Source of the DNA: a virus
Reading direction: 5' to 3' (one strand)
IMG/VR virus record: IMGVR_UViG_3300034061_003159
Location: 1-38,360 of that record
Length of the DNA stretch: 38,360 nt
The translations under genes were made by a program, and so were the position numbers. The notes beneath the pieces were generated by a model. The model was not told where the DNA came from, searched no databases, and saw only the letters and a list, made by a program, of their open reading frames with translations. Of the stretch, positions 1 through 38,360 are shown one piece after another; within the stretch, counting starts at the first letter, position 1; every line of letters begins with the position of its first letter.

Positions 1-598
1 CTCCAATTCCAGTAATAATTCCTTTAACATAACCATCAAGAACTGAAGTAATTCCAACTCCTGCTCCGATAGTTCCACTAATTGATTGGGTTATTCCATA
101 ACCTACAACTACACTGGATGTTGTTATTCCACTTAAAATTTGATCTGCTTTGCCGTCAATAATTGCAACTCTTAAATCATTTCCCCACGATCCTGGATTT
201 CTTGCAGCAATAACTACATTTGATATAGGAGTTTCGTCATATCCCTTATCGATATAATCATCATAACTCTTAATTTTTATGCTGGTTGCAATGCCACTTG
301 TACCAACATTTGCATTAACCAAACTTGTTCCGTCTGATCTCAAAACTAATAAATTTCCACCATACGCTAAAAAGGATGACGCAGTAAACCATGTTTCATA
401 ATGAGTTGCCGTACTACGTGGTTGTCCAAAACTCGCTAACAATTCTTGTTCATTTTGAATTAAAACTGAACTCTCAACTGGACCTTTTTCAAAAGGTGCA
501 ACAATTGCTGCTACAGTGTTTGATGTTGGATCAACTCTTCCAACGGTTACATCAACTTCTCTTACAATAACTCCAGGAGATGCTAAATTTAGTGGCAT
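1..598 (-). CDS. 18: Tail sheath protein gp18, N-terminal part, cut by the window edge
   Basis: The contractile tail sheath subunit polymerises around the tail tube and shortens to drive infection. I translated it by hand: it begins MPLNLASPGVIVREVDVT, and the ASPGV...REVD opening followed by EKGP and RNPGSWGN is typical of T4-family sheath proteins, especially cyanophage ones. About 199 residues are present; T4 gp18 has 659, so roughly two thirds lie beyond position 1. The ATG at 598 is preceded by a GAGG Shine-Dalgarno sequence about 9 nt away. It follows gp17 and a small zinc-ribbon gene, the usual 17-18 order. A late-promoter motif lies 36 nt upstream of the start. Identification is firm; only the amino-terminal portion can be judged. 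Confidence 0.93.
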   Translation of the reverse strand, partial: MPLNLASPGVIVREVDVTVGRVDPTSNTVAAIVAPFEKGPVESSVLIQNEQELLASFGQPRSTATHYETWFTASSFLAYGGNLLVLRSDGTSLVNANVGTSGIATSIKIKSYDDYIDKGYDETPISNVVIAARNPGSWGNDLRVAIIDGKADQILSGITTSSVVVGYGITQSISGTIGAGVGITSVLDGYVKGIITGIG

Positions 599-617
599 CT
601 TGTTTTCCTCGTTTTTT

Positions 618-658
618 CAGAAATATTCTAAAATTATTTATTAAAAAGAGTATTTCTG
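618..658 (-). other. Hairpin around the gp18 late promoter
   Basis: Positions 618-629 pair with 647-658 (outer arms CAGAAATA and TATTTCTG) to give 12 pairs, one of them G-U, around a 17-nt AT-only loop. The loop holds the AATAAATA late promoter. No U-tract follows the stem on the minus strand, so it is not a classic terminator. It lies between the zinc-ribbon gene and gp18 and could be an RNA processing or 3'-end stability element. The pairing is seen directly; the role is inference. Confidence 0.5.
635..642 (-). promoter_or_regulatory. T4-type late promoter (AATAAATA) for gp18
   Basis: On the minus strand the octamer AATAAATA lies 36 nt before the gp18 start codon. It fits the NATAAATA late motif of T4-like cyanophages, recognised in T4 by the gp55 late sigma factor. 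The spacing would give a leader of about 30 nt. It sits inside the loop of the hairpin at 618-658. The motif is short in an AT-rich background, so position ahead of a sheath gene is the main support. Confidence 0.6.
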
Positions 659-681
659 ATGGGGAAATAACCCACGAACAA

Positions 682-924
682 TTACCAATCTGGATACTCT
701 AATATTTCTGAAATATATTGTTTTTTAAAGTTGAGTTTTCTAGATTTTTTTATCCTATCTACCGTGCATTCTTTACATTCATAAGAATATGATGAGGGTA
801 AAGATCCTCTATCTCTATATGACAAATAAAAATCATCTAATAAATTTTTTATTTGACCGCAGGATCTACATTTTCTTTCCAAAAATAAAAGATGTTCTAA
901 ATCTACTTGATCATCCAAATCCAT
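682..924 (-). CDS. Small CxxC...CxxC zinc-ribbon-like protein between gp17 and gp18
   Basis: An 80-residue protein with two cysteine pairs, Cys19/Cys22 (CRSC) and Cys50/Cys53 (CKEC), 27 residues apart. The layout (CxxC, an aromatic-rich stretch with DFYLS, then CKEC followed by basic residues) resembles the small zinc-binding domains common in phage proteins and near HNH nucleases. No HNH catalytic motif is present, so I do not call a nuclease. The ATG at 924 directly abuts the gp17 stop codon, so it is probably translated with gp17. Small genes at this position are familiar in T4-like cyanophages, but no function is known to me. Confidence 0.75.
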   Translation of the reverse strand: MDLDDQVDLEHLLFLERKCRSCGQIKNLLDDFYLSYRDRGSLPSSYSYECKECTVDRIKKSRKLNFKKQYISEILEYPDW

Positions 925-2598
925 TTAAATATAATCCCACATATAACTTCTATCACCATATTCGTCAAAATGCCAAGTATCACCATCATTATCGGTAAAT
1001 GATGTTCCACTTTCCAATCCTGTAGATATAAATCCAAAAGGTGACATATCTGCTTCTATTTGATCTTCCTGCTCTTCATATATACGCTTTCTAATATCAT
1101 CATTCGTCATCTCCTTAAAGTATGGTTGAGCAACTAACCAGGCAAAAATAACAAGACACATTACCAGATCATCATTACAACCTTCTTCTGCCATGAATGT
1201 GCTACTTTTCTGAATGAAAGTTGTCATTTCACTAATGATTTCATAATCATTTGTTAGTAACTTATCATCTTCTATCAGGGTTCTTAAATTAGAACAACCT
1301 AGTTTTTTAACTGCAGCAGTCATTCTAATACCAAGATAAGATTTCTTTCCACTAAATCCAGTTCCAACTATTTGCCCTGCTCTACCTCTCTGTGAACACA
1401 TAAGAATATTGTCATATTCTAAATCATAATGTAAAATGCTTGCTATTTGATCTCCAATGTCATTAATTTCTACGAGTATCCATGCATGGTTATATGCCTT
1501 TGCAACAGGCTCTATAACACTTGGAAATAACATAGGTTTTATTTCATTATTCCTATACTTTGCTACAACTTTGTATGGAAATGCAGTTATATCTACAACT
1601 ACAAAGGCAGAATAATCATTTCCTATTCCTCTAGCAACATCCACTGTAATCATGTAATTATGTTCCGGAATAGGATCTTCATAGATATCTAATCCTTTGT
1701 TTTTCTTTATAGGATCTTCGTAAACTAAATTTCTTAATTTTGAAGCATTTATAAGAGTATCGACAGATCCTAAAAATTCACACTCAAACTCAACTTTAAA
1801 TTGTTGTTCTGAAGTGTTTGCAATTGTAGATGCCTTCCATTTTTCATCTCTTCCGGGAACTTCGGACCAGTGAACATCTGTTGGTACATATTCATTTTTA
1901 CCTCTTTCTGCATCATGCCACTTGCGGTAAAAATGGTTCATACCACGTGGGGTAGAAACAATAATTACTTTTGTACTTTGACCAGATGAAATTGTGGGAT
2001 ATGTTGATGCAAAGAAATCATCTGCGATATGGTTTGGAATGAATGCAAATTCGTCCAAAAAGATGATGTTGTAAGATCCACCACGAACTGCTGAAGCACT
2101 TGTAGAAGCAGCTACTATTTTAGATCCGTTTTCTAACTCCAGAGAACCCCTGTTCCACTGAAGAACTCCTTGCTGCATCCACTTTGGTAAATTCTCATAT
2201 GCGAGTTGTAGGCGCTGCAGGAGATCTCTGGCAGTTGATGCTTTGTTTGCTAATATTGCAATATTTACGTTATCATTAAAAACAGCATAGTGTAAAAGGT
2301 ATGAAACACATGTAGTAGATTTACCCGTCTGTCGAGGCATCTTACAGATATTAAATCTGTGTTTGTGGAAATTATTGATTAATTTTTCTTGAAAGGGGTA
2401 TAAACTAAAAGGAACTAAACCATGATCAAGAGAAACAATTTTGATATAATTTTTTGCAAAGTAAACAGGATCCTCTTTACATTTAAAGAACTCAATAATT
2501 TGTTCTTGAGTCCATGAAAATGAGGTATTTGCTCGCTTTAAATTTGGGTTTGATAAGTAAGCATCAGATTGCTTAAGTTGAATATCTTGAATTGACAT
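925..2598 (-). CDS. 17: Terminase large subunit gp17 (packaging ATPase and nuclease)
   Basis: The motor ATPase pumps DNA into the prohead and the nuclease cuts concatemers. The 557 residues compare with 610 in T4. Walker A is MPRQTGKST at residues 87-95. Walker B is IIFLDE at 178-183, with Glu183 as the likely catalytic carboxylate. A coupling motif STPRG is at about 215-219. The RNase H-like nuclease domain opens with TVDVARGIGNDYS near 318-330, giving an expected metal-binding Asp320. The ATG at 2598 lies 6 nt from the stop of the preceding gene. Unlike the tight 16-17 pair in T4, three other genes lie between gp16 and gp17 here. Confidence 0.97.
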   Translation of the reverse strand: MSIQDIQLKQSDAYLSNPNLKRANTSFSWTQEQIIEFFKCKEDPVYFAKNYIKIVSLDHGLVPFSLYPFQEKLINNFHKHRFNICKMPRQTGKSTTCVSYLLHYAVFNDNVNIAILANKASTARDLLQRLQLAYENLPKWMQQGVLQWNRGSLELENGSKIVAASTSASAVRGGSYNIIFLDEFAFIPNHIADDFFASTYPTISSGQSTKVIIVSTPRGMNHFYRKWHDAERGKNEYVPTDVHWSEVPGRDEKWKASTIANTSEQQFKVEFECEFLGSVDTLINASKLRNLVYEDPIKKNKGLDIYEDPIPEHNYMITVDVARGIGNDYSAFVVVDITAFPYKVVAKYRNNEIKPMLFPSVIEPVAKAYNHAWILVEINDIGDQIASILHYDLEYDNILMCSQRGRAGQIVGTGFSGKKSYLGIRMTAAVKKLGCSNLRTLIEDDKLLTNDYEIISEMTTFIQKSSTFMAEEGCNDDLVMCLVIFAWLVAQPYFKEMTNDDIRKRIYEEQEDQIEADMSPFGFISTGLESGTSFTDNDGDTWHFDEYGDRSYMWDYI

Positions 2599-2604
2599 AA
2601 TAAG

Positions 2605-4200
2605 TTACCTACTAATTTCTTCCCAGTCCATAGACCCGTGAATATCTGCACCATTAGAATTGGAAGAAGCAACGAGAGAAAGTTCATAAGGTGTTCCTGT
2701 TAATGCATCCCTTTCCAACTGAAACTTAAATAATGCCTCTTTAAGAATATCAACTGGTGTTGAACCTTGATTAGACCCGTACAAATATCCAGATGCTAAT
2801 ATTCTTCCTCCAGTATAAGTTCCACCATCAATCTTATATTCAACAGCACTATCAATACCAGCATCGACCCAAGTTCCACCAACAGATGTTCCTGTCGCTC
2901 TTACTTGCCAGTTATAAACTGCATTGTTTGTAATACCAAGAATTGAAAGTGCAGTCATAATTACAATTGCATCCAATCTATTTGGCGTTGCTTTAAGGCG
3001 AATTGATAAAACAGTATAATAAGTTCCTGCAGTTGTTAAATCAACTGGTGTTTGAACAGGTGTTCCTGCTGCTTGCTGCAATCCACGAAGTTCATATCCA
3101 CCCTCTGAAATTACAGTAGAACAAACTTGTTTAAGTGTGCTTGCACTGGTTGTAATTCCAGTATTTGCAATCTCATATCTCAAAGGTAATGATGCTGTTG
3201 TAATATAAGTTGATGTGATTAAGTTTGCGTGATGGAATGAATGGCAGTGAATAAATTTCCCATCAACTACAAAACCCAATCTAACTGTTCCAAGTCCCAA
3301 CCATTCAATATCCATCCACAAAATTTGTGCTTTGGAAATATCTAATGTGACACCAGATGGATTGAGATGTCCTGCACCAAGCATTGTATCAATATTCCAG
3401 TTATTTTGCGAAATTTGTGTTGTTATTCCAGTAGATAAACTTCTTTCCGCAAAATATAAAGTGCTTCCATCAAGTTCCAGATACATTCCATTATCTGCAC
3501 CAAAGTATCCTACTCTTTGGCGAAGATTTGCTTTTGCTGGGTTCATTACAAATGTATTCAATACCTGTAATGATTTTCCTGGTTGATAAGAGAATACTTT
3601 TGTAGTTTCTCTAATGACTGATGCGGTACTTCCCACCCCAACAGTCATATTAATCAAACCTTGTGCAGTTGAAAATCCAACTGTTGAACCAGTACCAACA
3701 ACTAAACCACTCCAAAGATTATTATCTCTATATCTGTGCGAACTATCAAAAAGTGTGAGTGGGGTAGACATTCTTTGTCTACCAAATGCATCAGTTGCTA
3801 TTGGTGGCAATTCAATATCAACTGATCCAGTAACTGGAAATGGATTTGAAGTGCTGACTGGTGAATTGTTGAGGTTGATTGATACTTGCCCAGTAGTTCC
3901 AATACTTACAGTATTCAGTAATGTTGAAATGCCAACTGGGAGATATGGAACAGTTAAAATGCTGCTTATCCCAACTTCTGTGATGTGAGTATGAACTGGA
4001 TTTTCCGGAGTACTTGAAACATCTACAGTTGCTCCAATACTCACATCGCCATTAATTGTAATATTTGAACTTCCAAGAGATACTGGAAATGGGTTCTCAA
4101 AAGAAACTGGACTGCCATCTTTTGTGGCAATCATAGGTACTTCAAAAAGGGTCCTTTCTTGGTTTAGAAAGTCCTGTGTATTCTTATTCCACTGTGCCAT
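2605..4200 (-). CDS. Putative virion structural protein of cyanophage type
   Basis: A 531-residue beta-rich protein without a membrane segment. Residues near 10-125 are repetitive and rich in Gly, Ser, Thr and Val (VSIGATV, SIGTTGQVSI). A recognisable core then begins with DAFGRQRMSTP and runs through a jelly-roll-like stretch (LWMDIEWLGLGTVRLGFVVDG) found, as far as I recall, in uncharacterised structural proteins of marine T4-like phages. It sits 3 nt after the 113-residue-ORF gene's stop codon and 6 nt before gp17, so it is co-transcribed with packaging and head genes. A fibre, head-decoration or neck-appendage protein is possible. The role is not established. Confidence 0.7.
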   Translation of the reverse strand: MAQWNKNTQDFLNQERTLFEVPMIATKDGSPVSFENPFPVSLGSSNITINGDVSIGATVDVSSTPENPVHTHITEVGISSILTVPYLPVGISTLLNTVSIGTTGQVSINLNNSPVSTSNPFPVTGSVDIELPPIATDAFGRQRMSTPLTLFDSSHRYRDNNLWSGLVVGTGSTVGFSTAQGLINMTVGVGSTASVIRETTKVFSYQPGKSLQVLNTFVMNPAKANLRQRVGYFGADNGMYLELDGSTLYFAERSLSTGITTQISQNNWNIDTMLGAGHLNPSGVTLDISKAQILWMDIEWLGLGTVRLGFVVDGKFIHCHSFHHANLITSTYITTASLPLRYEIANTGITTSASTLKQVCSTVISEGGYELRGLQQAAGTPVQTPVDLTTAGTYYTVLSIRLKATPNRLDAIVIMTALSILGITNNAVYNWQVRATGTSVGGTWVDAGIDSAVEYKIDGGTYTGGRILASGYLYGSNQGSTPVDILKEALFKFQLERDALTGTPYELSLVASSNSNGADIHGSMDWEEISR

Positions 4201-4203
4201 TAA

Positions 4204-4515
4204 TCATTCACCCCACGATAATTTTTCTGGTTGATATCTTTGTGTGTTTTTAATTTTTAAAGAACTTTGATTAGATGCTGGATAAATGTTATGAACAATT
4301 GCTCCTGGATACTCACCTTGAAGTTGTTCTGCGAGTTCATTTCTAGTCATCTCCTTCCCTTCAACTTCCATACGATATAGTTTCCCTTCCCAAACTACAT
4401 CCGCAAAGAAAGATTCAGTTTCTTGTTCTGGTTCTGAAGAATTCATATAAAGATTGCCGTTAAAATCTCCGGCAATATTGATGCTTTCTGAAATAAACTG
4501 TCGAAAACTTTTCAT
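4204..4515 (-). CDS. Small protein with a T4-style capsid-targeting N-terminus
   Basis: I choose the ATG at 4515, giving 103 residues that start MKSFRQFISESI. The longer open frame to 4545 adds ten residues overlapping the previous gene. This opening closely matches the capsid-targeting sequence of T4 internal proteins (MKTYQEFIAEA), which guides them into the prohead core and is removed by gp21 protease after (L/I)xE. Here the predicted cut is I-S-E|S at residues 8-11. The rest (DFNGNLYM, ADVVWEGKLYRMEVEG, QGEYPGAIVHNIYP) looks like a small soluble domain also present in other cyanophages. A packaged internal head protein is my inference. Confidence 0.8.
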   Translation of the reverse strand: MKSFRQFISESINIAGDFNGNLYMNSSEPEQETESFFADVVWEGKLYRMEVEGKEMTRNELAEQLQGEYPGAIVHNIYPASNQSSLKIKNTQRYQPEKLSWGE

Positions 4516-4520
4516 TTGGT

Positions 4521-5843
4521 TTACCACTTTACTTTGTTTGCCCAATAGGCAGCAGACATTGGACCTTTGGCAATATTTTTTGCGTGTCTAGTTTGAAATC
4601 TATGACGACGACTTGCATACTCTTTTGATTCACCTTTTTTCTTTGGAGAACCTTTTACCCCTCTTTGCCCAAAACGAATAATCTTTTCTTTGCCACCAGA
4701 ACATGCCTTAACAACATGAGATTTACCCGTGAGTGAATCACCCACGGGATCAGTCTTTGGGGAGTTGCACTTTATCTCCGATTTTTTTGCTTCAGTTACA
4801 AATTTACTAAATGTTTTTATTTTTTCTGGTTTGATTAAATCAATAAATTCAATAAAATCATTACCATTAGCGTCTTGAATAGTTACTGATTCTTTATTAA
4901 ATCTTGGAAGATCAGTTCCTACAACTTTTTTAACTTTTTCTTTTGGTAACTGTGCCTGTTGTGCAGTGGACATTTTGCGTATTTTTGCCGCAGCAGAACT
5001 TGATTTTTGTACTGCTTTGTGACCAACTTCAAAACTAATACTTTCTGCCTTCATTTCACCACTATCTACATAATCTGCTGCACTATCTAGATAATCTGCT
5101 GCCTTTGTAATTTTTGATTGAACCCATGCTTCAATATTTCCTTCTCCCTTCATTTTCTTTTGAAGTCTTTTCGCAGCAGAAATAATAGTTGAAATTTCTG
5201 AACGAGCCATAGAATGCTCATGATCCTTTTCTTCATTTGCGGGATGGGGTTTATTGGGATCATAAGAATTTGATCCTAAAGCAACTGGTGAAGAAAACAT
5301 GTCCCAATATTTTGGTCCATATTTACAAGCACTTCTAGTTTCTTCTTTTTGACATCTTGGGCAATACCTTACCATTTCAACTTGCTCTGGAACACAATTT
5401 GGAACTTCACGTCCATTTTTCATTTTTGTTCCCCTAGCAACTTTACCAGGCCAACACTTACTAGCACCTACATTTTTACGTGCCTGCTTCAATCCCTCTT
5501 CAATATCTAAAGTTTTTGGATATCCTTTTTCTCCAGGTTTTTTGGGAAATTTACCTGCCTTTCTGCGGGCATGAATATTTGCCCAAAGACCTTTTCCTTC
5601 AGTAACATCTTTAAATTTCTGATGTTCTTTTTTTGCAGATGCTTCCATTTTTTTAAGTCTTGTGTAGTAATCTGGTATTTCGTCCAAATGTTGAAGTGCT
5701 ATCTCTTTAGCAAGTTCATGATCTTTCGTATGCTCATGTTCTATGGGTTCTCCTATATCCAACTGTTTCTGTATAAACGAAACATCAAGACGATGCTTTT
5801 TAGCAATCGCTTCAACAGTTTTAAATGGTTTTATTTTACCCAC
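4521..5843 (-). CDS. Modular cyanophage protein, apparent fusion around an internal capsid-targeting-like motif
   Basis: A 440-residue basic protein built of modules. Residues about 35-67 (HTKDHELAKEIALQHLDE) resemble the DUF5661 type. Residues 84-152 carry GLWANIHARRKAGKFP and ARKNVGASKCWPGK. Cys161, Cys164 and Cys173 form a possible zinc site. A helical module (HSMARSEISTI to AADYVDSGE) covers 209-263. The last 80 residues are Lys/Arg-rich. At residues 341-351 the sequence KIKTFSKFVTEA looks like a capsid-targeting start with ATA where ATG would be. The start codon is GTG at 5843, 13 nt from the gp16 stop, and has no convincing Shine-Dalgarno sequence. Function unknown; a nucleic-acid-binding internal head protein is conceivable. 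Confidence 0.75.
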   Translation of the reverse strand: MGKIKPFKTVEAIAKKHRLDVSFIQKQLDIGEPIEHEHTKDHELAKEIALQHLDEIPDYYTRLKKMEASAKKEHQKFKDVTEGKGLWANIHARRKAGKFPKKPGEKGYPKTLDIEEGLKQARKNVGASKCWPGKVARGTKMKNGREVPNCVPEQVEMVRYCPRCQKEETRSACKYGPKYWDMFSSPVALGSNSYDPNKPHPANEEKDHEHSMARSEISTIISAAKRLQKKMKGEGNIEAWVQSKITKAADYLDSAADYVDSGEMKAESISFEVGHKAVQKSSSAAAKIRKMSTAQQAQLPKEKVKKVVGTDLPRFNKESVTIQDANGNDFIEFIDLIKPEKIKTFSKFVTEAKKSEIKCNSPKTDPVGDSLTGKSHVVKACSGGKEKIIRFGQRGVKGSPKKKGESKEYASRRHRFQTRHAKNIAKGPMSAAYWANKVKW

Positions 5844-5856
5844 AGATAAATTTTCT

Positions 5857-6279
5857 TTACTCTTTATTATTTAGAAAACCTTGCTTTAGTAATTTAGATA
5901 ACTCCGCAGTAGAACCAACAAATAAGGCATTATTTGTTACGTTGTTAGTGGTTCTTGTTGTTTCTTCTTCAACGTCTTTTAATTTTTTCTGTAAGTCTAT
6001 CAATTTATCGGTAGTATCAGCAACGTTTTTAATAAGTTGTCCAGCAACTTCATACGCTCTTGGACTTCCACCTTCACCCGCAAGCTCCATGATTCCATTA
6101 ATTGCTTCTTGCCCCTTTTCAATTAAGGAGTATAGATTTGCTCTTGTGTACTCATAATCTTTTTTTATATCATTTTCTTCAGTTTTGATAATTTCAATTT
6201 CACAATTTTTAGAATCACTTTCAATAATTTCACTACTGATGTTTAATGCTTTATCCAATTTATCGTAATTATTTTTCAT
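5857..6279 (-). CDS. 16: Terminase small subunit gp16
   Basis: The small terminase subunit recognises DNA and stimulates gp17 for headful packaging. The 140 residues compare with 164 in T4. The central part (EYTRANLYSLIEKGQEAING, then SPRAYEVAGQLIKNVADTTD) is the conserved helical oligomerisation core of cyanophage gp16. A coiled-coil-like stretch and a C-terminal tail with ALFVGSTAELSKLLK follow. It begins 5 nt after the gp15 stop, in the standard order 13-14-15-16. Its usual partner gp17 lies about 3.3 kb further along the transcript. Confidence 0.93.
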   Translation of the reverse strand: MKNNYDKLDKALNISSEIIESDSKNCEIEIIKTEENDIKKDYEYTRANLYSLIEKGQEAINGIMELAGEGGSPRAYEVAGQLIKNVADTTDKLIDLQKKLKDVEEETTRTTNNVTNNALFVGSTAELSKLLKQGFLNNKE

Positions 6280-6284
6280 ATTAT

Positions 6285-7082
6285 TTAAATGTCAGTTTGT
6301 TGTGCGGAACTGTATGTTCTGCTATCATCAAAATATTCCCAAGATCCATCAAATCCAAAATCATCATCTGGATCTGCATTTGCTGGATCTGGTTGAACAG
6401 TATATCTCATTTCACGTTTTGCAGAAACTATATCAGTGCTTGTATGAGTATCAACTTGAACTTTGCGAATTAATCCATCAGTTGTAGATGCAACAGGACC
6501 AAACAGATAAGTTTTTGCAGTAAACTGTAAAGTATAAATTAAAGCTCTTCTTGACGAAAAATCACCTTCATAATCATCTTGAAAAGAAATATTATCTAAT
6601 ACTACTGGTATATCTCTCTTTTCCCCAATAGAATCTACTAGATCTACTGTTAAATTAAATGATGGTTGAAAATATGGTAAAATTTGTTCTATAATCTGTA
6701 AGGAATCGTCATTTAATTTACTTAAAATATTTAATTCAAACCCAATATTATAAGGAACTGGTAAATAAACTTTTTTTAAATTTTGACCATCAGATGCTTT
6801 GAATGTTTGTGTAACTCCAGATTTTCTAGAAGAATCATATTGAATAGAGTTCATTTCAAAAGACATTCTTGGTAATGTAATTTGAACAGGTTTATTCAAA
6901 TTTGCTTGTTGTTCTATTCTTGCTAGAAATTTTTGTGAAGGACCATAAGAAATAGGAACTCTTATTTCACTATAAGTATCTCCTTCAGCATCTTTATGCT
7001 TTATATACAATTGATTAAATAATGTTCCGAATGAAACAATTGTTTTTCTAATAATTTCGTGATAGTAATAAGTTCCTAGCAT
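6285..7082 (-). CDS. 15: Tail sheath stabiliser and completion protein gp15
   Basis: gp15 forms the terminator ring at the head-proximal end of the tail and joins it to the neck. The 265 residues are close to the 272 of T4. The N-terminus MLGTYYYHEIIRKTI and the blocks IRVPISYGPSQKF, QIIEQILPYFQPSFN and SSRRALIYTLQF follow T4 gp15 (IRVPITYASKEHF, QIVEQILPYFQPHFN). Its ATG shares one base with the gp14 stop (TAATG), indicating translational coupling. Confidence 0.95.
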   Translation of the reverse strand: MLGTYYYHEIIRKTIVSFGTLFNQLYIKHKDAEGDTYSEIRVPISYGPSQKFLARIEQQANLNKPVQITLPRMSFEMNSIQYDSSRKSGVTQTFKASDGQNLKKVYLPVPYNIGFELNILSKLNDDSLQIIEQILPYFQPSFNLTVDLVDSIGEKRDIPVVLDNISFQDDYEGDFSSRRALIYTLQFTAKTYLFGPVASTTDGLIRKVQVDTHTSTDIVSAKREMRYTVQPDPANADPDDDFGFDGSWEYFDDSRTYSSAQQTDI

Positions 7083-8482
7083 TAGTAATTACCAAATGGG
7101 TTTGACTCTGTGAAATCTAGAATTAGATCTGCCTCTTCTTCTATTTCATCGTTTTGTTCATATTTATCAGAAAATTCTGTTCCAGACGTTACTTTTAACG
7201 TATATCTTGCTGAAGAAGAAGTTCCAACTATCGTTTCTCCTGCTATAAACGTACCGTCAATTACACCAACTGTTAATACATTAGTATCTTTATCCCACGA
7301 TTTAACTCTAGATGTTGTTCCAGACTCTAATCCACGTATGACTTCATTGAAAGAATAAGTTCCTATTCCAGTTAATAATGGTGGTGGAGCAATTGTTATT
7401 GTGGGTGTAGATGTATAACCAATTCCAGCATCACGAATTAATATTTGAGTTATAGATCCAGAAGATCCAACAACAGAAATTCCTGTAGCAGTAACACCAG
7501 TACCAACAGGTGGACTGCTAAATGTTACTAAAGGTGGTCTCACATAACCTTCACCGTATGTGGCAATACCAACAACTTTTGCACCATAAGATCCCTCTAC
7601 TATTTCCGCAGTTGCTGCAGCACCAATACCACTCCCATTAGAATATATTGTTACTGATGGTATGGAAGTATATCCTGCTCCGGGATTAATTAATAATATT
7701 TCTTTAATTGAACATACACCACCCTTGCAAGTTGTTATAGCAACACCAGAAGCATCTATCCCACCCGCAGGTGCTGATGAAAAACCAACAGTTGGAATTC
7801 CAGTATATCCATTACCATCATTGTTTATGAATACTCTACGAACGTATCCACTAGAAATTCCGGCAGTTGCTGTTGTGGTTTGTCCAAATGAAAATAGTTG
7901 TAAAGACGTTATGTAACCTTGTTGCTGCAATGTTCCGTCTATTTCATCAACAGCAGTACTAACATCAGAGAATCCACCAATTTCATCTTCATATTCAAAT
8001 AATTCACATTTTAATTCATAAACATAATTTTTTCCTAATTGATAAAAAGGTTGCTCATGCTCAACAAATTTAACTTCAAAAAGTCTTTGACCTAATGGAA
8101 AATATATAATATCTCCTTCTCTAGGACGCGTACTCAAAACTATTTCATTATCATCCATTCCTTCTAAAAATGGTGAAATAAAATCTTCAAATCGTTCTTT
8201 TGAAATAATCAATACTAATTCATCACGTAAACTCATTCCAAATTTAGTTAAAATATCTCCAGATCCACCATACCCTTCAAAATTACTCACATATGCTTCT
8301 ATTGAAAAATTATCATCAAATCTTGATGTCGTAACTTCTCTAAAAATACTATCTTTTCTAACAAATTTTCTTGGTATATACAAAACTTCAACACCATATA
8401 TTTTTAGGTGTTCGTTTATTAGTTCTTGTATTAATCTCTGTTCACCAGGAGATCCTTGTAGAAAAAAGGGATTTAATGCCAT
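7082..8482 (-). CDS. 14: Neck protein gp14 with a large GxGY-repeat insertion
   Basis: gp14 with gp13 forms the neck that closes the packaged head and receives the tail. The first 175 residues (NPFFLQGSPGEQRLIQELIN, EVLYIPRKFV, GDIIYFPLGQRLFEVKFVE, FYQLGKNYVYELKCELFEY) are clearly gp14. T4 gp14 has 256 residues; this one has 466. The excess is mostly a beta-rich insert with four repeats at about residues 219-235, 265-281, 307-324 and 350-368, each of the form (D/N)xGxGYTxxPxVxxxxP and spaced 42-46 residues. The C-terminal DLILDFTESNPFGNY resumes the gp14 core. The insert may project from the neck as an accessory decoration. Confidence 0.93.
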   Translation of the reverse strand: MALNPFFLQGSPGEQRLIQELINEHLKIYGVEVLYIPRKFVRKDSIFREVTTSRFDDNFSIEAYVSNFEGYGGSGDILTKFGMSLRDELVLIISKERFEDFISPFLEGMDDNEIVLSTRPREGDIIYFPLGQRLFEVKFVEHEQPFYQLGKNYVYELKCELFEYEDEIGGFSDVSTAVDEIDGTLQQQGYITSLQLFSFGQTTTATAGISSGYVRRVFINNDGNGYTGIPTVGFSSAPAGGIDASGVAITTCKGGVCSIKEILLINPGAGYTSIPSVTIYSNGSGIGAAATAEIVEGSYGAKVVGIATYGEGYVRPPLVTFSSPPVGTGVTATGISVVGSSGSITQILIRDAGIGYTSTPTITIAPPPLLTGIGTYSFNEVIRGLESGTTSRVKSWDKDTNVLTVGVIDGTFIAGETIVGTSSSARYTLKVTSGTEFSDKYEQNDEIEEEADLILDFTESNPFGNY

Positions 8483-8483
8483 A

Positions 8484-9329
8484 TTATCCGATTAAATCTA
8501 ATGGTGGAAGTTCATATTCTAAAGTCATTCTTTGCTTAATATCTTCTAGTTCTCTTTCTGCATCTTCATATATCTCTCTTCCATTTAATTCTATCCCACC
8601 AGGAAGTTTTACACCTCTAAATTTAATTAAATTTTGACCCCACTGTCTTTTAATTAGAGCAGTTAAATATTTTTTAAGAAAACTATCATTGTATACTTTA
8701 GTAAAATCATTAGGATCTAATATTCTATAACAGTCTATGACAAGAAAATCTCCGGCATTATTACCTTCCCAATTAAAGTCCAAATATAATCTATTTTGTC
8801 TTTTATTAAATCTTATTTGTTTATCTGTTGTAAGTAAAAAATCAATATCTTCAAGGTATGATTTTACCATGGAATATTGAAGAAGTTCTATAGAACTAAA
8901 ATAATATAAATCATTCAAAAATAATTGATATTTAATACTAAACATACCAGAAGATATTGTACTAGCATTAAATTTAAATATTTTTTCAACTCCTATCACA
9001 GAATCTGGAATTTGTATATAATTTGAAGATTCGTAAAAATTAAACGTTTTAGAAACCCCATTAATATTTGATGATGCGGTTGTTGTAACTATTCCAGAAC
9101 CAACTGGGGATTTTGCCTTTCCGGATCCTCTATCTATATCATCTTGTGTTAATTGGTATTTTAAATACATTCTTTCAACACCATCAAAGTGTCTTTCATG
9201 AAAATATTGTAAGGCATCATCTACTGCATCATCAATTTGATCATCATCTACATTTATTTCTAATATAGGTGCCCCAAGTTTTCTTAAACAATAATCTACT
9301 AATTGTTGCCTTGATGTTGGTTTAGACAT
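8484..9329 (-). CDS. 13: Neck protein gp13
   Basis: A 281-residue head-completion protein that works with gp14 (309 residues in T4). The N-terminal part is helical (RQQLVDYCLRKLGAPILEIN, DDAVDDALQYFHERHFDG). The middle (LLQYSMVKSYLEDIDFLL, NRLYLDFNW) and the helix LKKYLTALIKRQWGQNL are diagnostic for gp13. It starts 6 nt after the stop of the 112-residue gene and ends 1 nt before the gp14 start, in one transcript with gp14-gp16. Confidence 0.95.
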   Translation of the reverse strand: MSKPTSRQQLVDYCLRKLGAPILEINVDDDQIDDAVDDALQYFHERHFDGVERMYLKYQLTQDDIDRGSGKAKSPVGSGIVTTTASSNINGVSKTFNFYESSNYIQIPDSVIGVEKIFKFNASTISSGMFSIKYQLFLNDLYYFSSIELLQYSMVKSYLEDIDFLLTTDKQIRFNKRQNRLYLDFNWEGNNAGDFLVIDCYRILDPNDFTKVYNDSFLKKYLTALIKRQWGQNLIKFRGVKLPGGIELNGREIYEDAERELEDIKQRMTLEYELPPLDLIG

Positions 9330-9335
9330 ATTAGT

Positions 9336-9674
9336 TTACCTAGTAACTCCTTCTCTAACTAAAGCCATACCTTCAACAACTCTTGAAGTTGAATTATTGT
9401 TTGTTAATAAGACATCATAAACATATCTTCCTGGTTTTAATGCCGAAGTTATGCTAGATCCCAAACTAATTCTAATTTGCCCAGACTGTGCATTAACGAT
9501 TGAGGTTGTAAAAGTTGTAACGCCCGTGCTTCCTGCCCATTTTCTCATTTGAGAGGAGACATTTGCCGAACTTAAATTCATTGCAGAATTAGTTGCACTA
9601 TCTTCTAGAAAAAAATCTTGAGAGAATGATGTCCCAGAATTAATAATAAGATTACTTACATATATTGAGGCCAT
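9336..9674 (-). CDS. Small beta-rich virion protein, cyanophage family
   Basis: A 112-residue protein with alternating short beta strands (INSGTSFSQDFFLED, MNLSSANVSSQMRKW, GQIRISLGS, GRYVYDVLLTN) and a conserved ending VVEGMALVREGVTR. The fold pattern resembles small Ig- or baseplate-upper-protein-like domains, and similar proteins stand just before gp13 in T4-like cyanophages, where T4 has gp12 and wac. A late-promoter motif lies 30 nt upstream of its ATG, so it probably heads the neck-gene transcript. A fibre-attachment or collar role is a guess from position. Confidence 0.75.
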   Translation of the reverse strand: MASIYVSNLIINSGTSFSQDFFLEDSATNSAMNLSSANVSSQMRKWAGSTGVTTFTTSIVNAQSGQIRISLGSSITSALKPGRYVYDVLLTNNNSTSRVVEGMALVREGVTR

Positions 9675-9704
9675 TTATTGTGATGCCATAAGTAATATAT
9701 GAAA

Positions 9705-9711
9705 TATTTAT
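9705..9711 (-). promoter_or_regulatory. Late promoter motif (ATAAATA) ahead of the neck genes
   Basis: ATAAATA (CATAAATA with its flanking base) occurs on the minus strand 30 nt before the ATG of the 112-residue gene and overlaps the stop codon of the upstream 62-residue gene. The same arrangement, a late motif over the upstream stop and 23-36 nt from the next start, recurs at gp25 and speD in this window. It would start the gp13-gp14-gp15-gp16 transcript. Confidence 0.5.
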
Positions 9712-9896
9712 GTTTCATTTCCATGAATAAAAGACAAAGAAGATAAAACCTCTTGCTGCTTCAAATAAAGTTTATAGTAAGACTTTGCTATAGTTTTTAA
9801 CTGTTCAATATCATCTATGCTGTCTATTTCTGATGCATATTTAAAATATTCAAAACTTTTACTTAAATTTTCTAACTCAATTTTATCAGGATCCAT
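9708..9896 (-). CDS. Small conserved hypothetical protein
   Basis: A 62-residue acidic, mostly helical protein (ENLSKSFEYFKYASEIDSID, then TIAKSYYKLYLKQQEVLSSL). The start codon lies inside the end of the preceding 66-residue gene (11-nt overlap), and the frame is kept between two other real genes, which supports it being coding. Proteins of this type accompany baseplate genes in T4-like cyanophages, but no function is known to me. It could be a chaperone-like assembly helper. Confidence 0.65.
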   Translation of the reverse strand: MDPDKIELENLSKSFEYFKYASEIDSIDDIEQLKTIAKSYYKLYLKQQEVLSSLSFIHGNET

Positions 9897-10086
9897 TTAA
9901 TAACTCCTTCAATAAAGATTTAATTTCAGATAATTCCTTTTTCATTTCATCTAATTCATTTTTCTGCTTAAGTTTTTCATTACGCATTCTAATATAATTG
10001 TTATATTCGACAGTGTCTGTATTTAATATTGCTCCAGTTTCTTCATCTCTACATAAATTTTTGTGCCCTTCTATTGGTATCATCAT
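9886..10086 (-). CDS. Small coiled-coil protein after the DUF4815-like gene
   Basis: A 66-residue protein. The N-terminal half (IPIEGHKNLCRDEETGAILN, VEYNNYIRMR) is followed by a heptad-like coiled coil, KNELDEMKKELSEIKSLLKE, ending LLNGS. Two adjacent ATG codons are available; the first (10086) overlaps the stop of the 2,353-residue gene as ATGA, which implies coupled translation. Similar short proteins occur beside baseplate genes in other cyanophages. The coiled coil suggests an oligomeric structural or assembly factor; the function is not known. Confidence 0.7.
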   Translation of the reverse strand: MMIPIEGHKNLCRDEETGAILNTDTVEYNNYIRMRNEKLKQKNELDEMKKELSEIKSLLKELLNGS

Positions 10087-13000
10087 GCTAATGCAATTGC
10101 TCTAATATCTTTAAATTTTAATGGTTTTGCCTCATTTGAACCACTCATAACTATCTTAATAACAAATCCAACAAATTGACCTAAATTATCTGCAGTAAAT
10201 TCATATTCTGAATACTCACCTCCTGCAGTTGATCCAACAAAAAAGTCAGGTGTTCCATCATTTAAAGAGGTATCTATAATTGTATCACCAATTCCATCTC
10301 CATTTAAGTCTTTTAAATTACTGTATCCTGGAAAAAATTCATAAGTTTGCTCAATTCCACTAGAATCTGGTCTTATTAATTTATATAATACTCTAAAATC
10401 ACTAGAAGATGATTTGAAGCAATTAGTTATTACTTTAAGAGACGACGCTGGTTTTAATAAATTAATTTGTTTTGAAATATATATTGATGAATGTGGATCG
10501 TTTAATAGGAGATTTGATCTGTCATCAGTCACATAATTTAAAATTGGAGTATTTAATTTATTCCTAATTAGTGCAACTGTGGAACCCTCAACTAAGTCTA
10601 CTATAGGAGATACATTAGTATCTGTAGTTCTTAATGTTAAAGATATTAATAACGATTTTAATCTAGGTGTTGACTGAACATTATTAATTTCATTAATTCT
10701 TGAACATACTAATCTTGGAGAATCAAAATCATTTTTTGAATTTAATAAAATAGGGGAAAGACCCTGATCATTAAAAGAAGATTCGGATCCAGATGCACTA
10801 GTTCCAGAAACAGTTCTAATTGAACTAGTTATTGATGTTCCTCCTGGAGTAAGAGTATTAAATTTTGGAATAATTGAATTATATTGATAATTTTGAGTTG
10901 CTTTACAATTAGAACCACCAAATGTTTTTTCTTCAATAAAATTAGAATTTGGATAAAATTCTTTTGAAAACTGTAAATAATAAGAATCTGGAGTTTCCAA
11001 TGAGTTTAAATAAGATGAATTTGGTTTTTTGTGTGTTGTGTTAATTCTATTTAAACCAACATTATTACATTCATATTTGTAAACCATGTCATTAGCACTG
11101 TGATTTCTCACTGTACTTCCATTTACACCTCTAGCAGATATTTGCAAGTACCCATTATTTACTGAACTATATGATATAATTTCATTATTAATTAACACAT
11201 AACCAGTATTTACTCCCACAACCGGTGAGTTATCATAAGTATAGAATACGCTAGTATTTGCTATTGATATTTGATTAGATGATGAAGTAATATTAGATAC
11301 TAATGGTTCTGGAGAAGTATCTGGAAAAACTCCACTAATTGTAATATAATTATTATTAGAGTGATGACCATGATTATAATGCTCTACTTTAAAAGTATTA
11401 CCACTGTATAAATCACTATAAATTATAGGTGTTCTTATAACAGTTGTTCCTGCTAAAGAAACTTTAGTATTACTTTGATCGTAGTGAATCAAAGTATTAC
11501 CTAATGGGATATCTCCTCCAGGAACATTTGTTAATAATAAAGTATCAGTTCCATTTATTGTAGAAACTGATATAAGTGCTCCAGAACCTGTAGAATTATA
11601 ACCTGTTGCTATTCCTAACAAATCTCCAGGAGAATATCCACTTCCACCTTCAACTATAACTGTACTAGAAAGTTTATTATTAGTAAAAGTTAAGTTTGCG
11701 GTAGTATTGAATACATTTGGACCAAATCCCTTTATTGTATATAATGGTACATTTGAATAAGTTCCATTTGAATATCCGGCACCAACATTTGTTGTTGTTA
11801 TTCCAGATATTTTTCCTCCAGATTTGTCAATAAATCCATAATTTCCCCCACTAAATTCTATTTTTTTACCAAAAGTATAGAAATTATTTAAATATGATGT
11901 GGTGATACCGACAATAAATTTTTTGGGAAACCCAGTTATTGGATTATTAACTAAAGTTTCATTATTTTTGTCGTAAAATTCTTCTGAAGAAGTATTTGAT
12001 AAGATTGGATTTGTAAAGAATACTGTTCCTGATGATACAAATTGTGCTTTATATAATTTAAATTTTAAATCTTGTAATAGAGATGGAACCGGAGAAGTTC
12101 CATTTTGTGGTTTGTATAAATTTCCTCCTATAAATTGATTTGAGTATATAACTTGTTGAGAATTTGGATAATTTTGTGTGGTAACTGTTGCGTTATTAGA
12201 TACTGCAGTCCAAATTGAATAAGATGAAGAAGATGGTGAATATACAGTTATACAATATTGCTTATTTCTTTCCAAGTATAAAGGTGAGGGTAGTTTAAAA
12301 TTAGTTGCTATTGTACCATCGGATGAAGTATTAATTTGACTTGGTAATAATTGAACTCTGGCAAAGTCTTGTAATAATTTATTAGTTGGAGAACCCCCAA
12401 GATCAACTTCCCTAATTTCAACTGTTACTTTTTCAGAAGCGTCCTTATCTTTGAAAAATAAATCAATAGAAGTTAAAAATCCACCAGTATTATCAACTTT
12501 AAAAGTTTGAGACAAATAACTTTTTGAAGATAAAGGAGAATTTGTCAAAATTGGTCTTCTAATAATGCTATTATTAGAAAAATTAGCATTTTCTGTTAAG
12601 TAAAGAGTAGATTGGCATACACTTCTATTCAATTGAGTATAAGATGATTCTAATTTAAAAGTCTTATCGCCTACATTAAATGTAGAAGTTGGTTCTGGTT
12701 GTAAAAATGGATTATTAACAAAGAAAGAACCAATTAAATCGCCAAAATTATCTGATATTAAAGATTGAGATCCAACTACACATTGAGCACCACTAGTTTT
12801 TCCAACCAATATTAATCCTTCTCTAGCATACCCGTAAAATCTACCATCAGCACTATCAGATAAAGAATATGTATCTATATTTAAAACTGTTGTTGATTGT
12901 GAGTAATCCGAAAGAATTTCTGATTGTTGATATGGATTTAATGTATAAATTTCTGAAGGATTATTATAGTTTCCATACTTATGATTTGGCGAACATACTC

Positions 13001-16000
13001 TTGCAGAAAAAACTTTTACATTACCTTCATATCCCTCTACAGTTTCTCCAATATTAAATATTCCAGTTGTCATGGATATTTTTAATAATTTTGGAATAAT
13101 ATTAATATAACTAGATCCGTCAAAAGATGATGTATAGTTTGTTAGTGGGAATAAATTTGATGCTAAGAATTCAATATTTCTAGATCTCATTTTATTGCTA
13201 TACTCACTATTTAAAAATAAATTAGTGAGATAAGAATTATTCCATCCACTTTGTGATCTTACGATAGATCCTTTATATGGATTTAAAGTTTTAACCCACA
13301 AATCTGTTGATGGGCGCAGTTTAAGATGACCATTATAATCAGATAACCCGTTAGGATTGATATTTTCAGAATCTGTTGCAAAAGGTTGAGATAAATCTCC
13401 CCATTCTATTTCTGAATAATTTAAACTAATTAAATCTCCACTTTTTTTAGTGTTTAAATCAACTAAATCTAAATTTGAAGAATAATCTACAGTTTCTAAA
13501 TTAATGCTTTGGGATGGTAGTATTTGTGTTTTTAGGGAATGAATAGAAACATCAGTACTCATTTCACCTACATCAGAATTTATAGAAACCTTTGCATCTT
13601 TATTTGTATAGTCTATCCTACTGGAATCAATAAAACTATCTGCAAAAAATCCACACTTATATTTTGCCAAACCCAAACCTTGCGTATCTATAATTTGTAG
13701 AGATTTAACATCCAATTCTAACAAACTCAAAGAAGCAAAGTTTTCTAGTTTTTCAATCCTGTCTTCTAATTTAGTAATATCCTTCATCGTATATCTCTTA
13801 TTTTCAATTAAAGATATTTTAATGTCTTCTATTCTATAAATATACGCTGGAATTTCTATTTTCGCAATATCCATAGCATCATCAATGGATGCTGGTTCTT
13901 GGGGATTTAAAGATGCAAATCCATTTATCAATTGGAAATTGCCATTTTTATTCAAAATAAGTTTATCTATTCTGGGAACGTAGTAAGAATAAGAAACTAC
14001 AGTAGATTCATTTGGAGCAACAACTATTTGTGATGATTGTGAAGTAGAAAAAACTCTACTGGAAAAATCAAATGGAGAAGATGTTAATGATGTAAATTTT
14101 GATACTCTTGGTCTAAAATCTAAAACATCAGATGCTCTAACAGAGTCTTTTAAAATTGGAACATCGGATTTAAAATTATTGGTATTGTAACTATTTGCGG
14201 TATACAGATCTCCAGAATCAGACTCAGAAACCTCAAAAGAATTATAAATTACTAATAATTTTTTAGCCGGAGAATTTGTTCCTATATTTCGTACTATTTT
14301 TGAATAATCATAATATTGATCTTTTTGCCCCTTATCTAAAACAAAATCATTTGTTTTGTCTATATACGATCCTTTATAAATGTTTAATAAAGAAACTAAT
14401 ATTTTAGATTCTTCAAATGAAATGATATCGTTAATTTGGAATTTATTAGAATTTAAATATACAAAACTTATTTCAGAACTTTGTATATCTACTATTTGGG
14501 CAGCAGATCCGCTAGCAGAACCATATATTCTTTCACCAATAATTGCATTTGTTACTGATTCGCTTGGAAATACTAATTTATCTAATATTGGTGAACTTGA
14601 ATTTGGAGATTCGTAAACACATAAAACTTTAGAAACATCAGGTACATTTAAGCATATTTCAATATCTTCAACTCTAGTTCCATAATGTTTACTAGTAGTT
14701 AATCCACTAATACCATTTGAAATTTCTAAAGAAGTTTTATCTATTAATAATTGTTGACTTCTTTTGTGTATTTTTGATTTACTTCTAATTAAATTTTTAG
14801 TTATTGTACATATAACTGCTACATTTGCTGATTGTGATGGTTTTAGACCATAAAATGTGATATCAGATCCATTATTTGTAATTTGAACTTTTTCCGATGT
14901 TAGAGTTTCAACAGATCCATCACTATAGAAAATAGAATATCTACTTGGAGAAAATGGTTCAAAATATCCATTGGATATTGAAAAGTCTCCAGAAACTCCC
15001 AAAGATAATTGTCCTAAAGCAGAAGTACTTTTTTGAGATACTTGTTTAACTAATGTTATTTTTGAAGACGATAGATCAACAGTAGATACATTTTTATTAG
15101 TTAAATTAACGTACAGATTAGATTTTTCTTTATTTTTAATAATGGATTCACCTAAAGAAAATGTAGCAGTAACGGAACTTCCTGATGGTAAAGAACCTAG
15201 ACACACATTGTCAACAGATGGAACAGCTTCAACATGCATTCTTAAACCATCTTCACTTACAGATACAACTCTATTATAAGTTTCGGTTGATAATCCAGAA
15301 ACTTGATATCTAATAATAGATTCCGTTTTTATTCCAACAAAACTGAGTCCGGATGAAGAAGTAACTGTACTAATTCCAGACAAACTTGGATTAATTGTTA
15401 TTGTATCAGAAGGATTAAAAGTTGGTGTAACTATTTTTTGTAAAAATGCATCTGCTGAAAAATTTGTACTTAGACCACTCAAAGATAAATTAGTAGAATC
15501 TTGATATACTGATTTTATATCTTGTGGACCATAAACTTTAATATCAGATATAGTTCTAGTTAAATCTTTATTTGAATTAATAATTATTTGTTCATTTTTT
15601 ACAAAAGAACCGGAAGTTTGATATACGTATAAAGTATTACCACTATTTGGATTTTCTGCCACATATCCAGAAGCTCCACTACTTAATCCTTTAACATGTG
15701 ATGATACTGTTACTTGATTAGAAATATTTGCATTTAGTGTTAATCTAGTATATGTTTGTATGTCGTAAGTATATAAATTCCATTTTGATGATTTGTTTTG
15801 ATATGTACTATCGCTTAAAGAAAAGGAATATATTCTGGCTTTTCCTATTGTAGTTCCTGTTCCTATAATATTACTTGACTTTCTTTTATTGAAAAATTTT
15901 ACATCATAAGTATTTCCTACTCCTATTGCTGGACATCCAGATACGTTGTTTAGAACTACTAAATTTCCCATTTCAAATAAAACGGGAGATTGTAAAGATG

Positions 16001-17144
16001 TATTTAAAGATCTAGTTTTTCTAGAATCTAAAATTGTTGTTGATGATTTTTCTATATCGTTTCCGTTGACGTATGCCTTACCTGAAGAAATTTTGACACA
16101 AAATATATCTTCAGATGGAGTATTATTTTGCTCTGTCTTTTCGTTAGCAGTAAACAAACCTTTCTGATCTACTAAATTGTTTAAAGAATCTGCTACATCA
16201 ACAAAAAATGGACTTAGGGAAAAATTTCCAGATTGTTCATATGTTCTTTTGGAAAGATATTCCTTTATTAAAGAATAATCGGTTGTATCCTTTATTTTTT
16301 TAACTACTCCGTTAGTTATTCTAATAATTTCAATAAAATTAGTATCATCATAATCATTCAAAAGTTGTTTTGCTAATTTAACTTTTAATTTAAATCTATC
16401 TGCCCCAGGCGCTGAATAATTTGTAAATCCTTTAGCATTATCATACAAACTATTATCATCATATGAACTTATAAATTCTTCAGAAATACTTAGACCAACT
16501 CTATATGATGGTGTATTTGAGTATTGATCTAATATTATAGTGTCTTTGTCTACAGTTACAAAAAGATCTCTTAAGTAATAAATTCCAGGAGAAATAGATA
16601 CTGCGGATCCTATAGATGTAGAATTTGATTCTATCAAAGATGCTATTGTATTTCCAGAAGTGATGGTAGTATTTCCGTATTTAATCGTATCAAGTAAAGT
16701 TAAAGTTTCACCATCAATAAATCCTGAATTATTGAACGAAGAATTTGAATTTAAATACTTGACATATAAAGTAGTAACATTTTCTATTGAATCATTTCTA
16801 GATAAAACGTTTTGAACTACACAAGTAACTTGGGATACGTCTCCAAGTAATTTTTTACCTATTAATTCTTGATAATAAAATTCTACATCTAAACCCAAAT
16901 GAATTGGATTTATTTTAACCGCATAGTAATTAGAATCATATGATATATCTCCAGGAACTACAACTGACCCATCTTTAAAAAGATTTTTTCCTATGGCAGA
17001 AATTTGATCTTGTAATATAGATTGTAATGTAGTTAATTCTCTTGCTTGAACTGGATATCCAGGCTTAAATAAAACCTTATAAAAATTTTTTGTTGCATCA
17101 AAATCATCAAAATATGGTGATAGATTTAAATTTGTTTTTGCCAT
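10083..17144 (-). CDS. Very large DUF4815-like baseplate or tail structural protein
   Basis: A 2,353-residue protein beginning NLSPYFDDFDATKNFYKVLF and VQARELTTLQSILQDQI, the signature of the DUF4815-type proteins of cyanomyoviruses. It lies after gp8, where T4 has genes 9-12. The early part (VVVPGDISYDSNYYAVKI, SGKAYVNGNDIEKS) is followed by a conserved middle (ITKLEDRIEKLENFASLSLL, LRPSTDLWVKT). A later beta-sandwich-like region (FKVDNTGGFLTSIDLFFKDK to YLERNKQYCITVYSPS) precedes GxGY modules (TNVGAGYSN, EGGSGYSPGD) and a C-terminal calcium-loop-like DLNGDGIGD. No signal peptide or membrane segment is seen. It probably joins baseplate and fibres. Confidence 0.85.
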   Translation of the reverse strand: MAKTNLNLSPYFDDFDATKNFYKVLFKPGYPVQARELTTLQSILQDQISAIGKNLFKDGSVVVPGDISYDSNYYAVKINPIHLGLDVEFYYQELIGKKLLGDVSQVTCVVQNVLSRNDSIENVTTLYVKYLNSNSSFNNSGFIDGETLTLLDTIKYGNTTITSGNTIASLIESNSTSIGSAVSISPGIYYLRDLFVTVDKDTIILDQYSNTPSYRVGLSISEEFISSYDDNSLYDNAKGFTNYSAPGADRFKLKVKLAKQLLNDYDDTNFIEIIRITNGVVKKIKDTTDYSLIKEYLSKRTYEQSGNFSLSPFFVDVADSLNNLVDQKGLFTANEKTEQNNTPSEDIFCVKISSGKAYVNGNDIEKSSTTILDSRKTRSLNTSLQSPVLFEMGNLVVLNNVSGCPAIGVGNTYDVKFFNKRKSSNIIGTGTTIGKARIYSFSLSDSTYQNKSSKWNLYTYDIQTYTRLTLNANISNQVTVSSHVKGLSSGASGYVAENPNSGNTLYVYQTSGSFVKNEQIIINSNKDLTRTISDIKVYGPQDIKSVYQDSTNLSLSGLSTNFSADAFLQKIVTPTFNPSDTITINPSLSGISTVTSSSGLSFVGIKTESIIRYQVSGLSTETYNRVVSVSEDGLRMHVEAVPSVDNVCLGSLPSGSSVTATFSLGESIIKNKEKSNLYVNLTNKNVSTVDLSSSKITLVKQVSQKSTSALGQLSLGVSGDFSISNGYFEPFSPSRYSIFYSDGSVETLTSEKVQITNNGSDITFYGLKPSQSANVAVICTITKNLIRSKSKIHKRSQQLLIDKTSLEISNGISGLTTSKHYGTRVEDIEICLNVPDVSKVLCVYESPNSSSPILDKLVFPSESVTNAIIGERIYGSASGSAAQIVDIQSSEISFVYLNSNKFQINDIISFEESKILVSLLNIYKGSYIDKTNDFVLDKGQKDQYYDYSKIVRNIGTNSPAKKLLVIYNSFEVSESDSGDLYTANSYNTNNFKSDVPILKDSVRASDVLDFRPRVSKFTSLTSSPFDFSSRVFSTSQSSQIVVAPNESTVVSYSYYVPRIDKLILNKNGNFQLINGFASLNPQEPASIDDAMDIAKIEIPAYIYRIEDIKISLIENKRYTMKDITKLEDRIEKLENFASLSLLELDVKSLQIIDTQGLGLAKYKCGFFADSFIDSSRIDYTNKDAKVSINSDVGEMSTDVSIHSLKTQILPSQSINLETVDYSSNLDLVDLNTKKSGDLISLNYSEIEWGDLSQPFATDSENINPNGLSDYNGHLKLRPSTDLWVKTLNPYKGSIVRSQSGWNNSYLTNLFLNSEYSNKMRSRNIEFLASNLFPLTNYTSSFDGSSYINIIPKLLKISMTTGIFNIGETVEGYEGNVKVFSARVCSPNHKYGNYNNPSEIYTLNPYQQSEILSDYSQSTTVLNIDTYSLSDSADGRFYGYAREGLILVGKTSGAQCVVGSQSLISDNFGDLIGSFFVNNPFLQPEPTSTFNVGDKTFKLESSYTQLNRSVCQSTLYLTENANFSNNSIIRRPILTNSPLSSKSYLSQTFKVDNTGGFLTSIDLFFKDKDASEKVTVEIREVDLGGSPTNKLLQDFARVQLLPSQINTSSDGTIATNFKLPSPLYLERNKQYCITVYSPSSSSYSIWTAVSNNATVTTQNYPNSQQVIYSNQFIGGNLYKPQNGTSPVPSLLQDLKFKLYKAQFVSSGTVFFTNPILSNTSSEEFYDKNNETLVNNPITGFPKKFIVGITTSYLNNFYTFGKKIEFSGGNYGFIDKSGGKISGITTTNVGAGYSNGTYSNVPLYTIKGFGPNVFNTTANLTFTNNKLSSTVIVEGGSGYSPGDLLGIATGYNSTGSGALISVSTINGTDTLLLTNVPGGDIPLGNTLIHYDQSNTKVSLAGTTVIRTPIIYSDLYSGNTFKVEHYNHGHHSNNNYITISGVFPDTSPEPLVSNITSSSNQISIANTSVFYTYDNSPVVGVNTGYVLINNEIISYSSVNNGYLQISARGVNGSTVRNHSANDMVYKYECNNVGLNRINTTHKKPNSSYLNSLETPDSYYLQFSKEFYPNSNFIEEKTFGGSNCKATQNYQYNSIIPKFNTLTPGGTSITSSIRTVSGTSASGSESSFNDQGLSPILLNSKNDFDSPRLVCSRINEINNVQSTPRLKSLLISLTLRTTDTNVSPIVDLVEGSTVALIRNKLNTPILNYVTDDRSNLLLNDPHSSIYISKQINLLKPASSLKVITNCFKSSSSDFRVLYKLIRPDSSGIEQTYEFFPGYSNLKDLNGDGIGDTIIDTSLNDGTPDFFVGSTAGGEYSEYEFTADNLGQFVGFVIKIVMSGSNEAKPLKFKDIRAIALA

Positions 17145-17150
17145 TTTAAT

Positions 17151-18707
17151 TTAAAATTCCAGTACGATTTTAATGTCTTCTTTTTGTTTTGGATTTCTAT
17201 TGACAATAGGTCTATTGTCAATATAAATTATTTCACCAGATCTTTTATTTATTTCTGGTGTAGAAATGCCATTTACAAAATTTGTATTTAAATCAATTGA
17301 TTTTGAATTAGAAATAAATAAATCACTTTCTTGAAATGATGGATCAATAGCAGCACTAAATCCATCTGATGTTGTTATTAGACCACCAGATGTAGAAAAT
17401 CCTATAGGAGAAGATTGTGTAAATACAGTTTTAGAATCTTTTTGATCATATGATAAGTCATTAAAATATAAAGATCTATCTGTAAAGTATTTTAAAACCT
17501 TTGTTTCTGGATCATAAGAAGCTATATATCCAGTTGCCGTACCAACTCCAGTAATTGATTGGAATATTTTATTTCCAGGAATTGCTAATTGTGGAGAAGA
17601 CACAGTATTTTCGTTTAATTTTAAAGAATATAAATTTGAAAATGTAGTGTCATAATATGTTGAAGATGCAGATCCTGCTATTGTTGGATTTTTAATAATT
17701 CCTATTTGTGCAAACTTAATATCTGTTGGAAAATCCTTTGTAGAATCATCAAATCTAGCATATATTAAAACTCGTTCACATCCTAATTCCGAGTATATAT
17801 CATACCCATGCCCTCTTGATGGTGGTATTACTGGTATTAAATGTGCAAATGAAGTAGCTCCTTGATTTATAGGAGACAAATCAACTCTACCATAAGTATA
17901 GTTTTTTCCACCACTAGAAACTAAAACATCATTTATTCTTCCACCAACAACATCAACAATAACTTTTGCACCATCACCTATTATGTCTAAAGATTCTGTT
18001 GAAGAATTATAACCTGTTCCTGCATTTTCTATGTATACTTTTTTTATTTGGTTCTCGTTTACTAAAGAATCTCCACTAGTCCTAATAGATTTAATATCAG
18101 CATCATTTGTAGATGACCAATTTTCTGGAACTGGTATATACTCAATAGAATCAAATTTAACTATATCACTGGGAGAAACTGTAAATAAATATTTCCACAA
18201 ATATCCATCTCCACTTTCTCCAGCTCTAGAGGGCTCTAAATCAACAAATAAAGGTTCATCCTGAGAGGGATTTCCTAATCTATTTGTTGATTTTGAACCA
18301 TTATCTATACATAAGTAAACTCTATAATCTTTGTTAACTACATAATAATTTGCATCATATAGTCTATATGAACTAGTCTTTGGAGATGGATTCTGCACAG
18401 AATAATCGTGCCTATACATCTCATAAATTGTATTTTTCGACCACTGAACTTTTCTAATTAATCTTCTAACATTATCACTTGTTATTCTTTTTCCAAAAAG
18501 AATAGTATCTTTTACATGATTTAAGTAATTAAAATTATCTGTAGGGGATGGTATAGTAGAATCCCAATTAGAAGTTCTGCCAAAACCCACTGAAGAAGGG
18601 TTTGCTAAACCTAAAAATACATAATAAGAATTGTTTGGGTCCTGTACGGACTTTACAAAATTTTCAGAATTTAAAACCCTAAATTGATCAGTAACTATTG
18701 CCGACAT
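17151..18707 (-). CDS. 8: Baseplate wedge subunit gp8, extended
   Basis: gp8 dimers bridge gp7 and gp10 in each baseplate wedge. The N-terminus AIVTDQFRVLNSENFVKSV matches T4 gp8 AIVTSKFRTEKMLNFYNSI. ESGDGYLWKYLFTVSPSDI matches EPGDGYVWEYLFEIPPDV. The C-terminus SGEIIYIDNRP...DIKIVLEF matches SGEMIYMENRPP...EINILFTF. The length is 518 residues against 334 in T4. Added segments include a GxGY module at about 225-290 (ENAGTGYNSS, SSGGKNYTYG) and a linker before the C-terminus. A TATAAATA late promoter lies 23 nt before its ATG. Confidence 0.95.
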   Translation of the reverse strand: MSAIVTDQFRVLNSENFVKSVQDPNNSYYVFLGLANPSSVGFGRTSNWDSTIPSPTDNFNYLNHVKDTILFGKRITSDNVRRLIRKVQWSKNTIYEMYRHDYSVQNPSPKTSSYRLYDANYYVVNKDYRVYLCIDNGSKSTNRLGNPSQDEPLFVDLEPSRAGESGDGYLWKYLFTVSPSDIVKFDSIEYIPVPENWSSTNDADIKSIRTSGDSLVNENQIKKVYIENAGTGYNSSTESLDIIGDGAKVIVDVVGGRINDVLVSSGGKNYTYGRVDLSPINQGATSFAHLIPVIPPSRGHGYDIYSELGCERVLIYARFDDSTKDFPTDIKFAQIGIIKNPTIAGSASSTYYDTTFSNLYSLKLNENTVSSPQLAIPGNKIFQSITGVGTATGYIASYDPETKVLKYFTDRSLYFNDLSYDQKDSKTVFTQSSPIGFSTSGGLITTSDGFSAAIDPSFQESDLFISNSKSIDLNTNFVNGISTPEINKRSGEIIYIDNRPIVNRNPKQKEDIKIVLEF

Positions 18708-18730
18708 TTATAATTAAATTACTTTATCTT

Positions 18731-18738
18731 TATTTATA
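18731..18738 (-). promoter_or_regulatory. T4-type late promoter (TATAAATA) for gp8
   Basis: A perfect TATAAATA, the T4 late consensus, on the minus strand 23 nt before the gp8 ATG and 2 nt past the stop of the giant gp7-like gene. It would give a leader of about 16 nt and allow gp8 and the DUF4815-like gene to be made independently of the 12.7-kb upstream gene. Confidence 0.75.
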
Positions 18739-18740
18739 AT

Positions 18741-21700
18741 TTAATCCAAGAATATTTTTACTAATCCACCTAATTCTCGTAATCCATAACCTCTTCTTTG
18801 TATTGTTGGAAATGAAGATAATCCAGGGGATGTGGTATAAGATGATAAATCTATAGATAATGGATTAGTTTCTGATCTTTTTACTGAACTAAATTTGCCC
18901 CATGAAAATCTTCCTTTTATTGAAGATCCACTCGTATTAAGACCAACTACCGTTGTGTTATCCGAAATATTACATATTATTTCACCATTAAGATTTAAAT
19001 TTACTATTTGGTGAATTTTGTATATGTTATCACAATAAGTATTTCCTATAGAAACAATTTCTAAGTTATTTGAATCAATAGATGTTATCCCATTTCCAAT
19101 AGAAGTATCAAAAATATATATTGGATACCCAACAAGTAAATCACTTATATTTGAATCTTGATCATATGATGTAAAAAACTTAAGCGCCATGTAAGTTCCT
19201 ATACCAGGACATGTTGTTATTCCCGTAATTATTCCAGAGAATCCTTGAACAAAATTAATATCAGTAACTAATTCATTAGTAGATCCAGAAACGGGTGCGA
19301 TTACCTCTGGTGGATTTGAAGATGTATATCCATAACCTGGATTTACTATATCAATTGGTGTAGTAATTGTTCCTGCGGCAGAAACCGTTGCATATATTGT
19401 TGCATCTGTGCCCCCAATAGAAGAAACAGATCTTAGTTTTAGTAAAATACTATTACCAACACCGACTCCATTATATCCACTTCCTCCATCATTTACAGTA
19501 ATCTTAGAAATTGTAGAAGCAACAGAAACTGTCGCAGTAAGTGCTGCAGATACTATTGTTTTGTGATTAATTATTAATCCACTAAAATTGGGAATATTGA
19601 GGTCAAAATCATTTTCTTCATATTTGAAAAATTGAGCATCATCAACAAATATTTCAGTGTCTGAACTTGAAATAGATTTTATTATTTTTGCAGTTGGAAA
19701 AACTTGAGATTCCAGGCTATCCCTATCTTTATATTGTGTAATTAAATTTGTAACAAGATCTGTTTTTTGAGGAATTAAGTCCATTGGTTTGGGATTCAAT
19801 TCATCTATTCCTTCACCCAAATAAATTCCAGTTTCAAAAGAATCTGAAGAAGTTATAAAGGAAATTACTCTAGGATCTTGTCCGATAGTGAAAGGTAAAT
19901 TTTCATTTTGCTTAATTTGTATTGAATCTCCTGGTTTAATAGTTGGATAGACATTTATTTCCACACTATCGACACCAATTGTTCCTCTATAGAAAAATAT
20001 TGATATATTATCTTCAAATTTTGGTGGTTCAAAAAACTTAAATGTTGTCCCACCTTTATATTCATATGAGACTCCAGGTTCTTGTAAAACACCATTGATA
20101 AAAATTAATAATATTGTCGAAAAATCAATAATATCTGCTGCTGGATCTGTTTTACTGCGCTCAAAACTTAATAATTTATTGTCTTTTATAAGAGGAAATC
20201 TTGTTCTAGATCCATTTTGTAGTGATTTTATTGTATCAACAAAATCAAATTCACCAACCTGCCAAGCAGCAAAAGTATCACTTTTTACCTCAGTAACTGT
20301 AAATACTAATTCTTCTAATGGTTTACTAAGACCAGCAGAGGTTGTTAGACCATTTAATGTAAATACATCACCAAGTTCAAATGAATAACCTGGTTTTGTA
20401 ATTATAAAATCACTAATATAAGAATAAGAAGATCCAATTCCAACTCTTTCTGAAGGTGAAGCAACGACAGTTATCGAAAGACCTATTCCAGTTGTGCTTG
20501 TGTTTCCAATAGAAGGTCTGTATAAACCTTTAATTGATAAGTTTTGATATGTTGGATCGGAAATAACTGCCATAGGATTGGAGTATCCTGTTCCACCATT
20601 AATGATACTAAAACTCGTAATTGATCCACCAGAACCAACATTAGCAATAATTGTTGCTGCAGACCCAACATGAGAAGTATCAGTAATTGCAACTGAAACG
20701 GAATTGAAATAACCAGATCCTTTAAATTCATCTCCAAAATCAAATCCAAATGAAGTTGTTAAAGATGATGCATTTGTTGTTAGTTTTGACAATGTTATTG
20801 AATTCACACCAACAGATGACACTAAAGTATCATTTTGTAATATATTAGTTATGTTTGGAACTTTTAGATTTACATATTGTGGAACAAATTTTATCTCATC
20901 AACATATTTGTTTAGAATATTCATAACTTTTTGATTAATTCTGATACTGTCAGTATTAATACCAGTTATTATATCTGTAGTTATTCCAATATTTCCAGTT
21001 GCTGCTAATCCAACTATTATTGAAGTTGTAAATCCAATAGATTTAATTGACCCACCAGCACCGACAGAAACATCTAAAACATCCGATGGAACTCCTATTA
21101 ATGGAGCATATCCATAACCACCAGTAAATGCTAATGATACTAATACACCACCTTTTGGAAGATCATTTTGATTTATATCATAATCAACTGTAAATGTTTG
21201 TGATGTATTTGGTAATGTTATTCCTTTAAATCTTATACTAGAAATTCCACCAGAATTCAATATTTCATAATTATTGGTTGTATTATTTGTCGTATCTGGA
21301 GTCTGATATATGTCATTTAAAATTAAAATATTATTACCAGGAATAGCATCGGATACAGTTTTTCCTTGAGAATATAAAGTAAATGTTCTACCAACACCTG
21401 TAAATTGTAAAGATATATCATCATAAATTCTATTTGTCGAATAATCTTTTCTTAAATATACTCTACCATTAAAAGTTGATTTTGGAAGGGGTAAATAATT
21501 ATCTGCAAGTAATGCATTATTTCCTTTACCATCTGGTGCTTCAGAGAACCAAATTTTATTTCCAACAATATTATAAGATCCTCTGTATATTCTAACATCA
21601 GAGTTATCGCTGTGTGTTGTGGATATACTGCCCAATGTTCCTCTATTAACATTACAAAGTGGAATAGTTCCCAATCCACTAATTGGACCATATACAGTAG

Positions 21701-24700
21701 TTCCAAATCCAACATTAATAACTGTCATATATTCATTATTAACTTTAAGTATATCAATTGGTTGAATGGAAGATATTCCAGATAATGAAATAAATGAAGT
21801 TCCCGCACTAACTAAACCTCCAATATTATTTGATAAAGTTTTTGACAATGGGGTATAACTTATTGGAGATTGTAAAACACCATTAACTGTCAACACAGTT
21901 TTTTCTAACTTTTTCTTCATCTCAAATTTATGAACATTTCCACCTCCAGAGTTAGTAAATGTAAATCCTATTCCATTTTTAGTTCCAGTTATTGTAAAAT
22001 TATTTTCATCTATTTTTCTAGCATAAACAGTTGATGGGCAAATAGAAGTTATAATACCGACTTGGAACTGATTTCTGAAAGATGTAGCAGTAGCAACATT
22101 TGATAACGTTGCCGAATAATTTAAATTAGATGAATAATAAAGTATTCCGGAAGATGATGGTGGATATACTGATGAAGTTATAGAATTAATTCCGATAGAA
22201 ATTATTGTCCCATATTGAGTATTATTTCCAGAATATATTCCAGATCCAACAGTTAGTATAGATGTATTTGAAATTCCAGTGATAACTGAAGATCCTGAAG
22301 AAACATTTCCAACAAAATAACTATATGTTAATCCTATACTAACAATACTAGTATTATCTGATATATTTGGTCCATTAATAATATTATCGCCTGTAGTAAT
22401 AATGCCATCAGTCGAAGCAATTCCGGTTATGGTTTTAAATCCAACTATAGAGTCACCAGTAAAAATAGTTCCTCCCACTAGTGTAGATCCTATACCAACA
22501 GAAGATGCCGCAACACCAACTAGTGAAGAAGTGGGGGTATATATTAATTCTTCATTGTCCTCAAAAAAATGATTTCTTATTGTGAAAACACCTGTACTAA
22601 GATCTAATTGTCTTGTATTTTTGGGATTAAATGACTTTTCGAATATCGGTATTCTATTCCAATTTAAATCAAAATCTAATCTATCCTTTCCATAATTGTT
22701 AATAGATCCGTATTTATTGATATAAATTCTTTCTCTGGAAGCACCATATGATAATATTTCGGGAATGTTAAATTCATCATACTCGCTATAAATAAATTGA
22801 TCAACAGACTGAACTAATATAGATGATTGTAAAAATTGATTGTCTGGATGAAATACTAAGTTGACTAAAGACCCATCATTATTTGATGAAAAAGTACCTA
22901 TCCCATTAGATTGACCAACTGTTATAAAAGGATCACTTTGCAATTTAGTATATGTTTGATCTGAAATTACAATTACCTGATAAATTGCTATAGTAGAACC
23001 AACAGAAACTCTAACTAATGATTTTAATAAAGATTCTGTAGAACTATCAAAAGTCTTAATAGTTGTTATTCCGGTAATAAATCTATAATCACTTTCAATT
23101 CTAGAAGTTTTTTCCGATCCTGGAATTTGATCCTCTACTAAAAATCTATGTGTACCTTCACCTAATTCAGTTTTTCCAATTGCGACGGTTTTAGTTTTAA
23201 TAATTAATTTATCATTTGTATTATTAATAAATGATAAATTAATTACACCAGAATTTACTGATAATCCAAAAGTTCCAATATACCCAGATGAATATCCCCC
23301 AAAATATTGGGAAGAATCGAAATAGTATTCTGCTAGATGAGTATTTTCACCATCGTAAGTTCCAACTACTTCATAATAATTTAGAGAATAGTCTCTAGTA
23401 TTAATTATCAATGAAGATGATTGTATGGTATGATAATCAGAAGATAGAGCTCTAAAAACTGAAGTACTAAATCCTATTTGAGGACTTACTTCTTTAGATT
23501 CACTAAACAATCTAAGGAATCCATAATTTGTGATTCCAAATCCAGTTACATTATCTGGAGAAAAATATTCTCTATAAATTTTTATATCATAACTAGTTCC
23601 ATAAGGATCAGATGGATTAAAAATTAAAGATGGATCCCCAACATTATTGATTTGACCTTCAAAATAACCAAGATCAAAATTTGTAAATATATTAGATTTA
23701 TTTAACGTATATGTATTTTTAAAATCATTAAGAATAACTAAATCTGAAACCTGATATGATATTTCATCTTCCAATGTATTTTTAGTATTTGAAACTTGAA
23801 CTAAAAATTTAGAATAAAAATCAGTTATATTATATGTAATAGATTCTAAAAACTCATCTTTATTAAATTCTGAGCTAGAAAAACTATTACTAATATCGTC
23901 AATTTGTAAAACTCTATTAGATCTGCATTCAATAAAGTTGGAAAGTTTTTTATTCAATAATCTAACATTTGAAGAGAAAAATTGTGTTGCTTCATAGTCA
24001 AAAGCAATATCATAATCTTTAATAATATCCACTCTTCTTTGATTATCTAAATTTAAAACTGTTGAAAGGGATGAAGTTCCCCCTATAGAAGTTTTTGCTC
24101 CGGAACTAAATCCTATTTCTCCAAAACTTTTAGTTCCTATTGGATGAACCAATTTATTTAAAGGTTCCGAATATCTATCATATTCTACATTACTCTTAAT
24201 TGAATACGATAAATTTTGATAATAATCATTGTCAGGTAATGCTTGTGTATCTAAATTTAATTTTCCAACATCAGTAAGCCATCCCAAATTAGATTTGCTC
24301 GAAGAAAAATAATTAAATCTTCCGGAATATGAAACTACATCAGTTATTGTTGCCTGAGAATTTGAAAAAGCTCCTTTTATCCTATCAAATATTTTAATTT
24401 CTTGAGATGTTTTTGAAACATTAATTGAATCTTGAGAAGCATTCCTTATTTCTAAATCAGTTGGAATATTATTAACGTATAATGCTTCACCATCAAAAAA
24501 TTTACTTTTTACTTGAACTATATCAAAAATTGGATATGATTTTTCATTTATTGCAGAACTATACGTAGTTTGACTTAATACCGGAATTCCGGGATTTAAA
24601 GTATATGGAGAAATATCATATTTTAAAACAGAATTTCCAGGGTCATTTATAAAATCTGTTACTCTAAAAAAGTTATACCCATGGTCTGTGGAATTAAATC

Positions 24701-27700
24701 CATCTCCAGGAAATGATATATTTCCAAATTCATCTTCTGATCTTCCTTTTTCTACGCCTTCTACAAAAATATAATCACCAACATCAAATGGGGGTGTTGT
24801 AAATCCATAAACTGGAGGAGTTCTAACTAATGCATGTACTATCCCATCTACACAAGTAGTGACACCAATAATACTAACACCATTGCTATTATTTACAGTA
24901 TACAGACGATGAACGGAAGATCTTAATCCTTTTGGTCTAGATATTATTTTTACAGATCCTACTGAACTTCCATTTAAAGATAATTCTAATATTCCAGATT
25001 GTACTACTTCTCTCGATAGAGTATCAATTAAAACTAAATTAGGTTTTGATAATAAATTTTTTCCACCATCAATAACATTAATTTGTGAAATTTCCTCATT
25101 ATCACTCAATATAAGTAAAGTGTTTAAATTTGCTGATGGGCGTAATGTTTTATCTGAAGGATAATCAAATCCATCATTCGAAATTTCTATTGATTTGTAT
25201 TTTCCTATAGATTTTGTAGTTGCATTAATATATGCATTTTTTCCCGGTAATTTTTTAGAAAAAGAAGTATCTACTCCCACTATTCTCGGTATTTTTTTGT
25301 AACCGGACCCACCACTTAATAGTTTTAAAGATGCAATTGGGCCAACTGCATTCTTTGAAGACGTAGTATATTGAATATTAGAATTTTGATCAGTATATCC
25401 TAAAGATTCTGGTATTCTTTTTAATGAAATAGAAAAACTTGTATTGGAAGATTGATAAGCAATACAATTTTGTTGATTATAAAAACTATCAACAAAAATT
25501 ATTTGATAATCTGATTCATTATCATTTGAAAAAATTGGATTATTGTCATTAAGTAAACAATAATATAATGGTGGCAAATTACCATCATAATTGAGTTTAA
25601 GTTCTGCGTTTATTCCAATAGTTCCACTTCTGGAAACATTAAATTGTGATGTTGCAGCAGTAGAAACAAAATTTCTATTAAAATTTTTATCATAAAAAAG
25701 ATCAAATTTATAACCACTTAAAGATGAGTCTGATAGGTCAAATATTAAATCATTATTTCTTATTGATAATATTTGTGGATTAACTTTACTTATTTCTTGC
25801 CCAGAACCTCCAGAGTTTTGTATATTAATCTCATTTACTGGGAAAGAAATTGCATCTGAATTAGTTTCACATAATTTTATGCGATTACTGTCAACTTTAT
25901 GAACATAATAAATTCCAGTTGAAATACCACCATTAACATAATTTGCAGCATTATAAAAAACTTTTTGACCAGTTTGAAATGTATGTGAAGGTAATGTAAT
26001 AGTATTTTCATTTGTGCTAACTGAAGAAGATCCAAAAACTTGAGGATTTACCAGTAAAACATTAAAATTAGAATTATATTTTAATGTGCTTATTCCACTT
26101 AAATTTGGAATTACTTTAAGATCAATAAATTCTCCATTTTGTATACCATGATTAGTGTACGTATTAATAGTTGTTTTTATTTTAGATACAGTACCAGTTA
26201 AAACTTCAGATGAACTTAAAACAGATTCAAGTTTATAATCATATTTGTCAGAACCATTTGATGCAAAATATAATCCTGAAGATGATGTTGTAAGACCAAC
26301 AGTTGTTACAATTCCAATAAAATCTTTTGATTTATTAATTACATATACATAGGAGTCTTCCGTAACTTCTGGAGGTAATGAAAATTCAAATCCAGATGAA
26401 GTATTAGAAACTAAAATAGAAGCACTCCCTAATGAAGGACTTGCTGATAACTTTACTAAATCATTTGTTTTAAATGGATGATTTGGTATGTAAATGCTTC
26501 TAGTTGGAACAGAAACTTGTTTAGAAAAATCTCCATAATACTGTGTTATTGAAGTTTCTTTACCTTCTAAAGTACCAACACCTACAGAATTAACAGGATT
26601 AAAATAAACTATAGATTTATTTTTAGATTCAAAATATTCTGAATTTAATTTTATTTTAAATATACAAGGTATTTCTTTTACTAAAGATGATAATGTATGA
26701 GATATTCCCGTTTGATTTCTAACACACCTTAGAATATTGTTTTCAAAAATATTTAAGATTCTAAATGTTTCATTATTAATAGAAATACTACTACCAATAC
26801 TTACATTTGATAATGGTTTGTTTAAATAAACATCCGTTGTCACACCAACACTAGATGCTGGTGACAATTCTCTCATTAATAATGCATTTTCAGGTTCAAC
26901 TATAATTTTGTGATTTCCTGCAAGATTTTTTATAGACGAAGTACTTAATCCACTAATCTCAACACTTTCTTGATCTAAAAGATTATGTGATGGTAAAATT
27001 TTTCCTACAATTGTATTTGAATTTTCCCAAGTAAATTCCACGTTTTCGTATAAATTATACGTCGTGTTTATTGACTGAATATCAGATCCATTTAATACTT
27101 TTTCAATTACACCCAACGCTCCAGTTCCACCAGTTCCTTCATTGTCAAAAATAATCTTATCACCAACACTATAGTTTTCTCCAGGAATTTGGACTATTAA
27201 TCCATCTACTGATCCAGTTTCGACAGATTTAATTTCAGATTTTTGTTTTAAACCAAAATTTTTGGGTAAATAATAATTCCTAGAAAATTTTCTATTTATT
27301 CTATACGGGAATGTATTTCTTAATAAAGTTTCATCATCTAAATCTAAATTTTGGTCTAAATCAAAATTATCTTCTGGTTTTGACCTATAAGAATTTCCTA
27401 TAAAATATGGAAACTCTGGAACTATTTCAGTTTTTGCAGCAGTGCTGATATCTAATTTAGTGCTTGAATAATATGCATATGTGCCATTTGGAAATTCTGG
27501 AGTTTTTGAAAATCTTCCATTATGTTCGTCAAGATCTCCAGAATTTGTAAAAGAATAGTCCTCTACAAAAAATCCAGGTGGTAAGTCTTGCAAAGATGGT
27601 CTATTGTAAACATTTTGTGGATTTAAAGTGTATCCACTTTTTAAAGGTACAATTTGAGACGAAAAATTAGAAGGATCTTCATATCCATATGGTCCATATA

Positions 27701-30700
27701 TTGGATATCCATCCCTAGACCATCCTATTATTATAGAATGTAATGTATTTTTGTTCGGATCATTAAATTCTAAACCTTCTCTACTTGAATAATATCCATT
27801 TACTGCGTATGTTAAACCAGTTTTATCTTTATTTTCTAAGTAAAACTCGCCAGGATATCTATAATAATCATTGACGGTTAATGACCTTATAGTTGGAATA
27901 AGAACAGCTCCCTGTCCCGGTGTTGAAATAATAATACTTGTGTTATTATCATATCCAACTCCTTCATTTAATACAATTACAGATTCTATCAATCCATTAG
28001 TTACAACTGCTCTTAATTTACACCCTAATCCAGATCCAACAACTTCTAAATCTATGTTTTTGTCATAATCAAATCCTTTATTCTGAACTTGAACTGATAC
28101 AACTTTGCCATTAATTAATAAAGGTTTTAATTGAGCTCCAGATCCTTTTTTAATAGTTACAATTGGATTTATGTTTAAATTTAATGCAGTTGATCCATAA
28201 TCACTACCCTGATCATAGAGATATGCCCCAGTAACACTTCCTCTAACAATTGGAGTTAATTTTACCTCTGAAGAAATTCCAATGTACTCCGCAGTTAAAT
28301 TTACTTCTATTGGTGGGTATGAAAAAATTTGATATCCACTACCGGAAGAATTAATACTGACAAATTTTCTTTTCAAATAGTTTAATTTACTACTTTCAGT
28401 TTCATTTTCTTCTTTTAAACCACCATCAGACAGTTTAAAATTATCCGAATCAATTTTTAATACATAGTACTTTTTATTAGTATCTAATCCATTAATTTGC
28501 TGCCCGTCAAACGAGTAGTTTATTAAATCTCCATCATTAAAATTATGATTTTTAAATCTTATAGTGTCTGTTTGGACTATTACATTGGAAGGTTTAACCT
28601 TTAAAACTTTATTAGTATAACCTTCTCCAGGATTAACTATTCTAACGTATGATAAAACTTTAATCGGATCATATAATCTAAATTTATGAATTCCATATGT
28701 ATTTACTGTTGTTAAACCAACAGTATTAATACCACTAGTTAAATCATTTAAACTAGTGTAAATTTGAATACTAGTTGAATTTATAACTTTGGGATAATAA
28801 ATTCCACCGTTTATTAGATATTCGCCACTATCTAAGTTAGATCCACCAAAGGATCCTATACCAATACCCAAATTTCCATTTGAATTGTATACTATTTTTT
28901 GTCCATCTAATAATGCATGTGGAGAACTAAAAGAAAAAGTATCGTTGGAGGGATTTATAGATCCTCCAAAATCTATCGTTTGCGCACTAAAAGTTATCTC
29001 TCTAAATTGTTTTTTTGTGATTGGATCAAAAACTGCGCCTTTTCCATTTCCACCCTTTGCTGATATTGAAATAACTCTTTCAATTCCAAATTGTTGAGGA
29101 TCTACAAGCACATCTTTAAAATTTCCTGTCACTATTAAATTTAATAGTGCAGTTGTTCCAATACCCGTGTTTGGACTTGTTATTTCTGCTCTTGGTGGAC
29201 TAATGACATCATAATTAAATCCTTGATTAGAAACATCAATTTTTTCTATTGGACCATAAAAAACTTTATCAGTAGATTTATAATTTATAATATCAACACC
29301 ATTTATTAAAGATCCAATGATTCCCGGAGAAGTTTCAATATTTTTTTCGGATAAATCAAAATTTTGATTTATTGTAAATTTTTTAAGAGAATTAGAAGGT
29401 AATAAAATTTGAGATGCATGTTGAATAAGAACAAATCTATGGGATCCAATAGAATAATTTTTATCAAAACGTAAAAAATCTTTTACTGGTAAAAATGATG
29501 CTGCAGAATATAGACGTATTTTATTTTTTTGCGGTAAAACTTCGACTATAAATTCTGAATTATTTTGCAGTCCATTTATAGGAGAATCTGTAGTATAAAA
29601 ATATTTTACTACATCTCCAGTTAAAAATGGAACTTCATTATCAAAAGAAAGTACTGTATATTTTCCTCCCAAAATTCCATCAAAAAATTCGTCACTATCA
29701 TTATTTGAATTAATATTTTTTATAGATTGTTTAATATCTAATGTTATTTCTCTCGACGGTAACGAGTTAGACGCAACATACATTTCATTTTGTTCTGAAA
29801 TGTATGTGTTTTGAACGTTCGAAATAACTTGTGGATATTTTATTGGAATAAAAGTACTAGATGCAAATTCATAATTTCTTCTAATATCTATTTTTTGTTG
29901 TGGTAATATTCCAAATATGGGAGAATCTAACGTTATTTCTCGCTGATTAATCGAAGTTACAACAACATTATCTAAAACTTTTTGTTCTGTGTCGGTTAAT
30001 AAAATATCTACAAAATCACCTACCTTTAAGCTGCTCGGATGAGTGTCTTCATAAAGGGTTATTACTGGACTTCCAATAGAAAATTTTTGTATGTTATAAC
30101 TAGATTTTGTATTATAAATCCAAGAATTAAATGCATACTCTTTAAATTCTTTTGTTGCTATATCATATCTAATATCAGATCCAAATTCTCCAACTTCTAC
30201 AATATCATTTTCGGATAATAGAATAGAATTTTCTATTCCAGAAATACTAAACAAAGATCCAACTACTACAAATTCTACTTTTTTTTCTATATTTCCATTC
30301 TCATAACCATATAAAATATAATCTTTAAAATATAATTCTTTTCCAGGATTTATTGGACTAAAAACTCCAGAACATTCATAAAATTGATTGACACTTTTAT
30401 TCTGATACGTAATTTCTTGTCCATTGCAAATAAATTTTCCAGAGTTTTCAAACCCTAATGTAGAATCAACCGTAATTGTTGAGGAACCAATAGAAACATT
30501 ATTTGATACTTTAGTTTTTGGTGTGATTTTAAAATTACCCTCTATTAAATCATCATCACCATATCCATAAAATAAATGAATTTTATAAAGAGTTTTATTA
30601 TTTTTTGTGGATATGTCAATTTTAGATATTGGGCCTGAAAAAGAACCATCTACACTTCTTATTTGCTGCCCAACTAATTTAAACGGATCACAATTTTCTG

Positions 30701-31451
30701 TAATTAAATCACAAACTACAATATTTCTACGTAAATATTCTCCAGAAGAAGGTTTTATTAAAAAGTTTTCAAGATTTATAATTTTTGGATCTTCATTAAA
30801 CAAGACTTTAAAAAGAATCTTTATTGATTCATCAGTCCCTTTTGTTTGATAAAAACTTTTTATATTGGAAATGAAATTATTAATATCTAATTCTGGGGAG
30901 AAATCAAAATCTTCAAATCCTGGTGCAAAAAGATATTTTAACTTTTTATAGAACTCTTCTAAGAATAAAGAACTTAAGTTTGTTACTAATGAACCAGATT
31001 TGTGAGAAGAAGATTTTGTTGTTGTAAAAACTAACTCCTCTGGATTTGATACATTATTAAAAGAAGATATTCCAGAAAATCCACGGAAACAACCTAAAAG
31101 GGTGTTTCCTTCAATTCTTTCATATGTAATTATTTCATCATCAATTTTTAACAAACCATATTGTTTTGGAAATCCTTTTGTAGAAGAAAGAACTATATTA
31201 TTAGATGTCGCTAATATATCAGAGGTAATAGTAATCTGTTCTCGATTTATTTTATCATTTAAAAAATCGAAATTTAAATACTGATCTAAATTCTCTATAA
31301 TATCTGAAGGACCACCTTCAAATTCTTGAGAAATATAGTATTGCTTTAAGAAATCCAAAAATTTTGGATTTTCATCCAAAATAAATTCTGGTATTTGATT
31401 ACTAATAATTTCGTTTACTTTTATTCTACTCTCAAAGTTTGTCGATATCAT
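18741..31451 (-). CDS. 7: Giant gp7-like baseplate wedge protein with YHYH domain
   Basis: A 4,236-residue protein between gp6 and gp8, the position of T4 gene 7. Its N-terminal 320 residues match the C-terminal region of T4 gp7: an ENPKFLDFLKQYY segment, then SFYQTKGTDESIKILFKVLF (T4 DFYSTKGIEASYKFLFKVLY) and LITENCDPFKLVGQQIRSVDG. Residues about 1195-1360 form a YHYH-type domain (GWSRDGYPIYGPYGY, LDEHNGRF, PNGTYAYY). The rest is beta-rich: RG-type modules (KIDDEIITYERI...GCFRGFSG, near 95-130), many GxGY modules, and a C-terminal IFINGVLQEPGVSYEYKGG region. Frame is unbroken for 12.7 kb. GAGG precedes the ATG. T4 gp7 has 1,032 residues and no YHYH domain. Confidence 0.88.
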   Translation of the reverse strand: MISTNFESRIKVNEIISNQIPEFILDENPKFLDFLKQYYISQEFEGGPSDIIENLDQYLNFDFLNDKINREQITITSDILATSNNIVLSSTKGFPKQYGLLKIDDEIITYERIEGNTLLGCFRGFSGISSFNNVSNPEELVFTTTKSSSHKSGSLVTNLSSLFLEEFYKKLKYLFAPGFEDFDFSPELDINNFISNIKSFYQTKGTDESIKILFKVLFNEDPKIINLENFLIKPSSGEYLRRNIVVCDLITENCDPFKLVGQQIRSVDGSFSGPISKIDISTKNNKTLYKIHLFYGYGDDDLIEGNFKITPKTKVSNNVSIGSSTITVDSTLGFENSGKFICNGQEITYQNKSVNQFYECSGVFSPINPGKELYFKDYILYGYENGNIEKKVEFVVVGSLFSISGIENSILLSENDIVEVGEFGSDIRYDIATKEFKEYAFNSWIYNTKSSYNIQKFSIGSPVITLYEDTHPSSLKVGDFVDILLTDTEQKVLDNVVVTSINQREITLDSPIFGILPQQKIDIRRNYEFASSTFIPIKYPQVISNVQNTYISEQNEMYVASNSLPSREITLDIKQSIKNINSNNDSDEFFDGILGGKYTVLSFDNEVPFLTGDVVKYFYTTDSPINGLQNNSEFIVEVLPQKNKIRLYSAASFLPVKDFLRFDKNYSIGSHRFVLIQHASQILLPSNSLKKFTINQNFDLSEKNIETSPGIIGSLINGVDIINYKSTDKVFYGPIEKIDVSNQGFNYDVISPPRAEITSPNTGIGTTALLNLIVTGNFKDVLVDPQQFGIERVISISAKGGNGKGAVFDPITKKQFREITFSAQTIDFGGSINPSNDTFSFSSPHALLDGQKIVYNSNGNLGIGIGSFGGSNLDSGEYLINGGIYYPKVINSTSIQIYTSLNDLTSGINTVGLTTVNTYGIHKFRLYDPIKVLSYVRIVNPGEGYTNKVLKVKPSNVIVQTDTIRFKNHNFNDGDLINYSFDGQQINGLDTNKKYYVLKIDSDNFKLSDGGLKEENETESSKLNYLKRKFVSINSSGSGYQIFSYPPIEVNLTAEYIGISSEVKLTPIVRGSVTGAYLYDQGSDYGSTALNLNINPIVTIKKGSGAQLKPLLINGKVVSVQVQNKGFDYDKNIDLEVVGSGLGCKLRAVVTNGLIESVIVLNEGVGYDNNTSIIISTPGQGAVLIPTIRSLTVNDYYRYPGEFYLENKDKTGLTYAVNGYYSSREGLEFNDPNKNTLHSIIIGWSRDGYPIYGPYGYEDPSNFSSQIVPLKSGYTLNPQNVYNRPSLQDLPPGFFVEDYSFTNSGDLDEHNGRFSKTPEFPNGTYAYYSSTKLDISTAAKTEIVPEFPYFIGNSYRSKPEDNFDLDQNLDLDDETLLRNTFPYRINRKFSRNYYLPKNFGLKQKSEIKSVETGSVDGLIVQIPGENYSVGDKIIFDNEGTGGTGALGVIEKVLNGSDIQSINTTYNLYENVEFTWENSNTIVGKILPSHNLLDQESVEISGLSTSSIKNLAGNHKIIVEPENALLMRELSPASSVGVTTDVYLNKPLSNVSIGSSISINNETFRILNIFENNILRCVRNQTGISHTLSSLVKEIPCIFKIKLNSEYFESKNKSIVYFNPVNSVGVGTLEGKETSITQYYGDFSKQVSVPTRSIYIPNHPFKTNDLVKLSASPSLGSASILVSNTSSGFEFSLPPEVTEDSYVYVINKSKDFIGIVTTVGLTTSSSGLYFASNGSDKYDYKLESVLSSSEVLTGTVSKIKTTINTYTNHGIQNGEFIDLKVIPNLSGISTLKYNSNFNVLLVNPQVFGSSSVSTNENTITLPSHTFQTGQKVFYNAANYVNGGISTGIYYVHKVDSNRIKLCETNSDAISFPVNEINIQNSGGSGQEISKVNPQILSIRNNDLIFDLSDSSLSGYKFDLFYDKNFNRNFVSTAATSQFNVSRSGTIGINAELKLNYDGNLPPLYYCLLNDNNPIFSNDNESDYQIIFVDSFYNQQNCIAYQSSNTSFSISLKRIPESLGYTDQNSNIQYTTSSKNAVGPIASLKLLSGGSGYKKIPRIVGVDTSFSKKLPGKNAYINATTKSIGKYKSIEISNDGFDYPSDKTLRPSANLNTLLILSDNEEISQINVIDGGKNLLSKPNLVLIDTLSREVVQSGILELSLNGSSVGSVKIISRPKGLRSSVHRLYTVNNSNGVSIIGVTTCVDGIVHALVRTPPVYGFTTPPFDVGDYIFVEGVEKGRSEDEFGNISFPGDGFNSTDHGYNFFRVTDFINDPGNSVLKYDISPYTLNPGIPVLSQTTYSSAINEKSYPIFDIVQVKSKFFDGEALYVNNIPTDLEIRNASQDSINVSKTSQEIKIFDRIKGAFSNSQATITDVVSYSGRFNYFSSSKSNLGWLTDVGKLNLDTQALPDNDYYQNLSYSIKSNVEYDRYSEPLNKLVHPIGTKSFGEIGFSSGAKTSIGGTSSLSTVLNLDNQRRVDIIKDYDIAFDYEATQFFSSNVRLLNKKLSNFIECRSNRVLQIDDISNSFSSSEFNKDEFLESITYNITDFYSKFLVQVSNTKNTLEDEISYQVSDLVILNDFKNTYTLNKSNIFTNFDLGYFEGQINNVGDPSLIFNPSDPYGTSYDIKIYREYFSPDNVTGFGITNYGFLRLFSESKEVSPQIGFSTSVFRALSSDYHTIQSSSLIINTRDYSLNYYEVVGTYDGENTHLAEYYFDSSQYFGGYSSGYIGTFGLSVNSGVINLSFINNTNDKLIIKTKTVAIGKTELGEGTHRFLVEDQIPGSEKTSRIESDYRFITGITTIKTFDSSTESLLKSLVRVSVGSTIAIYQVIVISDQTYTKLQSDPFITVGQSNGIGTFSSNNDGSLVNLVFHPDNQFLQSSILVQSVDQFIYSEYDEFNIPEILSYGASRERIYINKYGSINNYGKDRLDFDLNWNRIPIFEKSFNPKNTRQLDLSTGVFTIRNHFFEDNEELIYTPTSSLVGVAASSVGIGSTLVGGTIFTGDSIVGFKTITGIASTDGIITTGDNIINGPNISDNTSIVSIGLTYSYFVGNVSSGSSVITGISNTSILTVGSGIYSGNNTQYGTIISIGINSITSSVYPPSSSGILYYSSNLNYSATLSNVATATSFRNQFQVGIITSICPSTVYARKIDENNFTITGTKNGIGFTFTNSGGGNVHKFEMKKKLEKTVLTVNGVLQSPISYTPLSKTLSNNIGGLVSAGTSFISLSGISSIQPIDILKVNNEYMTVINVGFGTTVYGPISGLGTIPLCNVNRGTLGSISTTHSDNSDVRIYRGSYNIVGNKIWFSEAPDGKGNNALLADNYLPLPKSTFNGRVYLRKDYSTNRIYDDISLQFTGVGRTFTLYSQGKTVSDAIPGNNILILNDIYQTPDTTNNTTNNYEILNSGGISSIRFKGITLPNTSQTFTVDYDINQNDLPKGGVLVSLAFTGGYGYAPLIGVPSDVLDVSVGAGGSIKSIGFTTSIIVGLAATGNIGITTDIITGINTDSIRINQKVMNILNKYVDEIKFVPQYVNLKVPNITNILQNDTLVSSVGVNSITLSKLTTNASSLTTSFGFDFGDEFKGSGYFNSVSVAITDTSHVGSAATIIANVGSGGSITSFSIINGGTGYSNPMAVISDPTYQNLSIKGLYRPSIGNTSTTGIGLSITVVASPSERVGIGSSYSYISDFIITKPGYSFELGDVFTLNGLTTSAGLSKPLEELVFTVTEVKSDTFAAWQVGEFDFVDTIKSLQNGSRTRFPLIKDNKLLSFERSKTDPAADIIDFSTILLIFINGVLQEPGVSYEYKGGTTFKFFEPPKFEDNISIFFYRGTIGVDSVEINVYPTIKPGDSIQIKQNENLPFTIGQDPRVISFITSSDSFETGIYLGEGIDELNPKPMDLIPQKTDLVTNLITQYKDRDSLESQVFPTAKIIKSISSSDTEIFVDDAQFFKYEENDFDLNIPNFSGLIINHKTIVSAALTATVSVASTISKITVNDGGSGYNGVGVGNSILLKLRSVSSIGGTDATIYATVSAAGTITTPIDIVNPGYGYTSSNPPEVIAPVSGSTNELVTDINFVQGFSGIITGITTCPGIGTYMALKFFTSYDQDSNISDLLVGYPIYIFDTSIGNGITSIDSNNLEIVSIGNTYCDNIYKIHQIVNLNLNGEIICNISDNTTVVGLNTSGSSIKGRFSWGKFSSVKRSETNPLSIDLSSYTTSPGLSSFPTIQRRGYGLRELGGLVKIFLD

Positions 31452-31452
31452 A

Positions 31453-33333
31453 TTACCTCGTTATTTTACCGTTAGAATAACTTGAAGTTACTGGAAAATC
31501 AACTCCTGAAATTTGCTCACCAGAAACAATAGTATCTCTTAGCATATTTATGTTGTTTGCGCTAGTGTTTACGTCAAAAATAACGTATAAATCTTTTAGT
31601 CCTATTACATCATTTGATTCTGGATATGCCTGAACTTCAATTACACCATTTGGTAAAGAAGTTGAGGAAATATTGATCGTATTGATAAGTATTTCGCCAG
31701 TTTTGTAATCAACAGTGCCTATTGATTTTTTAACAATTTGGAATGTTTTTAAATCTTCTAATGGTTTAACTATTGTTAACTCTCCAATATCACTAGATGA
31801 AGCAACATCAACGAAGAAACAAGTTCCAGTTTCCCCCAAAATAGTAAATCCAGTGCTTTTAATGTTATATTTACCTAGTTCTTTATGGAATTGATTTCCA
31901 AAACATAACTCATACTGGGCAAAATTATTTAAAACACAATTTAAATTGCGTCTCATTTTAACTTTCGTAATATTTGAAGTTATAGAAGGATCAACATTAT
32001 CAATTAGTTGAACAACTTTACTATATCTAAACCTACCAGAGAATTTATTAGATTGTATAGATTTTGCGTAATTATCCAATGATGTAATTACCTTTTCTTT
32101 TATTTCAGAGGGATTTAAAATTCTATTTGAATTGTAATAAATTGAACTATCTATTTCAACATAAAGAACTTTAAGATCCATTATCTGGTGATTTATTCCA
32201 ATTACACCATATTTTTTTAATTTTTTAACAATATCTTGTTTCGTGAAGTCGGATAATCTATAAGAATCTTTTGGTTTAATACTTATGAAAACATTTCCGT
32301 ACTGAGGTGGTTCCATAGTTTCACCTCCAATAACAGTTACTGCTTCTGCTTCTGGATATAAGTATTTTACTATAGATTCATAATCTACTGAAGTAACTGC
32401 TCTATATTGTGAAGAATACAGTCTAGGGGCAAAATACTTTATAGAATCTATAGATTCTATATCATTTCCACCAGTAGCTGGAGATAATGTAGTTATAGAT
32501 ACTGGTTGCGCAGGAGTTTGAATTTGGTCTAAATTATTAGTTAAAATGCCAGCAAATGAAAATAAAGATGGACCATCTCCGTTTTTGCCATCAGTGATGA
32601 TATAACTAATTTCTACAGTAGATCCTCCCTCTATAGGTTTTCCCAAAATACCATCACCAAATAAGATTTGATACCTATTATCTTCTATCTCTTGTATCAA
32701 AAATATTTCAGAATTTCCATCAATTTCTGTTATATTATCAACTAAACTATATTTTAAACCATTAACTTTGACATTTAAGGTGCTAGTATCTATATTTTGA
32801 TTATCTAAAATAAATTTACGAGTTGATTGATTAACATTAGTAAATTTTTGTGTAATTAAATTACCTTGATATATTTCAACTTCTGTAAAAGTTGCTATTG
32901 CTGAATTTGCATCAACTGTAGTAATTATATTGGAAGGTATTGAAAAAACATAATTAGTATTTTCTGAAGCGCCCACACAAACTAATCCAGATTTAAGTAT
33001 AATTTGTGTAGGTGCTGTAGATACAGATCCTAAATTTACATTAAACGATATTTTTGCTTTTGAGCATGTTTTGGATCTAGGAACATAACCTACATTTCTT
33101 GCCAATGAAACTACATTTTCTCTAACAGTTGCAGAATCTAAAAAAGATTCATTAACTATCATATTTGCATTGAATGCTGTTATGTAAGTATTGTATGCAA
33201 GAACATCAATTAAGACGGATAAATTTGAACCTTCAAAATCAAAATCGGTGAAATTTGAATTTAACCGAAGGTAATCTTTTATTGATGTTTTAATCTGATC
33301 GAAATCCAGATTTGCAAATTTAGTAAAAGGCAT
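31453..33333 (-). CDS. 6: Baseplate wedge subunit gp6 (baseplate J-like)
   Basis: gp6 forms the inner ring that ties the six wedges together and controls baseplate opening. The N-terminus PFTKFANLDFDQIKTSIKDY, then SNLSVLIDVLAYNTYITAFN and NESFLDSATVRENVVSLARN, is diagnostic. QILFGDGILGKPIEGGSTVE is the conserved baseplate-J core. The length is 626 residues, close to T4 gp6 (660). It ends one base before the gp7-like ATG and begins one base after the gp25 stop, a tight gp25-gp6-gp7 unit. Confidence 0.96.
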   Translation of the reverse strand: MPFTKFANLDFDQIKTSIKDYLRLNSNFTDFDFEGSNLSVLIDVLAYNTYITAFNANMIVNESFLDSATVRENVVSLARNVGYVPRSKTCSKAKISFNVNLGSVSTAPTQIILKSGLVCVGASENTNYVFSIPSNIITTVDANSAIATFTEVEIYQGNLITQKFTNVNQSTRKFILDNQNIDTSTLNVKVNGLKYSLVDNITEIDGNSEIFLIQEIEDNRYQILFGDGILGKPIEGGSTVEISYIITDGKNGDGPSLFSFAGILTNNLDQIQTPAQPVSITTLSPATGGNDIESIDSIKYFAPRLYSSQYRAVTSVDYESIVKYLYPEAEAVTVIGGETMEPPQYGNVFISIKPKDSYRLSDFTKQDIVKKLKKYGVIGINHQIMDLKVLYVEIDSSIYYNSNRILNPSEIKEKVITSLDNYAKSIQSNKFSGRFRYSKVVQLIDNVDPSITSNITKVKMRRNLNCVLNNFAQYELCFGNQFHKELGKYNIKSTGFTILGETGTCFFVDVASSSDIGELTIVKPLEDLKTFQIVKKSIGTVDYKTGEILINTINISSTSLPNGVIEVQAYPESNDVIGLKDLYVIFDVNTSANNINMLRDTIVSGEQISGVDFPVTSSYSNGKITR

Positions 33334-33334
33334 T

Positions 33335-33736
33335 TTATCTGATTGCCTCTAAAATGTAGGTGAATGTTTGTCTTGGTGCAGTTTCACCAATAATATTAAA
33401 GTATATAATAATTTCAAAAGAATTTAAGTCTGGATAAGGAGTAACCTCAATCTCAACATCAGATACTCTTGGTTCAAAGTTTAATATTGCAACTTCTATA
33501 TAATTTTTTAATATTGAAGCCGTACCAAAATCTATAAATTCAAATAAACTAGGTTTTATTTGAGATCCAAACAGAGGATTAAAAAATCTCTCACTTGGAA
33601 CAGTTTGAATAATATTTTTTATAGACTTTTTAATCGCAGTTTCATTAGTCAAAACGAGAATATCTTTGGTAACTGGGTGCATATCAAAAGATAAACTAAT
33701 ATCTTTAAATCCTTTTGATATTCTCGTTATTGCCAT
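33335..33736 (-). CDS. 25: Baseplate wedge subunit gp25 (lysozyme-fold, non-enzymatic)
   Basis: gp25 anchors the sheath to the baseplate through gp6 and is conserved in all contractile injection systems. The 133 residues compare with 132 in T4. SFDMHPVTKDILVLTNETAI, QTVPSERFFNPLFGS and the EPR-type motif LNFEPRVSDVEIEV are characteristic. A TATAAATA late promoter lies 27 nt upstream of the ATG, making this the first gene of the baseplate wedge transcript. Confidence 0.96.
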   Translation of the reverse strand: MAITRISKGFKDISLSFDMHPVTKDILVLTNETAIKKSIKNIIQTVPSERFFNPLFGSQIKPSLFEFIDFGTASILKNYIEVAILNFEPRVSDVEIEVTPYPDLNSFEIIIYFNIIGETAPRQTFTYILEAIR

Positions 33737-33763
33737 TAAAGTATTAAATGATGTACTTTTTTT

Positions 33764-33771
33764 TATTTATA
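33764..33771 (-). promoter_or_regulatory. T4-type late promoter (TATAAATA) for gp25-gp6-gp7
   Basis: A perfect TATAAATA on the minus strand, directly after the stop codon of the 81-residue gene and 27 nt before the gp25 ATG. Its exact consensus and its place at the head of the baseplate wedge genes make it the best-supported late promoter here. Confidence 0.75.
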
Positions 33772-34017
33772 CTAGGTCCATGGACGTCCGTAAATTGGCT
33801 CTGTTCCATAATCCCAATCATCATAATCTACATCATTTCTTATAGATTTGTGAGATGCTTCAGATAAATTGAATTTATTTTTTCCAATTTCATCGTGCAT
33901 GATTTCCTGAATTACTTTTTTCTTTTCTGGAGAGGAATTGTAATCAGTCACTAATTTTGTGGTGCCCCACATTTGATGCATGTAGTTTTGATCTCTATCT
34001 ACTGGTAAATTTGACAT
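33772..34017 (-). CDS. Small conserved hypothetical protein upstream of gp25
   Basis: An 81-residue charged protein beginning SNLPVDRDQNYMHQMWGTTK, with a helical middle (SPEKKKVIQEIMHDEIGKNK) and an acidic aromatic C-terminus (DVDYDDWDYGTEPIYGRPW). A good AGGAG Shine-Dalgarno lies 6 nt before the ATG at 34017. It has no recognised domain. Its place between speD and gp25 suggests a virion-assembly helper, but nothing in the sequence shows a function. Confidence 0.7.
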   Translation of the reverse strand: MSNLPVDRDQNYMHQMWGTTKLVTDYNSSPEKKKVIQEIMHDEIGKNKFNLSEASHKSIRNDVDYDDWDYGTEPIYGRPWT

Positions 34018-34025
34018 TTTAGCTC

Positions 34026-34055
34026 CTGTTTTTTGGTAAAAACAGAACTTTTTTT
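34026..34055 (+). terminator. Hairpin plus T-tract, terminator-like on the plus strand
   Basis: CTGTTTTT (34026-34033) pairs perfectly with AAAAACAG (34038-34045) around the loop TGGT. On the plus strand, after AAC, it is followed by seven T residues (34049-34055). This is the form of an intrinsic terminator, but no plus-strand gene is present. On the minus strand the same stem lies in the leader of the 81-residue gene, and its 3' arm abuts the AGGAG Shine-Dalgarno sequence, so it could tune translation instead. Confidence 0.5.
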
Positions 34056-34086
34056 GGAAGGAGGTTGCTATCTCCCCTACCAGTAT

Positions 34087-34413
34087 TTAACGATACAAGT
34101 ATCTTAACTTATAATTGTCAGAATTTAGGTATTTTAACAGTTCAATAGCAATTAATTTTGGATTTCCTTCGCCACAGGTGTAAACATCTATTGCCAAACA
34201 CCCATTTTCAGGCCATGTATGGCAAGAAACGTGACTTTCTGCGAGAGAAATCACGATTGTACACCCTTGAGGTACGAAACAATGTGAAAAAATGTTCAAA
34301 ATAGTCATTTTTGCACGATTAATGCCCCTTTCCATTGCTTCTTGGAGAGATATGGCATCATTAATGAGGTTAGAATCGACATCATACACTTCGAGAAGAA
34401 GGTGATTTCCCAT
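34087..34413 (-). CDS. speD: S-adenosylmethionine decarboxylase proenzyme (SpeD)
   Basis: This pyruvoyl enzyme decarboxylates S-adenosylmethionine to supply the aminopropyl donor for spermidine. I take the ATG at 34413 (108 residues); the open frame extends five codons to a TTG. The hallmark LAESHVSCHTWPENG contains the self-cleavage site Glu59-Ser60, where Ser60 becomes the pyruvoyl group; the active-site His65 and Cys80 (DVYTCG) are also present. The length fits the short bacterial and archaeal class. It is a known auxiliary metabolic gene of cyanomyoviruses. An AATAAATA motif 34 nt upstream suggests late expression, perhaps to supply polyamine for packaged DNA. Confidence 0.95.
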   Translation of the reverse strand: MGNHLLLEVYDVDSNLINDAISLQEAMERGINRAKMTILNIFSHCFVPQGCTIVISLAESHVSCHTWPENGCLAIDVYTCGEGNPKLIAIELLKYLNSDNYKLRYLYR

Positions 34414-34446
34414 TGAAAACTGTTTCAATTCAATTTAGATAAAAAA

Positions 34447-34905
34447 TTATTTATTTCTAATATTTTGAACCATTTCGTAGTCTTTTTCCAAGATTTTTTT
34501 TAGATATTCATCGTCCCAAAGATCATAATATCCAGTTTTTGCTAAAATTTTTCTCATTTTAGTCAAAAATTGTTCATTTTGATATAATATTAGGTTATAA
34601 AGTCCATTATTTGTTTGAACACCGTTAATAAAACTTACTTCATCTCTAAAATCATCAAAAAATTTGTATTTTGGATATAATTCATTCAATTCTTGAATTT
34701 TTTGATATCCATAATCTATATCTAAATCATCTTCAACTACAAAAATGACGACACCAAACTCTTCATCAAGAGGTTTGATATCGTCAATTGAACAATTTAT
34801 AATTTTATATGTATTTGTTTTTGCAAAAGGGCATATCGAGAAACCTTTGAGGTCTGGATGAGATTTTTTTAGTTTATCAATCCACTCCTCAAGGTCATCA
34901 ATCAT
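34447..34905 (-). CDS. Conserved hypothetical protein with a GFSICPFA motif
   Basis: A 152-residue soluble protein. It starts EEWIDKLKKSHPDLKGFSIC, with PFAK at about 26-29, resembling the WxxxxV..LxxCPFA opening of DUF1415-type proteins, although the rest is not clearly that family. A central VVIFVVEDDLDID stretch and the block INGVQTNNGLYNLIL are the most distinctive parts. Homologues appear in T4-like cyanophages next to the small basic gene upstream, with which it overlaps by 4 nt (ATGA). The function is unknown; a cysteine-dependent or metabolite-binding role would be speculation. Confidence 0.75.
   Translation of the reverse strand: MIDDLEEWIDKLKKSHPDLKGFSICPFAKTNTYKIINCSIDDIKPLDEEFGVVIFVVEDDLDIDYGYQKIQELNELYPKYKFFDDFRDEVSFINGVQTNNGLYNLILYQNEQFLTKMRKILAKTGYYDLWDDEYLKKILEKDYEMVQNIRNK
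34448..34455 (-). promoter_or_regulatory. Late promoter motif (AATAAATA) ahead of speD
   Basis: AATAAATA on the minus strand overlaps the stop codon of the 152-residue gene and lies 34 nt before the chosen speD ATG, the same geometry as the gp18 motif. If used, speD would be transcribed with the virion genes. The background is AT-rich, so confidence is moderate. Confidence 0.5.
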
Positions 34906-35057
34906 CCTTTACCTTGACCTCTATACTTTTTACGAGCCTTATTGCGAGACGTGGCAGCATACTTGGTGCCGTCACCATCTCCCTGCCTTGTTTTCTTCGG
35001 AGGTCCAGGAATATAAGACGTGCGCTTATTCAGACCACCTTTTGCCTTTACTGCCAT
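34902..35057 (-). CDS. Small, very basic protein (51 residues)
   Basis: Translated by hand: the protein starts MAVKAKGGLNKRTSYIPGPP and ends RNKARKKYRGQGKG. About 14 of 51 residues are Lys or Arg, with Gly-rich segments and no acidic helix, typical of a nucleic-acid-binding or ribosome-associated peptide. It is almost certainly real: its TGA overlaps the ATG of the next gene (ATGA), a GGAG Shine-Dalgarno sequence precedes its ATG, and I recall a similar short basic protein in T4-like cyanophages. Function unknown. Confidence 0.8.
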   Translation of the reverse strand: MAVKAKGGLNKRTSYIPGPPKKTRQGDGDGTKYAATSRNKARKKYRGQGKG

Positions 35058-35059
35058 AA

Positions 35060-35230
35060 TTAATCTCCTACAATTTCAGTTTGTATTTCAGAAGGGTTTG
35101 GAGAACCTGTCTTATAATATTGAAATGACAGGTCCTCCAAGATGTCGAAAAATTCTTGCTCTGTTAGATTAGTGTAGATTTTACGTCCTCTACACAGAAT
35201 ATTGTATTTTTCGTCAGATTTGTTAGACAT
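35060..35230 (-). CDS. Small conserved cyanophage protein
   Basis: I choose the ATG at 35230 (56 residues, starting MSNKSDEKYNILCRGRKIYT) over the longer frame to 35278, because it shares its A with the upstream gene's stop (TGATG) and the extra 16 residues lie inside that gene. The body (NLTEQEFFDILEDLSFQYYK, TGSPNPSEIQTEI) is an acidic helical domain of a type seen in cyanophages next to the glycosyltransferase gene. No function is known. Confidence 0.75.
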   Translation of the reverse strand: MSNKSDEKYNILCRGRKIYTNLTEQEFFDILEDLSFQYYKTGSPNPSEIQTEIVGD

Positions 35231-35991
35231 CAAATAACTCTTGTTTTTTCGTGACCGACTCGTACACGTGGATCGCACCAGATTTCAAAGCCTGCTTCTT
35301 TTGCATCTAAACAGAAACTGACATCTTCTCCACACATATCTTGAACATCACCAGATTCAAAAACTTGCATCTTGGGAGCAAACCAAGGATACTTCATTTC
35401 AGAATGCTCAAATACTCCGTGCTTAATTAGCAACCAACCAAATCCAGTGTAATCAACAGTAAATGGTTTGCGGCGCTTTGAGATTGTTTCGAGAGTCTCA
35501 TGATTCATAACTCCACCATTACTGCGGAAGTCTTCTTCATCTAACCAGTGTGCAACAGATGTAGTCATTCCGTCTTCTGTTACGTACCAACCTGCTGCGA
35601 TGTCTTTGTCCATTAAGATTAATTGGAAAAACTTTTCAGTGTTGAATACAATATCAGAGTCAATCCAAAGTTGATAATCGTAATTAAGTTTTCCGTCCCA
35701 GGGAAGTTGATCAGGTCCACGAAGAACGTTTGCCCCCAAACACTTACAACGGGCAAAATTCACCATGGAACTATAATCTTGAGAAATTTGAATACTTGCC
35801 CCGTTCTGCACGAGATCGAAGCACATCTGCACAAAATTCTTCAAGAATGTATAAGAAACTCCTCTACCAGGAAGACAAAAAACAATTGATTTCCCACGAA
35901 TAATTTCTCTTGCCTTTTCGTAATCAAATTCTGGTTCTGATGAGTTTGAGGCAACGGGTGCCTTTGCTTTTACCGTAAATCCTTTAGTCAT
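35230..35991 (-). CDS. GT-A-like glycosyltransferase of cyanophage type
   Basis: A 253-residue cytoplasmic protein. CLPGRGVSYTFLKNFVQMCF (39-58) begins a Rossmann-like half. YDYQLWIDSDIVFN contains the Asp111-Ser-Asp113 DxD metal-binding motif of GT-A glycosyltransferases. CGEDVSFCLDAKEAGFEIWC (220-239) and His247 match the usual GED...H acceptor and metal region. The donor and target are unknown: modification of phage DNA, a virion protein or a host envelope sugar are all possible. A near-consensus sigma-70 promoter lies just upstream, so it is likely expressed early, before the late structural genes that follow. Confidence 0.82.
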   Translation of the reverse strand: MTKGFTVKAKAPVASNSSEPEFDYEKAREIIRGKSIVFCLPGRGVSYTFLKNFVQMCFDLVQNGASIQISQDYSSMVNFARCKCLGANVLRGPDQLPWDGKLNYDYQLWIDSDIVFNTEKFFQLILMDKDIAAGWYVTEDGMTTSVAHWLDEEDFRSNGGVMNHETLETISKRRKPFTVDYTGFGWLLIKHGVFEHSEMKYPWFAPKMQVFESGDVQDMCGEDVSFCLDAKEAGFEIWCDPRVRVGHEKTRVI

Positions 35992-36014
35992 AATAGGAAT
36001 AATTTTACTTCAGT

Positions 36015-36043
36015 ATCATACAGTATTATGTATAAAATGTCAA
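36015..36043 (-). promoter_or_regulatory. Near-consensus sigma-70 promoter for the glycosyltransferase gene
   Basis: On the minus strand, a perfect -35 box TTGACA (36038-36043), a 17-nt spacer and the -10 box TATGAT (36015-36020) precede the ATG at 35991. The predicted start near 36008 gives a leader of about 17 nt. It is the only clear host-type promoter in the AT-rich half and implies early transcription by unmodified host RNA polymerase. Confidence 0.8.
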
Positions 36044-36048
36044 TTTCT

Positions 36049-36222
36049 CTAATTTTTGTTTTCTTTCAAAATTATTTCATCTCCGTCAACCTTTAATTTT
36101 ATTTCAGTATCTTCATACCATGAAAATTCATTCACAATCCACTCGGGAATTGTCACATAATACTGACCACTTACTGGATCAACTTGCAATAACTGGCAGT
36201 CCTCTTCAAAGTTCTTCTTCAT
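36049..36222 (-). CDS. AbrB/SpoVT-like small protein (57 residues)
   Basis: Translated by hand: it starts MKKNFEEDCQLLQVDPVSGQ, continues YYVTIPEWIVNEFSWYEDTE and ends with a VDGDEIILKENKN tail. The pattern VDPVSGQYYVTIPEWIVNEFSW followed by xIKLKVDGDEIIL is that of a swapped-hairpin AbrB-type DNA-binding domain (strand, IP-x-x-hydrophobic helix, then two strands). It could be a small transcription regulator or antitoxin-like protein; no toxin gene is adjacent. It is the most upstream AT-rich gene and has its own candidate promoter. Nothing in the sequence shows its targets. Confidence 0.7.
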   Translation of the reverse strand: MKKNFEEDCQLLQVDPVSGQYYVTIPEWIVNEFSWYEDTEIKLKVDGDEIILKENKN

Positions 36223-36264
36223 TCCATTCTTTTTTACATTTTGTTTTATATAGCATATTTTAAA

Positions 36265-36310
36265 ATTATAAGCGACCTGTGGGGGAATTTTTTATGGGGG
36301 AAATTTTTTT
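36265..36310 (-). promoter_or_regulatory. TATAAT -10 box with two tandem TTCCCCCA-type repeats in place of a -35
   Basis: On the minus strand a perfect TATAAT (36265-36270) lies 42 nt before the AbrB-like ATG. No -35 hexamer is found at 16-18 nt. Instead, two tandem 15-17-bp copies containing AAATTYCCCCCA cover 36279-36293 and 36294-36310, about -20 to -52 relative to the expected start. A good -10 with a repeated box over the -35 region is the layout of an activator-dependent promoter, as with T4 MotA middle promoters, although the box sequence differs. Confidence 0.45.
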
Positions 36311-36391
36311 GGTTTCGGAGTATTATAAGTCTCATTTGGGTAACACTTTATAGATTAGGGGATCCATCGCTTTTAAGCCCACGCCCGCCGC

Positions 36392-36474
36392 CATCACGAT
36401 ACCGTTATACCATAATACTGCCATTTAGCACGAACGAACGGCATCACGCTAGCGTTATACTGTGCTGCGCTACG
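36392..36474. repeat. Imperfect direct repeat, 50-bp period, at the composition boundary
   Basis: CATCACGATACCGTTATAC (36392-36410) recurs 50 bp later as CATCACGCTAGCGTTATAC (36442-36460), 17 of 19 identical. Each is followed by a related CACGAACGAA or TACGAACGAA segment (near 36429 and 36471). The repeats sit exactly where GC content climbs from about 35% to over 60%. No gene covers 36223-36510, and these repeats, the promoter and the hairpin are all I see there. Confidence 0.7.
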
Positions 36475-36484
36475 AACGAATGAA

Positions 36485-36503
36485 GGGGGGCGGTGTGCCC
36501 CCC
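36485..36503 (-). terminator. GC-rich hairpin ending the small-gene array
   Basis: GGGGGGC (36485-36491) pairs with GCCCCCC (36497-36503) around a 5-nt loop. It begins 7 nt after the TGA of the last array gene, the same distance as the other hairpins in the array, but its loop has no TTGAC. On the minus strand it is followed by TTCATT rather than a full U-tract. It is probably the 3' end of the last small gene's transcript. Confidence 0.65.
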
Positions 36504-36510
36504 CGTGCCG

Positions 36511-36702
36511 TCACTTCACGTCGCCCAGGGCGCTGTTGGCGGTGCTCATGCGGGTGCCCCTGCTGCCTGCTGCTCCGCCATGGGTGCGAACGCGGGTGCT
36601 GCCGCCTTTGATCTGATTTGCCCAGCGGTTGGCACGGGTGCCATGGGCAACGGGCAGGCGGGTGATGGTGAACTGGATGCCGTCGATGGTGGTGGTGGTC
36701 AT
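36511..36702 (-). CDS. Small array gene 1: basic hypothetical protein (63 residues)
   Basis: A GC-rich gene with the start chosen at the ATG at 36702, because this is the end of the repeated promoter-leader block; the open frame to 36756 would run through the promoter. The protein starts MTTTTIDGIQFTITRLPVAH and has an Arg/Gly/Ser-rich second half (TRVRTHGGAAGSRGTRMSTA). It has no recognised domain. Last gene of the array in transcription order, ended by the hairpin at 36485-36503. Confidence 0.6.
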   Translation of the reverse strand: MTTTTIDGIQFTITRLPVAHGTRANRWANQIKGGSTRVRTHGGAAGSRGTRMSTANSALGDVK

Positions 36703-36739
36703 CGGGTGCGGTGCGGTTTGCTCTGGAATTCTACAGGGT
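36700..36739. repeat. Promoter-leader repeat, copy 1 (40 bp)
   Basis: A 40-bp block running from the ATG of small gene 1 through the untranslated leader, the -10 box (TAGAAT on the minus strand) and the flanking CAGGGT. It differs by a single base from each of the copies at 37009-37048 and 37336-37375. The leader contains no Shine-Dalgarno sequence. Confidence 0.9.
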
Positions 36740-36764
36740 GGAGGGGAGGGAGTCAACCCTCCCC
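36728..36764 (-). promoter_or_regulatory. Hairpin-loop promoter 1 (TTGACT in an 8-bp hairpin loop)
   Basis: On the minus strand: arm GGGGAGGG, six-base loop TTGACT (36751-36756), arm CCCTCCCC, a perfect 8-bp stem at 36743-36764. The loop is exactly the -35 hexamer of a promoter whose -10, TAGAAT (36728-36733), lies 17 nt away and 25 nt before the ATG at 36702. The hairpin begins 7 nt after the stop of the upstream gene, so it can serve as that gene's 3' end and as the next promoter. Confidence 0.8.
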
Positions 36765-36771
36765 GTGGAAA

Positions 36772-37011
36772 TCAGATCAGGTGATCTGCCAGATCCCAGC
36801 GGTGGATCGTGAACCCAGGGTGGCGCTGCTGGCAGGTAGCAAGTGCCTCAGCAGCGGTTGCTGCCCAAACAGAGATCACCTCGGGGAAGGGGTGGCAGTT
36901 GCCTTCCTGAATGCCGATGAACAGGAACTGATCAGCGAACACGTCTTCCCAGTCCTGCTCAGTGGGGATGTATGCCTCGTCGATCTGCTGCTGCTCGGTG
37001 AAGGCGGTCAT
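36772..37011 (-). CDS. Small array gene 2: acidic hypothetical protein (79 residues)
   Basis: Starts at the ATG at 37011, at the end of the second promoter-leader repeat; the longer frame to 37065 includes the promoter. The protein (MTAFTEQQQIDEAYIPTEQD, a middle with FADQFLFIGIQEG, and an end with HRWDLADHLI) is acidic. A helix SVWAATAAEALATCQQRHPG resembles small domains in which an Ala-rich helix follows a short beta sheet. No family is recognised. It is a separate transcription unit between hairpin-loop promoters 2 and 1. Confidence 0.6.
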   Translation of the reverse strand: MTAFTEQQQIDEAYIPTEQDWEDVFADQFLFIGIQEGNCHPFPEVISVWAATAAEALATCQQRHPGFTIHRWDLADHLI

Positions 37012-37048
37012 CGGGTGCGTTGCGGTTTGCTCTGGAATTCTACAGGGT
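37009..37048. repeat. Promoter-leader repeat, copy 2 (40 bp)
   Basis: The second copy of the 40-bp block, 39 of 40 identical to copy 1 (one G to T change in the leader). It includes the ATG of small gene 2, the leader and the TAGAAT -10 box. Confidence 0.9.
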
Positions 37049-37074
37049 CGGGGGCGGATGGTCAACCCGCCCCC
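37037..37074 (-). promoter_or_regulatory. Hairpin-loop promoter 2 (TTGACC in a hairpin loop)
   Basis: A perfect 8-bp stem, GGGGGCGG with CCGCCCCC (37050-37057 and 37067-37074), closes a 9-nt loop that contains the -35 hexamer TTGACC (37060-37065). The -10 TAGAAT (37037-37042) is 17 nt away and 25 nt before the ATG at 37011. The hairpin starts 6 nt after the stop of small gene 3. The stem differs from the other copies yet remains fully paired. Confidence 0.8.
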
Positions 37075-37080
37075 AGGAGA

Positions 37081-37338
37081 TCAGATCGCCAGGGCGGCAG
37101 CGATGCGGTCCCGCTTGCGGATCGCGGTGGGCACGATGAACCAGAGGTCGCGCTTGCCGTTATCGCTGCGGGTGGCATCCAGGATGCCTGCCTTCTCCAG
37201 GTCAACCATCACGGCGTGGATGGTGCCCTTATGGCGGCGGGGGTCCATGCCCATGGCGCGAACCAGGTCGCTGCAGGTCATCGGGCCGTCGTTGATCAGG
37301 CGGGTGCGGATCGCGGTGCGGATGATGGAGGTCAGCAT
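37081..37338 (-). CDS. Small array gene 3: winged helix-turn-helix-like protein (85 residues)
   Basis: Starts at the ATG at 37338 next to the third promoter-leader repeat. The protein has a helix (LTSIIRTAIRTRLIND), a turn GPMTCSDLVRAMGMDPRRHK, a recognition-helix-like GTIHAVMVDLEKAGIL and a beta wing (RSDNGKRDLWFIVP), followed by a basic helix. This is the layout of a small winged helix-turn-helix DNA-binding domain, so it could regulate the array or host genes. The assignment rests on pattern only; no close family is recognised. Confidence 0.65.
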   Translation of the reverse strand: MLTSIIRTAIRTRLINDGPMTCSDLVRAMGMDPRRHKGTIHAVMVDLEKAGILDATRSDNGKRDLWFIVPTAIRKRDRIAAALAI

Positions 37339-37375
37339 CGGGTGCGGTGCGGTTTGCTTTGGAATTCTACAGGGT
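37336..37375. repeat. Promoter-leader repeat, copy 3 (40 bp)
   Basis: The third copy of the 40-bp block, 39 of 40 identical to copy 1 (a C to T change close to the -10 box). It spans the ATG of small gene 3, its leader and the TAGAAT -10 box. Confidence 0.9.
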
Positions 37376-37401
37376 GGGCGGGGCACCCGTCAAGGTGCCC
37401 C
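37364..37401 (-). promoter_or_regulatory. Hairpin-loop promoter 3 (TTGACG in an 8-bp hairpin loop)
   Basis: GGGGCACC and GGTGCCCC (37380-37387 and 37394-37401) form a perfect 8-bp stem whose six-base loop is exactly TTGACG (37388-37393). The -10 TAGAAT (37364-37369) lies 18 nt away and 25 nt before the ATG at 37338. The hairpin starts 7 nt after the stop of small gene 4. Confidence 0.8.
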
Positions 37402-37408
37402 GTAGGGA

Positions 37409-37600
37409 TCAGTACCCCAACCAGGTCAGCAGTTCGCCAGCGTCGATGCCGCCGATGCCCCAGCGGTCAGCAGTGCCGTACTCCTGCAGGAACTCATTCA
37501 CACTGCCGTGAAGGTCGGCAGCATACAGGGCGTCGTCATAGGTGATGCATCCGCAGTCGTCAGCGATGTGCAGCAGTTGCTCGGTGAAGGTCTCAGGCAT
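37409..37600 (-). CDS. Small array gene 4: acidic hypothetical protein (63 residues)
   Basis: The protein (MPETFTEQLLHIADDCGCIT, a middle with DDALYAADLHGSVNEFLQEY, and an end with GIGGIDAGELLTWLGY) is acidic and helical. It resembles short cyanophage and marine cyanobacterial hypothetical proteins as I remember them, without a known role. The ATG at 37600 is 24 nt from the TAGAAT -10 of promoter 4. Its own leader has diverged from the 40-bp repeat, while the -10 and CAGGGT flank are kept. Confidence 0.6.
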   Translation of the reverse strand: MPETFTEQLLHIADDCGCITYDDALYAADLHGSVNEFLQEYGTADRWGIGGIDAGELLTWLGY

Positions 37601-37624
37601 GGTTCCCTTGCGGTGTACTCCAGA

Positions 37625-37653
37625 ATTCTACAGGGTCAGGGGGCAGGGGTCAA
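37625..37653 (-). promoter_or_regulatory. Promoter 4 (TTGACC-17-TAGAAT) overlapping a stop codon
   Basis: On the minus strand the -35 TTGACC (37648-37653) and -10 TAGAAT (37625-37630) are 17 nt apart. Here the TGA stop of small gene 5 lies inside the -35 hexamer. The hairpin seen at promoters 1-3 and 6 is reduced to about three or four pairs, so this copy keeps the promoter but not the stem. Confidence 0.75.
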
Positions 37654-37829
37654 CCCTCCAGGGGCACCACGTCGTCGGCGTAGCGTTCGGCGTAACGTGC
37701 TGCCCACCAGTACCCTTCGGCAGGGTTGATCTGCCCAGCGAAGCGATCCTGGGGGGCATACTCAGTCTTACGGGCAACCCACATGGTTTCGCGGGTTTCC
37801 AGGTTAGAGCAGGCGGAGAAGATTGCCAT
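37650..37829 (-). CDS. Small array gene 5: hypothetical protein (59 residues)
   Basis: Translated by hand from the ATG at 37829: it starts MAIFSACSNLETRETMWVAR, continues KTEYAPQDRFAGQINPAEGY and ends WWAARYAERYADDVVPLEG. It is rich in aromatic residues. Its TGA falls within the -35 box of promoter 4. A run of nine C residues lies directly before the ATG on the coding strand. The upstream -10 candidate is TACAGT (37855-37860), 25 nt from the ATG, but the -35 is poor. No domain is recognised. Confidence 0.55.
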   Translation of the reverse strand: MAIFSACSNLETRETMWVARKTEYAPQDRFAGQINPAEGYWWAARYAERYADDVVPLEG

Positions 37830-37854
37830 GGGGGGGGGTGTCGGTTGCTTGGGT

Positions 37855-37860
37855 ACTGTA
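37855..37860 (-). promoter_or_regulatory. Candidate -10 box (TACAGT) for small gene 5
   Basis: TACAGT on the minus strand, 25 nt before the ATG at 37829, has the same distance as the other array promoters and the same sequence as the -10 of promoter 6. At 17 nt spacing the -35 would be TGGGCA, inside the end of small gene 6. No hairpin is present. It is the weakest of the array promoters. Confidence 0.4.
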
Positions 37861-37865
37861 GCAGA

Positions 37866-38051
37866 TCAGAAGCGCACTGCCCAGTTCGGATCGGTCAGGC
37901 AGTTCACCCAGGCGCACCAGGTGCGGTTGCTGCTCACGCAGAACAGGTCGTTGCCCTGGCGCTGCTCAACCACCACCACGGGGTCGCCTGCCATCTGGTT
38001 TGCCAGGCGGTTCTTCGCCTTGGCAGAGATGGGGGTCAGGGTCACGGTCAT
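37866..38051 (-). CDS. Small array gene 6: hypothetical protein of cyanophage or cyanobacterial type (61 residues)
   Basis: Starts at the ATG at 38051 just after promoter 6; the longer frame to 38102 runs through the promoter. The protein (MTVTLTPISAKAKNRLANQM, GDPVVVVEQRQGNDLFCVSS, NRTWCAWVNCLTDPNWAVRF) has the pattern KAKNRxxNxMxGDPxxxVEQ...LFVxSxN...W.....DPNW, which I associate with short hypothetical proteins of cyanophages and marine picocyanobacteria. No function is known. It is the best clue that the GC-rich segment is also of cyanobacterial or cyanophage origin. Confidence 0.65.
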   Translation of the reverse strand: MTVTLTPISAKAKNRLANQMAGDPVVVVEQRQGNDLFCVSSNRTWCAWVNCLTDPNWAVRF

Positions 38052-38072
38052 CGGTCGGTTGCGGTTGAGAGA

Positions 38073-38110
38073 ACTGTAGTCTATGGGTGGGGCAGGCGTC
38101 AACCTGCCCC
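38073..38110 (-). promoter_or_regulatory. Hairpin-loop promoter 6 (TTGACG in an 8-bp hairpin loop)
   Basis: GGGGCAGG and CCTGCCCC (38089-38096 and 38103-38110) form a perfect 8-bp stem with the loop exactly TTGACG (38097-38102). The -10 TACAGT (38073-38078) is 18 nt away and 21 nt before the ATG at 38051. The hairpin starts 7 nt after the stop of small gene 7. The -10 and leader differ from the 40-bp repeat, so the hairpin-loop design is kept even where the flank is not. Confidence 0.75.
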
Positions 38111-38117
38111 GTGAGGA

Positions 38118-38360
38118 TCAGATCCTCTCCAGATCGCCGTGCTGCAGAGCACGGTGGAGCAGGCGGCCCCAGGAGGTTGCCTCCCGTGCCTCGGGATCCT
38201 GCAGGAGGTCAGTCCAGCGAGCAGCAGCGCCGTCATCCTCAAAGGCGAAGCGGTATTCGGTGCTGCTGCTGGTGTAGGTCACCAGCAGGTCGAAGGTGCC
38301 CTGCAGGTCACCTGGCACGATCGCCAGGTGGGAGATGGCGCTGCTGTTCACAGAGGCGGC
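38118..38360 (-). CDS. Small array gene 7: hypothetical protein, start probably beyond the window
   Basis: An open frame that still reads through the last nine bases of the window, so it is probably truncated. A GTG at 38351 could start a 77-residue protein, but no promoter or leader can be seen in the remaining bases. The protein includes HLAIVPGDLQGTFDLLVTYT, STEYRFAFEDDGAAARWTDL and ends LHRALQHGDLERI; a beta hairpin followed by acidic helices is likely. No family is recognised. Confidence 0.55.
   Translation of the reverse strand, partial: AASVNSSAISHLAIVPGDLQGTFDLLVTYTSSSTEYRFAFEDDGAAARWTDLLQDPEAREATSWGRLLHRALQHGDLERI

Follow-up and report, generated by a model that had tools for sequence, protein, structure and literature searches.

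A hairpin with a promoter -35 box in its loop recurs between small genes of T4-like cyanophages and probably represents a variant of the promoter-early stem-loop

Introduction

The closest described system to the elements reported here is that of the promoter-early stem-loops (PeSLs) of T4-like phages, in which promoter and terminator form one composite through which genes are shuffled (Arbiol 2010, doi 10.1093/gbe/evq006, and Comeau 2014, doi 10.1093/gbe/evu129, both as cited in PMC4503421). The fused design, which a preliminary description of the DNA analyzed here suggested might be new to phage gene arrays, is preceded by the PeSLs as these citations present them. Few PeSLs were found in the cyanophage S-PM2 (PMC4503421). 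In the haloarchaeal virus HGTV-1 a TATA-like box and an inverted repeat stand before many ORFs, an arrangement that its authors liken to PeSLs (PMC3950731).

We analyzed a whole IMG/VR virus record (IMGVR_UViG_3300034061_003159) of 38,360 bases, referred to below as the window. It carries a row of small genes separated by short elements. As with the HGTV-1 motif, most ORFs of the region are preceded by a promoter-like box together with an inverted repeat; HGTV-1 differs in that its promoter is archaeal and the virus unrelated. We consider it probable that each element is one short signal lying between two neighboring T4-like cyanophage genes and shared by both, and that the elements constitute a variant of the PeSL principle that delimits exchangeable cassettes.

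Results

A GC-rich gene array with hairpin-promoter elements

The first 36 kb of the window are AT-rich (mostly 26-39% GC) and hold minus-strand T4-like genes, including those for baseplate wedge subunits, the terminase large subunit and S-adenosylmethionine decarboxylase. From ~36.4 kb the DNA is GC-rich (63% GC in the last full kb) and small minus-strand ORFs, which belong to no known families, follow one another in a row. Comparison of 33000-38360 with the Rfam models gave no match up to E 0.5. The features of the array are as follows.

36485-36503, minus strand: promoterless gene-end hairpin past the final array gene (GGGGGGC-ACACC-GCCCCCC)
36511-36702, minus strand: small ORF, 63 aa, last of the array, function unassigned
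36728-36764, minus strand: composite element 1, hairpin 36743-36764 (GGGGAGGG-TTGACT-CCCTCCCC); putative promoter with -35 TTGACT (36751-36756), 17 nt, -10 TAGAAT (36728-36733)
36772-37011, minus strand: small ORF, 79 aa
37037-37074, minus strand: composite element 2, hairpin 37050-37074 (GGGGGCGG-GTTGACCAT-CCGCCCCC); putative promoter with -35 TTGACC (37060-37065), 17 nt, -10 TAGAAT (37037-37042)
37081-37338, minus strand: small ORF, 85 aa, possible winged-helix protein (MarR_2, E 0.011, below the Pfam cut-off)
37364-37402, minus strand: composite element 3, hairpin 37379-37402 (CGGGGCACC-TTGACG-GGTGCCCCG); putative promoter with -35 TTGACG (37388-37393), 18 nt, -10 TAGAAT (37364-37369)
37409-37600, minus strand: small ORF, 63 aa
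37625-37653, minus strand: fifth putative promoter of the series (TTGACC, 17 nt, TAGAAT), with a weak stem
37650-37829, minus strand: small ORF, 59 aa
37866-38051, minus strand: small ORF, 61 aa, the query that retrieved related contigs
38073-38110, minus strand: composite element 6, hairpin 38089-38110 (GGGGCAGG-TTGACG-CCTGCCCC); putative promoter with -35 TTGACG (38097-38102), 18 nt, -10 TACAGT (38073-38078)
38118-38360, minus strand: small ORF truncated by the end of the record

The preliminary description had reported four hairpins whose loop contains TTGAC, each 6-7 nt past a stop codon and each with a TAGAAT or TACAGT box 17-18 nt downstream. All four were confirmed on the minus strand, where their spacers measure 17, 17, 18 and 18 nt. 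Their GC stems are 8-9 bp long, start 6-7 nt past a TGA stop, and have predicted energies of -17.2 to -19.9 kcal/mol. First-order Markov versions of the window yielded no elements in any of four runs, versus the four observed. The promoter boxes (TTGAC, 17 or 18 nt, then TAGAAT or TACAGT) recur in the relatives described below as sequence matches, and their consensus, spacing and conservation suggest promoter activity.

The fifth promoter (37625-37653), which had been missed by the preliminary description, has a stem of only -8.5 kcal/mol predicted, and the TGA stop of its upstream gene (37650-37652) lies within the TTGAC; the same class, with the stop inside the -35 box, occurs in relatives. 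Weak stems are also found at other promoters of the series, including many of 59 imperfect candidates from the relatives' promoter set.

Recurrence in related contigs

The 61-aa protein retrieved 22 related viral contigs, a set that pattern scans extended, and the same elements are found in dozens of related IMG/VR contigs with the same AT-rich/GC-rich junction. By blastn of 35001-38360 many related contigs span this junction, the closest (L142) being 98.3% identical over 35001-37766 and others ~70-92%. An assembly chimera of two genomes was ruled out, as many independent contigs share the same junction. A 177-kb relative (G001) exceeds 48% GC in just four of its 1-kb bins, those at 171-175 kb, which hold its island elements; the promoterless gene-end hairpin has a counterpart at the corresponding island edge (GGGGGGCG-GCACA-CGCCCCCC; L400, 10631).

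An initial scan with TTGAC-N18-TGTAGAATTC matched 46 contigs, inspection of which revealed no array, and blastn of the island against named phages gave no match. The cultured relatives of the 61-aa gene, in S-CREM1 and S-SRM01 (48-52% identity), lie in a tightly packed run of small ORFs without such an element; as their neighbors abut or overlap them, there is no space for one.

Pairing and loop conservation

The preliminary description had proposed that the stems differ in sequence yet stay paired while the loop stays TTGAC, and had called for a motif search and a covariation test. Its proposal was borne out by a search with the loop left free, a control with swapped stem arms and the covariation test; the motif search found the same design in cyanophages and related viral contigs. 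With a pattern that fixed only GGGG/CCCC, TTGAC and the -10 box (GGGGNNNNTTGACNNNNNCCCC plus -10), all four inner stem positions were paired in 58 of 153 viral matches, a number that includes the related contigs, versus 3 of 119 matches in cellular genomes, which were chance-like. When instead the stem GGGGCACC/GGTGCCCC was fixed and the loop left free, TTGACG was the commonest single loop (20 of 85 distinct matches), and 19 of these 20 had a -10 box at the right distance.

We also gathered 116 promoters from related islands blind to hairpins, a list that has some false positives. At inner positions 1-4 their own arms pair in 62-73% of cases and swapped arms in 33-46%. Among 58 distinct elements, 78.9% of cells are paired, versus 67.3% after shuffling; seven of the eight pairs have changed on both sides, and the covariation score is 0.349, versus 0.161 +/- 0.018 for shuffled and 0.15-0.21 for slid pairings. 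This set was selected on TTGAC, so the constancy of the loop rests on the loop-free search and not on the covariation set. The stem sequences themselves can differ strongly (e.g., GGGGCAGG, GGGGCACC and GGGGAGGG), the repeats not being conserved as sequences. These comparisons support the view that the stem stays paired and the loop stays TTGAC independently of each other, and we believe the elements to be real, conserved and probably functional.

Composition offers one other source of such structures, in that GC-rich runs in a 63% GC island might form palindromes around a common -35 box. The outer GGGG/CCCC pairs would fit this, as they are nearly invariant and pair at 65-77% even when arms are swapped. 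However, the inner pairs co-vary, pairing exceeds that of the swapped-arm control, the inner pairing is absent from cellular-genome matches, and AT-rich genomes have the same design (see below) where 0-1 elements are expected. For the main set these observations refute chance, an origin to which we give almost no weight.

The overlap of an inverted repeat with a promoter is also what would be expected of a palindromic operator on which a repressor dimer covers the -35 box, and one array gene may even encode a winged-helix protein (the MarR_2 match listed above). A protein-bound operator was rejected because the stem sequences differ strongly, with only the pairing conserved; in addition, a similar hairpin without a promoter ends the array (36485-36503) and the versions in AT-rich phages end in T-tracts. 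This makes an operator very improbable. We judge just as improbable that the perfect short inverted repeats around the -35 box extrude as cruciforms (DNA hairpins) that gate access to the promoter, as in the hairpin promoters of phage N4. Sigma region 4 recognizes the -35 box as double-stranded DNA, and extrusion would block it; moreover, a cruciform leaves unexplained the signs that point to RNA, namely the position after the stop codon and the T-tracts in AT-rich phages.

T-tract versions in AT-rich phages

The AT-rich T4-like cyanophages S-PM2, DSL-LC02, S-CREM1 and the 177-kb relative carry this hairpin with a T-tract behind it, the -10 box coming after the tract. The 177-kb relative provides three versions.

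Version 1: GGGGGA-TTGACT-TCCCCC-CTTTTTTT-ATGTAAAAT
Version 2: AAGGGGGTT-GACA-AACCCCCTT-TTTTATTGCTAGAAT
Version 3: GGGGAGTT-GACA-AACTCCCC-TTTTTAATGTATCCT

Candidates with the -35 box in the loop number one to three each in S-CREM1, S-PM2, DSL-LC02 and P-SSM2 (among them S-CREM1 65752 and S-PM2 22046), and Markov versions of AT-rich genomes gave 0-1 elements. Syn9 and S-CRM01 have a single candidate each, unlike the rest in having neither a GC-run stem nor a T-tract. No -35 box in a loop was found in T4, in RB49 or in a scan of KVP40 that covered its first 50 kb; a narrower scan of all of KVP40 likewise found none in a loop and one hairpin with TTGAC in its stem. Around the replication and phoH genes, the contigs that carry T-tract versions are similar to Synechococcus T4-like phages, except that one resembles the Methylophilales phage Melnitz and another (L149) had no match.

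The same gene can be followed through several of these genomes. The hairpin with the -35 box in its loop is kept at the hli gene in the 177-kb relative, S-PM2, DSL-LC02 and two contigs (L175 and L180), five diverged sequences with differing stems; in S-PM2 the element at 124309 is located at the end of S-PM2p171, before hli03. In Syn9 and S-CREM1 the hli promoter is present without a hairpin, and the hairpin is thus not needed for the promoter.

By their sequence, the AT-rich versions would be intrinsic terminators that have the -35 box of the next promoter in their loop. That terminator and promoter share one element, as the preliminary description suggested, is the best reading, because the AT-rich relatives have the same hairpin with a T-tract; the stems of the window itself have none after them. 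Island elements average 1.9 T in the 9 nt after the stem, short of the canonical GC hairpin plus U-tract, and canonical U-tract termination is for that reason not predicted in the GC-rich island. Canonical intrinsic termination in the window is thus putative; the island hairpins may terminate without the help of a U-tract or only weakly, or may instead serve to protect 3' ends.

The absence of a T-tract after the island stems is consistent with hairpins that, instead of terminating there, shield the upstream mRNA at its 3' end or weakly block read-through, leaving only the promoter strong. In Synechococcus PCC 7002, hairpins placed 3' of genes reportedly lengthen transcript half-life (Gordon 2020, as cited in PMC7843447). 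Against this, the same architecture has a full T-tract in AT-rich relatives, cyanobacteria reportedly lack Rho and rely on intrinsic termination (PMC7843447), and U-tract-independent termination has been reported in mycobacteria, judging by a title in the reference list of the same paper (Ahmad 2020). A non-terminating island hairpin seems to us rather unlikely, though it carries more weight than any of the other alternatives.

Cassettes and gene exchange

In 43 sequences, the ORFs that come after elements group into 33 families. The distance from a stop codon to the next TTGAC is 15 nt in 62 cases, 16-23 nt in 24, and -4 in five, these last being cases of a TGA within the TTGAC; longer distances mark stretches without a scored element of the strict form. 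The family of the ORF at 37409-37600 has at least six different downstream neighbor families across the element in relatives, and a second (family E) has five different next-gene families. The ORF at 36772-37011 is uncovered by alignment blocks in several relatives, with the adjoining blocks stopping at its flanking elements.

Overall, 66 of 100 block edges of alignments to the window lie in the intervals from element to start codon, which make up 25% of the span. A binomial test gives p ~3e-18 but assumes an independence that the edges violate; a circular shift that preserves edge spacing gives p = 0.014. The block edges lend moderate support to exchange at the elements, with recombination as the putative cause of the breakpoints, and an element with its ORF appears to behave as a cassette, the gene families recurring in different neighborhoods.

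One gene per element, swapped neighbors and block edges at elements might also suggest that the main role of the inverted repeat lies in recombination, either as an integron-like cassette site or as another recombination substrate, and that its overlap with the promoter is secondary. As in integron cassettes with their attC sites, each module comprises a single gene and is bounded on either side by an inverted repeat. The repeats here differ from attC, however, in being perfect, short, variable and each accompanied by a promoter. Free variation of the stem sequence implies that there is no fixed recognition site, homology running through the -10 box and leader to the start codon suffices for ordinary homologous recombination, and neither a TTGAC loop with a -10 box at fixed distance nor the T-tracts of relatives would be needed for recombination. 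We regard a dedicated recombination site as improbable.

Discussion

By function and context the elements appear to work like PeSLs, the closest known system. PeSLs are reported from RB49/phi1, PST and nt-1/KVP40, of which RB49 is reportedly the phage of the original description. Like PeSLs, the elements are, by sequence, short intergenic composites in which a stem-loop is combined with an early promoter of host type, they lie densely between small non-core genes in a variable T4-like region, and block edges and changing neighbors point to gene exchange at them, presumably by recombination. As regards a terminator of the PeSL kind, the window stems are predicted to be strong (-17 to -20 kcal/mol), and the T-tract is present in AT-rich relatives and absent in the island. 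The geometry differs, insofar as that of PeSLs can be judged from our genome scan of RB49: hairpins there lie over the spacer or -10 box (21) or upstream of the -35 box (2), with none around the -35 box, and T4 and KVP40 gave no hairpin with a -35 box in its loop. The order of hairpin and promoter boxes seen in RB49 is not known to belong to the definition of PeSLs. Here, the -35 box is the loop, and the GC island has no T-tract. Ordinary intrinsic terminators of the same phages have GAAA, TTCG or CTAG loops and a T-tract (the 177-kb relative has GAAA and TTCG examples); they share with our elements the 6-8 bp GC stem followed by a T-tract in AT-rich genome parts, but their loops hold no -35 box and no promoter was scored at them. 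A literature search for a -35 box in a terminator loop returned nothing relevant, the original PeSL papers entering our comparison through citations, and the placement of the -35 box in the loop seems to be the new point. More tentatively, and at somewhat less than even confidence, we suggest a distinct composite class in T4-like cyanophages, in which the -35 box of a promoter is the loop of the preceding terminator, one-gene cassettes are portable with a rigid distance from stop codon to promoter, and elements of GC-rich islands terminate or insulate without a U-tract.

In the mechanism that we propose, the GC hairpin directly past the stop codon would, in the RNA of the upstream gene, end or protect the transcript, while in the DNA its loop would supply the -35 box for an early promoter of host sigma-70 type, whose -10 box follows after 17-18 nt and from which the next small gene would be expressed. 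Promoter use is suggested by the sequence, as is termination or 3'-end protection. Because the same type of element flanks every array gene, an element and its ORF would form an expression cassette complete in itself, and such cassettes could be gained, lost and reordered when elements recombine by homology.

The elements provide a sequence signature, with co-variation, of how T4-like cyanophages may string small genes together as independent, exchangeable expression units, and they would extend the PeSL principle to phages in which PeSLs were thought sparse (S-PM2, PMC4503421). With them it becomes testable whether a single stretch of ~40 bp can serve as the end of one transcript and the start of another, whether the RNA polymerase of cyanobacteria can terminate at GC hairpins that lack a U-tract, and whether gene turnover is driven by elements of this kind. 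They might also be put to use as very short, insulated promoter parts.

Genomic setting of the cassettes

The cassette island is GC-rich, at ~60% (36360-38360 in the window; 171-175 kb in G001, a 177-kb relative), and the T4-like cyanophage genome around it is AT-rich, at ~30-35% GC, with the same junction between the two in many contigs. Elsewhere in the window, a single ORF of 4236 aa (18741-31451) has baseplate wedge genes on both sides, and S-CREM1 carries a 16-kb ORF, annotated as a baseplate wedge subunit, at a comparable position.

Hairpin placement at other promoters

A predicted -35-in-loop terminator-promoter precedes the high-light-inducible (hli) gene in S-PM2 (124309), DSL-LC02 (91331), G001 (70466) and two further contigs (L175 and L180), its stem varying from phage to phage; the hli genes of Syn9 and S-CREM1 are without it. 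Placement differs in RB49 (L390, L439-L444), where at 21 TTGAC promoters a GC hairpin lies within the spacer or is centred on the -10, and in KVP40 (L391, L482-L491), where the TTGAC of one promoter is in the hairpin stem, not the loop (AAAGGGTTGAC-TACG-GTCAACCCTTT).

Within the window's array, a TACAGT lies ahead of gene 37650-37829 (minus strand), in 37829-37866, with neither a TTGAC box nor a hairpin upstream of it there. The TGA stop of this gene falls within the predicted -35 TTGAC (37649-37653) of the next promoter, an arrangement also found in four related sequences (L113, L145, L176 and L179), with weak stems at all these sites; coding end and predicted promoter thus overlap.
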